Assembly (NCBI RefSeq): GCF_010093595.1
Contig: NW_022985466.1
Location: forward strand, 229,349-293,348
Direction: 5' to 3'
DNA: 64,000 nt
Source of the DNA: Mytilinidion resinicola
Lineage: Eukaryota; Ascomycota; Dothideomycetes; Mytilinidiales; Mytilinidiaceae
Made by a program: the position numbers and the translations under genes. A model generated the notes under the pieces. It was not told the origin of the DNA. It saw only the letters and a program-made list of their open reading frames with translations, and did no database searches. Positions 1 to 64,000 of the stretch are shown here, piece after piece. Numbering within the stretch: position 1 is the stretch's first letter; each line of letters opens with the position of its first letter.

Positions 1-216
1 CAACAAAGTATTAGTTACTGAATAAGCACAGGTTATTACGTGGCAAATGGAGGTGGCAATAAGCGCTAGCAGGGAGCGCTGCTGGCCCGCTCATGTTACC
101 CCCTTGTATACACCGTTTCGCCGCCGCTTAAGCCCCGACAGCCCCACCTGTCAACGTTAGTCTCCACTCTCGCCCTTAGGCCCCTATTCCGCTTTCCCGG
201 TTCTAGCGCGCACACC

Positions 217-658
217 TAACGTAGTCGGCAAGCCAGTGGGCCATGCAAGCCAGTGGGCCACCCAATTATTGGTGCGATTTAGACCTTTTAGCACCCCAGC
301 AATCTCAACAACCAGAGAATATTCTAGGTTGTGACTTAGGATAATGATATCCGTGGCTATTTTAATATCATCTGTTAATTTTTTAGATCTCTTGATAGCC
401 CTGTTTAGCCGCAGTAAAATTTTGCCTAGTTTTGGCCCCCAAAATCAAGTAATACCTACCATATAATAGGATTACGCTGCCATACTGCTCCAAACATTCT
501 CTTAGCTATTAAAATGAGCTAGATAGTGTATGCAATCTTAAAGCTATACTTTATATCTCGTGGTTGTTGAGATTGCTGGGGTGCTAAAAGGTCTAAATTG
601 CACCAATAATTGGGTGGCCCACTGGCTTGCATGGCCCACTGGCTTGCCGACTACGTTA
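217..658. mobile_element. MITE with 97-bp terminal inverted repeats (Tc1/mariner-pogo type)
   Basis: Bases 217-313 and 562-658 are reverse complements with a single mismatch (a CG in the left arm against CA in the right). The ends read TAACGTAGTCGG and CCGACTACGTTA, so the outermost TA is consistent with a TA target duplication as used by Tc1/mariner and pogo elements. Each arm also holds a direct repeat of a GCAAGCCAGTGGGCCA unit. The roughly 250-bp core has no open reading frame, so the element is non-autonomous. The near-identity of the arms suggests fairly recent activity. Confidence 0.88.
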
Positions 659-1456
659 TTCATCACTCACTCAATGACCCGAAGAACTTCCAGCCCACCG
701 CGTCGCATCCATCCGGGACTTTAACAGTTCGTGGGGCATCCTAAAAGGCTACCGTCTCATGAATATCGACGTCTTGTCCGGATCCCCGATACTGTGTCGA
801 AAAGCTGTTCACAGCGGCGTTCAGTCTGGTGTTGAAGTTTCAAGCGTGAGGAGAACGACATAGTTGATGCATCACTGCTGTAAGTTGGGAGCTAGGAATC
901 AGTCTAGGTAGAGAAGCATGTTTATGTAGCTTGAATACAAACGCATTTGAGTTGGTAAACAAGGCTCACACAACATCACGGGATGGAGGGAAAAGCAAGG
1001 TCGGGTATGGTTTCTCCGCTTGCCGGGCAGCCTCAGGCATCAATATATCAACTCCGCATTGATCCTTAGCTTCTACATACCACTCAACGCCTAGCCTGGG
1101 GTCTTTGCACGTTCCTGAATTGGTTTAGTCTCGTTCGACTACGACATTCTATTCGAAAGCAAAGCAGATCGAAAGCAGAGCAGAGCGACAACCTCAGATA
1201 TCAGGCTCCAGCTGCATAGCCTGCGGCCCAGCTCACAGCCCCCGCCACTGCATATTGAAATTATACTATTTGATACAAATAAAGCCCACTCTTGCAATTA
1301 TCGATCTTCTCTACGTACTCTCGCTCTACTTTCGTCACTCACCGTCCAAAGGTAGACATATGCGGCCCACAGTTGTAGAGTACCGTCAAGCCACGTGATT
1401 CGTTCCCCGATCTGATTTTGAGGCCTTCTCGACAATTCATTCATTATTCATAGAAT
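659..1456. other. Intergenic, upstream of the ankyrin gene
   Basis: No gene recognised. The last 150 bases before the ATG at 1457 are pyrimidine-rich and probably contain the promoter and leader of the downstream gene. Confidence 0.5.
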
Positions 1457-4400
1457 ATGGCGGATCCGCTGTCGATTGCTGCCAGTGCCTATGGTCTCGT
1501 TCAGGCCGTTTCCGCTACCACCAAGGAGCTTCAAAAATTGCGAGAGACGAAAACTGCGCCTTCTGAATTTCTGGCCTTGCTGAACGAGGTGAGATTCAAG
1601 CCCCAGAGTCCCAGACTACGAGAATTTCGCTAAAATTTCAGTCAAGGCAACCGATCTCTGATTTGTCCTTGATCATGTCGTGCAAGCCTGTCAAAATGAT
1701 CGAATTTTGCACAGACTTGACGCACACAGTTCAGATGTCATCGACATTTCCATTGGACGAGCCTCTCGTCTTGTAGAAGAACTCAAGCTCTTGACTAGTC
1801 GGTTGGCGGTAAACGGGAGACAACCAAGTCTCTTGATATGGTATTCTCAAAAGAAATCGATTCAAGCTAGTCGAGATTCCCTCCGCGCTGTGCGAGAAGA
1901 TCTTGCGACGGTAATCGCAACGATCAATATATCACAAATGTAAGGTGTAATTCAATCCTATCTCTAGCACATCTAACTTGTGCTTCAGGCGTGCAATTGA
2001 GTTGCAGCTCCAGCACATTTCACTTCCAACTCACAGTCCTGTCGGTCATGTGAACGCTACGGCTTCTCCACCGAGTTTTGTAACTGATTCTCTCCTCACA
2101 TCTCCCGCTGGCAACATCGATTCCATCCATGAGGATCTTCGTGGAGTTCTACAAAGTATGAAGATATCCGCAACTGCAACAAAACCATGGTCTCCGAGTG
2201 ACGACGACACCGAGACAATGGTTTCATCTACCGGTTACCAAAAGTCCTTTAGACCCAAAATCTTGCCACGGGAAGAAGATCTATATGGATTTACGCCTGG
2301 ATGCAATTGCACAAGCCATTCTATGCACACATATCGCTCTTATCCGAAATTTCGATCATCATTTGGAGTAGCCATCATCAAAATGGCTAGTGGCTCGAGG
2401 CATTGTAAGAGCACGCGATGTTACCGGTCCTCATCGATGTGGCTGCGTATCTTATATCTCTTCCCTCCTTGGTTCTTACGCGGGGAAATAGCCATTGAGC
2501 TCAGGTGGCATATTCGTCGGCCTTCCATCAAGTCTACGCTTAGAATCATGGAGCCAATGGAAAATCGCGCTCGTCTGTTGAGCCTGATCGCTGTGGGCGC
2601 AACGCTCGAAGTGAAAAAAGATTTTATTGAAGGCAGATCAACGCCGTATGATTGTGATACTGACGGTAATACGCCACTCCATGTAAGTCGTCTGCCCCTT
2701 TGGTTCCTAATTCTTCCTCTGTCCCTCATTTCTCTGATTTCGACAAGCGCTTCTCATGCAATACCCTGTAAAGATCATATATTGATGATTTTTAGTATGC
2801 GGTTCTTTTTAACCAAAGAGAGCTCTGTTTTCTCTTCGACAACTACGCAACGAAGTGGAGCTGGTCGAACTATTCTGGCTAGTATGAAGAGCGACCCAAT
2901 GTGAATACATGCATTTTGCTAATCAACCTGCAGTACCGCTGTTGAAGAAGCCTACATACACGCTGGCATGAGCCGTACTGGCACTCTAGACTTAGCAGAT
3001 TTGTCACTCTTAGGCCTTCACATCGGAAGTCCCTATGATCATAACGCTCTACAACTGAACGCCCTACATATGTCCGTCCTCTCACTATCGACCATAACAG
3101 TCCAGGAACAACTAGAGATCAGTACTACGGAGCTTGATGCCCCAGACGCATATGGTCGAACGGCTTTGATGATGGCAGCAATGAGGTCAGACGAGAGAAC
3201 TGCACATGACTTGCTCGAATTTGGTGCCGATTGTGCTGCAATCGACTGCAGAGGCAGGACTCCTTTGCACTACGCCGCCGGAGCTAGGTCACAAGTCTGC
3301 GTAGCTCTATTATTAGACGCTGGTGCATCAGGCTCGGCAATTGACGACCTCGGCGCGAGCCCTCTATACTACGCCGCCAGACTTCCGTCCGATCAAGAAG
3401 GTCTCCTCAGGTGCCTATTTTCTCACGGCGCAGACTTCAATTGCAGGTTTCGCTACGGAGGTTGGACTCCAGCTCATGCCGCATGTGCCACCGAGAATCA
3501 TACCAACCTGAAGACATTGATAGACTTGGGAGCCGATTTCAGGTTGTCAGACAATTGGGGAAACACGCCACTCCAGATAGCCGTGTTCAAGGAGAATGTC
3601 GAGGCTGTTCTGTGCCTTGTCTCTCACGGTGCCAGCACTGATTCAGCAGACCAGCTGGGCGGCCAGTCTTACCCAATAAGCAATATGACGATACTAGAAC
3701 ACCTTCAAAGAGCCCGCTCCGTAAATGCATATGAATCAGACGACGATTCCGATGACGACGTTTCCTCTTTTTATTCACTAGTCGAATCAGCCGATGACGA
3801 TTCCTCTTTTCATTCATTACTTGCATCCTCGTCTTCCTTAGACGCCCCGGTAGACACGGATCGTGCCAAAACTATCGACGTCCCGCTTATCAACTCATTT
3901 TGGTCCCGGACGCTCTGGTGTTTCATAAGCTTATACTGCCTAGGACGCTCTAACGTCGTTTCACTGCTACTACTGCTATGTTGCGTCACCCTTCCCTATT
4001 TCCTTTATGCATCCGTCGGCTGGTACAACCGATATCGAAAGTCGAAGAGCATGGATCGGGTCACTCATGTGGATCTGTCGTGGTTCACGGCCCGATCAGG
4101 TATTATCGCTCCGGTTTCTATACAATCAGCTAAAGAATTCCTTTTGGGGTGGCCGAAGTTACCAACTGGCAAGCTGCGAATGATATGGTCTTGTGTAAGA
4201 TACGACTTCTTTTTATTCACATACCTCCCTACAATCTTCCAGTTTCTGATGTTAGAGTAGCGGTGCGGCCACATGGGTCATGATGACTTCCTCGAGACAA
4301 CTCCCGGAGCCACGGCTAGACTTGCGGATCAGATGATTGCCTCTGGAATAATCTCTAAAGCGGAAATTACTCGGACCCCTTCAAAAATGACTGGTTTTAT

Positions 4401-5299
4401 GTCGCATCTCATTTCGCGGATTCGGACTACTTTCAAACGGATTTTCAACGTTACTGCTCGAAAATTGCATTCGCCTGGCATACCTATGGCTGTTATTGCC
4501 AGCCCTGGCCAGCAGACTAACCCAACGACAGCGCCTGGTAGCCCAAGGTTCCTGATCATGTGCATGAAAGATAGTCGGCATACGACAAGCTACGACCCCA
4601 TAGATATATCTGCAGTCAAATCAGACGAGGAGCTCTTTATGCTCCTGCATAAAGTCTACTCGAAGAAGCGAAACTCGGTTTCCAAACTCTTCTCCTTCAA
4701 AGTGCTCACGAGAATTGACTTCATCAAGGTATGCTTATAGTAACTCATCTCAAATCTTTATGTACTATTAACAAGGAGCTTCCTCGGGACTTCAAAGGTT
4801 GCAGAATACATAGGCTTCCCCTAAGGCTAACAACTCACAGTTCACCTTACGAAAGAACGCCGTGGCCGATTGCATACAAACAAACGAAGTCCCTCCGGAA
4901 AACGCTAAACACTACGACTACGCACCGCGACCGCCTGACGATATACCAATCCCACCTCTCGGTTCCGAGTACCTTCTTCACAGGTTGCATGAGCCTCACG
5001 ATGGGCAAGAAGACGTGACGTGCCTTGAGCAGCTTCCAAAACGACTCGAGAAAAGGCTGGAACGAGGGAAAGAGCCGGATAACGTCACAGCTTGGGGTGT
5101 CCATTTCGTGGAGGGTCGCTTCATGGCGAAGCTGTATGTTTTTATGACGATCGCACTTGCCTGCGGTAGCCTTGGGTTTGGAGTAGGGTATTGGTACTAT
5201 ACCCGAGATTTGTCTAGTGCATTTCAGGCCGCGGGATATATTTGTGGCATCCAGGCGCTTTTGCTTAATCTGTGGCAGGCTTGGGCGCTGAGGGATTGA
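1457..5299 (+). pseudogene. Ankyrin-repeat membrane protein with PigL_N-like N-terminus, one in-frame stop
   Basis: Proposed exons are 1457-1588, 1647-1939, 1989-2682, 2796-2881, 2934-4194, 4261-4728 and 4841-5299. All junctions are GT-AG and all phases agree, giving about 1130 codons. The N-terminus (MADPLSIAASAYGL...) is the helical domain common at the start of fungal NACHT and ankyrin proteins. Ankyrin repeats follow, encoded at about 2650-3700. An acidic Ser-rich stretch (3740-3840) precedes hydrophobic segments near 3920-4010 and a CxCG motif read across the 4194/4261 junction. The C-terminus has further hydrophobic segments (about 5120-5280). The only lesion is TGA at 1659-1661, early in exon 2, inside the conserved N-terminal domain. 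It would be Arg if the first base were C. A product starting downstream, or a sequencing error, cannot be excluded. No enzymatic function is apparent. Related proteins are usually discussed as signalling or non-self recognition proteins. Confidence 0.68.
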
Positions 5300-5952
5300 G
5301 GATTCGCAGAACTGGAAGGTCCTCATCATGAAACGCTTTAAATTCACAAAGTTACGACCATCTTACTACGGAAGCTCTCGTTCAAGAAAGCGGCATTCCA
5401 ACGCCCATCTCATATCATTGGGACCACTGTTATACCGCATTACACCCCTGGGCGAAGTTAAATGAGAAAAAATAGCGTACAACAGCGGCCTATCACGGAT
5501 ATAACGTCGTCCATGGCCGGGAAAGCTTACATCTCTGGCGGGAGTCCGGTCCCTTCGCCTCGAGGCCGGAGGGTGTACTAACATTAGCGCAGCCGAAACT
5601 CAAAAGCGACTTCATCGGAAAGATCCTCTTAATTTACCCCCCTTTGATATGAAAAGAGCTACACAAGAGCTACGAACCTTAGCTGGAAAGAATAGCTGGA
5701 ATCACCACATCACCATGATATCATAGGCGGCAAGATGCATAGTCAGAGCATGGCTGTATTAACGAGGAGAGGTTGATGAATCTAGAGCCCTAGGTTCCAT
5801 CAATATCGGCAGTCTAAACCATCTCTAAGCAAGAACTCGAAAAAAAAACTGTTGGAGGCATTGCCAGCTTTTCTAGAACGCAGACACCGATATACAGCAG
5901 ACCGCTTGCGTAATCGTCAATCGAACCGGTACCTGAGCAAAACTTCGCCAGA
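5300..5952. other. Intergenic between convergent genes
   Basis: No gene recognised. It holds the 3' regions of the ankyrin gene (plus) and the Myb-like gene (minus). No repeat was noticed. Confidence 0.45.
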
Positions 5953-6299
5953 CTACCGACGTGCTGTCAAGATAACTAGCACGTGTCATCCGTATGATCT
6001 TCCAACACGTTAGCTTTGACCCTTATTGGATTGGAAAATTCGAACTTACCCGCCTGAGCGTCGTCGTCATCTCCCTTGATGTGCTTGCCAGGGAAGATCT
6101 CCTTCAGGCGATCGCGGATCGACTCCCAACGAGCCGGTCCGCCGTTCGGAGAGCTGTTGAGCGTACCGGCAATCTTGTGGCAAGAGTCGCCTGCGTTGTA
6201 CTTCTTCACCAGCTCGTCGTCCATGGCCTTCGTCCATTTGTTGTTCCAGGTGCCGTTGTACGAGTACTTGGTCACCTTGGCGGCGTGGTAGGCAGGCAT
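5953..6299 (-). CDS. Small Myb/SANT-like domain protein
   Basis: Two exons on the minus strand, 6299-6050 and 5963-5953, give an 86-residue protein. The intron has a strong GTAAGT donor, a CTAAC branch site and a CAG acceptor. Splicing replaces the read-through tail by a short basic end (AARR). The sequence NNKWTKAMDDELV...RWESIRDRLKEIFP has the tryptophan spacing and helix pattern of a Myb/SANT-like DNA-binding fold. An acidic run (DDDD) follows. Such tiny single-domain fungal proteins are common and mostly uncharacterised, so a nuclear, DNA-binding role is an inference. The leader at 6340-6480 is a GT-rich (CA-rich on the coding strand) low-complexity tract, typical of a fungal 5' leader. 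Confidence 0.68.
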
Positions 6300-7277
6300 G
6301 TTGAGTTGTTGAGTTGAGGGAGACTGTGGAATGGGTGAGTATAATTCGGTAGGGGGTGGTGATTCCTTGGCTTACTTTGATTGTGGAGGTTGGGTGTTGG
6401 GTTGAGTGGGGAATAATGTTGGTTGTGGTGGGTGTGGGTGTGGTAGTTGTGGTTGTGGAGTTGATGGAGGAGTTGTAGGGATCCATCAGTGAAAAGCGGG
6501 AGTTACTGCACCGGATGCCACTCCTCTCGCTGCTGGCGTGCCCGCCAGTGAATGTCACTTTGGTGCTTCCCAGGCGCCAGCGAGTTCCCAACACACAACG
6601 AATCCCCGCCAAGTTCACCAACAGTAGCCAAATCAACGAAGCCCCTAAACTCACCACCATCAGGGTAGCGAGATCACGTGCCAGGCCCCTTTCTGGAGAC
6701 CCTCGATATACTGTATGTGCTGGAATTTTTTATATTCCTTTTAAGCGAATCCTGGTACGTCCTCGAAGCCGTCCTTGTTAAGCCTTCTTTCTGATTCATG
6801 TGGGGCTGTAATTTGAAAGCATGATGCAGTGTCCGAGAGCATCTCAAGGATCTTCTTGGTGTGTCAAATTGGGATCTTAAACTATATGATCAAGGCTTTA
6901 GTGGGTATGACATCCTAGGTGAACAGGGTTTGATATGTCTTGAGTGGTCTCACTTTCCTATTGGGGCTCGCAGAGTAGCTGAGAAGATGAGCTAATATAC
7001 AGGTCCTAGATGAACTTTAACGAGTGCCTGGAAAATGGGTACATACTACAATAAACGCTCTATCTCGCAATCAGTCAATTATCGGGACATAAAGCAGATT
7101 TCACGGCTAAAGGTCCGAAATGTTAGTTCTTCCGGTATTTTGTCTCATCTTATTGTTGTATTGCCTCCCACCACGTTTGCTTCGATCAACTATTTATACA
7201 CCACGCTCTTGCTTTTGACCCAACTACAAGATCATCCGCTCTAAGCCCCAAATGCCTAACAACTCGGACGGAAACGT
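6300..7277. other. Intergenic with a low-complexity leader tract
   Basis: Bases 6340-6480 are a GT/GGT-rich tract that forms the pyrimidine/CA-rich leader of the minus-strand Myb-like gene. I see no gene or repeat in the rest. Confidence 0.45.
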
Positions 7278-8300
7278 TCATTCGCGACAAGGGATCCGTA
7301 AAACATTAGGCTCTAGCCCCAAGCGCTCGGAAATCTCGTCGTGATTAGATGCCATGATGGGTCGCTCAAAAAGGCCTAAGGCGGTGGCCATAACAGTCAC
7401 CGGCCCAATCCTCAACAAGTGGCCCACCATGCTTTCCGCAAGCTCGATCTTCTGTTCCAACGTGCCAAGCATCCTAACCTTAATATCGAAATATTCTCCT
7501 AGTACGGTGCGCAACGTTTGTATGGTAACACAAGCCCTGACCTTCTCCGTTGTATAGTCTGGAATGTCGAGATCGTAAACCAGCTCCACCTCGAGTAGCC
7601 GGCGCTCCAAGAAAGCATGGAGAAAGCGGCAGATGAAGAGCAACATGGGCTTCTGTATGGCCATGTAATCCCCCTTGTTGTGCATCCATTTTACCCAGAA
7701 GGTTTTCATCCAGGGGTCAATCGCCGTCAACAGGTCTTCGATGCCCCTCGTTTCATCATCTTCCCATTCGTATTTTGCGGCCTCGAGGCAAGTGAACCAG
7801 ATTGCTTTACCGAGGAAACTGAAGGCATCGCGAGCCTTCGCAAAGTCTCGGCTGGTAGAGGTAGGTTGAACAACAAGGCAGAAGGAATCTTCATGCAGGG
7901 CAGTCATTCGAGTCTTCAACAGCGCTTGTGCCTCGTCTCGGATTTGCTTGCATGTGGCCAGAATGGCGGTATTGAAAGTCCAGTCGCGCAGGAAACAATC
8001 GTCGACATCGGGGGTGAAGCCATTGAGGGGAGAAGGGATGTCGCTCATATTAGGGAGACGTTCGTAGACCATGAGGCGGATATCTTTCGAAAGGTCCATG
8101 AATCGGAAACGCCACTTTATGGGCCCTTTCGTGCGCCTGGAGTAGCCGCTGCAGCTTGTGAGTGATTGGAAACTACCCAGAATTGTGGAGGGGCACTCAC
8201 TGGGAAGTTTCTGTCTGTTGTACCATTTCGTCTTCATGTCCCATTGGCTTCCAGATGGAGAGCCCTTGCCTCGTCTCACCATTTTTTTGCATCTGCCCAT
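7278..8300 (-). CDS. F-box/2EXR-like protein (divergent partner of 8628-9566)
   Basis: The reading frame is open from 8300 to the stop at 7278. A likely intron (8200-8126, GTGAGT donor, AAG acceptor, phase 1) would remove about 25 residues just before the conserved block, leaving about 315 residues. The block FRFMDLSKDIRLMVYERLP is the short N-terminal motif of fungal F-box-like/2EXR proteins. The rest, typical of that family, lacks catalytic motifs and contains ATCKQIRDEA. It is transcribed away from a paralogue at 8628 that shares FRFLDL-KELR and the INDEA-type motif. These proteins are expanded in plant-associated fungi and are presumed adaptors. Substrate unknown. The start could instead be one of the Met codons at about 8280 or 8237. 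Confidence 0.66.
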   Translation of the reverse strand: MGRCKKMVRRGKGSPSGSQWDMKTKWYNRQKLPSECPSTILGSFQSLTSCSGYSRRTKGPIKWRFRFMDLSKDIRLMVYERLPNMSDIPSPLNGFTPDVDDCFLRDWTFNTAILATCKQIRDEAQALLKTRMTALHEDSFCLVVQPTSTSRDFAKARDAFSFLGKAIWFTCLEAAKYEWEDDETRGIEDLLTAIDPWMKTFWVKWMHNKGDYMAIQKPMLLFICRFLHAFLERRLLEVELVYDLDIPDYTTEKVRACVTIQTLRTVLGEYFDIKVRMLGTLEQKIELAESMVGHLLRIGPVTVMATALGLFERPIMASNHDEISERLGLEPNVLRIPCRE

Positions 8301-8627
8301 CTTCTAAGATCGTGGTGCTGGAGTGTAGCGAAGTGTTGCTTTGAGGGTGGTAGAGAGGGAGTGGCTGATTGATGCGCGGGTTATGGCTTGCAGTGAACTT
8401 TGTTGTTATACTAGAATGTCGGAGTGGATCCACGGGAGTGACAGGAGAGGGGAGGGAGTGTCCAGGCGTGCGGGCAGAACATTGTTTATGGAGCACCACT
8501 TCACCAACAGACCTCCACCGTACCTCATAAGGCTCCACGTCACTGCCAACCCAATACTTACCCTACACAAAACCCGCACTGAGCTCTTAAGATCCCAGAA
8601 CACCTACACAACCTCATCAACACCACC
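8301..8627. promoter_or_regulatory. Shared divergent promoter region of two 2EXR-like genes
   Basis: The 327 bases between the two divergent paralogues contain no other gene. Both upstream regions must lie here. No palindromic operator was recognised. Confidence 0.45.
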
Positions 8628-9566
8628 ATGGTCACTCTCGCACGCCACCCTGGCCTAGACGGCGAGGGCGAGAACGTCAACAAGTACGTGTATCGCTTTT
8701 CCAGCAGAAGCTTCATTCAACTAACAATTCTTCCCAGTCATTCATCGTCTGCCGGACCATCATCTGCCAGACCCTCCCAGCGCTGGGTCAGAGAAGGACC
8801 ATTTCGATTCCTCGACCTCCCCAAAGAACTCCGCCTGAAAGTCTACGAGTACATTCCCGAAGTCTCGAAGCAACCCCTCCCTTTCAACCTCAAGCAAGAG
8901 CGCGACGATGAGATATACTGGCGAAAATGGACAGTCAATCCCGCGATTCTCTCTACAAGCAAGATGATCAACGACGAAGCTTCAGCCATTCTCCGACCAA
9001 CTGTGAACAAATTTCGGGCCGAGGACATGATCCTCGAAGTCTATGTTAATTCCGCCCCAGAACACGAACTCCACGTCCTCAGCAATCCCAATGAACCTCT
9101 TGTCTTGGTCAACATTGCTCCGGTCGTTTACAATGCCCTCTATTCTGCCTCCCCCTATTGGCCTTCCGGGGGCTATTTCCTTGCATGGGGCCAGAGACAC
9201 ACTACGTATTTTGGAGGCTATCAATTTACCCAATTGCTTAACAATGAAGCAGACAGGTTAGAGGCAGAGCGGCTTCTAAATCGCATGGTGAGGCGCAAAA
9301 AGTTAGAGACACACCTCCTCTACGACTCCAACGTCTGCTCCGTCTCGAGCATAAGTCTCGCGATCCTCCAGGTCGTTTCATTGGCTACCCTTCCACCCTT
9401 CACGACAAATATAAGACTCAGCATCAAAGTGGCTGAGAGAGGGATAGGAGAGCTGCTGTCTCCGGCACAATTTGCCGAGAAGCACAGGAACAGGATCCCT
9501 CTGGAGTACTTCAACATGCTCACTAGGGTGTCAACGCCACCCCGTGTCATCTGCCATTATTTTTAG
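8628..9566 (+). CDS. F-box/2EXR-like protein
   Basis: Exons 8628-8683 and 8738-9566, with an intron from GTACGT to CCCAG in phase 2, give 294 residues. After a Ser/Pro-rich N-terminus, FRFLDLPKELRLKVYEYIP matches the N-terminal F-box-like/2EXR motif. TSKMINDEASAIL follows at the expected distance. The rest has no recognisable domain. It is a diverged paralogue of the minus-strand gene at 7278-8300 and shares its upstream region, so an inverted local duplication is likely. Function inferred only: adaptor or regulatory protein. Confidence 0.7.
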   Translation: MVTLARHPGLDGEGENVNKYVYRFSSRSFIQLTILPSHSSSAGPSSARPSQRWVREGPFRFLDLPKELRLKVYEYIPEVSKQPLPFNLKQERDDEIYWRKWTVNPAILSTSKMINDEASAILRPTVNKFRAEDMILEVYVNSAPEHELHVLSNPNEPLVLVNIAPVVYNALYSASPYWPSGGYFLAWGQRHTTYFGGYQFTQLLNNEADRLEAERLLNRMVRRKKLETHLLYDSNVCSVSSISLAILQVVSLATLPPFTTNIRLSIKVAERGIGELLSPAQFAEKHRNRIPLEYFNMLTRVSTPPRVICHYF

Positions 9567-10124
9567 CCAGGCATCAAGGCCCAGAGGAGCGACGTGGTGG
9601 ATTCACAATGTAAATTAGACTAGATTTCACAGGCTTTTGGTTATGAATTTGACATTATGAGACCTCTCCTACATATACGCGCTCGAAGCGATAAACCTGA
9701 CTGCGAGGGTAGCACACAGACCGGGCTAGTCGTTATAGCTCGTCTGTCTGACCCAATCTTGCCCTTCTCGTCGCCGAAGACCTACCAGAGCCAGACGACA
9801 GTGATTAAGACTGGGCTGAATTGAAGCGCAGGGGACTTTGGATCACGACTGACAACATGTTGAGGCTGTATGGAAGACCCTCCAATGTGTGAAGGCTGGT
9901 CATAGCAGAAATGCATATGTCTTCATTTGTGCGGCCGCTAACTTTAAGTCACCGGGCAGCCGACAATTCATTAAGAACGTCCACCCAGCTTCTTCTTCAG
10001 CACAAACCTCACCCCACCTTCCGGACTCCTCTACCACCCCTTCACCACCTCACGGTGGCCCTCGAACTGCCCTCTTTCTCCCCCAACAGCTTGGTAGCAC
10101 ATCTTAATTCAGAATCTCCCACCC
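9567..10124. other. Intergenic
   Basis: No gene recognised. The pyrimidine-rich stretch 9980-10110 is the likely leader of the F-box gene that follows. Confidence 0.4.
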
Positions 10125-11093
10125 ATGAGCTTCAATCACGCCACTGAAACCAGCGCTGAAATGCCTTCCTCACAGCGCGTAGGCCAGATCGTCGAGCTTA
10201 TCGAAAACATCTTCCAGCATCTCCCGTTCACCGACGTCATCTCAGCCAAGCGCGTATGCAAGCACTGGCGCGACATCATCGACGACAGCTTCCCCATCCA
10301 ACAACAACTGTTCTTCGCTCCACTCACCAAAGCCCCAACACTGCGAGTCCCCGGCTTCCTGCTTCCCAAATCGGCCGCTTACCTCAATGATGCTGTCTAC
10401 TGAGTGCCGCCCGTCATCGGCCGTCAGTGGCACCCAATGCTCCTCCGCATGCTAATGCAGCGTCGACATTCGTTCATCACGTACCGGGGAAGTAAGGCGT
10501 GGTACTCGACGGAAATCTTTGGCACAATAAAGAAGCGAAGCTGTCAAAGCTGGCACGACTACTTCGACGAAGACCATTGGGTCACGAAGCTCCTGGAGAC
10601 CCCAACCGGCGAATGGCAACGTGCGCTGTGCTGTCAGCCGCCAATCTTCATCTTGCGGAGCGGATACGACGAGCGCGAGACTCACGAACCGAGGCAGATT
10701 GAGATCGAGACGGAGGCTGGGTGTGGAGGCATCACTATGCTGCAGATCCAGGAGTACGTTCGCGATCTAGTGAAGAAGATCAAGACAGCGGCGGAGGCCT
10801 ATGAGCGCTCTAGGCAGACTGAGGTGATTGTTCCCGCTGGGTTGGAGGGACTAGAGCGATGGGAGTTTATCCGCCAGTCGCGATGGCCGCCGGAAGTGCG
10901 ACGGGATCCTATCGAACTTCAACGGAAGCTCTCGTGGTGTGAAAATGCGTTTGGTACTGAAGGTGATTACGCCGGTGAGCGATGGATCATGGAAGAGGCA
11001 GATGATGGCACCGTGGGGGGTTCGTGTAAGCTGCTACTTCGGGAGGATGAAGAGGTCCAGGATCATGGTGATGCTGATACGACGAGGACCTAG
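10125..11093 (+). pseudogene. F-box protein gene interrupted by a single in-frame TGA
   Basis: The first 92 codons (10125-10400) encode a clear F-box: QIVELIENIFQHLPFTDVIS followed by AKRVCKHWRDIIDDS. A TGA at 10401-10403 interrupts the frame. The same frame then continues for about 230 codons to the stop at 11091, starting with VPPVIGRQWHPMLLRM, which looks like a natural continuation of fungal F-box proteins. No plausible intron removes the TGA: the only local GT-AG pair would be 33 bases. The full-length product would be about 322 residues and would recruit substrates to an SCF ubiquitin ligase. As it stands, translation should stop after a bare F-box unless the stop is read through or is a sequence error. 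Confidence 0.72.
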
Positions 11094-12000
11094 TCTGTCA
11101 ATCCTGACGGGGAATACCTCGAAGGATTGCGATATCAGGCAAGACTACAATATCACACTGCTCGAATTGAAATCGTTCTAAGCTCACAATCACTCTAAAG
11201 AGGAGTTCAGCTAGAAGGTAACCAATCAATCAAATGGCAGCCCGAATTCCACTGTGCCAATCTTTGCATCATACCGTCGAGGTACCACCCATGATGCCGT
11301 ACAAGTGTATGTAGATATTTACGAAGGCACCCAATTCACCGTCGTCAGTTGGGCATACAGCTCTACTACTAATGTGGCTTTGCTTTTGCCTGAAATGATA
11401 GTGCTGTAAGGAGCACCCCATCTAGCAGGTCGTCGGCCGGTTAAAAGGTTGTCTGATTTCCACCCCGTTGACTTTCACATGGTGAGCGATGGATCTCAAG
11501 TTTGAGTACACCGATATACTAGTACTCAGGATCTAACTACGCTTGCCTGATATCACTCTAGAGTGTACCTTGATAGTAGGTAGGGAAGCAATCAAAGCGT
11601 GATCTGATATGCACCGTATTAACCCTGACATAATGAGGGCTACATCATTGGTCTAGGGTCGTGGATATACCAGTGCTAAAGATCTAATCTGCTCGCTTGA
11701 TACCACTGCCGAGGATTCCCTAGCTAGTATCTAGCTAATTAGCCTGAGTTTCATGGTACTAACGACTGTAAGACTTTGCGTACTAGATGTCAAATTTAGG
11801 CATGCGGATATCCAGCCATTTGAGATTCACTCCTGTAAGCAGGTAGCCGAGCGGTTAAAATGTAGTCTAATTTCCAATGCATGAACAGAAAGATGGATAC
11901 TCAGATATTTGATCTATTCAAGCTCCACTCATACTCGCTGCATCCCACTGTGAGAAGTCACTCAACTAGCAATCAGCTAGCTAGTCTAAAGCTTTCAAAT
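11094..12000. other. Intergenic with decayed, tRNA-like repeats
   Basis: No gene recognised. Two diverged copies of a tRNA-like A-box segment lie at 11425-11462 and 11839-11875. A second diverged pair lies near 11505-11560 and 11665-11720. See the repeat entry. Confidence 0.4.
11425..11875 (+). repeat. Diverged repeat with tRNA A-box-like segment (possible SINE relics)
   Basis: Bases 11425-11462 and 11839-11875 are similar (GCAGGT..C.G.CGGTTAAAA.G..GTCT.ATTTCC). The second contains TAGCCGAGCGGT, which fits the internal A-box of tRNA-Leu/Ser-type promoters. No B-box or tRNA fold is seen, so these are not tRNA genes. Truncated tRNA-derived SINE copies are one explanation. Confidence 0.35.
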
Positions 12001-13125
12001 CTACGCCTCCACCGAAACCCCCTCCGCAACCGGCTCCGGATAATGCACCGCATTCCGCATCGCCTGATACTCCAGCGCCGTCAAATCCTCATACAACGGC
12101 TGCCTCTCCGGACCCACGAACTCCTTCAACGGCCCAACATTAATATGCCTATCCGCTTTGCAGAAATACACAAGGCTCCACCTCTCCGGCACGACATCCC
12201 CAACCATATCCACAGGTTTCGTCACGCGGTGCAAACCCGCTCTCACAGCGCCGTTGGTCCATCGCTGGAAGGTCTCGGAGATGATGACGACGACCTCGTC
12301 GTCGCCGTTGTACGGCATCGGGATGAAGGTGCCTGGGTTCTCGCGGTCTTCGTACTCCAGGCCGCCGGTTCGGTCGGGGAAGACGAGGGAGATGATGCCG
12401 AAGTCGTTGTGGGGCCAGATACGGCTGACTTGGCCGCTCTCGAGGGTTTGGCGGTCGATTGGAGGGAAGTGGTTGATGCGGATCGTGCTGGCTTCGTTCG
12501 TGCATTTGGATGAAAAGAGCTTCGGGTCGAGATTCATCTGGGCGGCGAGAACTTCCAGGAGATTGACGCAGAGCTGGCCGCAATCGTAGTAGAATTGGTC
12601 CATTGTGGCTTGGTAGCCTGGGAGAGCGGACTCGGCGGGCCATTGGTTGGGGAATTGCTTGTCCTTGGGGTCTCCGCAGTCGAAGCTTTCCTGGGGAAAT
12701 GGTCAGTCATGATTTAGTTCTTGGAGGAGGCGGCCTGAAGCTGTTACCTTGTTGTCACTAAAGCGGGGAGACTCGACGTCCCCGGTGTTGCTCTCCAACC
12801 ACCAGGTCTTCTCCTCGCCAGGGGGGCTCCAGCCACGCTGTTGTCCCTTCTTCGGATCATTGATCGTAGGCCTCTTCACGTCGAAGGGTAGTTTGAAGAA
12901 TTGCTTGATCTAGTACGAGTTTAGCAATCAAAATCCACCTCTCTGAGAGATTCTTACTTTGCTAAACGTATCTTCAACCACAGGTAGTGGAACGCTGTGA
13001 TTGACAAGTTTTACGAATCCATACTCGGTCATACTTTCGAGGAACTTCTGTCCAAACGCTGCCCTTTCTTCGGCCGTTCCCTTGGCCATGAAAGTGGCGT
13101 CGAGAATTGGAATTGATGGTGACAT
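12001..13125 (-). CDS. 2-oxoglutarate/Fe(II)-dependent dioxygenase (isopenicillin N synthase-like)
   Basis: Exons 13125-12958, 12909-12748 and 12690-12001, all phase 0, encode 339 residues. The N-terminal DIOX_N region is intact (IPILDATFMAK..., EYGFVKLVNHSVP). The jelly-roll core keeps the iron ligands His204 and Asp206 (WPHNDFG) and His265 (GLHRV), plus the 2-oxoglutarate-binding Arg281-x-Ser283 (ERWSLVYF). It should therefore be an active non-heme iron oxygenase, cytosolic, hydroxylating or desaturating a small substrate. It is divergently transcribed from the isopropylmalate-synthase homologue over a 468-bp shared region with CGGWCCG motifs. An oxidative tailoring role on the amino acid or keto acid made by the cluster is therefore likely (inference). 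Echinocandin clusters contain comparable oxygenases acting on unusual amino acids (known precedent). The substrate cannot be read from sequence. Confidence 0.88.
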
Positions 13126-13593
13126 CTTGCAGCGAAAATTTTAACAACCGTCAAGTACCGAGAGTTTGAAGTGCGCTTAAAGCTCTGGGTTGTATTGTTT
13201 GCTTCTGAAGGATCTTCCTGATATACAGAAACTAGCCTCGGAGACACATTAGCATATTAAACGAGTATTTCTAGTCTAAGCCGATATAGGATAAAGATGC
13301 CGGGACGACGCAACGGTCACCGTGGTCCGAGCAGGTTCCCCAACAAGCTGACAAGCGGTCCGCTCGGCTAGAGTAAGCGTCCAATGGATCTACCGATCGT
13401 ACCGATCCGAAGATGCGGACCGGAATCGGAAACGCGGCTGCATGGATAGCCTGCAGGGGAAACTCTTGGAGACATCCCTAATTTGACGTCTCGTAGTAAC
13501 CATCCTGATTTTAGTTCCTATCTTCCAAGATAGTCCTTGAGAATCGTACGAAGTCTACTGAACTCCCCAAAACAAAGTCGAATCAAAATCACG
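13126..13593. promoter_or_regulatory. Divergent promoter of the dioxygenase and isopropylmalate-synthase genes
   Basis: The 468-bp region contains CGGTCCG at 13356-13362 and CGGACCG at 13416-13422. CCGGAATCGG at 13420-13429 fits the CCG-N4-CGG arrangement bound by yeast Leu3. Paired CGG/CCG triplets are typical of Zn2Cys6 regulators, and one is encoded in the cluster. Binding is inferred, not shown. Confidence 0.5.
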
Positions 13594-15521
13594 ATGCCAA
13601 TGTAAGTAAACGTTTTTTTTTTCTAGAGGACATAATTGACTGTAGTTTCATAACATCGGCATCTAACTCATACTTGGAACTAGGCTCCGCGACCCCTCCC
13701 AGAAATACGCCCCCTTCGCGGCCCCCTCTCTTCCAGATCGAACGTGGCCCTCCAAGACCATCACGAAATCGCCACGATGGCTCGCTACCGATCTTCGAGA
13801 TGGGAATCAGAGTCTAGCTCACCCGATGACCGTAGCAGAAAAGCAAATCTACTTCGACCTCCTCATCCGCATGGGCTTTAAAGAAATCGACGTCGCCTTC
13901 CCCAGCGCCTCCGAAACCGAGTTCAACTTCACGCGCCAGCTCGTCGAGACGCCAAATGCGGTCCCAGAAGACGTCTGGCTGCAAGTCCTCTCGCCCTGCC
14001 GCCGCGAGCTGATCAAGCGCACCGTGGAGAGCGTGACCGGGGCGAAGAAGGCAATTATCAGCCTCTACATTGCGTCCAGCGACGCCTTCCAATCCACCAT
14101 CTTCGGGCTGTCGCGTCAAGACGTCTTCGACATGGCCGTCGACTGCGTCCGCTACACGAAATCAATCACCAAAGACGACCCAGCGCAGCACGGCACGAGC
14201 TGGAATCTGATGTTCAGCCCGGAAGCGTTCTCAGATACCGACTCGTCCTACGCCATCGCGCTCTGCGACGCGGTCCGCGAAGCGTGGGATCCCACGCCCG
14301 AAATCCCGCTTATCCTGAATCTCCCAGCCACGGTCGAGATGAGCACGCCAAACACCTTCGCCGACCAAGTCGAGCTCTTCTGCCGCGCCTTCCCCCACGA
14401 CTCCGTCACCGTCTCGCTGCACCCCCACAATGACCGCGGCTGCGCCGTCGCCGCGGCCGAGCTGGGCCAGCTCGCGGGCGCGACGCGCGTCGAGGGGTGT
14501 CTCTTCGGGAACGGCGAGCGGACCGGAAACGTGGATCTGGTGACGCTCGCGCTGAATCTGTACACCCAAGGAGTCGACCCCGAGCTTGATTTCTCGGATC
14601 TTCCAGGGATTCGAAAGACGGTGGAGAAGCTCACGCAGATTCCAGTGCACATGCGCGCGCCGTACGCTGGAGACTCGGTGTTTTTGGCGTATAGCGGCAG
14701 CCATCAGGATGCGATCAACAAGGGGTTCAAAATGTGGGAGAATCCCCCGACGGAGGGGAAGAAGAATATTTGGACGGTGCCGTATCTGCCGCTTGATCCG
14801 AAGGATATCGGCGCCACGTATGAGTCGGTTATTAGGGTTAATTCGCAGAGTGGGAAGGGGGGAGTAGCGTGGACGTTGCAGAGGAGTGTTGATTTGGATC
14901 TGCCGAAAGCGCTACAGCAGGACTTCTCGAAGATTGTTAAGAGCGCCTCGGATAAGGTTGGTCGAGTCTTGTCGCCGGTTGATATCCAGGATCTTTTCTT
15001 GGACACGTATCATGTCCGACAGAGGGATGCGAGGATCCTGAAGCATGGATATCACGCCCGAGGGAGGAGTAGTCAGGTTGAAATTTCTGCGACAATCCTC
15101 ATCAACGGACTCGCCAGGGATATTCGGGGGAGTGCAGACGGTATCGCCGCGGCCGTTTCCAGTGCACTAGCAATTGGAACTGGCCTCCAGCTTCCCTTCG
15201 AGGTCTTTGAGCGGAAATGGGTAGAGAACGGCAAGACACAGGAAATGGCCGTCGCAAATTGCCACTTGAAGGGTGGGCACTACGTGTCTTGGGGCGCCAG
15301 CATGTGCTCTACTTTCGAAGAAGCTGAGTTACTAGCTTGTCTTTCCTCTGCTTTGGTAAGTTATTTCGTGTTTCATAAAGTTGATAGGAGACAAAGGACT
15401 AATAAAAGCATAACAGGGCCTGCAAAAATACGTTCCGAGCTTGAGGCTTCTCCCCATCGCTCCGGAAGCCCAGATAATGCAAGAAGTACGAGATAGGAGA
15501 GAGCTGGTTCGAGTTCGTTAA
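13594..15521 (+). CDS. 2-isopropylmalate synthase homologue (alpha-keto acid chain elongation)
   Basis: Exons 13594-13601, 13684-15355 and 15417-15521 encode 594 residues. The tiny first exon (ATG CCA AT) is supported by its GTAAGT donor and by the family N-terminus it creates. The enzyme family condenses acetyl-CoA with a 2-keto acid (2-ketoisovalerate in leucine synthesis). Catalytic elements are present: DLRDGNQ at about 39-45, the metal-binding HPHNDRG at about 249-255, and GNGERTGNVDL at about 278. The C-terminal LeuA-type regulatory domain (about 455-560) is present but diverged. The Ser-Asp-Ala-rich segment usual in leucine-sensitive enzymes is replaced by a shorter sequence. The clustered dehydratase, aminotransferase and oxygenase suggest a specialised paralogue with altered substrate or weaker leucine feedback (inference). 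Echinocandin HtyA is the known precedent. No mitochondrial presequence is evident. Confidence 0.9.
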
Positions 15522-16085
15522 GAGCATTCGTAAAGAAGTATCGAAGAAGGATGACTTAATCGTTTGAAGGAGGTTGTAGAACGTCATGTGATTGCAGGTA
15601 ATCCTGAAATCTTCTACTCGAACGTTTCTTCAATAGAGAATAGAGCCGTATGCTTCGTGTTTCAAACTAAGCTCCCAAAGTCTTGTGACCTGTGAGCATG
15701 ACGCCAGTCACGCTTCGTACTACAGTCAGATCCTGTGATGCCCAAACGTGATTTCTTGGTTGCGAACTCGGCTCCATCGACGACTGTTACACAGCGTGGC
15801 GATTGTATCTGATCTCCGCAACCCGAGTACCAAAGGGGACAATGGTACCATCCCTAGATCCGGAAATCATGCCTCTATCTTACTCATCCGATACCCCGGT
15901 TCCCGGCCGGACCGATCTTTGCGTCCATTGTTACACCTGCTTACCAGCCGCTCCGACCGGCGACTCGTGCGACTAACTTCTTGCCGACAGGCAACGGGTT
16001 TGTACGACACCGTTCAATTCCCACATTGAGAAGAAAAAACAGTGAAATCCGAACCCGTTCGAATCGACAACTCCGCTTCGACGCC
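15522..16085. promoter_or_regulatory. Intergenic/promoter upstream of the LeuCD-type gene
   Basis: Contains CGGACCG at 15908-15914 inside a CCGG-rich stretch (15896-15960). It is the same heptamer found in the two other intergenic regions of the cluster. No gene recognised. Confidence 0.5.
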
Positions 16086-18476
16086 ATGGCGACCCCAAAG
16101 AAGCCGCGAACTCTCTACGAGAAAATCTTCGCCGACCACATCGTCGCCGAGCGAGACGACGGCACTGTCTTGCTCTACATTGACCGGCACTTAATCCACG
16201 AAGTCACCTCCCCGGTACGAGACCCCCCGTATCTCATTTTAAAATCTACCAGCCTGATCTTTTCGTATAGCAAGCTTTCAGCGGTTTGGCATCTCGATCG
16301 CTCCCTGTGCGCCAACCCGCCCTCCAGCTCGCCACATCCGATCATAACGTTCCCACGACGCCACGGCCCTATCCCGTCACGCCCGCCACCTATCTGCGCG
16401 TCCCAGCTTCGCGCCTCCAAGTTCAGACTCTCGAGCGCAACGTCCGGGCGCACAATATCCCCTATCTAGGGCTGAACTCGCGACGGCAGGGGATCGTGCA
16501 CGTGATAGGCCCGGAGCTGGGGTTCACGCTGCCCGGCACGACCATCGTATGCGGGGACAGCCATACGAGCACCCATGGTGCGTTTGGGGCACTAGCGTGG
16601 GGCGTAGGTACGAGCGAGGTAGAGCATGTGCTCGCAACGCAGACGGTCGTGGTGACGAGGTGGGGGAACATGAGAGTCGAAGTCAATGGTGCTTTAGCCG
16701 AAGGTGTAAGCTCTAAGGACCTGATGATGCATATCATTGGGACGATAGGTAGGCGAACTTCTGAGTCGGCGATTTGCGATGTGGGAGATGCTGATGAAGG
16801 ATGTAGGCACGGCGGGTGGTACGGGGATGGTGATTGAGTTCGCGGGTCCAGTAATCAGGAAATTGAGCATGGAGAGCCGAATGGCGCTGTGCAACATGTC
16901 CATCGAAGCGGGAGCTCGAGCTGGGCTGATCGCGCCGGATGAAACGACTTTCGAGTACGTGAAGGGTCGACCGCTGGCACCGACTGGTGGACAGTGGGAG
17001 GAGGTGTTGAAGTACTGGGAGCAGCTCTACTCGGATCCCGGAGCCCATTTCGACAAGACCGTGCACATTGATGCCACGGCGGTGATGCCTACAGTCACGT
17101 GGGGTACATCTCCGGAACAAGTCGTCTCCATCACGGGCTCGGTTCCAGCGCCAGAAGACTTCGAAGACCCGGTGAAGCAGGAGAGTTGTCGGCAGGCGCT
17201 GGGGTATATGGGTCTAGAAGCGGGGGCAAGAATGACGGACATCGCAGTCGACAAAGTCTTTATAGGGTCATGCACCAACGCTCGACTCGAAGACTTCCGC
17301 ATCGCCGCACGGATACTTCGAGGAAAGCGGATATCGCCGAACCTCAAGCTCGCCCTTGCAGTTCCGGGGTCCGGTGCAGTGAAGAGGGCTGCAGAGCGCG
17401 AAGGAATTGATGCTATTTTTAAGCAAGCTGGATTTCAGTGGAGAGAAGCGGGGTGCAGTCTATGCGTGGGCTTGAATGAGGACGCGTTACTGCCGTTCGA
17501 AAGATGTGCGAGTACGAGCAATCGGAACTTCGAGAGCCGTCAAGGGACAGCGGGGAGGACACATTTGGTCTCTCCTGCAGTTGCAGCTGCTACTGCGATT
17601 CATGGCACGTTGGCTGATGTGCGTCTTGAAACTGGATTGAAACCGCAAGAGGCCCCCGAAGTGATTTACTCATCCGAAAGCGAGGAATACATCGAAAGCG
17701 GGAGTGAGGGAGGCAATCCTGAGGTTGAAAATACTGATCAACCTAGTGCAGCTCCGGTGGCACGATCGGCAAAGATATCAGCGTACTCCACTACCGTTTG
17801 CGGTAGCGTAGCGATAGTCGAGCGCTCAAACATCGACACAGACGCCATCTTCCCGAAGCAGTTTTGTACCACGATCGAACGGAAAGGACTGGGTGATTGC
17901 TTGTTCCACAATCTCCGCTACCACCCCGACGGGAACCCTAAAGCCGACTTCATCCTCAACCAAAAAAAGCATCGTAACGCTAGTTTCCTGCTCGCCACTG
18001 GCCCAAATTTTGGCTGTGGCAGCTCTCGGGAGCATGCCGTCTGGGCGCTTCAAGACTTCGGGTTCCGGTGCATCTTTGCACCTAGCTTTGCTGATATCTT
18101 CTACAATAATGCGTTCAAGAACGGGCTTCTGTTAGTGAAACCTGACGCCGCGTTGGTGGCCCGCATTGTCCTGTCAGCTGGATTGGGGAAAGAAATTCAA
18201 ATTAATCTTGCTGATCAGGTGGTATTGGACGAAAGTGGTGTCAAGATAGGGGGCTTTGAGATAGAAGAACGCCGAAAGAAAGAATTAATCGACGGCATGG
18301 ATGAGATTGCCGTCACTCTAGCGACTATTGAGGACATTGAGGAGTTTGAAAGGGATAGGAAAGCAGCTAGGCCATGGATTGATGAGTCGGTGCGTGATGG
18401 GTGGAGTTCAAAGTTAGCGAAGGAGGTCAAGGGATGGAAACACAAGGATGCGCAGATAAATTCTTTAGATTGGTAA
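16086..18476 (+). CDS. 3-isopropylmalate dehydratase homologue, fused large and small subunits
   Basis: Exons 16086-16214, 16271-16748 and 16807-18476 encode 758 residues, the usual length of fungal Leu1-type enzymes. The N-terminal aconitase (LeuC) part carries the three [4Fe-4S] cysteines: Cys in [13 protein letters not shown] (about 357) and two in GCSLCVG (about 417-421). The C-terminal swivel (LeuD) part starts at about 529 and contains [13 protein letters not shown]. The second intron is fixed by restoring the conserved [12 protein letters not shown]. The linker between the halves is acidic and Ser-rich. The family isomerises 2- to 3-isopropylmalate (or the homologous alkylmalate) by dehydration and rehydration. 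It lies 564 bp downstream of the synthase homologue on the same strand, so the two catalyse consecutive steps. A paralogue of the housekeeping enzyme is likely. HtyD plays the equivalent role in homotyrosine synthesis (known). Confidence 0.9.
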
Positions 18477-18573
18477 TGATAATGCAGCCCCTTTTTTGGT
18501 GAATGTGTAGTAAACAAAAATGGATATTATGGGTAGCATATGCGTGAGTGAGATTGACAGTACATCTGAATCT

Positions 18574-20822
18574 TCAAACCGCATCTAAGAAATTGAAATT
18601 ATCGAAAGAACTTTTATCAAGCGAGGGAGTGTTGAAAATGCTATCCGACACATCTTGAGGAAAATCGAAATAGCCCGTGGAGGAAAAAGATGAGATGTCA
18701 AGCTCAAAATCCGGTTTCAAGCCAGTATCCATTGGAGTGGAAAGAAAGTCGTCGGAGCTTATCGACGACTCACTGGATTGGCCCGCCAGGTCCGTGGCTT
18801 CTCCGGCGTTGAGCTTGCGGTGAGCCATCAAGTAAAGCTCGCTGATTTCTTCGAATAGATTGGGAGCTGCACATTCGCTGGTACTTAGTCTACCAAAGTA
18901 ACCGCAAGCCATGCCAAGGAAAGGCAGACAGTCCTTTCCCACCTCTTGTTTGCAAATGGCGATAAAAATTGTGGCGGCAGAAAGAAGCGGTAGAAATATG
19001 CGGTGCCTGTGGGGTCCAAATCAATTAGTCATAGTCTGCGACGGCAGGATGCATTTACTTACCAGTCTAGCTCGTGGTCGTCAACACGAAAGTAGTGCGT
19101 CCAATGAAGTACACCTTTTGCCAATTCAATGCACTGATCGCGACTCGAAGAGTACGTAGCGGTTGCATCTTGTACTACGTTGTGCTGGATGACTGCCCAT
19201 CGGTGAATAGCAAAGGAGGCCTCGGCAAATTTCAGAAAGATATCTGATTGAATGCAGGTGTCCCATGACCGATTCTGGCACGCCGGGAGATCAAGGTTGC
19301 AGTCTGGACGGTATGCGACCGGTATAGACATTCTCCACGCCTCTAGCATCTTGGAGAGGCGATCGATTGCTGCCAAAGTTTCCGATCGGCTCATTCTTAA
19401 AGCTGCGTGGCTGTATATTGTCTTGACAATGACGGAACAAAGTCGAGCGTAGCGGTAGCTGACGACCTCCCAACCTGACCGGAGATCGATGGCAGGAATC
19501 ATAGAGTCTCGACGCTTAGAAGGCGCAGGAAAGACGACAAGGTCGTCGTCAATCATGGAATGGCCGCCAAATCTCAACGTGAATGGCTTCTCGATAGAGT
19601 AGAGGAGCCAAAAAAGTCGTTGGATCTCTTGCTGATGATTTCCATCGATTGCTGTTAGGAAAGGGCTTTTTGGGACCCTTGAGATGAGTTCTTGAATCAT
19701 ATGGATTGCTTGCGACAAGACCGATCTCATTAATGAAACATTACGATGCTGTCTCAAATAGAGGATGAGTGCCGTTAGCGCCTGAAGTTTCAAGAACGAC
19801 GGTTGTCCGTTCGTAAGGTATTCACGATATTTCAGTGCTCCTGAGAAATATCTGGAAGGCCAATAAATGGACTTGGCGTGTATGGTATTGCTTCTTGGAG
19901 AGTCCTTGCGAATTGCATTGCGGCATCCGATCGCGAGAACTCCATTGACCAATGCGTAGGCGCATTGATCGACGGCGTTGGGTGAGGCGACAATTGCGGC
20001 TAGGGTATCTTCAACGTATTGGCGTGTCACGAACGAAGAATAACCATAACAGCCGTTGAAGAAGACATCAATGAACTGCGCAGTATCTGGATCTGCATAT
20101 GGTGGGACGGAGTCATCCTGGCTTTGAGAGTCGGCATTCTCGGAACTTCGTCGTGACTTCGTCCATATCTGCTTTGATAAGACCGAAAGGTGGTCTTTCG
20201 TCGGTGGACCTTCCGAAAACCTGTCAATGAAATGCAATGGTGCTAACGATGAGAAATCGGCACATAAATCCTCAGCCCACGTTTTGCTCCATCCGTGATC
20301 AGTGCCAACGGGAATGTCATGGTCGAGTGGATGGTGGTCGTTCTCAACTCTTGTCAGCGAGTCAAATGATTGCCAACTATCTCTTTCAGCTGCGAAGGCA
20401 CTGGGTTCGAGGATATCGTCCAGGATGTCGTCGGGGATGCTAGGTACTCCTTGCGAATAGGCAGAGACGCTCGATAGATGGTTGGAATGGTTGCGTAGTA
20501 GTTCCCAGCTGGCTACGTTGCGCTCGGACAGTGTTGGTGTAGCAGACTGACTCGGTCTTCTACCGATACTCTGCTGAGAAGTCTGGTATGAACATATTAG
20601 TCCTGATTTCTGTGATAGAGATAGCGTCAGTGACAAATTGAATGCCGTATATGTGGAGGTATTCTTACCATGCATTGAGAGCATGTTGAAGACCCATCGC
20701 CTGGAATGATTAGCGAGAGTTACATAGCGTTGACACCAAAGCTTACATCTGACTTTTCGTAGCCTACAATTATTACAGGCACCTTTACGTCGCGTAATCT
20801 TACGAGCACTTTTCCAATCCAT
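18574..20822 (-). CDS. Zn2Cys6 transcription factor, probable cluster regulator
   Basis: Exons 20822-20747, 20700-20669, 20609-19063 and 19006-18574 encode 695 residues. Splicing of the first two introns assembles a perfect CX2CX6CX5CX2CX6C binuclear zinc cluster from about residue 16 (ACNNCRLRKVRC, then CSQC and C). A fungal-specific transcription factor domain follows (IDVFFNGCYGYSS..., FWLLYSIEKPFTLRFGG, DDDLVVFP). The last exon adds an acidic, Ser/Asp-rich tail suited to activation. It lies convergent to the dehydratase and upstream of the aminotransferase on the same strand, in the middle of the cluster, so it most likely controls these genes (inference). CGGWCCG motifs in three cluster intergenic regions are candidate targets. 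I saw no such motif in its own upstream region. Confidence 0.88.
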
Positions 20823-21861
20823 AGCAGTAAATGATGGTTAGTAGGCCGATATGGTTGCACGCCTCTATAAGGGGGCCGAACGCCTTCACAAGGGTGAATG
20901 AATAACGCAAGGAGCATACTCTGGGTGCGCGAGAGCCTTTGGGACAAGGGTTCTCCAGGATGCCAAGCTGACTTTAACGACTTGGTAGATGTAAGCAGAG
21001 AGCCGAGTGGCGTACTGAAGTAAGCATTGATGAGTAGATGCTGCACTGAATGACGATCTGATCCTGCAGTCTATAATATGGGGTTCGCTTGTGTCGCTAG
21101 ACTAAGATTATAGGGTTGTGTAACCTATCGGTAGAATCCTGGTGATAGGACTGGGCCGAGAAGCTTACCTAGAAGAGAACCGTATAGGCTTGAAGAAGAT
21201 GTGTGGGTCCTAGGCCATGCCAATAAAATCCCTTTGGACAATGGGTTGGCCTACTAACTGCTGACAAACGAGGAACTAATATACTAGTTTTTTTTTAGAG
21301 TACCGTACACCGACTCTTCGTAACGCCAATCGACCCATGTCTCTTTGTTGATGGGCCATGGTTACCGAACGACTGTTTACAAATTTCCTCATGTCGTGCA
21401 ACGTAGCCCATGATGAGGCACCAGTCCAGGACCAACGAACGCCAGGGCCGGAGAGACATACCCCAAAAAGGTAAGAGATAATCTGACCGTCGAGATTTTC
21501 AGGATTTCAAGCTCTCGATGAGCACATTCAGATAGTGGTGACCAATAAGAGCATTTGAGTAGGTTTTGGGCCTTCTAGGGTGCGGGGAAATCTCGCAGTA
21601 AATTGAATCTCCCGACCGGCATATTTTTAGGCATTAGGAAAATTGGTCAAGGCTTCATAATTATAGGGAGCGACATATACGGGAGAATATACATCTTAGC
21701 TTATTGTATAGCGTTCTAGGTGCACTCGTTGAATGACAAGGAAATCGCCAAGCGGCCACTCGATCCAAAAAGTGCTAATTACCAAAAAGTTGATAGAGAG
21801 ATCGCAATTTCCATCGGCAATTCCAAAACAGCACGATCGAGTGGGAAGGATTGGAAGCATA
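20823..21861. other. Intergenic between the regulator and the aminotransferase
   Basis: About 1 kb without a recognisable gene. It holds the promoter of the regulator (minus strand) and the 3' region of the aminotransferase. No CGGWCCG motif was seen. A poly(T) tract lies at about 21288. Confidence 0.45.
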
Positions 21862-23101
21862 CTACCTACCAATGCGATCGACAAGTACGCTCCATTCATG
21901 GTCTTCAACACCATACTGCCTATTCTCGATCCAGGTTTTCATCAATGTCGCCACTTTCCCCGCATTCTGCGTGGGGGCGAGACCGCAATCGAGTAGGTCA
22001 TTTTTCCATTTGATAGCCTTGACAGGGCTAACCACAGCGGCGGTTCCTGTGCCGAAGACCTCGACCAAAGTCCCAGTCTGCGAGGCACGAGCCACTTCCG
22101 CCATGGAGATTCTGCGCTCGCTGATGAGCCAACCAAGTGGTTGAAGCCTCTCCCTAGCGAGGCTCAAGACGCAATCGCGAGTGACACCAGGGAGAATCAT
22201 GCCATCTAATGGCGGTGTGACGATTTCGAAATTGTCGCCGCCTGGCACTCGGAGGACGATAAAGAGGTTCATGGTTCCGGCTTCGGTGATGTCGTCATCA
22301 TCTCCAAAAAGCCAAAGCAGTTGATGAAACCCGCGTCCTTGAGCTGCCTTCTCCGGAGCAATACAAGGTGCATAATTCCCACCAATCTTTTGGTTGCCTG
22401 CCCCTCCTGGCCAGGCTCGAGTGGCATATGAGCTGCTTGTTGCCTCCAGCCGAATTGGCTTGAAGCCAGCGGAAAAGTAGGGTCCGACAGGGGAGGCGAC
22501 CAAATATAGAAGAGCTGAAGTAGGTGCCGAGACCCCCAGTCCACGATTCGTACCAATAAGTACTGGACGGAGATAGAGCGAGTATCCTGGGCGCGCAGAG
22601 ATGAACTCTGCTTCAAGCTTGACAAACTCTGCAATCAGCTTCAGTAGTTCTCCAGAGTTGAACTCGGGTAGCGCTATTCTAGCTGCCGACTTGTTGAAGC
22701 GGTCGAGATTTGCATTAGGCCGAAACAGCCTAATACGGCCGTCTGCATCCTTGTAGGCCTTCATGCCCTCGAAACACTCGAATCCATAATGGAACACGCA
22801 GGCAGTCGGATCGAGAGATATTTCCTGGTAAGGGATGATACGCGGCCGGTGCCATCCATAGTCCGAGGTCCATTGAACTTGCAGCATGTGGTCTCGAAAA
22901 CAGGTTAGTGAGGCTTACAGCAACCACTATTTCGTGCTCAAGCTTACCTGTGACATGCTTTCCGAAGGCAAGGTCTTCGTCGGGAGGCGCTTCAGAAGGA
23001 TGGGGATTCTTTGTGACTTGGAGCAATGAGGCATCAAGTGCTGCCGGTGTCGAAAACGTTTGGACATGTTCCAAGGAGGTGGCGAGAAGTGCTGGGGCCA
23101 T
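21862..23101 (-). CDS. Branched-chain amino acid aminotransferase homologue
   Basis: Exons 23101-22948 and 22892-21862 (phase 1) encode 394 residues. The acceptor at 22893 restores the family motif FGKHVTDHMLQVQWT. Class IV PLP fold-type motifs follow: FHYGFECFEGMKAY, YLRPVLIGTN, and the PLP lysine at about 220 in GAGNQKIGGNYAP. Also present are WLFGDDDDITEAGTMN and the phosphate-binding TGTLVEVFGTGTAAVVSP. The reaction is reversible transamination of branched-chain or elongated 2-keto acids with glutamate. In this cluster it would convert the elongated keto acid into the amino acid (inference; HtyB is the precedent). No clear mitochondrial presequence is seen, so a cytosolic form is possible. 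It is divergent from the transporter gene over about 757 bp that contain a 16-bp palindrome. Confidence 0.9.
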
Positions 23102-23234
23102 ACCTGCGCAAGACTAATTCCACCACATAGCCGCAGTTTCTACAGCCTTTGCCTAGGGTCTTATTCCCGTATTCGTTGAGGCCTGGATCGCGGATAGAGG
23201 GTCCGACTGCCGTTCAACGAAGAGCTTGACGGCA

Positions 23235-23250
23235 CGGTCCGTACGGACCG
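23235..23250. promoter_or_regulatory. 16-bp perfect palindrome, candidate Zn2Cys6 operator
   Basis: CGGTCCGTACGGACCG reads the same on both strands and contains the CGGWCCG motif twice. Single copies occur upstream of the other cluster genes at 13356, 13416 and 15908. A role as operator is an inference from position and symmetry. Confidence 0.5.
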
Positions 23251-23475
23251 CAACGGTTCGGTAGCTAGAGGTATGTACGTGCATAGCGTTGACACATAGG
23301 AACTGACTCCTCGGCATCGCCGGAGGACCTGCTTATGGTGACACGGGGTTTGGTGTCGGAATTCTGCCGTGTGACATCGGAAATGGCGGCAAGTAAGCAG
23401 TGCGGGTCCTTGCAGAAGCCCAGGGGCGCACATTGGTGGGTACGCTGCATTCTAGTCACAGATGCATTGGGTGCC

Positions 23476-23527
23476 TGCTGGTGGCGAGCCGCAATGCTTG
23501 TTGCTGGTGGCGAGCCGCAATGCTTGT
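23476..23527 (+). repeat. 26-bp tandem duplication
   Basis: The unit TGCTGGTGGCGAGCCGCAAT plus GCTTGT occurs twice head-to-tail without mismatch in the intergenic region. Confidence 0.85.
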
Positions 23528-23858
23528 GAGGTGTGGGGATGGAGGAGCGGTCGTCGATGAGGAGTTGGGGCGAGGATGAGTCAGCAGCACGTATTCAATC
23601 AAGGTTCGTGCGTATTCTATTTTCTTTCACGCCCGGCGCCCTAACGCCATCCAGCCATCCACGCCCTTCCATTGACCCAACGTCCAAAGCTTATGGGCCG
23701 CCTGAAACACTGGTTCCCGCTGGTTCCCGACCGGCAGTGGGATGAAAGCCTCTACACTTGCCCATAGGAAGCCACGAGCCACCTCCGACAACTCCTTCTT
23801 CCCACGGCAAGACCAATTGTGAACTTCTCCCAGCACTTTTCATCTGCACCTCTTCACG

Positions 23859-25384
23859 ATGTCTGACAGCTGTGCAGAGCTTACCGCGCTCCCAGCCGTA
23901 TTGCACAAGGATCCCGAGTCTCTGGATCCAACTGCTGTCCGACCTGGGCACGACGGAATTGGAAATCCAGATGGCCTGGCATCCAAGGAGACCATCGACA
24001 ATAACGACGCGATCGAACAAGACTCCGAGTCCCAGTCGTCTCATGGCCAGGAATTCTCTCTTCCTCCCGTCGATGGCGGCAAGGATGCGTGGCTTTTCTT
24101 GGCTGCTTGCTTCGTGGTTGAGGCTCTTGTGTGGGGTGCGTCCAACCCCACATCTACTCTCAGGCCACATTTCTAACGAACCATAGGTTTTCCCTTTTCG
24201 TACGGCGTCTTCCAAGACTACTATTCTACTCATGAGCCGTTCCAGGGTTCGAGCAATATCGCCGTAATCGGCACTTGCGCAATGGTGAGTGAAACACCAC
24301 AGAAACCGGAGCCATCACTAATTTTTCCCAGGGCATCATGTATCTCGACCTGCCCATCGTCTTCGGCCTTCTTCGCCGCTGGCCACGCTCCCAGCGCTAC
24401 GCAACCGTTGGCGGGCTGCTCGTCATGTGCCTGGCGCTCGCCCTCAGCGCGTTCTCCACCAACACCAACCACCTGATCGTGACCCAAGGCGTTATTTACG
24501 CCATCGGTGGCAGCTTCGCTTACTCTCCATGCATCTTATATATGGATGAATGGTTTGTTAGGAAGAAGGGCCTCGCTTATGGCATCATGTGGGCTGGGAC
24601 CGGCCTGGCGGGCGTCATCCTGCCCCTCTTCATGCAATGGCTGCTGAATGCGTACGGGTACCGCACCACGCTTCGTGTATGGGCCATCTGCCTCTTCGTC
24701 CTGACAGCTCCGCTGCTCTACTTCATCAAGCCGAGAATTCCGGTCGCGCAGACCCACCAGCCTCGCCCTCTCGACTTCGGCTTCTGGCTCACGTCGACAT
24801 TCGGCGTGCTGCAGGTCTGCAATGTCATCGAAGCGCTCGGATTCTTCCTTCCGTCCATCTACCTCCCGTCATACGCGCGAAGCTTGGGCGCCTCGAATGC
24901 TCTCGCCTCTCTGACTGTCGTTCTCTTCAACGTCGCCTCGGTGTTTGGCTGCGTGCTCATGGGCTCCATCGTCGACAAGTGGCACGTCACCACCTGCATC
25001 CTGATCTCGACTATCGGCTCAACCATCAGCGTCTTCATCATCTGGGGGTTCTCGGTGAGCCTTGCTCCCCTGTATATCTTCTCCCTCGTCTACGGCCTCT
25101 TCGCGGGGAGTTTCACGAGCACGTGGCCGGGTATCATGCGCGAGGTGCAGAAGAAGAAAGAGCGAGCGGACCCGAGTATGATATTTGCGTGCCTGGCAGC
25201 AGGAAGAGGCGTTGGCAACGTGGCGTCGGGCCCCTTGAGCGAGGTCTTGATCCGAGGCATGCCTTGGCGTGGAGATGTAGCTTTCGGGTACGGGAGTGGC
25301 TACGGCACGTTGATCGTTTTCACGGGCATTACGGCGTTCTTCGGAGGTGCAAGCATCTTCGGAAGACGCATTGGCTGGGTGTAG
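23859..25384 (+). CDS. MFS transporter, monocarboxylate-porter-like
   Basis: Exons 23859-24135, 24187-24284 and 24332-25384 encode 475 residues. A hydrophilic N-terminus of about 75 residues precedes about 12 predicted membrane segments. Features are typical of fungal MCT-like MFS proteins: GFPFSYGVFQDYY after the first helix, YMDEWFVRKKGLAYGI in the loop between helices 4 and 5, and a C-terminal half with FGCVLMGSIVDKW. It would sit in the plasma or vacuolar membrane and move a small carboxylate or amino/keto acid. It shares its promoter region with the aminotransferase, so export or uptake of the cluster's intermediate or product is likely (inference). It is the last gene of the cluster, as the next gene encodes an unrelated WD40 protein. 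Confidence 0.87.
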
Positions 25385-25590
25385 GCTTCTACTAACGCCC
25401 TGGACGGCTGCATTCTGGGTTCAACATTTTCAGGCTGGGACTGGGAAGCGTAAGTTTCTCTCATCATAGATTTCGGCCGGGAGCATCACATCGGATTAGA
25501 TATACCATCAAAGATCCAATATGTTGCATACAATTTTTAGCCAAACCCCAACGATATCTTGCACAAAATACTCACAGAGCATTCCTCTGT

Positions 25591-27327
25591 CTATTCTGCA
25601 GTCCACAACTCCGCACCCTTCTCCAGCCATTCATCGACTGGCGCTTTCTTCAAGTTGGATAGCTTTAGGCGCTGTGGTAGTCGTTCACTGACCGGAGAAC
25701 CCCCCGAGCCAGACCCCTCTGGTGCCTTCGGTGTCGCTTTCTTAGTAATCTTCACATACTTCCCCGTCGCCGGATACGCCTCTTTCTCGGGCTTGGCCTG
25801 CTCCTTCTCCCACCACGACGGATACGCCGGCACCGAGTGTCTCCAAAACCTAATCACCCCATCGTGATCCAAGTTCACATACGTCTCTGTCTCTTTCAAA
25901 AAATGAATCCCCAGCTGCGAATACCCCTCCGTCACCAGCCCCTGCGTCTTCAAAAACCCCTCCTTCGCATTGCTAAAGCGGTCCCAAACCACCACACTCC
26001 CATCTGAGCATCCGACCGCCAACTTCGCATCATCCAGCCACTTGACATCCTCAAGATCCGCCATGGACCCGAACCTCCGACCGTCCTCTTCCTTCTTCAA
26101 CCTAACCTCCATCACCGCCCCCTCCGCCTCCACCGGCCTCCACATATACGCGCTGCGCGACCCCGTCCCGATCGCGATGTCGCGCCCATCCGCAGTCCAC
26201 GCCAGACTGCGCGCCCAGTGGTTCAGCTTCAGTGGAAACGTCGCATTACACGCCCCCGTCTCCACATCCAGCACCTTCACCACAAGCCCGTTCTTGCTAC
26301 TCCACACCACCTGCGTGCTATCCGGCGCAAACGCCGCAGCCCAGCACTGCCCGCGAGTGTCTTCGGTGACCCAGCTCAGCGCCCCCGTGCGCGCGTCGTG
26401 CATCCGCATCGTGCCGTCCCACGACACCGTCGCGATGCGGCGGCCATCGGGGCTGAAGCCCGCCCACATGATCGCGTCGGTGTGGCCGCCGAGGCTGAGC
26501 CGCGAGGTGCCGGCGTCGAGGTCCCACACGCCGATCTGCGGCGCGGCGTCGACATCGTGGATCTGAGAAGGCGTGCTCGCGTCGCTCGTAAGATAAAGAA
26601 GCTGCGAGCCGTCTGGGCTGAATGGCGCGCCGCGGACGGAGCGCGCGGCGGGGATGAGGGTGGTGTGCGCGAGGTGGTGCGCTGTTTCTGCTTTCTTGAG
26701 CGCGGCTTCGATGTCGGTTGCTAAGCTGGAGTTGGCGATGAATGAGGGGGACCATTCATGGTGGGTTGATAGATCGGTAGAGATGCTGGCGAGGGCTTTT
26801 GCGGCGAGGGCGGGCGCGTCGAGGGGCTCGTCTTCGTCGAGGAGGCGGCCGTTTTTGTCCAGGTCCCAGATTACGAGCGTGTCGCTCTCGGAGTAGCGGT
26901 CGCCTTCTGGGACAGAGCAGACGAGGGTGTACTTGGGCCCGCCGTTCAGGGTTTCGTCGTCTGCGGGGGGTTCGAGCTCGGTCTCGGGGATGTCTGCGCC
27001 GCGGCGGTCCAGAGGGCGGAAGAGGACGTTGCCGCACCCATCGAGGCTTTGTCGCAGTTCTTTACTCTCAATGTCGTAGATGTAGATCTTTTTGCCAGCG
27101 CTGACGGCGAATAGCGCGTCGTCGCTGCTTACGGCGCTGTAGAGGCTGTGGTAGGAGCCCGCATCGTCGCCTAGGGGGACGGGGATGCCGGAGGGGCAGC
27201 GGTCCCAGGTGAAGGGGTGCCCGGAGGCCCAGTCGGCGGGTTCGTTGGCGATGCGGAAGTCGTGGTTGGGGTCGAGGGCGAAGGTGTAGTTGGCGAGGAA
27301 TTGGCCGCGGGTGGTGCCGGAGGGCAT
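25591..27327 (-). CDS. WD40-repeat protein
   Basis: An uninterrupted 578-codon frame. Several WD40-type blades can be seen: GHTDAIMWAGFSPDGRRIATVSWDGTMRMHDARTG, CWAAAFAPDSTQVVW, SLAWTADGRDIAIGT and KWLDDAKLAVGCSDGSVVVWD. The C-terminal 60 residues are Lys/Pro/Gly-rich and non-repetitive. The gene is intronless and GC-rich, unlike its neighbours. It offers a scaffold surface for protein interactions. The specific complex cannot be named. It tail-faces the transporter gene and does not look like part of the metabolic cluster. Confidence 0.82.
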   Translation of the reverse strand: MPSGTTRGQFLANYTFALDPNHDFRIANEPADWASGHPFTWDRCPSGIPVPLGDDAGSYHSLYSAVSSDDALFAVSAGKKIYIYDIESKELRQSLDGCGNVLFRPLDRRGADIPETELEPPADDETLNGGPKYTLVCSVPEGDRYSESDTLVIWDLDKNGRLLDEDEPLDAPALAAKALASISTDLSTHHEWSPSFIANSSLATDIEAALKKAETAHHLAHTTLIPAARSVRGAPFSPDGSQLLYLTSDASTPSQIHDVDAAPQIGVWDLDAGTSRLSLGGHTDAIMWAGFSPDGRRIATVSWDGTMRMHDARTGALSWVTEDTRGQCWAAAFAPDSTQVVWSSKNGLVVKVLDVETGACNATFPLKLNHWARSLAWTADGRDIAIGTGSRSAYMWRPVEAEGAVMEVRLKKEEDGRRFGSMADLEDVKWLDDAKLAVGCSDGSVVVWDRFSNAKEGFLKTQGLVTEGYSQLGIHFLKETETYVNLDHDGVIRFWRHSVPAYPSWWEKEQAKPEKEAYPATGKYVKITKKATPKAPEGSGSGGSPVSERLPQRLKLSNLKKAPVDEWLEKGAELWTAE

Positions 27328-28836
27328 TTTGGGGGAAGAATGGTGTTTCTTTTTTGGGGAAAGAGAAGGGAGTTGAAAAAGATGAGGGGATACTTGGAGG
27401 GGAGAAGGATGGTTGAGAATGGTACTTGGTGTTTTATTTATTTGGTTGCCTGGAGGTTGGAGGTACAGGGGATCGGCATGACGTTCGGAGGCGAAAGGCG
27501 GGGGGTTCTCGTCGAGATTCAGGCAAAAAGTGGGTGGAAGAAAAAAACAGGCGATCCCGTGTGAAAATAATACCGAGACTCATCAAATCGGTTGATTAAT
27601 TGATGGGTAGCTCTGCGTGTGCAGCGGAAAGCCAGTACCGTCGCACCCAATACAGCCTCGAGACGCATCTCGTGGTTAGCGCCGCAATTGGGTGCGGCGT
27701 TCCAATGGCTTTTGATCCCTAGAAAAGGCTAAATTTGAACCAATGAGCTCAATCTCATGGAACTCTTGTTATTTACTTGGAAAGCCACCTGCACACTAAT
27801 CACAGGATGCGTCTAGGGGCTGTAGTGATACTTACAGCTCCTAGACGCGTCCGGTGACTAGCGCAGATATCAAGCCACCAAGTCAGCCGTAAAGAAGGGT
27901 AATCTATCAAAGTCACACCTCGCGGTACTGTGCTTTTAGCAGATTCAGCTCAGCCTTGGTAAGAATTAGTCCAGAAAAGGCTTTTATCTATTCTAATCTC
28001 ACCTATTCCATCTGTGGCTTTAAATCTGCGCTAGTTGATCGGGCGCGTCTAGGATCCGTAGTGGTGCTCGGTTGGCTTGTGGTTCGTGACCACTCCCACT
28101 CCCATGTCGCCCTCCGGTTGCCTGAGTGGTGCCAGGTCGCGTGCGGTCAGGCAACGATAAGGCAGACTTCAGCGCCGTTTTCAAAGTATGGCTTTAAAGT
28201 ATGATTGGACAAGTGCAAACCAAACCCAGAGAAAACAGGCAAAAAGGCATACATGCATAGCGGCACACAGGCAATCAAGTATCTTGGCTCTATTATTGGG
28301 AGGACCCCGCTTCTGTTTCCTTTACATTCTTCACCAGCCTTTTTCAACTCTGAGCAGACCTCGTCGCAAGAAACCCTCATCTGCCCATTTATGCTTCGTC
28401 TATCCTGAGGACGGCTTGTTCTCTCGCCGAGCTGCAGACATCGTGTTCCCGGATTTTGCGCAAGCCGTAAGGATCTAACACACTCACAAAGCAACTCAAG
28501 CTGCTTTTTCTAAAGTTGCATGAGGCCTTAAGTAGTCTACCTTGGGGGCGTGTACGTCTTCAATTTCCCGATTCATCAATTGCAATAAGCTAGTCTTGAA
28601 GTATGTCATTTCTAAACTCTTCCCCAGGTGGCTCAGCTTCAACCGATATTCTAGTTTGTCACGCTTCGTGGAAGTCCTTATCTGCACCACGAGACTTCCA
28701 AGCGGCAAGCGAAGCGCGAACGAGATTGAACCAGCGGGTCCCTCCTGAGCTCTGGTCGCCGGGCGCTGGTCGTCGGACCTCCGTCAACATATCCCTATTC
28801 CACCGTATCTCCGCCCATCCTAAATACTCAGGAACT
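27328..28836. other. Intergenic with an inverted-repeat family
   Basis: No gene recognised. Bases 27784-27877 form an imperfect hairpin and a third copy of the arm lies at 28012-28065. A further short inverted repeat (GTTGCCTGA and TCAGGCAAC) lies near 28113-28155. The 3' end of this stretch is the promoter of the HET gene. Confidence 0.45.
27784..28065. repeat. Three copies of a diverged ~45-bp motif, two forming a hairpin
   Basis: The arms 27784-27824 and 27832-27877 are inverted copies sharing GCGTCTAGG(G/A)GCTGTA and the flanking TAGTCAC/TAATCAC. A third copy (28012-28065) shares TGTGGCTTTAAATCTGCGCTAGT and CGCGTCTAGGA. The pattern suggests a decayed palindromic mobile element. No target duplication was identified. 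Confidence 0.6.
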
Positions 28837-30483
28837 ATGGCAAATCAGGGGAGATCAATGTCAAGACCCAAGGAACCATCCAAATTCAACAATTTTTACA
28901 CGCCACGAAATACTCGCTTTTATTCCAGTTGTCCGTATAAGAAACTAGACAGGTCGCGTCATGAGATTCGCTTGTTGAAGGCAAAAGAACCCCTAAACCC
29001 AAGTACCCTGGAGTTTGAGCTCATCCAAAAAGTGGCAGTCCCGCGGTATCATGGCAAATACTCTACCGTGTCATATCATTCGGGCAACCCTCATAATACC
29101 GCCAAGCTTCTCATCGACGGCCGCACATTCAATGCTTTTAGGAACCTGCGTGACGCTCTTCAGCGACTTATACGATTTTGGGCGCAGAAATTCCCAGGCA
29201 AAGAGTTGCACATCTGGGCTGACCAAGTCTGCATAAATCAGAGTGACAACTTGGAGAAATCACATCAGGTTGAATTGATGCGCGAGATCTATCTTCGGGC
29301 CGGTGCTGTATTCATAAGCCTCGAATCCCATACTCTGAATGCCCCCTGGGAAGCCTTGGATCTGGTACGCAAACCGAGGGCAGAATCCCACCACAGCCAC
29401 CTCCCGCGTCATCCGCACCTGGGATTATGGGCGGAAAAGCCCCCTAATCCACCCAAAGCCGTATATGCTTATCCTTTGTTTTCCCCTGAATGGAACGACA
29501 TATATGACCTACTAGAGAGCTCTTGGTGGGAGCGAGCCTGGGTGTACCAAGAGTTCATAGTCTCTAGACGGGCCTATTTCATGTCAGGATTAAACTTCTG
29601 CGTTCCATGGTCGGAATTGTGCACACCCCTATCCAATTTCATGTCGATGGATATCCAAAAAGCCTGCAAAGAAAATAACAAGGCCTTTACGAGGGATCAG
29701 AAATACTACTCAGAATGCGTATCATTTGGGATGGGAATGCAGGGTTCCGCCTGGAAATCATATTGCAAAGGAATGAGCGACGCCCTTGACGCTTCGAAGA
29801 TTAGGGTTTTGGAGCTAGAAGAATTTACTCGACGAGTCGAGATGTCAAGAAAAGCCAAGGAAACGGCAGAGGCTGTGGTCAATGGTAAGCGCCTTTGGAA
29901 GGGATCATGTGATCTTTCAATCCTCATGCGCCATTCGCGCAATTGCCAGAGCTCTGAAATGCGGGACAAGGTCTACGCATTCCTGGGTCTCACTCACCCA
30001 GAGTATGGTATTGTCCCCAACTACACATCGTCGACCTCTATTGTCAAATTACTCACCCATACCGCTCGCCGTATCATTGAGGTCGAACGCAATTTGGATA
30101 TCCTCTCTGATGCAGTTCGTTTACGATCTGCAACATATGGCACCCAACTGCCATCCTGGGTACCAGACTGGACCATACCAGAAGACAACGAGTCACGCCT
30201 CTTTCGACAGACTATCAATCTCCCGCCCGATTGTCAAGCAAGCAAAGGTGCACCGCCTAGCTTTCGTTTCCGAGCAGACGATGACGGAAGCGATGGCCAA
30301 GTACTCGAAGTCCAAGCTGTTTTCATTGATAGCCTCACCGCCGTCACTCGGGATGACTACCAGTCGTGGTGTGAGTTCCGCACGAGTAAAGGCCGCACCA
30401 TTCGTACGACTAGTTCCGCGGACATCGGGGATGAAATATGGGTGATTTGTGGCGTTCGGTTTCCGTTTGTTCTCCGCAAGTAG
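28837..30483 (+). CDS. HET-domain protein (C-terminal end possibly broken)
   Basis: From ATG 28837 the frame runs 548 codons to TAG 30481. The HET domain spans roughly residues 75-235: YSTVSYHSG, HIWADQVCINQSD, HQVELMREIYLRA and SSWWERAWVYQEF. Downstream, NCQSSEMRDKVYAFLGLT and LPSWVPDW are the usual second half. HET proteins trigger cell death in vegetative incompatibility and related non-self responses (family knowledge). The stop falls in the conserved tail just after GDEIWVICGVRFPFVLRK. The same frame goes on with HEDHLLLGEVMV, and a further open segment lies in another frame to 30695. The gene may therefore have lost its natural C-terminus through a stop and a one-base deletion. The frame is also open upstream of 28837 to 28603, but the start at 28837 is preferred. 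Confidence 0.78.
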   Translation: MANQGRSMSRPKEPSKFNNFYTPRNTRFYSSCPYKKLDRSRHEIRLLKAKEPLNPSTLEFELIQKVAVPRYHGKYSTVSYHSGNPHNTAKLLIDGRTFNAFRNLRDALQRLIRFWAQKFPGKELHIWADQVCINQSDNLEKSHQVELMREIYLRAGAVFISLESHTLNAPWEALDLVRKPRAESHHSHLPRHPHLGLWAEKPPNPPKAVYAYPLFSPEWNDIYDLLESSWWERAWVYQEFIVSRRAYFMSGLNFCVPWSELCTPLSNFMSMDIQKACKENNKAFTRDQKYYSECVSFGMGMQGSAWKSYCKGMSDALDASKIRVLELEEFTRRVEMSRKAKETAEAVVNGKRLWKGSCDLSILMRHSRNCQSSEMRDKVYAFLGLTHPEYGIVPNYTSSTSIVKLLTHTARRIIEVERNLDILSDAVRLRSATYGTQLPSWVPDWTIPEDNESRLFRQTINLPPDCQASKGAPPSFRFRADDDGSDGQVLEVQAVFIDSLTAVTRDDYQSWCEFRTSKGRTIRTTSSADIGDEIWVICGVRFPFVLRK

Positions 30484-31907
30484 CACGAGGACCACTTACT
30501 CCTTGGTGAAGTGATGGTTTGGTCGAGGAACAAACATCAGCAATCTCGTACAACTACGCCCTCGTTTCCGAGACCGGCGAAGCGGTTTTTAGAGCATGTG
30601 TCGGCAGCGAGACTACAGAGACATCAACGATCTACGCCCGGTGCAGATCGTCTTACGAATTCAAGGGTATTGTATGGTTCGATGACTGAAGATGGTTCTG
30701 CTGTTCCCCTACGCAGCATTCGCATCATCTGATATCCAATCCAATGTGGCTTCAACACTACGGCTCTAATCGCAGCTTTCTATACGTTCTTGCTGAATAC
30801 GAATTACCGGATCGGTTTCAAGTATATCAGTAATTATAGAGCAGCAGTCCTTCCTCGTCATTGGCATAGCAGATACTCAATAGTTAATTGCACGTGGTTT
30901 AAAATACACGTGATGCAATGGAATCCGGTGGCAGGATCCCAGTTCTCTGTAGCTATGTCTACTCCAGCCAGTTACGCTGTTTTTATTGTCTAGCTAGATT
31001 CCTAATAAAATCGATATCTGTTGTCCTTCGTCTTGTCTGATCACGTGATGTGACTGACCACAAGGTACTTGACAGAAGGCCGAACGGCCCTAGAGGGCTT
31101 CGATGATTCTGCGTGACCTCTTCTCAGCAGAATTAAGAGTTATCATGCTGGAGACTGGCTAATACAACGCATACTTTATTGTTCTACATAGGTGCTCACA
31201 TTGTCTTAGCAGGGTTTAGTGGGAAACCGAGCCGAAGACGGTCCATCACCCATCACCACAACTGTTATTCGTCTAATATCAATCTACTTTCAAATTCGCG
31301 ACTGATATATTGCCGGAGATTCTCAATATATCAGCAGTTGGGAGACTCTCGCCATTCCGAGCAGCTAGTCTAACGGACGGCCTCTACTTTCAGCAAAAAT
31401 GCTGTTCATGTACTTTTGGACTGAGGGATAACTGCGACGCTGCTGAACGCCATTGGCTCTTTACGCCAAGAGAAGGCCTTCCGATCCCATTGGACTAGTA
31501 ACACGGTCGCCAGATCTCGTGATGAGGATTTGCGGCTGAGAGAGGGGCTAGGGCACTACGACGTCTCCAACCTAGGCGCCCTCTATCATTCAAGCTCGCA
31601 TCACGTATCCTACGAACGCAAATATCGTCTCCGTTTCATAACAACACATATTGTTGTTGCGTTGACGTTTTCCCCCTCCTCACCGACTTTTCACATTGCC
31701 TAGCACTGCCTCAGCCTTGCACAGCCTACTTCGATGGAGCAGCGTGAGACCTGCTTGTCTTGATTCTTCACTTTATCTTCTCTATATCTCTATTTCTTTA
31801 ACCAGAAAACACTTAGCAATCTTTCGTTTCCACTGACTTCTGTCGACGGATCACGTTGTGGTGGGATCATTTTCACGGACCTCCTCTCCGACGGCTCATG
31901 CATCAAC
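30484..31907. other. Intergenic with HET-gene tail and a dispersed repeat copy
   Basis: Bases 30484-30695 probably contain the former C-terminus of the HET gene. Bases 30990-31050 are one copy of a repeat also found at 40685-40745. Bases 31640-31900 are pyrimidine-rich and lead into the NACHT gene. Confidence 0.5.
30990..31050 (+). repeat. Dispersed repeat, copy 1
   Basis: Shares CTAGCTAGATTCCTA, then AATCGAYATCTRTTGTCC, then ATCACGTGAT with 40685-40745 over about 60 bases. Most differences are transitions. It is probably the end of a transposon or a solo LTR fragment. Confidence 0.65.
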
Positions 31908-34900
31908 ATGCGTCTATTGATGTTGGAGCCTGATGGCGGGCTCCGTCTTACTGATGACTTGATACGCGATATCCCTCCCTATGCAATCCTTTCGCATACC
32001 TGGGGAGATGATGGCGATGAGGTCACCTTCAAAGATCTAATGAATGATACCGGCAAGAGCAAGGCTGGCTATGCCAAGATCAAGTTCTGCGGAGAACAAG
32101 CAAGGCGCCACGGCCTCCAGTACTTTTGGGTCGACACTTGCTGCATCGACAAATCTAATAATACCGAACTCGCAGAATCCATCAACTCCATGTTCCGCTG
32201 GTATCGCGATGCGGCCAAATGCTACGTCTTTCTATCCGATGTTTCAAATTTTGCGTTGGACGGCCGCAAGGCACTTAACCAGCTGCCCTGGGAGTCGGCA
32301 TTTCGGGAAAGCAAATGGTTCACTCGGGGTTGGACGCTTCAGGAGCTTATTGCACCGGCATCTGTGGAGTTCTTCTCCAAGGAAGGTACGCAACTTGGCG
32401 ATAAGAAGACCCTCGAGCGGCAAATTCATGAGGTCACCGGAATCCCTATCCAGGCTCTTCAAGGAACTCCACTTTCCCATTTTAGCATTGATGAGCGAAT
32501 GTCATGGCGCGCGCAACGTGAGACGAAGCGCAAAGAAGACGAGGCCTATTCGCTGTTGGGCCTTTTCGATGTCTCGATGCCACTCATCTATGGTGAAGAA
32601 GGAAAGGCGTTCATTCGTCTAGCAGAGGAGATCGATAAACCCTTGAAGGCTTTGTCGTTGAACCCAACGCCGGTACCATGCGATACCGGCTTCTCGGTCA
32701 TTGTGGAGCCGAAAAGACCAAATATAGAGTGAGTCTTTGCAGTACTCTTTGTATGAGCTTGTAATGACTTAAGGCAGCATTATCTTCGTTCATGGATTTA
32801 CCGGCCATCCTCGACGTACTTGGAACCATGCGCGAGAAACCCTCGACCAACATGTGGAGAGCTATGATCGTGGCGATGAGCTTGGCGAACGACCGTCGAA
32901 GTTCCGAAAATTGGACCTACCTCAGTCAGCCCATCATGAAAGCTACGACGCCTGCAACACGACTTATTGGCCACGAGATCTCATCCCAGTGACTATTCCG
33001 AACGCACGAGTTCTTACGTATGGATACGATCCACACCAATTCCTTCATTCAACTGGTTCCAGTGCGACCAAGAGCACGATGTATGACATTGCGTGGCACT
33101 TTCTCGTCTATTTGGAAGCCACACGTCGTGTCGACCCGTCCAGGCCCCTTCTAATCATCAGTCATAGCTTCGGGGGCATTGTAATCAAAGAAGCGCTTCG
33201 ACGATCCCAAGAATGCAAAACATATCAACGCCATCTTCACAGCATTTACGAGTCTACTTCTGGCTTGATATTCTTCGGCACCCCGCACGGCGGTGCAGAC
33301 CCCCCAGAATTAGCTCGAAATATTGTCGAGCAATTGGCTCAGATTGAGAGGGGCCAAATCAATCATCCAAATGATAGTACTTTCTTTCCCTCTGCGAAAC
33401 AGCTGAAGGATCTGCACCATAGATTTTGTCGATTGGCTCGGGAAAGGGCTTGGAAGATATACTCTCTTCAAGAGCAGTACGGACACATAGCCTTGAATTC
33501 CAAGAAGGTAAGAGATTCAACCCCCCCTGGTATATCACGAGTTCTTGCCAGAAGTCTACGCCACCGACTTGTCATTTTTCGGGATGTTCCCACGCACTCT
33601 CAAATCTCCAGAGGCAGCCCAACCGACTACCTATTATCTAAGCTAGTTCTTACAGTAGTGTCGGGCAAGCAATAGTGGAGCCTAAACATTGGGATATTTG
33701 GGCCTCCAACGTCTGAACTATTGGAGGCTATACAAGGCTAACCTTTGTAGGTTGTCGAAGATACCGCTTCTTGTTTAAACGACCCGACGATCGAAACCAC
33801 TCAGCATATCGCCAGCAATCACATGAACATGTGTCGATTCCATTCATCGGGCGATGTCGAATACGACAAGGTTGCCTCAGCGATCAATCGGATCCTTGAT
33901 GCCACAAAATCCCGCCAATTCGACGAGCACGCTAAACCTAACGGGGATCAACAACAACGCCTTTTGGACTATTTAAAGTTTGATCAGATGGAATCCCGTC
34001 ACATGACAATCAGAACTGCCCACGCCAAGACTTGCAAATGGCTACTCAACAAACATGAGTATGAAGAGTGGCTCGATGATACCAAGCTATCTAGCCACCA
34101 TGGGTTTCTTTGGATAAAAGGCAAGCCTGCGACGGGAAAATCTACTCTGATGAAATTCGCTCATTCAACCTTCAAGAAGAGGAAAGAGAACAACATCATC
34201 ATCTCATTCTTCTTCAATGCAAGAGGCCATCACCTAGAGAAATCCGCAATAGGGATGTATCGGTCCTTATTGTTTCAACTTCTAGATCCACGCCAAAACC
34301 TCCCACATTTAGTTGATGTGCTGGCGCCGAACGTGCCGGAAAAGCTCAACAAATGGGATGTTGACGCTCTCAAGAATCTGTTCGGTCATGCCGTCAAAAG
34401 TCTCGGTCGACGTCGCCTGACTTGCTTCATCGACGCATTGGACGAATGTAACGAGGACCAAGTGCGGGAAATGGTGGCGTTTTTCGAACGTCTCGGACAA
34501 TTTGCGGTCTCTTCCGAGACTGTATTCCACGTCTGCTTCTCAAGCCGCCACTACCCGCACGTCACGATCGAGAAAGGTGTCCACCTTGTCCTCGAAGGCC
34601 AGGAAGGCCATCAGCAAGATATCGCCAGTTATCTGCACAGCGAATTGAAGGCCGGGAAGAGCAAGCTGGTCACCCAGATCAAAGAGGAGATTCTCGAGAG
34701 GGCTTCAGGCATCTTCTTATGGGTAGTACTCGTTGTTCAAATGCTTAACAAGGAATTCGATCGAGGGCGTATACATGCGCTTCGTAGGCGACTCGATGAG
34801 ATCCCAAATGGGCTGGATGAGCTCTTCCAAGACATCTTGACCAGAGACGGCCAGAACTTGGAGGATCTGGTACTTTGCCTCCAGTGGATACTCTTCGCCA

Positions 34901-37164
34901 AACGGCCGTTGAAGACCCAAGAGCTCTACTTTGCCGTTCTATCCGGAGCTTCACCTGATGATCTGCAGATGACTGCATGGGACCCTGAAGAGATTACCAA
35001 GCAGGACATGGAAAGATTCATTCTCAGCTCCTCCAAGGGCCTGGCAGAAACGACGAAATCAAATCACCAAACGGTCCAATTCATACACGAATCTGTACGG
35101 GATTTTCTCCTGAAAGGGAACGGGCTAGACAGGCTGCAACCTCGCCTCGGTGATAACTTTGTCGGCCTTAGCAACGAGCGGCTGAAGCATTGCTGTCAGG
35201 CCTACATGGAAATCGATTTCTCTGGGTATCTGCCCGTGGACACCGAGTTGCCAATTGCTTCTACAAAGGAGGCTAAGGAACTACGCCAGTTGGCGTCCGA
35301 GAAGTTCCCTTTCCTCGAATATGCTGTCCACAACGTACTTTGTCACGCGGACACTGCAAGCCAATATGAAATCTCGCAATCTGGCTTTCTCCAATCGTTC
35401 CCTCGTAAAGAGTGGATCCACTTGGACAATGTCTTGGAGAATTTCGAGATACGACGTCATACTAGCGCATGTAGCCTGTTGTATATCCTAGCGGAGCGAA
35501 ATTTGTTGAGTCTCATTGCTGGTGAACTAGAAAGGACGCCGTACTCCGATGACGCAGCCGAACGTTACTGCTCTCCATTACATGTTGCCTTGGCTCAAAA
35601 GAACGAAAACGTGATAAGAGCATTATTAGCACAAAATACCGATACTGCGCGTAACGGCAACACAACTGAAGTGGTGACAGACCGCGTCATCGTGGATTCA
35701 CGGGACAAAAAAGGCCGGACGCCGCTGTCTTATGCTGCTAAAATGGGATACGATACTGGTGTCAAACTAATCATTGCGACCGGCAAGGCCGATCTCAACC
35801 CCAAGGACCTCTTTTTCCAACGGACACCTCTGTTGTGGGCAGCGGAGAAAGGACATGATGCCATAGTTCAGATGCTTCTTGCCACTAATAAGGTCGATAT
35901 CGATACATTGGACAAGTCCCGCCGAACGCCGCTGTCTTATGCTGCTGAGAAAGGGCACAAAGATGTGGTCAAGCTACTACTTGCAACAGGCAAGGCCGAT
36001 GTCAACTGCAAGGGCGACCATAATCAACGGACACCTCTCTTGTGGGCAGCTGTGAACGGGCATGACGCTGTAGTTCAGCTGCTGCTTGCGACAGGCAAGG
36101 TTAATGTCGATTCAGAGGACAAATATGACCGGACGCCTCTCTCATGGGCAGCCGCAAACGGACATGAAGTTATAGTTCAGCTGCTGCTTGCGATAAGCAG
36201 CGTTAATGCCGATTCAAAGGATACAAACAACCAGACGCCGCTGTCTTATGCTGCTGAGAAAGGGCACAAAGATGTGGTCAAGCTACTACTTGCAACAGGC
36301 AAGGTCGATGTCGACTGCAAGCGCGACCATAATCAACGGACACCTCTCTTCTGGGCAGCTGCGAACGGGCATGGCGCTGTAGTTCAGCTGCTGCTTGCGA
36401 CAGGCAAGGCGGATGTGCGCGCAAAAAATGTTTCGGGGTGGACACCGATGACATACGCGACTAAAAAGGGGCACGAGAACGTGGTTATGCTACTAATAAC
36501 AACCGGGGAGCTCGACTTAAATAAACGGGATCACATTCCAAGTGGAGAAACAGTTCTTGAATGGGCAACTGTCCGCGGATATGATTCGGTGGTCAAGCTG
36601 TTGCTAGAAATGGACGACGTTGAAGTTGACTCTAAGAACATCAATGGCCAGACGCCGCTATCACTAGCATCTAAACATGGCCGAGAGGCTACTGTAAAGC
36701 TTCTGCTAGGAACTGGGAAAGTTGAGATCAACTCCTACTGCGATAAAGGTAGAACGCCTCTGTCATACGCAGCCGAGGAAGGGTATACGGCCGTCATCAA
36801 ACTTCTGCTAGGAACTGGGAAAGTTGATATCAACTCCTACAGCGATTACGGTCGGATGACGCCTCTGTCATACGCAGCAGAGGAAGGGCATACGGCCGTC
36901 ATCAAACTTCTATTAGAGACAGGCAAGGCTGACCTCAACTCTAGAGACTGTGAAGGGCGGACGCCACTACTATTGGCCGTCAAAGGACATCCATGGGACA
37001 CTGGGGGAACGGAAGAGGCGACAGTCAAGCTATTTCTTAATTCTGGTAAAGTGGACATGGATATTAACACCAAAGATCGCTCGGGCACAACTCCACTGTC
37101 ACTCGCAAAAGCGTTGGGAAAAACGGCCATTTTTAAGCTACTGTCAGAGAGGAGTTTGTGCTAG
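31908..37164 (+). CDS. HET / alpha-beta hydrolase / NACHT / ankyrin NLR-like receptor
   Basis: Exons 31908-32728, 32778-33507 and 33751-37164 join in consistent phases to 1654 residues. Residues 1-250 are a HET domain (YAILSHTWGDD, FWVDTCCIDKSNN, FTRGWTLQELIAP, AYSLLGLFDVSMPLIYGE). About 275-515 is an alpha/beta-hydrolase (IIFVHGFTGHPRRTW; nucleophile Ser about 402 in SHSFGG; FFGTPHGG). The NACHT NTPase has Walker A GKPATGKST (about 638) and Walker B CFIDALDE (about 742). Ankyrin repeats run from about 1126 to the end. In fungal STAND proteins the N-terminal domain is the effector and the repeats sense a ligand (family knowledge). This protein carries two putative effectors in series. Some repeat units are nearly identical in DNA, for example 35926-36100 against 36235-36409. 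The 243-bp second intron is unusually long for this window, and two separate genes cannot be fully excluded. Confidence 0.85.
35926..36409 (+). repeat. Recently duplicated ankyrin-coding block
   Basis: Bases 35926-36100 and 36235-36409 (offset 309 bases, 103 codons) differ at about 6 of 175 positions. A second near-identical tandem pair, with a period of about 100 bases, lies at about 36700-36910. Such high internal identity suggests ongoing repeat shuffling or gene conversion. Confidence 0.85.
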
Positions 37165-37828
37165 AATTGAAGGCCGTGAAGCGTGGTGCGACTGCGTCAA
37201 AAAGCCGGTCGTTCAGTAGTGTCGGTCGCACGCTGTGCGGAGCTAAATGTATCATAGAAGACGGTTTAGATCCTATTTATGGTTTAGTGTGGTGCAATTC
37301 ACGCTACTCAAGAGGCATATTACACATGACCACATTCTGCACAAATATTTCGATCTTACTAAGGTACAATTCCCAATACCTTGCCAAAAGTGTGAGCACT
37401 TTCGCTCACCACCGTTAGAGATGCTTCGGCGGATTCTAAAAGCTTTCATAAGATGTAAAGTCCAGGAGAGCTTTGAAACAGAGAAATTCCACACGCTGAC
37501 AGTCTGCCCACTTGCCGTTGTTTGTGGTGCTTCATCACGTCATCAGAAATCGGGACGAAATAAAAAAGACGGCATGCCCAAACTTTTTTTTCTGGTATTG
37601 TACTCAACAGGAACATCATACAAGATCATATTCTGTGCATCCATCTCATTCTTATTTAGCTCCTTAGACGAACCAAAATTTCCAAAAAAAGGAAAGACGC
37701 AAGGATCGTTTAGTACTGCTCAGCCATGTCTGAGTTTGAGAAGATTCAAGGCTGTGCCCGTTCGATCACATCTTCGTGTGCATCTCGGAAGCATTAGTCC
37801 AGCCGATGTCTGGATTATTCCCATTCGC
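37165..37828. other. Intergenic between convergent genes
   Basis: No gene recognised. The region is AT-rich with short A and T tracts and holds the 3' regions of the NACHT gene and the AveC-like gene. Confidence 0.4.
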
Positions 37829-38809
37829 TTAGAACTTCGACCCCTTCTTAGCGCTACCATTGGTGTGGCCATTGGCGTAGCCATTAGTGCTCCCATTCAG
37901 CGCCAACTTAACCGACTTCGGAGACTCCGAGAGGGCGAAAGGGTTGCGCTCCAGGATAATATTGAACATAGCAAAAGTCTGGATCAAAGACACAGCCACC
38001 GTAGCGAGGCCGCCCAGCTGTGTGACCAACGGCGAGAAGTCGCCCTGGATGACGAAGATGGTTGGCATAGCGGACAGCGTGAAGCCGCCGATGTAGCAGA
38101 AGGGCATGAGAGCGCAAATCAAGATGCTCCTCCAGCCGTTGAGCCACTCACGGAAGCGGTAGGCAATGGAGACGCTGAGGAACAGCGACGACACATTGGA
38201 GAAGAGCCACCACCATGGAAACTTCGAGATCAGGACCAGCGGCTGGTGGCCGAAGTACATGTAGATGCCGCCGTAGTTGAGCAGGATCTCCTCGAGGATG
38301 ATGTCGGCAAGACCGGAGAGGCCCAGGCCGATCCAGAGTGTCTTGTTTGAGATTTCGCGGAGGAGCATGGCGTACAGAATGTATCCTAGAATCGCGCCAA
38401 AGGCCCACCACATAACGCCAACATACATGTCGAACTCGCGGCCCATGAGGAAGAACAGGAGCATCTTTGGGTTGTGGGACTGCGACCAGAAGCAGCCGGC
38501 GAGATAGTTGTCGATGGCCTCGGGCACGACGCAGAATGCAGAGCCCATGATGATGGCTGTCGGGACCGTGTCGTTGAATTTCTTGCCATCGAAGTAGGCG
38601 ACGACCATGAAGAAGAGGGCAATGCCGCCCATGACGGCGGTTGAGACGATGACATGGTTCGTGTTCATCGCAAAGGCATCGTTCGGGGGAGCAGGCGTAC
38701 GGAACGCATCCGCCAGCACGACCTTGACCTGAGCATTCTGTGCCAGCACCGTGGGGGGTGCGAGAGCGCAAAGAGCGAGAGCCGCTGCGCCAATGTGTGC
38801 CATGGCCAT
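37829..38809 (-). CDS. AveC-family-like polytopic membrane protein
   Basis: A single-exon 326-codon frame. Residues 1-23 form a signal peptide ending VLAQ. About seven hydrophobic segments follow. The pattern EAIDNYLAGCFWSQSH, WWAFGAILGYILY, LSGLADIILEEILLNYGGIYMYFGHQPLV and WWWLFSNVSSLF resembles the actinobacterial AveC family. The founding member takes part in spiroketal formation/dehydration in avermectin biosynthesis (established). The assignment is from remembered family patterns and not from an alignment. The C-terminus is a hydrophilic Asn/Gly/Lys tail. No polyketide gene is nearby, so the role in this fungus is unknown. It could be an enzyme acting on a lipid or polyketide in the endomembrane system. 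Confidence 0.62.
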   Translation of the reverse strand: MAMAHIGAAALALCALAPPTVLAQNAQVKVVLADAFRTPAPPNDAFAMNTNHVIVSTAVMGGIALFFMVVAYFDGKKFNDTVPTAIIMGSAFCVVPEAIDNYLAGCFWSQSHNPKMLLFFLMGREFDMYVGVMWWAFGAILGYILYAMLLREISNKTLWIGLGLSGLADIILEEILLNYGGIYMYFGHQPLVLISKFPWWWLFSNVSSLFLSVSIAYRFREWLNGWRSILICALMPFCYIGGFTLSAMPTIFVIQGDFSPLVTQLGGLATVAVSLIQTFAMFNIILERNPFALSESPKSVKLALNGSTNGYANGHTNGSAKKGSKF

Positions 38810-38886
38810 ACCAGCGTAGTGCTCAAGAATATGTTTTGGTGATCAGGCGACAAAAGAAGCCTCAGTGGTGGATGAAATATCTTCGT

Positions 38887-39550
38887 TCAAAATAGATTGT
38901 AGGAAGTGAGGTACGAAACGGCGGCCAGGTTCGAATATAAGTACACTGGCCATGGCCGATCAGTGCTGAATTTTGTTAAATACCGCAACAATTCCGTGAT
39001 CTTTGTCATACGCGCAGTCTCGTTAAATTCCCCCTCCTGGAACAGACCGAAATCCACCCGCAGGGGTATGACCATGATCACGTTGTTCTCACCATCCGAG
39101 TCTGGGTCATCCTTGCGTTTTAGAAAGCTATCAACGAGGTCTTAATGGGGCAAATAATAGTCAGGACGGCCCAAGACTTGGACATTGCCCAGCAAATTGT
39201 CCTCGTTCACCTTCGCCATCTGCTCGTTTTAGTTTCCCCCGAGATATAGGAGGTAGTATCCTTCCAGAACCCAGAACGTATCTGGCCCAAATCAAGGCCG
39301 TAACCCTTGTAGTACAAGTTAGAGAGCGGCCCTGTCTTGCATACGGCACACAGCTCGGCAAATCTCTCCTCCCACCACAGTTGCATGTAGGACAGATATG
39401 TTAGCCCAATGTAGTGTAGCAATATGTTTTATTGCTGATTGTATGGAGACCGATAGTATACCTTATCAATTGCTCCGTTTATGCTTACCATGTAGGCAAT
39501 GACGTAGCACTTTAGTGGAGCCATGCTAGGGTAGTTGTTCTGGTTGAGAC
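38887..39550 (-). pseudogene. Unrecognised coding-like fragments
   Basis: Two open segments on the minus strand look protein-like. One (about 39422-39207) contains MQLWWEERFAELCAVCKTG. The other (about 39130-38887) contains VIMVIPLRVDFGLFQEG and ELLRYLTKFSTDRPWPVYLY. They are separated by stops and frame changes, and I cannot assign a family. They may be exons of a small gene or relics of one. Low confidence. Confidence 0.22.
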
Positions 39551-40604
39551 CAGGATGCTCGGCTGCGACGAGAAAGGCGACTTACTTGCTTCGGGCGAGC
39601 GAGAGCGATCTTCTTTCTAAACTTTGATGACTAATATTTGAGTAGTAACTAATTAAATATTTAGGGGTGTATTCCAACATCAGACCGAGGACAAAGCGAT
39701 GCCCCCTGACATTTGTTACCCCAGATTCCCCAGACTTTCTATATGCCGCTCGGACCAATTGCGCGCTCGGACTATTCCAGAAGACCCATAGTTGGTTCCG
39801 CTGGGTCCGGTACATGGTATCGGATTCTATATAAGGACAGGAAAAATCCGAACAGGTCCGGCAGCGTCATACGGACTTTGAACTATGATCTCGCTACCCC
39901 CCTCATCACATTTCCGGTGGTACCTCTCCTATACTATGAGCTTATCTGCTGTTTGCATGGCTCCTCGCCACGCAGCTAGCCGAGGGTCATTGAAATGTTA
40001 GTTTGAGGCCGCTTGTCAAGATGGCACATCCCATCAGCAATTTCGCGCGGCATCCCTAGGAGGTTGCTACACACGAACTACCATACGGGTGGCAACGGCC
40101 CCGCAACTGTCTTTTGTACCTGTACTGCGGTAGCTTCGATCGCAAATGAGGCTCGGCTGCTCAGCGAAAGCACTTCGGTAGAGCAAGAATGACGAGAATA
40201 TTCTACAAAGGGAGAGCCCTCGCAGCATTTTGCTAGCTAGCAGACTGGAACTTTGAGCTTTGGATTGATTCTGATCTATACACTGATGACAGTTTACGCC
40301 GATTGGAAAGCTTAAAATAGCAGCCGCTTAGCCTGATATGGTATGGCGTGTGTTGGCAGACGTGGGGGCAGGGGAAAAGTTATGATAACGCGTAAAATAT
40401 CACAACAACACGTGATCTTGGCCACTCTGTGCTAGACGGGGACATATGTAGAAAGATGTATATTTGGGAATCTGTGAAGAGGATGTGGTTACAAGGTAAA
40501 CATGGATCTGCTTATCCTGAGACACGCATCGCCAGCGTTCGGGTGATATTCAGGCACGTGGTGTGTAGAACACGTGATGTATAAGTTTATATGCACGTGA
40601 AATG

Positions 40605-40641
40605 TAGATCTATAGTAGGAGGCATTCCTACTATAGATCTA
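40605..40641. repeat. Perfect 16-bp inverted repeat (hairpin)
   Basis: TAGATCTATAGTAGGA, a 5-base GGCAT loop, and its exact reverse complement. It lies 44 bases upstream of the dispersed repeat copy at 40685, so it could belong to the same mobile-element relic. Confidence 0.8.
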
Positions 40642-40684
40642 GTTAAATTGGAGGCCGCACGGGCCTCACCTACGTGTATATAGC

Positions 40685-40745
40685 CTAGCTAGATTCCTAC
40701 ATAGAATCGACATCTATTGTCCTCCGAATTGTTCATCACGTGATC
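40685..40745 (+). repeat. Dispersed repeat, copy 2
   Basis: Similar to 30990-31050 over about 60 bases, in the same orientation, ending with ATCACGTGAT. Confidence 0.65.
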
Positions 40746-41261
40746 GGAAACATTACACAGCTATAAACTGTAGGACTGCGATGAGGTGCGACAGCCATCT
40801 GCTGCTATCGATGCGCTGCTGTAACCACGTGGTCTGTGTGCGCTTGAGAGATCGGAACATGTCGCGCGCAAGGGGGCGTGTTGATACTTTAGTTGGTACA
40901 CGATATTGCTGCTAAACCCTGACAGGCTATCGCAATGTGGATTTTAGCTCCATACCTTTAAAGTTCTACTTGGAAGAGAACAATCTGCACGTAATCAGTA
41001 CAGAGGTCTGACCATCATGTCCTTCAAGATCGCTAGATGTATTGCCTTGTAATAATATGGTATTGAAATCTCCCGTAATGGAGGTCTTGTTCTTAAGCAA
41101 CCTAAATCTCAAACGATAGGCAATTACACGAAGTTACTGTCTCTTTGGCTGAGCGCAACTGATACTATAGGAAGCGTTACCAGGGCGCGTTCATTGACAA
41201 TCCGCGTAAACAGGCCGGACGCATGTCTCTGATCGAATCAATGTGTTTCACACGATGCGTT

Positions 41262-41595
41262 CAGCGTGGCAGTAATCCGGCCGACGGAGTTTGAGACGCT
41301 TGGATTGATTGGATTGGGCTGGTTAAAATTCAGAATTGATTGGACGGATTAAAAGAGTTTATCAATCTGGATCAATCCACCTAGATCTACCGCCAAGACA
41401 GCTGTAATAGATACAGAAAAGGGGAACATAGGAGTGGCAGGGGCCTAATTATGGCTCATTCCATCGGAATTTCAGTTATCAATCCGACTGTGGATTACAA
41501 ATCCTCCAGATTAATTGGATTGGGTTTGAATGGGTGTGGATTGACCGGTCGGCCGATGGACGGATTGAAGATTGGATGGATTACTGGCCACGCTG
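41262..41595. mobile_element. hAT-type MITE (334 bp), degenerate target duplication
   Basis: The left end CAGCGTGGCAGTAATCC and the right end GGATTACTGGCCACGCTG are inverted repeats with one base inserted. The interior holds many copies of ATTGGAT/ATTGATT, as in subterminal repeats of hAT elements. Flanking 8-mers GATGCGTT and GATTCAAT match at 5 of 8 positions, compatible with a decayed hAT target duplication. There is no transposase frame. Confidence 0.62.
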
Positions 41596-42067
41596 GATTC
41601 AATATAGTGGTGCGGCTACGTAACAAAACAAATATGGGTGGAGGGTTATCCTAAAACTTGAAGCGGGGACGCTTCCGAGTATCACTCCTCGCGAGACATA
41701 TGCACTGCATGACGTGGACCTGTTGCTCACAGGCGCTCGAGCTGAGAGGTGCTTGCAGTGTGACAAGGTGCACGCCCGACATCGAGTAGGATTCGTGCCC
41801 CAGCTGGCTCAGCTCGATCTGCCAAGGCAGCCTTGAGCACATGCACACCAACAATTATAAAGCGCGTCATCCAGCGCAAGTACCTGTAAGGCTATACCCC
41901 AGTTCGAAATGCTCAGCTACTTTTCGCGGGCTATCGGGCGGGCGCTACTGCCCCACGAAGCCCTGCGAAAGAGTGCGAAGGTCTATTTGTCCCGACCCCT
42001 CACGTCACGGTCAAGCTAACCATCCATAGCTCTGTATGCCTTCAGTTCAAGAACCGCACTTCAGCGC

Positions 42068-43165
42068 TTGCTCGTTGACCGAGGAATTTCATTTTTGATT
42101 GAAGAAACACCCATTCTGCCTGTTCTGCTTCAACGAACGATATCTCCACTGAGTTTATCTTCAGCCTCTCGGATTAACAGCGGAAATGGCGATGCGTCCC
42201 ATTCTAGCGCGGCTTCTGAGAAGGTGCTACATGTACCAGCTGTTTTGATTATATGCGAAAGTCTGGCAATAAGTGATTCTGTTCTCCGTCAGACGGTCGC
42301 CGCCTTTACACAAGATCCAGAATTTGTAAAGTCATTCTGGAGCCGAGTCGTTTTTGCGATACCCAGCGCAGCCTCTCAAAAACAGTTCGCAGTCTCCAAT
42401 GCCGCCCACAAACTTCTCGATGAGTTGCATTGCGCCGAAGTCCTCACTATCACCCTTCCGGCGACAGGCGAACCGATTTCAGAAGGACCTTACTTTGTCA
42501 AGGGTGTCGCTTCATCGCACTTGGGGCTCTTCCCGGATGAGTACGAGGCGTTCCAACTACCAACTGTCCGCACTCCTTCGTCGAAGTTCGCTGGCATTAC
42601 GATAATGCTGGACGGGAAGCTGATGGTTCAGTCCCGTCTCGATTGCATTTTCCGAGAACTCCCGACAAGCCGTTGAACGGATTGCGCTTTACAGTGAAGG
42701 ATATTATTGGCCTTGAAAGCGTGAAGACAACCGGATAGTTTCGAGCCTATGAGAAGTTATACGAGGAGGCAGAAAATACAGCCCCTTCCGTCCGACGACT
42801 ACTTGAACTGGGTGCCGTACTGGTAGGCAAAACGAAATGCACCCAGTTTGCATCGAGTGATCAGCCTACGGCGGATTGGGTTGATTACCATTGCCCTTGG
42901 AACCTACGGGCTGATGGATATCTCTCCCCAAGAGGAAGCAGCACAGGGACCTTCGGTTGCTGTTGCTGGCTATATTTGGGTGGACTTCGGATTGGGCACA
43001 GATAGTCGGTACACACCTACTCTTCGTTAATATTCTCTAACTATCAAATTTAGCCGGCGCAAGCATACGTGGCCCTGAATCGGTAATGGGGCTATTTGCT
43101 CTACGCCCGAGTATTACTGCGTCAGACATGACCCACATCATTTCCATTTCAAAGTATACATAAGA
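42068..43165 (+). pseudogene. Amidase-signature enzyme relic
   Basis: The first open segment (42068-42676) gives an N-terminal region without a recognised motif. After a stop and frame change, amidase-signature sequence follows: [22 protein letters not shown], then a TAG, then FRAYEKLY. Next come APSVRRLLELGAVLVGKTKCTQFAS and the Gly/Ser-rich RADGYLSPRGSST. Another shift at about 42945 continues with VAVAGYIWVDFGLGTDS. About 43050-43150 reads GASIRGPESVMGLFALRPS. The order matches the amidase family around the Lys-Ser-Ser catalytic triad, but several stops and shifts destroy the frame and the C-terminal half is missing. It is a decayed hydrolase gene. Confidence 0.75.
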
Positions 43166-43981
43166 TGAAAGCCTAGCCCAGTTGTTACTAACTACTTATT
43201 AGATTTCTCGATACGACTGGAGTGGTCTGCCGTACCGCCAATGTCTTTCACGCAATAAGTAAAGGTCTGTACGGACAGACTGTGTATATCTTTCCTCCTT
43301 CTGCTCATTAGCTAGCTTCCTCACCTTCATCAATACAACAGCTTTTGGCTACACACCTTGTCTTGATCCGCTTCCCCCTGACTGTCGCTCAGCGAGGCTG
43401 AAGATAGCCTAGCCCTGGTTACACCACGGGCAGGGTTCTCCAAAGTTCTGCACCGCCAAGTATGATAGCTCAGGTACAGCCTCTCTTTACGTCCGGTGAA
43501 CATAGCGCTAAACTGAGTCGATCCTGGTATACCTCTTTTCTGGGTTAGTACTCAGCCGACTTGAGGATTGATTGGCCAGAAGGTTGCTATTCCCCCCTAA
43601 AGGCGCCCAGAGCTACTCCCGTTTACAGTAATTTTGTGGCTTGATATTAGAAAGTGACCAACTTGGCAAGTTGGGGGCTGTGAACTCACCGGCTTCTGAT
43701 TCGGCCAGTCCACAGCACCACGCCAGCCATTCGCGCATTCTGCAATATGCGACTCGCCTCTCATCTTCCTGGTGGTGGCCTTAATTGAGCGCCTCACTTC
43801 CTTGATTCCGCTCTTAGCTGGTGGACAGTCTTCACGTTAATTGCCAGGACAATTGGGTCTCGTATCACATAGGTCCGTCAACCCACCACCTTTTCCTACC
43901 CCAGGTCTGTGGGAAAATACCTGAAATAGTACCTTGGCTGACCGGAAGGTATAGGATTCCATCCAACCCAAGTGCTGGACA
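43166..43981. other. Intergenic with a diverged repeat copy
   Basis: No gene recognised. Bases 43532-43655 resemble 51440-51562 (see repeat entry). Confidence 0.4.
43532..43655 (+). repeat. Diverged dispersed repeat, copy 1
   Basis: Shares, in order with 51440-51562, CCTCTTTTCTGGGTTAGTAC-, CAGCCGACTTGAGGA-, CCCTAAAGGCGCCCAGA- and TTTTGTGGCTTGATAT-like blocks. It is an old transposon fragment with many substitutions. Confidence 0.5.
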
Positions 43982-45044
43982 ATGAACTTCACACGGCCTA
44001 GAATGAACGAGGTAACCTCACGGCTCAACTACACTGCGCCACTCGACTTGTATCTTCGAGAGAAACCGTTCTACTCGAACGTTCCTGCGCCGAACGGCGT
44101 GCAATCGAACCAAAAAGTACAAACATATGAGGACATAGTCTTTCACGACATCCGCAGAAACATAGGCCGATTCAACATTGACGACCAAGGCTTTGAGGTC
44201 ATTGAATATGCAGGCAAGATTCCTCAAGATGGAGAATTTGACTCTGATATTTGGGTTCGGAGTTCTTATTACCCAGCTGTGGAACGTGTGCTCAAGGAGC
44301 GTTTTGGAGACGTAGATGTCTTGATTTTCGACCACACGGTTAACGTTCCAACTACTCAAACAGAATCGAGGGGCTAATTCTGAACGCAGGTGCGAAGACG
44401 GCAAACCATTTCGAACGAGGGGGGGCTCATCCAAATTCACACGGCAACCGAGTATATGTGCACACGCCGGTATACTCAGCCCTAGAGTGCTTGTTAAATT
44501 CGAGGCTTATTTTGGGCAGACCAAACGGCTCTAAGTGGTGCAAATCGTGTCCGATTGCATACCAGTGAAGAAGCTGCTAGACTGTTGAAGCAGAGATGTC
44601 AGATCATCAAGTACGCCTGATCGCCAGGTTGTTGAGGTCATCGTCTGACCCGAGCACAGTGTTTGGCGACCGCTCTTTGGTCCACTCGAAAATTCCCCGT
44701 TGACATTCTGCGACTACAAAACTGTCGATATAGACCGAGATTATCTCGCCGCTGATCTCATATTTCCCCACTATATAGGGGAACAGTACCTGGTGAAACA
44801 TCATCCGAATCATCGCTGGCACTTCTTGAGCAATCAACGACCAGAGGAATTTACGTTGATGAAATGTTGGGATAACAAACCCGACGTAGCAAGATGTGCT
44901 GCAACAATCGCTCACTATTTACAATGTGCTGACCAGAAGAGTCATGTAGGCGTTACTCACACATCTTTCAGCAACCCTAACGCGTCACGGAACGCTAGAC
45001 TTCGCGAGAGTATTGAAGTCCGATGTTTGGTGTTCCATAAATAA
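43982..45044 (+). pseudogene. CmcJ/AsaB-like (GA4-desaturase family) oxygenase relic
   Basis: The first segment (43982 to about 44345) starts MNFTRPRMNEVTSRLNYTAPLD- and reaches VDVLIFDHTV. About 44500-44625 reads ADQTALSGANRVRLHTSEEAARLLKQRCQII. A well-formed intron (GTACGC to CACAG, 44627-44678) joins this to NVWRPLFGP, LTFCDYKTVD and HHPNHRWHFLSNQRPEEF. The last segment ends with the family tail RESIEVRCLVFH. This order matches the CmcJ/AsaB hydroxylase/desaturase family, which acts in secondary metabolism. The stretch 44345-44500, which should carry about 20 residues, is full of stops and shifts. I therefore call it a pseudogene, though an unrecognised intron there is possible. Confidence 0.68.
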
Positions 45045-46971
45045 CTATTTTATAACGAGGTTTGATGCGAAACATACCAGCGGGGATAGGCCGTTGTCAT
45101 GTTCTGATATCTCACTAGTAGTAGCGGCATCAACTGCGGGGATAATTGAATCTATGATTTACTCTAAACGATTACTTCAAACATTCCAATTGTCTCTGAT
45201 CATGAACGACCACATAAGAGAGATGTAGATCGTAATCTGTTGAACCATGCCTTCCAATTCGTACTCCTCCTTCTTGCATTCTAACCTCCTTCCGCGTTTG
45301 AACTTGCGGGGGCGCCATCGGGACCAAGGGGTTTTTGTGGACCGTCTCCACCGGCGTCAAGGGAGTTAAAAGCGTGATGGTACACATGGAGGTCTCGTGG
45401 AGCCCATTTGAGCCAGGGTTTCGCCGTGGGGTCCGCTAGATCAGGTTTCCAACCTATCCATGGCTTTTCCTTCAGCTCTGCTGAACTGACTCCTATATTC
45501 TTGGGAGGCCACCATTGTCTCCAAGACTGAGTCTGACCTGGCAAGGCTGTGGGCTCTTCCATTTCCACACAATCATAAAACACTGAGTGATGTTAGCTCT
45601 AATGCTAACGTTGAAAGGTGGAAAAAGCACCTAGTGGCTGGTTCTTCGCATACGCTCCAGTTGCTGGGGAAAAGATGCGCGATCGAACTCGAGTGCGGGC
45701 CAAGAGTTGCCTGTCATTCTTCTAACGGCGGTCAGCCTGATCCTTTATGCGTGAATGAGCACACTATCAGGGAACTGCTTGTGGCACCCCTGAGAGTAAG
45801 AGGGCTGCCAAGTCGCGACGCGTTCAAGGATGCGGAGAGCACCTTGAGCAGTACTTACAATCTGGCAGCCAGTTAGAATGCTCATACGCACATCTGTACA
45901 CGCGTCTCAGCTGGACAAGGTTCATCTGTTGTTTGCCACTATTGCCACAGTTGCCACCGTTGCTGCCGTCGTAACCGGTGCCACCTGCAATCCCTGTTCT
46001 ATTCACTATATAGCCACTCGTTAGCACCCCAATACAACTCATGCTTTCCTCACTGATCCTTTGCCCTTCCTACGCCAGCTGCCACAATCTACGCCGGTGG
46101 GGGCTAGCTCCTCAGTCAGAGAGTTACTTTGAAGCGACGTTGACATTCAAGTACGACGGAATCGAAGTCGACATCGATTTTGATGGGATAACTGTATTAT
46201 CATCCCACGATCCAGTTGTTGAGTGAGTTACAACCCTTCCACTCTGATCCCAACTTCTAACACTTTCGCTTTGGGTATGATTTCCATGTCGCGAAGAGGA
46301 GGTAGATTTTTCGCACAGGAATCAAACTGAATTTTCCGGGGCTGATACCCATCGCTTTGATGCGCCTGGGCGGCCGAACTTCTTTTGTCATTGTGCCTGC
46401 GACGTCCGTGAATGTGGTATTGGTGGGCAGACTGTAATGCACCCTAGAGGATATGGGTGTTGGGAGTAGAATGGTATAAACCCCGCGGAGAGTTTTATGT
46501 GGTGTAAGTTTTATTGAAGGGCGGAATTTTGAATGAGAAGGACATGGTATTGGGGAATTCTCGCCTTTAAGTCTGAGTGAACCGAACATGGATTTCTGGA
46601 TCCAACTTCTGGACCCATGGTTGGTGTCGTTGCTCCACGAATCCCGTTGGATCAGAATCAAGCGAACCACGCGCGTTAACCAGTTGAATATAAGAGAACT
46701 ATGTATAAGACTGCCTAGCTAAATGACACGTGCCCAATGTCACTTAGTAAGTTCTTCTTTGGCACGAAGTTAGAAAAAAACAGATGCCACTTTGAAGAAT
46801 ACCGACGACGTTTGGGATGATGTGAAGGTATGAGCAACAGAACCTGTTCTATCTGGATAGAACACACCTCTTTACCACGTTTAAGGTGCCCAGCAATTTG
46901 TCCATAGGCTTAAGTTCATCTAGTTAGACCTTACTTAGTCTTTCGAAAACGCCTTGGGACACTATAAGCAT
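45045..46971. other. Long stretch without a recognisable gene
   Basis: Short open frames occur (for example 45583-45281 minus; 46041-46226 plus with a possible GTGAGT donor at its end), but none has a family motif or a supported exon structure. The region ends at the hAT insertion at 46972. Confidence 0.35.
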
Positions 46972-48098
46972 CAGGGCCTCCGTTCAATCAACTCAATCAA
47001 CCGGCCTCTCGATATTGGTTGAGTTGAAGGCTTAGTCAGCAGAGGTCCAGATTGATTGAGTTGATTGACTAATATTGATCAATGTTGACAATATTGATAA
47101 TATTGAAGCGCCCCATATATAAAAATTTCTCGTGTTGAGTTCTCAGCTACTCAGAATTGCTATTGACATCGTCCTCCGAGCTATCTAACTCGCCCGAATT
47201 AGCCGAAACCTCATTAATATGCCTCATGCGGACCCAGCCGTGCTGAAGCTTGCCATCTACTATATCAATTAGCGTCTCTCGGTCCTATGAAGCCATCGCT
47301 ATTGTAGCTCCGAGCACTTCTGTATTTAATGTAGATCGATTAGACGTCTACATTAGGCCCGTTTGATTGAAATCTTGTTCGTTAGAGGTGCTTATTGCCG
47401 GAGCAGACAGTAGATCAAGAGCCATGCGAGCGATACGTGGAAACTTATAGAGTTTCGAGATCCTATACGTGCCACCTTTCTATCCTCCCGATGCCGCCCA
47501 CGTGATAGCCATGCTGCAAATTCGTCCTCGTCGGCCACGTAGTTCTTATCAACATCCTTATTATTATCTTGCCCAGGCCTCTCCTGTACGGTTGTATTAT
47601 GACGCTGTTGGCAGGTGATAGCTAGCAAGGCGGCTCCAATTGATGCGGCTGTAGGCATCGGCATATGTTGGTTACTGCGCTGCCTCCTGAGCTACGCGCT
47701 GTCGGGCTTCCTGTACAACTACGGCCTTATTCTTAGATGGTTCTTGAGGAAGGGGGGTGACGTTGATGGCGGAGGGGGGCCCAGGTCGACGCTGTGCATC
47801 TAACCTTTGACGGTTCGTGCCTGTAGTACGTGTGGGCGGCATGGTGTTGATGGAAATGGCGATATATTAGATGGCGTTGTGTGCAGAAAGCGCGTTGTTA
47901 TGATTCGGGTGAACACCGGACGGCTGTAAATCTGTAAATAATACCTATATATAGTTTAGCGTCAATATTGTCAATATTGCAACGAATCAGAGGGCTCTAT
48001 ATTGATTGATTGACAGTTTTGAAAATCTCATATTGATTGAGTTGATTAACGGCTTCGCACTCAATTCAATCAACCGGTTGAAATGGGTGGAGGCCCTG
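46972..48098. mobile_element. Non-autonomous hAT transposon (1127 bp) with perfect 8-bp target duplication
   Basis: The ends are CAGGGCCTCC and GGAGGCCCTG (CAGGG is typical of hAT). They are flanked on both sides by ATAAGCAT (46964-46971 and 48099-48106), a perfect 8-bp target duplication. Subterminal zones carry repeated CAATCAACTCAATCAACC/TTGATTGAGTTGATTGA and TATTGACAATATTGA motifs. Inside, on the minus strand from about 47841, a short frame (MPPTRTTGTNRQRL...VVVQEARQRVAQEA) looks like a transposase N-terminus and then hits stops. The element is therefore a deletion derivative needing a transposase from elsewhere. Confidence 0.87.
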
Positions 48099-48533
48099 AT
48101 AAGCATTGCACAGCGAGGATACAAAGATCGATAAGGATACACTAAAGGAATAGTAATTTCACGTGCTCCTAAACAACGAAAATCAGAAGCAGTTCGAGGT
48201 CCTACTCCAGAGGTCCTTGATGCTCGATGAATCTGATGTCGACAGAGCTCACAATCGGTATCTGACAGTCTTGATCGCGCACGTGATCTCAGTCCCCGGG
48301 AAGCCGGGTCCTCGCATCCGATTGGCTTCCGCGCCACATCCGGCTGCCACTCAGCAGCACATCTACAATCTCTTCTGCTCGTCCCCGCAAACAACATTCA
48401 TGATCCTATCTATCTGACTCTTAGAGAACACCACTGGCCACATATTGCCTATTCCGTGACCCCTGTCAGCGCAAAGTACTATCAGCAGCTTTTAATCCGG
48501 TCGAATCCAGCGCATCTGAGACGAAACCGAGCC
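48099..48533. promoter_or_regulatory. Upstream region of the second Zn2Cys6 gene
   Basis: 435 bases between the hAT element and the ATG at 48534. No gene recognised. The hAT insertion lies immediately upstream and could affect this promoter. Confidence 0.4.
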
Positions 48534-51061
48534 ATGCAGTCTCCAGACGGACGCGCATTTAACATATCCCCGGACTCATCCCCGAACAGCCGGACTCCTT
48601 CATCTGGTCTAGCTTCGACGAAGTCTGGGCGTGTCAAGGCACTTTCGTGTGACTTTTGTCGACGTCTCAAGGTGTGTATGTCTTCTACCTTCCCAGCCAA
48701 AAACCTTCCCGTTAATTGAATATGTTAGATCAAATGTGAGAGATTAGCACCAGATGCGCAATGCTCGCAATGTGCGTCCCGAAACGTGGAGTGCGTTCGT
48801 TCCATCGTTCCCCGTAAGCCAAAAATGAGAAGGTGAGAAAATTATTTCTCGACATGTTCGCAGCTAAACCTTGTTAGGAAAGTGCACATAGAGGCTATGG
48901 AAAACCGTATTCGACAACTAGAATCAGTCATTACAGCAGCGATATCAAGCTCGGAAAACTCAGACAAGCTCAACACTGTATCAGAAAGGGCATTCGAGGC
49001 CCAAGCTGAAAAGCCGGATACCCGGTCATTCGTTCTCAATGGAGAAACCAGCTTTCGGTTTGTCGGTGTGTGCTCTTATCCTTTTCTTATGAAGCGAGCG
49101 GGCGCGCTAAATTTCAAGGCTCGTCATCTGGATTCTCCATCTTTTCGCCATCCGGTTTCCGCTGGATTGCTAAGAAAACTGGAAACCGAGACTTGGAACG
49201 GGTTGTCTCCCAAGTCGCTCGACTTGACCTCACAAGTTGGCATCCTGGCCACTGGGGCAAACACCTCAACGTAACATGGCACCCGTTACCTCCGGAGCAA
49301 CGCCACGAGCTGCCTAACAGAGCGACGGCATTCGAATACGTTGAAGGTATGATAACCCAATATGCTGGGAAAAATTAGATTCAATACTAATTATCACAAG
49401 CCTTCTTTTATTCTGTAAATTCCACGTTTCCCATCTTTAATATAGACATCTTTTATCAAAGGCTCGAGCGCCAGTATTCTAATCAGCCTCCGGAGGAGCT
49501 CTCTTGGTATGTATGCTTGAACGTGGTTCTTGGAGTTGGAAGCGCGATTATCCAAACAGGTTATCCAGCCACGGACCCTCTGCGCTCCCCTGAAACTATT
49601 CAAATTCTTTCCGATGAGCTGCCGGCCAGGTATCTAAGAAATGCGACAAGTGCCATTACCGACCTTCAATTCGGAAGCCCGTGCTTGATGTCTGTACAGG
49701 CCATTATCACAATGGTAAGTTACATGTGTTTGCACCGTCTCAAGTAACGCGTCTAACTTCTTAGGCTATCATGCTCCTGGGTAGCTCGAATCCTCTCGCA
49801 ATTGAGACTTTGGTAGCAATTGCAGCACGCATATCACATGCCATCGGTTTGAACCGTTGGTTAGATGATTGCGGTCTTTCGGAACAGCAACTGGATGAGC
49901 GACGTAACGTTTTCTGGATGCTTTATATGATAGACAAAGGTGTAGCCCTTTACGCTGGGCGCCCACCCGTCATGCATGACCAGGACATCGGTGTCGCTCT
50001 ACCGAAATCAACGAACTCCTCGCTCATGATGCCGAGTGGCTTGCCTCACTTTAACACGTTCGTCCATGCTGCCAGACTAGCCATGATCGAGAGCCAGGTA
50101 TACAGCGAACTCTATTGTCCCAGGGCTCGTTCCAGACCAGCTCTGCAGAAGCTGAAGGCGGTCGGCATTTTGGACGCGGAGCTCCAGAAATGGCGACGAG
50201 AAATTCCAATACATGTACGCCCTGAAAGTTCGATAAACTGCGACACGCAACAATTCCTGCCCGTCCTGGCTTTACACTACTCGTACTACAATTGCCTCAA
50301 TACTATTCATCGCGCTTCTATTCACTACGGGCCTTGGACCGAGCTGGCTGAGGAGCGAGAGCTAGTCAACCACGACCTCGGATTGAACCCGCGCGTATAC
50401 GACAGCGAATCAATCTGCGTTCTCGCTGCAAGAGATGTCATAAACCTGCTTGACCATTTCAAGCAATATCCTGCGCCGCCGATGTTTTGGTGAGTCTTCA
50501 ATTTTGTCCCTCTCACTTACAGGTAACCAACAAATTGGTGCAGGATGAGTGTTTCCCAACCTCTGTGCGCTTCCTTGACCCTTTTCGCCAATATACTAGA
50601 GCATCCGAACGACCCTCTCGCACAGTCTGACCTGGACTTAATATCATCAGTCACTTCGCTTTTCGGCCAACTGGTGGCTCAAGGGCGCCTCCAGTTCGCC
50701 ACCGGAACCCTATGGATCTTCCAAGAGCTGTATCAGATTGCGAAGTTGTATCTGTCAGCTCCTGAAGCTCTAGTTGCAGAACCTCAGCCCGATACCACGA
50801 ACTTGGAGAGCTCGGTCAGTACAATCCGGCAACACATATCTGCCGCACGGCTACGATCAAGCATGGGCTGAAACTCTTACGCAGATAGCATCAGTGGCCG
50901 AATGCTTTGATATGGCCGGTGCAGCACTTGATGTCTCCCCGACGGTTCCGGTAACTTCACGCTCCGACTTCAACCCTGACGTTTGGTCCCCGTGGCAGGT
51001 GGATACCAATGATTACGTCCTACGTGACGACTCCTCATTCTCACCAATCGATATCCGATAA
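48534..51061 (+). CDS. Zn2Cys6 transcription factor beside an ABC transporter gene
   Basis: Eight exons (48534-48671, 48729-48832, 48878-49065, 49119-49346, 49446-49714, 49765-50489, 50544-50814, 50885-51061) join in consistent phases to 699 residues. The zinc cluster CDFCRRLKIKCERLAPDAQCSQC...C is assembled across the first intron. The linker and coiled-coil-like segment (MENRIRQLESVI) follow across the next. The fungal-specific transcription factor domain is clear (AIMLLGSSNPLAIETL, SHAIGLNRWL, RNVFWMLYMIDKGVALYAGRPPVMHDQDI). It lies 1 kb upstream of a PDR transporter on the same strand. Fungal Zn2Cys6 genes beside ABC-G pumps often regulate them, so that is the likely target (inference). 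Confidence 0.86.
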
Positions 51062-52086
51062 AAGTGGTTCTTTAATTGCCGCCAGAAGTTTCAATGGTAA
51101 GCAGCTGCATGAGGATTCTACTTCGGTGGGAAACACCGAGTTTACTCGGCTTTGCTCGCGCAATTACCATTCCTAAGAGTTGGATTTCTATCAGTCTCCA
51201 CTTAGGCCTCGCTACGCGGACGATTGTGGGCTTTACTCGAGGGGCCTAGCCGCATTCAGTATTTACGCGGGGTGGGGGCGTGGGGGGGTCCTTGCTCGGG
51301 AGCGTGGCGAGGCGTCACGGGCCCGAGCTATTTTTGCTCCGATCTCCGTCCCGCTTATTTAACCTTAACTTGATTGGCCACGACCGTCCGTCTACACTTC
51401 CCTGTGGCCTCGCGCGGAACCTGAGTCATTTGCGGTGAACCTCCTTTTCTAGGCTAATATTCAGCCGGCTCGAGGAACTCTCGGCCTGAGGCTGCTAACC
51501 ACCCTTAATGACGCCCAGAAATGCTACCTCGTGCGGTTATTTTAGGGCTTAATTTCACAATGGACCGCCGCATGTGAAAAGAGCTGCATTATCGTCAAGG
51601 CTAGAGGCACGTTAAAACACAGCTGACTCGTGCTGAACATCTAGCTGTGGGCCACCAGGGCGGGTCGCCATGCTCCCGCAACCTCCATGGGGAAATATGC
51701 CGAAGGCTGGAGTATACAACGAAGTGGCTCAGCGCCTTACGCATACCTCATGCTAGCTGACGACCGGCGCCGAGATCAAAGGCTAGCCGATTTACTTGTT
51801 TTGAGCGCAATATCTGGCAATATATACTACATGATGCACCCCTCGTCATTCTTCGTGCGTTTGTAAGTGATATCCGTACCACTCCGGTTGCGTGGGTCTG
51901 TCTTTCTTCTAGGGAGCTGTTCTCTCCTATCTTTTTTCTTGCGCTTTTGCTTCTTTGGCTCAATAGCTAAGTGCATAGTCTTTCCGTCCTCGTTTGCCAA
52001 TTTATTTTACTTCCCCAACGGGCGAGTCCTCCTTCAAATCTCCATTTTCCGAAAATACCATAACTGCACCACCTTGCCGCGCCAGA
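51062..52086. promoter_or_regulatory. Upstream region of the ABC transporter gene with a repeat relic
   Basis: Bases 51440-51562 are a diverged repeat copy. Bases 51880-52080 are strongly pyrimidine-rich, as expected for the core promoter and leader of the transporter. No gene recognised. Confidence 0.45.
51440..51562 (+). repeat. Diverged dispersed repeat, copy 2
   Basis: Related to 43532-43655, in the same orientation. It shares blocks such as ATTCAGCCGGCTCGAGGA and GACGCCCAGA with that copy. Confidence 0.5.
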
Positions 52087-55000
52087 ATGATGGACGACGC
52101 CCAAACACTGAACGAAATGAAGGACGAAGAGGTCGTTGCCGACGGCGAGAAAAGTCCTTCAGCTCAATCCTCGCAATCCAATCTAGGCATAGACCGCGAA
52201 GATGAAGACCATCTCCACGAGCTTGCGAGGCACATGACTGGTGTCTCAACGGCAGCCAGATACACTTCCGATCCACTGAATCCCTTCCTGGGAACGGATG
52301 ATCCCACTCTGGACCCTACGTCGGAGAAGTTCAGTCTTAAGCTATGGCTTCAGACCCTCATGAATCTAGCTATCAAGGAACATGGAGAGGTCCCAAGAAA
52401 AAACATCGGCGTCTCGTTCCGGAATCTCAGCGCGTATGGCTTCGGGTTCCCAACCGACTATCAAAAGGACTTCTTCAATGTCCTGCTGGAGAGCCAGAAC
52501 GTCCTCCAGAAGATAATGGGGAAGGGGCAAAAGAGGAGGATTGATATTCTGAGGAACTTCGATGGGCTAGTGAAGCCAGGGGAAATGTTGGTGGTGTTGG
52601 GCCGACCCGGAAGGTAGCTCAAGTGGAAGAGAACTCTTCGGAACTAGAACTGATTCTTCCCAGCGGCTGCACAACCTTGCTCAAGACGCTCTCTGGTGAC
52701 ATTAATGGATATTACGTCGATTCCGAGTCGGTCTTGAACTACCAAGGTATTTGCCCCATCCTTCGCCTGGGAAACTCTCTTCTTACCCGTGCGTGCGACT
52801 CGTAGGAATCCCAATGGAGAAAATGCACGGCCAATTTCGCGGCGAAACTATCTACAACGCCGAAACCGAAATCCACTTCCCCAACCTCACTGTGGGACAA
52901 ACTCTCGCATTCGCCGCAAAAGCAAGAGTACCGCGTAACCGGGTCCACGGAGTAACGCGCGAACAGCATGCACAGCATCTCCGCGATGTCGTCATGGCTC
53001 TCTTCGGCCTCAGTCATACCGTCAATACGAAGGTCGGTAATGACTACATAAGAGGAGTGAGCGGCGGTGAAAGGAAAAGGGTTAGTATTGCCGAAGCGTT
53101 CTTGAGCGGATGTACTATACAATGCTGGGACAACAGTACGAGAGGCCTCGACAGTGCAACTGCACTCGAATTTGTGAAGACTCTGAGGGTGCAGTCGAAT
53201 GTAACCGGGACCAGCGCGGTAGTGGCAATATACCAGGCTTCTCAGAGCGCTTATGATGTTAGTTCCTTCCCAAGTCCTTCGTCATCTGCGGGTCTAATGA
53301 TGGGTTGGGCAGGTATTCGACAAAGTCACACTCCTCTACGAAGGGCGACAGATCTATTTTGGTCACATCAACGATGCGAAGAAGTACTTCACCGACATGG
53401 GCTTCCATTGTCCAGAAAGGCAGACGACCGCCGACTTCTTGACATCCATCACGAGTGTATCAGAACGCATCATCGAGCCAGGATTCGAGTCAAAAGTCCC
53501 TCGAACGCCCGATGAGCTCGCCGCTGCATGGAAGAAGAGTCCCGAATATAAGCGGCTGTTGGAAGAGATACATGCATTCGAGCAAAAGTACGAGATTGGC
53601 GGAGAATCTCTTGAGCTCTTCGAGGAAGCGAGAAGGTCACAGCAGGCGAGGTTCATGTAAGTGATAAGCCCTGAGAAGGCTACCGATTGCTGACGTTTAA
53701 GGCGTGTGAAATCTCCCTACACCATCTCGGTGCCTATGCAGATCAAGCTATGCTTCGATCGTGGAATGCAGCGATTACAAGGCGACATATCCCTGTTCCT
53801 CGAAACAGTCTTCGGTAATTGGGCATTGGGAATCATTCTCGGCTCGATCTACTACAACATTCCCGGCGATGCGTCCAGCTTCTACAGTCGAGGTGCACTT
53901 CTATTCTTCACGATTTTGCTCAATGCTTTGAGTAGCTCCACTGAAGTAAGAACTAGACCGAGCGCTGCTATCTATTTACCAAAAACACTGACTGGTTCTA
54001 GATCCTCTCACTCTATGTTCAAAGATCCATCGTTGAAAAGCACTCCCGATACGCATTCTACCACCCCTTTACCGAAGCTTTCGCATCCATGCTCACCGAG
54101 CTTCCCTCAAAAGTCCTTGTAGCCATCAGTTTAAACCTCACAGTCTATTTCATGGCCGACCTCCGCCGGGAAGCTGGGGCCTTCTTCACATTCTTCATCT
54201 TTTCGTTCATCATGACCCTTACAATGTCAAATATTTTCCGGACTATCGCCTCCTTCACGCGAACTCTTTCACAGGCTATGGTGCCAGCCTCTTTCGCTAT
54301 TCTGGCATTGACAATATATACGGGGTTCGCAATTCCTATTTCGGGGATGCACCCTTGGTTTCGCTGGATAAACTACATAGAGTAAGTCTCTCACTTTAGC
54401 TAAGTTTAGTCTCTTCTGCTAATAACGTCACTAGTCCGATCGGCTATGCCTTCGAGAGCCTGATGATCAACGAATTCCGCAACCGCCGCTTCCCCTGCTT
54501 GACATATGTTCCCTCAGGACCAGGATACGAGAATGTCAGCGGTGTACAGAGGACTTGCACCGCCGTTGGGAAGCGAGTAGGATCAGAATTCGTAGAGGGC
54601 AACGACTATTTGAAGACGGCATTCAATTACGAAGAAGCGCATCTTTGGAGGTATTTTTCAACTTCAACTGTCAAGTGACGCGCAGATTTCTGACACGGAC
54701 ACCAGAAACTTCGGCATCCTTTTCGCATTCTTCCTATTCTTCCTCGCGACGTACTTATTCGGAACTGAATATGTCTCTGCTAAGCAATCGAAAGGCGAGA
54801 TTCTGGTCTTCAAACGAGGGCATATGCCGACATCTCTGGCGACACAAGTCGATGAGGAGAGCGGTCCCGCTTCGGGCGCTGGCAATGTTGCGGCAGCCAT
54901 TACAGAACCGGGCGATACGGATGAGATCGTGATACAAAAACAGACAGCCGTTTTCCATTGGAAAGACTTGTGTTATGATATCAAGATCAAGGGCCAACCC

Positions 55001-57158
55001 AGACGATTACTGGACCACGTGGATGGCTGGGTGAAGCCGGGTACTTTGACTGCCCTCATGGTAACCCAACATCTACATTTGCGAATCGTTGCCAGGGCTA
55101 ATGAGATTTCAGGGAGCCTCTGGTGCTGGCAAGACAACGCTTCTTGATACGTTGGCCAGTCGAGTGACTATGGGAGTAGTGGCTGGAGACATACTCGTCG
55201 ATGGGCATCTTCGCGACGAGTCGTTCCAGCGCAAAACGGGCTACGTTCAGCAGCAAGACCTGCACCTGCAAACCTCGACGGTCAGGGAGGCTTTGACGTT
55301 CAGTGCTCTTTTACGACAGCCTAAACACGTTAGCCGGGCGGAGAAACTCGAGTATGTCGATCAGGTGATCAAACTTCTCGACATGCAGGAGTACTCAGAC
55401 GCTGTTGTCGGCGTTCCCGGTGAAGGTAAACTGCGTTTTTGTACGAAATGGTCTTTACACTCACTAACATGTATGTACAGGACTCAACGTGGAACAGCGT
55501 AAACGACTTACAATCGGCGTCGAACTCGCAGCAAAGCCGCAGCTCCTCCTCTTCCTCGATGAACCTACTTCCGGCCTCGATAGCCAAACTGCATGGTCCA
55601 TCTGCGCCTTGCTCCGCAAACTCGCGGAGAATGGGCAAGCAATTCTTTGCACGATTCACCAGCCTTCGGCGGTCCTCTTTCAAAGCTTCGATCGGATATT
55701 GCTTCTGGCGAGTGGAGGAAGAACCGTGTACTTCGGTGACATCGGGGAGAACTCGAAGACGCTAATCGATTACTTTGAACGGAGGAGCGATGTCAAGTGT
55801 CCGCCGGACGCTAACCCTGCGGAGTAAGTGAACCTCCTCCCAGCCGTGATTTCGAAACTTCGATCAACTGACCGCCGACGTCAACAGGTACATGTTAGAA
55901 GTGATAGGTGCAGCTCCGGGCTCTAAAAGCGACCAAGATTGGCCGCAACTATGGCGCGACAGCGAGGAGCGGCGAGCGGTTCGACAGCAACTAGACGAGA
56001 TGGTCGTGGAACTACCCAAAGTCTCTCAAGTCGATCTCTCGTCTGCTGACGCGCACCAAACCTTCGCCCAGTATTTCGCGTACCAGACACTTCTGGTGAC
56101 CCGACGCTGCTTTGAGCAGTACTGGCGAACCCCGACGTATCTCTGGTCGAAAGTCGTACTGTGCACCTTACCTGTAAGTAGCTCTCCGCCTCTCTTTCGT
56201 TGAGAACGCTTACCGAGCAACCCCCCAGGCCCTCTTCATCGGCTTCTCCTTCTGGGCCGAAAAGAACTCGCTCCAAGGCCTCCAAAACCAAATGTTCGCC
56301 ATCTTCATGCTCATGATCGTTTTCGGCAACCTCAACCAGCAAATCATGCCGCAATTCGTCACCCAGCGCGCCCTCTACGAAGTGCGCGAACGCCCCTCCA
56401 AGACCTACTCGTGGCAAACCTTCATCCTCTCCAACATCTGCGTCGAGCTGCCGTGGAACGCCTTCATGGCCGCCATCATGTTCTTCTGCTGGTATTACCC
56501 GATCGGCATGTACAAGAACGCGGAACCCACCAACGCGGTGCACGAGCGCGGGTTCCTCATGTTCCTGCTGATCCTGACGTTCCTGCTGTTCACGTCGACG
56601 TTCACGCACATGATGATTGCGGGCATGGAGATGGTCGAGGCGGCGGGCACGCTGAGCACGCTGCTGTTCTCGCTCACGCTCATGTTCTGCGGCGTGCTCG
56701 CGACGCCGGCGCAGCTGCCGGGCTTCTGGATCTTCATGTACCGCGTTTCGCCGTTTACGTACCTGATTTCGGCCATGATGGCGACGGGGCTGGCGAATAC
56801 GGACGTGCAGTGCTCTTCCATCGAAGTCTCGAGGTTCCAGCCGCCGGCGGGCAAGACGTGTGCGGAGTACATGGCCACGTATATGAGCAGCTACGGTGGC
56901 CGTGTCTATAATCCGAATGCGACGGCGGACTGCAGCTTTTGCGCGATTACGAGCACGAATCAGTATCTGGCGCAGGTATCGTCGACGTACAGTACCAGGT
57001 GGAGGGATTTTGGGATCATGTGGGTGTTTATTGTCTTCAATGTCTTTGCGGCGATTGGGTTGTATTGGCTAGTGCGTGTGCCTAAGAATACGAGGAAGAT
57101 TAAGGGGAGTAAAGATATGCCGAGGGTAGAGGGGGCGGAAGGGCGGAAGGCGGAATGA
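52087..57158 (+). CDS. PDR-type full ABC-G transporter
   Basis: Twelve exons (52087-52613, 52664-52746, 52806-53257, 53313-53656, 53702-53945, 54002-54381, 54435-54650, 54706-55060, 55113-55425, 55481-55823, 55888-56173, 56229-57158) join in phase to 1490 residues, normal for this family. Order is NBD1-TMD1-NBD2-TMD2. NBD1 has the atypical PDR Walker A GRPGSGCTT (about 171-179, Cys in place of Lys), [12 protein letters not shown] and [14 protein letters not shown]2 has a canonical GASGAGKTT (about 868-876) and [12 protein letters not shown]. The ATP-site asymmetry is normal for PDR pumps. TMD1 contains the [15 protein letters not shown] motif before the large loop. TMD2 ends with a typical long extracellular loop. 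It exports hydrophobic compounds (azoles, plant defence compounds) at the plasma membrane. Substrate unknown. Confidence 0.92.
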
Positions 57159-58027
57159 GATTGCTCGTTCGAGTGATGTTTGGGGTATGCTTGGGAGCGG
57201 AAGGAGGAGGCGGAATCGAGATGGCGGTGTTCATCCGACTGCTCGATTTGGAGATAGGATGGATTTTGGGTTTGGGTGGTTCTAATCGAGGTCGGTCGCG
57301 GTCTGCACACACTGCTATTCTCTACTGTCGCTTTCTTTCAGTATAATCTTACGCTCATTCGGTATTAGGATATAGAAATTCGATATATAGTTCATTTCTT
57401 AATAATAGCTTCTTGTACAGGACTAGAGATATGATGTTTGAATATGGCAACCTCGTGATACGTGACCAGAGAAGCAATGTTCTAGACGAGGAATTGGCGT
57501 TGTGGCGTATGCAAGAAGAGACGCAGAGGTGGTGTGGTGGAATGATGCGACCTAGCATTAGGGAGCTTACGCGGTATCCCTCGGTCATTGGTGGTAACGA
57601 TCAAATCCTCAGCCGTTTCACTTGAAGAGCCACAGAGTTACACGACTTGGGGCTCGGGACACCGGCAACAGAAGAGACCTCGTGTATACACAAACCCGAC
57701 TTGAAGCAATCCAGCTCATCTTTCATTACTAACGCCACCCTGACTCCTCCGCCAAGCCGGCATCTTTCGAAATACCGAGATCGCCCTCCGGCATCCATTA
57801 GCACCCTATTCCCCTCATTCCGCCTCAAAAGCATTCCCGAGCCATCCTCCTCTCCGCAATCAGCTGATGCCGTGACCGAGAAAGACCCCGCCCCCGGAGG
57901 ATCTGGAAGCTTGGGGATGCCGGCCGCCGTACCTCTGGTCTTTAATATCAAGATGCCCTGTCTTTTGACGGACGCGTTCATGTGAAATCCCCCAGGATAA
58001 ACCCAAGATACGTTAATTAAATCACCC
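57159..58027. other. Intergenic between the transporter and the dehydrogenase gene
   Basis: No gene recognised. Open frames on both strands at 57601-58029 overlap each other and lack family motifs. Confidence 0.4.
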
Positions 58028-58868
58028 ATGGCAGAATCCTACTCCGGAAAGACCGTCCTCGTGACCGGCGCCGCGGGCGGCCTGGGCAAGGCCATCTCGA
58101 CCGCCTTCCTCGAAGCGGGCGCGAATGTGGTTATTGTGGATGTCAACAAGGCGCGCCTCTCTGCGACGGATGAAGAGCTCTCGGCTGCGCATCCAGGGCG
58201 TGTTCTGGCGTTAGAAGCGAACCTTACAGACGAACCGGCACTCGAGGAGATGATGAGTACAGTCCTGGCTAAGTTCGGTCGTTTAGACGTGTTGGTCAAC
58301 AACGCGGGCATCATGGACCTCTTCGACCCCGTTGGCGATTTGGAGAAATCGCTATGGGATAAGGTCATTGCGGTGAACCTCACCGCGCCGATGATGACGA
58401 GCAAGCTTGCGGTGAACCAGTTCCTGAAGCAAGAGCCGCAAGGAGGGGCGATCTTGAATGTGGCGAGTACGGCGAGTGTGAAGGGGTTCCCTGCTGGTAA
58501 GTCTCATTTTCGAGAGGAAGTTACCAAAGCTGTAGTTAGAAGCTAATTCGACTCCAGGCGCCGCGTATGTCGCCAGCAAGCACGGCGTCATCGGCCTGAC
58601 GAAGAACACTGCTGTCTTTTATGCGAAGAAGAATATCCGATGCACCGCCATTCTACCTGGACCTATGCAGACCAACGTCACGGACGCCTTTGCGAGCGGC
58701 GGCATGAACAAGGACGGCTTTGCGTTCATGGAAAAGACGGCGGCGTTCGAGCCAGCGGTTTCCCCATTACCCAAGGTCGCAGCGAGCGTGTTGTATCTGT
58801 GCTCTGAGGCTGGGAGTGTTGCGAATGGGGCGTGTGTGCCGATTGACAATGGATGGCTTGCGTTTTAG
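58028..58868 (+). CDS. Short-chain dehydrogenase/reductase
   Basis: Exons 58028-58496 and 58558-58868 (phase 1) encode 259 residues, the classical SDR length. The Rossmann dinucleotide site TGAAGGLG (about 14-21) is present. So are VDVN, which suggests NAD(H) preference through an acidic residue, the NNAG motif, the catalytic Ser in NVASTASVKG, and Tyr-x-x-x-Lys (YVASK, about 160-164). The end NGACVPIDNGWLAF is typical of the FabG-like group. It is a cytosolic oxidoreductase of unknown substrate. A link to the adjacent ABC transporter is possible but not evident. Confidence 0.88.
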
Positions 58869-59759
58869 GCTGCGAGAAGTGGAATTTTGGTTCAGCGTTT
58901 GGGCGATTTCAGGGTACTGTAGATATCACATAGTGACTAATATGAATGTCGTGTTGAACTAACTTTTAGAAGATAACTGACACTATTTTCATAATACCGA
59001 ACTATCTGTCAGATACTAGCTTACTTACCCGTGCAATGCTTCACTATGGAGTAACACGTGGCGTGGTGCCAAGGTAGAATAAATAAGCGCAAAACCTAGA
59101 GAAGGCTTCGGTAGTATTAGAGACTGTCGTTAACTGCCTCTATAGGTTTTCAAACCTACACTTCCAGTGAAGCGCCACCCCGCCACAGGTCGGCGGTTGC
59201 GGGGCAGCTGTAGTCACTCCCCCTGCTATGATTACGAAGCCCACTTATGCAACTGCGCAGCCCTATCGCAGCTCTCCACCCAGTTGTTCTCTTGAAATGT
59301 TGAACAGCCTTCCTGTATTCATAACGTCAATCAGCAACGCCAGAGTGGAAAACGAAGTGAGCCTTGCGATGCTCAAGTCTCCCTCCATCTTGTAGCTTTA
59401 AGACACTGATTGGTTCACTGCTGCGGAGAAGCTGCAAGTTTGCGTTGAAAGGTTCACCGATTAATTCAGCCTGGTAAAAGCAAGCCAACTGGCAAACGCG
59501 GCAGACGGCGAGGCAGATTGAGCACACCCCGAGTTGATGAACTACCATATATCTGTCAGGGAGTTGCGTCACCTCTTGTATATATAGCCTCACCTTCCTC
59601 CAGACTTCCCTCTCTTCTCTACATCCTCATTCATTACGTCACGTGCACAGCATACAGCTCCTTCTTCCATGACTATATCCCTCAAGCATCTCCAGTTTGG
59701 TGTGTCTCGTTACGCTATCTTTGATTCTCCTGCTAGACACGTGATGATAACGCGTCGTC
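58869..59759. other. Intergenic
   Basis: No gene recognised. A GC-rich block with short inverted GCCACCCCGCCAC/GCGGGGC-like repeats lies at about 59170-59205. The last 200 bases are pyrimidine-rich and lead into the next gene. Confidence 0.4.
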
Positions 59760-61585
59760 ATGGAAGTTTTCGGAACCGTAGCGAGCGTTATAGCTTTGAT
59801 GAAGCTAGTCGCCCAGCTTAGAGAAAAAGCTTATGCGGATCCAAATGCTAGAAAAGAAGTCGAAAGTTGTTGTATAGTCTTATCAGGAGTTGCCTATGTA
59901 CGTTGACGCTCTCTCACCTGAATAACACTGATTGTGACATTCCGTCAGTCATTCGAAATCATTCACACCTTGTCAAGCGGACCCGAGCCAGCCCCAGCTC
60001 TTATCGTGGAGATACAGGGCCAATCGCAAAATGTTGTTGAGGTGTGCTCAGAGAGAATCGAATCCATCATAAAGGATGTACAGGAACTCGTTAAAAAGTT
60101 TGCAATCGCCCGAAAGAACCCAAACCCCTTCACCAATTGGGCTGCAAGGCTCCGTTCAAGATCAAAGTCCAGCGAGACAAAGGTGAAGCCTCAACGTATC
60201 CGCAATTTAGTTGAGGAGGCAAAGGTTCTGGAAAGGTCGTTGCACTTTGCAATGTCAAGCCTTATATATGCGAAGATGGGGGCCAGGTAAGTAGCGTTGT
60301 AAAAACCTTGCTATCGCCTACTAAGATGTCGTCATGAAGCCACACGGACTGGCAGCAAACCTTCAAAGACATGATTGAACGGTTCGAGAAGAGTCAGCAG
60401 GCCTGGCGAGCTGAAACGTCTTCGATTGGGGTTTATACTACTACAATGAGAGCGGAGCATAGCACGACATCACAACCTCTACAGGATGTCTCCGAGACAG
60501 AAGGAGGTTCCGACCACGAGGCTTCTCGAAACTCACCCGGAGCACTCATCCTGGTTAACGAATCTTCCAGCCTGTCAGAGGGTCTCGAAAGCGAGACTGA
60601 GATGGTCGCAGAGATTTTCGACGATGGACGAGTCGTCCCGTACAGCTACTACAATGCTGGCGAGGAACACGATACAACTCACGCAGAGACTACCTCTGAA
60701 TCCGAGACTGGAGACACCGATACGCCAATCGAAATCGAGACCGATGCTCTCACACACGAACCAGAAGCCTCAGACCATGAAATACAATGCACCAGGAGGC
60801 TCAGCAATGAGACTACAGAGATCAGTCGCTCCGGATCGGTTTTTCTCGATGCAGCCACCAACATCGCTTCCTGCTGGAGTGACGACACGAATGCATTTCG
60901 CTTTTGTGTTCACCACCTCAGTGTGCAAGATGATGGACAGTTCACTGCCATGTTGCGAGAGCCTTGCTGTCCCGCTATTGGGCCTTGCCATCATATCTCG
61001 TTGCACTGGCGCGAAGACTCGCTGCGTACTGTAAAACTGCCGGTAATGTTCGATGTCACAGTTCGCCAGGGACAGATCCTCTCCAACGCCGACCTTAGTG
61101 AGCAGGCCGAACGAGCAGATGTTCCCATCCTGTGCTTTTTACCAAGCTGTTCGAACAGGGATATGCATACCCTGATTTACATGCTCGAAGGAGCACGCAC
61201 TGGGTACGCAGCTCCTAACAGCGATTTTACCATCATGCAGTCATGGCCAGCGAACAGCGAGGACGAAGACTCCGCTGAAGAGGAAGAGCTGAATGGTAAC
61301 AACGACGAGGCAAATTCTGACCTCGGAGAGGACAACGAAGAAAGGCAAGACGAAGGTGATCGAAACACGGCAAAATGCGGTATTGGAAATTATACTGCGG
61401 TACCGTGTTTCTTCTGTGGTCGCGACGCTTTGCAACCCACGATGAGCGCAGAGGGGTCTTGGGGAATTTTGATTTACCGCAATGATTCGATTGGCTACAA
61501 CTGCAGTCGATGCGAGAAGAGGACTTGGGTGTCAGGTGGAGAGTGGACGCTTGCACCGCCAGGTGGCACCTGGAACACTTGGTAA
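59760..61585 (+). CDS. Uncharacterised protein: PigL_N-like N-terminus and C-terminal zinc-ribbon-like motif
   Basis: Exons 59760-59897, 59949-60286 and 60340-61585 join in phase to 573 residues. The N-terminus MEVFGTVASVIALMKLVAQL resembles the helical domain found at the start of many fungal NACHT and related proteins. A basic helical region follows (RLRSRSKSSETK). The middle is acidic and Ser/Thr-rich (about 61250-61350 is nearly all Glu/Asp/Asn). The end contains two CxxC pairs about 35 residues apart (CFFCGRD and CSRCEKR), consistent with a zinc ribbon. No enzyme motif is seen. The domain order suggests a signalling or regulatory protein, but no function can be assigned. Confidence 0.72.
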
Positions 61586-62654
61586 GCCAAAAGGTAGATC
61601 CAGGTGCTACTATCACTACTTCACAGATTGTTTTAGACACGGATAAATTTTGAATGTAATGATGCGTAGAATGAATATGCCTGGTTTTTGTACATTAGAA
61701 TAGACTTCGTACGTTGTAGCGTGAACGTTTTTGAAAAGCCCTGGATGTAGCGACTCATGCAACGCGTCCCCAACGTTTATTGCGCTGATCAGAATAGCGT
61801 GTATACTGTAAGGTATATTATGAGATGTGCCAGCGATCATTTTCTGCGCCTATTACTTCTGGGAAGGCTTGGACTAGGGCCCTCGGGCCTCATCTGAGTA
61901 GGTGGGGTAACCTTACCCTCTGAAAATGTTCCTGGTGGAAGCCGCTTTTGCAAGCGACTGTACTATTCGAGCCATATTTGCAAGATGGCTCTGAGACAAC
62001 GAAAGTGAGAGCCTCGCAGTCGGCCAAGGGGCCATCCGAGGATCGCACCGAGCTCTCGGGACTCAATCAGCCGAGTACCCGGGTAGCGGGCACGTGACAT
62101 GCCCCCATCAGCGTCGGTCCAACGTCAATTTATTCCAAATAGCAGCTTTCATGCACCCTTTCATTCGTCGGATCGGTACTGATTTACTCGTTTATCTCCT
62201 GAGGCGTCAAGTGATGTGCTGTGCAAGGAGCAATTCGTCTCACCTAGCTCCTAAGCACACCGCGTACAATCAAAGCTTGTGCATATCAACCCGTGCCAGA
62301 ATTCTAGTTGAGGATGAATTGAGAATGAACAAAATCCGATATGTGTTAGTTCGCTAAGTATCCGCCTAACATTATTCAAGTTGCAATCATTCTTATTCCT
62401 TCTGGAGGAAGGCGTGCATGTGTATGCTGGAGGTAGGACGCGTGAAAGGATTGATACGGCACTGTTTGTCCGCCGAGAAAGTGAGATCTAGACCGCTCGT
62501 GGTGACGATCAACTTCTGTAGATGGCGTTTGATACAGCAGTATGCTGTACGCAGTGAACGTGATGCATTGGTCGGATAAGATGCATCGCCATTACACATT
62601 ACGCTATTGTATCATCAACCTCGCCGTCCGGACCTTCCACCTCCATTTGAAACC
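61586..62654. other. Intergenic
   Basis: No gene recognised. It holds the 3' regions of two convergent genes. Confidence 0.4.
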
Positions 62655-63951
62655 TCAAGCCATACAATTTCCCTGGTAATAAGTCTTCCCATCAGTGCTG
62701 GTAGTCGGATCCCAATCGTGCACCCCACGGCTACAGCTAGTTGTCGTACAACTCTCCTGCGGACTCGAAGGCGAGGTGAAGTAGACCCAGCACGTGTTGG
62801 CCGTAGCATCCGTAGAGTAGTACACGCAATTGCTATTCAGGAAGCAGGCGTTGCAGCAGGCGGACGCGCTGCCTACGCTACCCCACATACCCAGCTGGAC
62901 AATGGCGCCGTTGTGGAAGCTTGGCGTACCGGGTATTTGCTGCATGTTCTCGGGCGCGCACGAATCGAGCCATGTCGTTGCCGTGGCGGACTCGCTCTCG
63001 GTAACCGTAGCGACTTCTGTCGTGGCTGTCGTAGCCGTTTCGGTTAAGGTTTCCGTCGTCTGCACGGTGGTTGCTTGCGGCACTATGGAGATAGCGGTGA
63101 GAACAGCAGTATCTTGAACTAGCGTGGTCGCTTGTTCTACGGCAGTGTCTGCAATCAGAGTGGTCAATTGTTGGGCGGTAGTGCCTTTAACCAGGGTGGT
63201 CAATTTCTGGACGGTTGGCTGTGTGATGAACGTGCCGATTGTAGCGACGACGGTCACAGACTTTGTGGTAGTAAGAGGAGACTTTGTGACCGTCCGAGTA
63301 ATCGTGGTTGGAGAGCTTTGGCAAGACTTGGTCGCGGTGAGGTAGCACGAGCAGTCCTTGGGAAGGGGATTCTTGGGTCTTTTGAGGAGGCCCTCGTCGC
63401 GCTTGACTGCTTGGCAATAATTTGCCTCATGACGAAGCAACGACGTGGTTGTCGTGCTGGTACTGTGGGCTCCTTTGTCTGTGCCATCATGCATAGAGTG
63501 GGTGGAGAGATACTGACGAGGTTGTGGTGGTAGTAGCGGTGTATGTCTCTGGAACCGTGATGGTGGCGTAGTCAGTCTCGGTGCTGTAGTCCGTCTCGGT
63601 GCTAAATTGAGTCTCGGTGGTGAACTGAGTCTCGGTGCTAAATTGAGTCTGGGTGGAATATTCAGTCTCGGTGCTGAATTGACTCTCGATGGTGATTTGA
63701 GTCTCGGTCCGAAGTCATTGGGCATGTTGAGATGCAAATATTAAGCAACCCCAGAGTAGAAATTTCAAGGAATGATAAACTTGTCGGTGGGAAAGAAGGA
63801 GACAAGAGTGCAGGGGCTCGACTCCAGCCTCCTCGACAGCCGCAAAACTAATTCTCATGCACATGCAAGCCTCCGCGCTTTCTGATATTGGGTGCTGCAA
63901 GGCTGAGACAACTGAATCAATCACTACGATAGGGGAACCGAGATTTTCCAT
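62655..63951 (-). pseudogene. Thr-rich probably secreted protein with Cys-rich C-terminal domain, disturbed N-terminus
   Basis: The C-terminal exon (63462-62655) is well supported. It has Thr/Val-rich spacer repeats (such as TTLV, TLIADTAVEQ) and then a cysteine-rich PAN/apple-like module (CCNACFLNSNCVYYSTD...CWVYF). An upstream exon ends at 63518 and is joined by a GTCAGT to CACAG intron in phase 2. It encodes degenerate six-residue repeats of the type TETxFS, matching an 18-bp DNA repeat at about 63575-63715. In that frame a signal-peptide-like sequence LKFLLWGCLIFASQHAQ lies upstream, but a TGA (63717-63715) separates it from the repeats and its first codon is TTG. Either the start and one codon have mutated, or the protein begins at ATG 63725 in the overlapping frame and runs unspliced. 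Such proteins are usually cell-wall or matrix proteins. Confidence 0.55.
63575..63715 (-). repeat. 18-bp coding tandem repeat
   Basis: About seven diverged 18-bp units with the plus-strand consensus GTCTCGGTGCTAAATTGA lie head-to-tail. Because the period is a multiple of three and two reading frames lack stops, the repeat is open in two frames. One gives Thr-Glu-Thr-rich and the other Pro-Arg-Leu-rich peptides. Confidence 0.8.
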
Positions 63952-64000
63952 GTCCCACGCCTTGTGAAACCACGAAAGGCCGAAGAAAGCAAATAAGGAG

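Follow-up and report, generated by a model that had tools for sequence, protein, structure and literature searches.

A second, altered set of leucine-type genes in Mytilinidion resinicola probably serves the synthesis of an unusual amino acid

The bark-dwelling fungus Mytilinidion resinicola carries, at positions 12001-25384 of the 64,000-nucleotide stretch of contig NW_022985466.1 analyzed here (the window), a second and altered set of leucine-pathway genes accompanied by an oxygenase, a regulator and a transporter. Given that parts of this set seem to have been kept together in other fungi, including lichen-forming ones, it probably supplies an unusual building-block amino acid. The reading we favor, with some but by no means full confidence, is that of a dedicated cassette making a non-protein aliphatic amino acid via an elongated branched 2-oxo acid.

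Six intact genes

All six genes have complete spliced frames with GT..AG introns, start codons and stop codons, which rules out that they are decayed. Domains were called with Pfam on all six proteins and with NCBIfam on the three leucine-type enzymes only, and the matches agree with a previous sequence-only reading that had assigned an identity to each of the six neighbors. The first gene (12001..13125, minus strand; exons 13125-12958, 12909-12748 and 12690-12001) encodes a UcsF-like 2OG/Fe(II) oxygenase (OX) of 339 amino acids with DIOX_N and 2OG-FeII_Oxy domains, 100% identical to an M. resinicola protein at NCBI (P0121). It is followed on the plus strand by a 2-isopropylmalate synthase homolog (IPMS; 13594..15521; exons 13594-13601, 13684-15355 and 15417-15521; 594 amino acids; HMGL-like and IPMS_D2) and a fused isopropylmalate dehydratase homolog (IPMI; 16086..18476; exons 16086-16214, 16271-16748 and 16807-18476; 758 amino acids; Aconitase and Aconitase_C). 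In IPMI the leuC and leuD models of NCBIfam are both over cut-off within one chain, and the SCTN and CSLC motifs, whose cysteines we take to be those of the iron-sulfur cluster, are retained.

The Zn2Cys6 regulator (TF; 18574..20822, minus strand; exons 20822-20747, 20700-20669, 20609-19063 and 19006-18574; 695 amino acids; Zn_clus and Fungal_trans) has a complete CX2CX6CX5CX2CX6C motif once spliced. Beyond it lie a branched-chain aminotransferase homolog (BCAT; 21862..23101, minus strand; exons 23101-22948 and 22892-21862; 394 amino acids; Aminotran_4), for which the branched-chain aminotransferase models of NCBIfam score best, and an MFS transporter of the monocarboxylate-transporter type (23859..25384, plus strand; exons 23859-24135, 24187-24284 and 24332-25384; 475 amino acids; MFS_1), the closest solved structures being MCT2, MCT10, MCT8 and MCT1.

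Three unstranded promoter regions share the motif CGG-N1-CCG: the divergent OX/IPMS region (13126..13593) at 13356 and 13416, the IPMI region (15522..16085) at 15908, and the divergent BCAT/MFS region (23102..23858) at 23235 and 23244; the TF/BCAT intergenic stretch has none. The five sites in the four cluster intergenic stretches compare with a mean of 0.70 in dinucleotide shuffles (p 0.006, corrected for 13 spacings only, the motif having been spotted by eye before the test). Over the whole window CGGWCCG is not enriched (9 versus 7.34 expected) and the flanks hold 14 CGG-N1-CCG sites in 40 kb; only the concentration in the cluster intergenic stretches stands out.

Divergence from the housekeeping leucine enzymes

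The cluster does not hold the sole leucine-pathway genes of the genome, a possibility ruled out by LEU4 and a LEU2-type gene on contig C2 and LEU1 on C18; a housekeeping BCAT is found on C12. LEU4, LEU1 and the housekeeping BCAT catalyze the same types of reaction as the cluster enzymes, with which they share 49% (IPMS/LEU4), 51% (IPMI/LEU1) and 57% (BCAT) identity, but they are dispersed over three contigs. Recent copying is likewise ruled out: IPMS and BCAT each group away from the housekeeping enzymes of their kind, and both have relatives in other orders.

The sequence-only reading had proposed a phylogeny of the synthase as a check. Run on cluster-type and LEU4 sequences, it places the cluster-type IPMS sequences in a distinct clade with 100% SH-aLRT support (45 of the 58 cluster-type sequences and 16 LEU4 sequences, from the best 120 of 8000 relatives scored). 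At pocket position 129 serine is found in 56/56 cluster-type sequences and histidine in 63/63 LEU4 sequences, whereas the remaining five side-chain pocket positions of the window's IPMS, taken from a list for MAM1 (PMC6603273, in excerpt), are the same as in LEU4; one pocket substitution does not define the substrate. The leucine-sensing domain has changed too: its fold is kept and its Pfam signature, LeuA_dimer, is gone, as are residues fixed in LEU4 such as Glu513 (63/63 LEU4 sequences). The protein scores 685.3 against TIGR00970, under the cut-off of 697.4; the fungus's own LEU4 passes the cut-offs of both models.

The diverged leucine-sensing domain, and the fact that every pathway enzyme is a homolog of a leucine-pathway enzyme, would also suit a cassette for the feedback-free supply of ordinary leucine, which the oxygenase would convert to 5-hydroxyleucine or a 4-methylproline precursor. 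There is a precedent in EcdK, described as oxidizing leucine twice, with the pyrroline reduced by an enzyme from outside the clusters (PMC7778625 and PMC4294208, in the parts available). However, the change from histidine to serine in every cluster-type sequence compared would be unexpected if the substrate were still 2-oxoisovalerate, and a feedback-free LEU4 duplicate alone would do, yet BCAT is specialized as well. We consider this explanation unlikely, although it is the best placed of the alternatives.

Linkage in other fungi

In a separate tree of the aminotransferases, BCAT lies outside the housekeeping clade. Compared by eye, the groups of the BCAT tree mirror the main IPMS groups.

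Cluster-type IPMS genes were found on contigs identical in length to those carrying an OX relative in 15 of 58 cases (the window included) and a BCAT relative in 7 of 58, against none of 62 LEU4 controls for either gene. For 43 and 51 of the 58, respectively, no OX or BCAT relative lay on a same-length contig among the matches listed; the relatives had been clustered at 90% and the best 120 retained, from which some of these absences stem, while some may be real. Consecutive or near-consecutive locus tags back the linkage in six cases. In Aspergillus thermomutatus the tags (CDV56_104828, 105127 and 105257) are not consecutive, and linkage there therefore rests on the identical length of the contigs. 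Together with the leucine genes elsewhere in the genome and the separate IPMS clade, the co-location of OX or BCAT with IPMS in some other fungi supports the proposal, made from the sequence, of a dedicated route to an unusual amino or keto acid.

An oxygenase resembling UcsF

UcsF is a fungal 2OG oxygenase that oxidizes isoleucine towards 3-methylproline. Among solved structures it is the nearest relative of OX (PDB 9ktp; 43% identity), and H204, D206, H264, R280 and S282 of OX are all identical in UcsF; we take the first three to form the HxD...H iron triad and the last two to be the R-x-S that holds 2-oxoglutarate. A fold comparison ranked thymine 7-hydroxylase first, with UcsF absent among the best 50 matches listed. 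We know of no IPMS set in the biosynthesis of UCS1025A. There UcsF serves a PKS-NRPS hybrid pathway (UcsA; PMC7421883, in excerpt), a difference from OX. The resemblance of OX to UcsF suggests that the chemistry is aliphatic and not aromatic.

Absence of a core synthase and comparison with known systems

Of the condensation-domain matches (at least 32) and ketosynthase matches (at least 44) listed for the genome, none lies on C30, the 499-kb contig that carries the cluster. The lack of an NRPS or other core synthase noted from the sequence thus extends past the window among the matches listed, and none was seen near it when the list of flanking ORFs was read by eye and ten window ORFs were run through Pfam. 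The same ten neighboring ORFs include no P450, and the six cluster genes no imine reductase. A dedicated isopropylmalate dehydrogenase was not found on the contig either (0/10 genomic matches to its family, Iso_dh); leuB was the best model at one of the five Iso_dh loci tested further (single exon, 344.8 versus a cut-off of 353.2).

The analogy with the echinocandin hty genes stands in its pathway logic but fails in the dehydrogenase, and the likeness of OX to UcsF leans toward aliphatic chemistry. The hty genes of Emericella rugulosa (echinocandin B) and the pneumocandin set of Glarea likewise comprise IPMS-like, aconitase-like, transaminase and non-heme oxygenase genes, and the hty locus likewise lies apart from its NRPS (PMC4294208 and PMC3672099, in part). 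Both, however, have their own isopropylmalate dehydrogenase (HtyC, GLAREA10038), and hty includes a P450 and yields homotyrosine; the sections available on the five-gene Glarea set name neither a Zn2Cys6 gene nor an MCT-type carrier (PMC3672099), both of which are present here. The AM-toxin cluster of Alternaria and cluster 18 of Zymoseptoria similarly hold a BCAT-like AMT5, an IPMS-like AMT7 and an aconitase, AMT8 (PMC8102738 and PMC5561558, in part), but AMT has a dehydrogenase of its own (AMT6), and its proposed product is aromatic. As far as these accounts go, the NRPS (AMT1 in AMT) is in the cluster in both Glarea and AMT, unlike in M. resinicola. What the present cluster shares with systems of the hty/AMT kind is a distinct IPMS-like gene with adjoining IPMI-like and aminotransferase genes.

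The clustered fungal cassettes of like gene logic that we found, AMT5-8 (PMC8102738), hty (PMC4294208; PMC7778625) and the Glarea set (PMC3672099), are described as aromatic in the parts available, which would suggest elongation to homotyrosine, homophenylalanine or longer, with OX as a side-chain hydroxylase. Given that all three have the dedicated dehydrogenase that is missing here, and that UcsF is nearest to OX among solved structures, we think this improbable. The nearest working parallel is bacterial and functional only: in mycoplanecin biosynthesis (Actinoplanes), MypK, MypL and MypE provide homoleucine, homonorleucine and 4-ethylproline, with LeuB and LeuC from primary metabolism (PMC10817943, in part). 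It likewise combines IPMS, an isomerase part, a transaminase and a hydroxylase with a borrowed LeuB; it differs in having an NRPS in the cluster, a borrowed LeuC and MypF for the alcohol step. That such enzymes extend an aliphatic substrate in a fungus is indicated by sec-pentyl-tenuazonic acid in Alternaria alternata, where IPMS, dehydratase and dehydrogenase act on 2-oxobutanoate; the portion available describes single branched-chain pathway genes and an NRPS product, with no dedicated cluster (PMC12140367).

If the carrier of the monocarboxylate type exported a dicarboxylic acid as the product (2- or 3-alkylmalate, or alkylmaleate, with or without a hydroxyl group), BCAT would only provide the oxo acid and the missing dehydrogenase would be the point rather than a gap, in line with the lack of an Iso_dh match on the contig and the transporter's likeness to carboxylate carriers. 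This is a still less probable outcome, since housekeeping LeuB fills the same gap in mycoplanecin (PMC10817943, in part), and both the seven linked BCAT relatives and the echo of the IPMS groups in the BCAT tree, seen by eye, speak against it. Self-resistance copies of leucine enzymes, protecting against an inhibitor made by the fungus, are very improbable: duplicated primary-metabolism genes can play such a role in fungal clusters (PMC7448278, in excerpt), but here three paralogous steps and an oxygenase occur together rather than a single target, and none of the listed NRPS or PKS matches falls on the contig.

A proposed pathway

For the favored cassette for a non-protein aliphatic amino acid, we infer the following substrates, order of reactions, product, regulation and direction of transport. 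IPMS would condense acetyl-CoA with a 2-oxo acid bulkier than 2-oxoisovalerate, our best guess being 3-methyl-2-oxovalerate or 4-methyl-2-oxovalerate, without feedback by leucine, and the fused dehydratase would isomerize the 2-alkylmalate. Because no dedicated dehydrogenase was found, oxidative decarboxylation is assigned to the housekeeping Leu2 dehydrogenase, for a net gain of one carbon. BCAT would interconvert the oxo acid and the amino acid, yielding homoisoleucine, homoleucine or another homo-amino acid, whose distal carbon the UcsF-like oxygenase may oxidize, which could allow cyclization to an alkyl-proline-type imine and then to reduction by a housekeeping reductase. Expression is presumably activated by the Zn2Cys6 protein, and the MCT-type carrier would provide for membrane transport of the acid. 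The product may stay free or feed a synthetase encoded at another genomic locus.

A broader and doubtful extension is a widespread ascomycete pathway, free of NRPS and PKS, whose end product would be an elongated amino acid able to form a ring, such as an alkyl-proline or pipecolate. Exported in free form, it would serve as an amino-acid mimic among the organisms of bark, lichens and soil. Cluster-finding programs seek mainly core enzymes such as NRPS and PKS and probably miss such a set. Among the titles and abstract openings of the best-ranked literature matches, with most subscription journals outside the scope, we found no description of it. If the proposal is right, a Ser129 IPMS beside a UcsF-like oxygenase would be a sequence tag by which to find pathways for building blocks in many fungi, among them lichen formers, and the cluster would offer ready enzymes for making amino acids with unusual branches or rings. 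How an IPMS is retuned from leucine synthesis to chain elongation, at a single pocket residue and in the leucine-sensing domain, would also become testable.

A leucine-like gene cluster separate from the housekeeping pathway

The cluster at 12001-25384 lies in a 64-kb window of a 499-kb contig in the 47.1-Mb genome of Mytilinidion resinicola (Dothideomycetes, Mytilinidiales). Its genes are, in order, a 2OG/Fe(II) oxygenase (OX, minus strand), an isopropylmalate-synthase homologue (IPMS, plus), a fused isopropylmalate dehydratase (IPMI, plus), a Zn2Cys6 regulator (minus), a branched-chain aminotransferase homologue (BCAT, minus) and an MFS transporter (plus). These identities, assigned by the sequence-only reading, agree with Pfam for all six genes and with NCBIfam for the three pathway enzymes (IPMS, IPMI and BCAT) run against it. 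All six spliced frames are uninterrupted, and the IPMS protein is identical (100%, full length) to an M. resinicola database protein named “aldolase.” In the regulator, the six cysteines are perfectly spaced only after two small introns have been spliced out, a point in favour of its gene model.

Housekeeping counterparts are found elsewhere in the genome. PF00682 has nine matches; among the fetched loci tblastn identified IPMS-like sequences at just two places, the window and a LEU4 on contig C2 that carries the LeuA_dimer allosteric domain and is 49% identical to the window IPMS across residues 55-559. A LEU1 on C18 has 51% identity to the window IPMI. Five Iso_dh loci were tested further: leuB was the best model for one, on C2 (one exon scored 344.8 bits, with the cut-off at 353.2), and the others best matched NAD-isocitrate dehydrogenase (two), isopropylmalate/isohomocitrate and tartrate dehydrogenase models. 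Aminotran_4 occurs at six places, the copy closest to the window BCAT being on C12 (57%). The window cluster is not the housekeeping leucine set, and leucine itself is an unlikely product.

CGG-N1-CCG occurs five times in the cluster's intergenic stretches (OX/IPMS, IPMI and BCAT/MFS), where 0.70 occurrences would be expected over all four stretches examined (p 0.006, corrected over spacings). As candidate sites these would link both end genes, OX and the transporter, to the set; this is suggestive only, because the motif was spotted by eye before the test and is absent from the regulator/BCAT stretch.

Several neighbouring loci were noted. An F-box-like frame read by eye at 10125-11093 (plus) has one in-frame stop just before 10404, and looks like a pseudogene unless the stop lies in an intron. 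To the right of the cluster are a HET-domain gene (28600-30480) and an NPHP3_N-ankyrin, NLR-like gene (33751-37161), both on the plus strand and of kinds that are typically non-self recognition genes in fungi. Within 9 kb (49765-58543) lie part of a Fungal_trans regulator, an exon of a PDR-type ABC transporter and a short-chain dehydrogenase, which together could form a second small cluster.

Linkage in other fungi

Linkage was assessed by proxy, through protein relatives on contigs of exactly identical length. Recurrence of the gene set in other genomes was borne out in part, for IPMS with OX or BCAT: in the best 120 of 8000 scored IPMS relatives, 15 of the 58 cluster-type sequences (the window's included) matched one of 111 OX relatives and seven matched one of the 120 BCAT relatives listed, whereas none of the 62 LEU4 sequences matched either among those listed; against linkage, 43/58 had no OX and 51/58 no BCAT at identical length among those listed. 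All three enzymes matched in Lachnellula suecica and Aspergillus thermomutatus, the latter with non-consecutive locus tags. Presuming that tags are numbered along the contig, six cases are consistent with linkage: IPMS and OX in Teloschistes (Q9202_005014/005015) and A. nanangensis (FE257_005509/005508), and IPMS and BCAT with two numbers between (L6R36_006893/006896, L6R42_002627/002630, LQ352_003052/003049), just as two genes separate them in the window, or four (Q9215_004584/004589). The linked cases fall in Dothideomycetes, Lecanoromycetes, Leotiomycetes and Eurotiomycetes.

In a tree of 31 of the 120 BCAT relatives listed, the window's BCAT and one exon of the genome's own, eight linked BCATs fall outside a 13-member clade (100%) that contains the genome's own C12 copy together with sequences named bat2 or presumed to be housekeeping; the eight do not form a single clade among themselves. 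In the IPMS tree, the window sequence and a Lophium relative sit in one starred group of 18 with lichen-forming Teloschistales, Pleosporales and Lachnellula, a distribution over several classes that may reflect horizontal transfer or repeated loss.

Relation to known systems and candidate product

By predicted function the gene set covers condensation, isomerisation and transamination. The analogy drawn earlier to the echinocandin homotyrosine (hty) genes holds for the manner of working, which is also that of the AM-toxin (AMT) cassette, but not for their dedicated dehydrogenase: none of the genome's Iso_dh profile matches lies on the cluster's contig. The cluster is thus a variant of the hty/AMT type without a dedicated dehydrogenase, a likeness in working that does not imply shared ancestry with HtyA or AMT7. 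An aromatic homologue as product is improbable. Among the titles and abstract openings listed from the open-licence literature, none described such a gene set.

The best solved relative of OX is UcsF (PDB 9ktp), which scores 237.8 bits against 132.6 for the runner-up, thymine dioxygenase; 134 of 314 residues aligned with UcsF are identical, and all five catalytic residues are retained. UcsF reportedly oxidises isoleucine en route to 3-methylproline in the making of UCS1025A. The predicted OX model (mean pLDDT 89.4) is closest in fold to thymine 7-hydroxylase, whose PDB titles name complexes with thymine, 5-hydroxymethyluracil and 5-formyluracil, pointing to stepwise oxidation of a methyl group. 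A dicarboxylic acid as product is slightly less probable than the aromatic homologue, and a role in self-resistance is very improbable.

Two further regions were noted elsewhere in the genome. A second aminotransferase class IV gene (C4:1066007-1066723) has one ketosynthase match roughly 7 kb away (C4:1058428) and another nearby (C4:1048367), possibly marking a PKS cluster that includes an aminotransferase of its own. A long NRPS region with at least ten condensation-domain matches on one strand (C29:206316-227528) is among the loci where an unusual amino acid could be put to use.

Precedents exist for the missing parts and for aliphatic substrates. Mycoplanecin formation has the same dehydrogenase gap, filled from primary metabolism by borrowing LeuB together with LeuC; MypK takes six-carbon 2-oxo acids, and MypE hydroxylates homoisoleucine en route to 4-ethylproline (PMC10817943). 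The echinocandin pyrroline reductase is likewise encoded outside the clusters (PMC7778625), and PMC12140367 reports aliphatic elongation by leucine-pathway enzymes for sec-pentyl-tenuazonic acid in Alternaria. By analogy with these three precedents, we favour an aliphatic homo-amino acid as the product of the M. resinicola cluster, one that would be oxidised at its far end and possibly cyclised.
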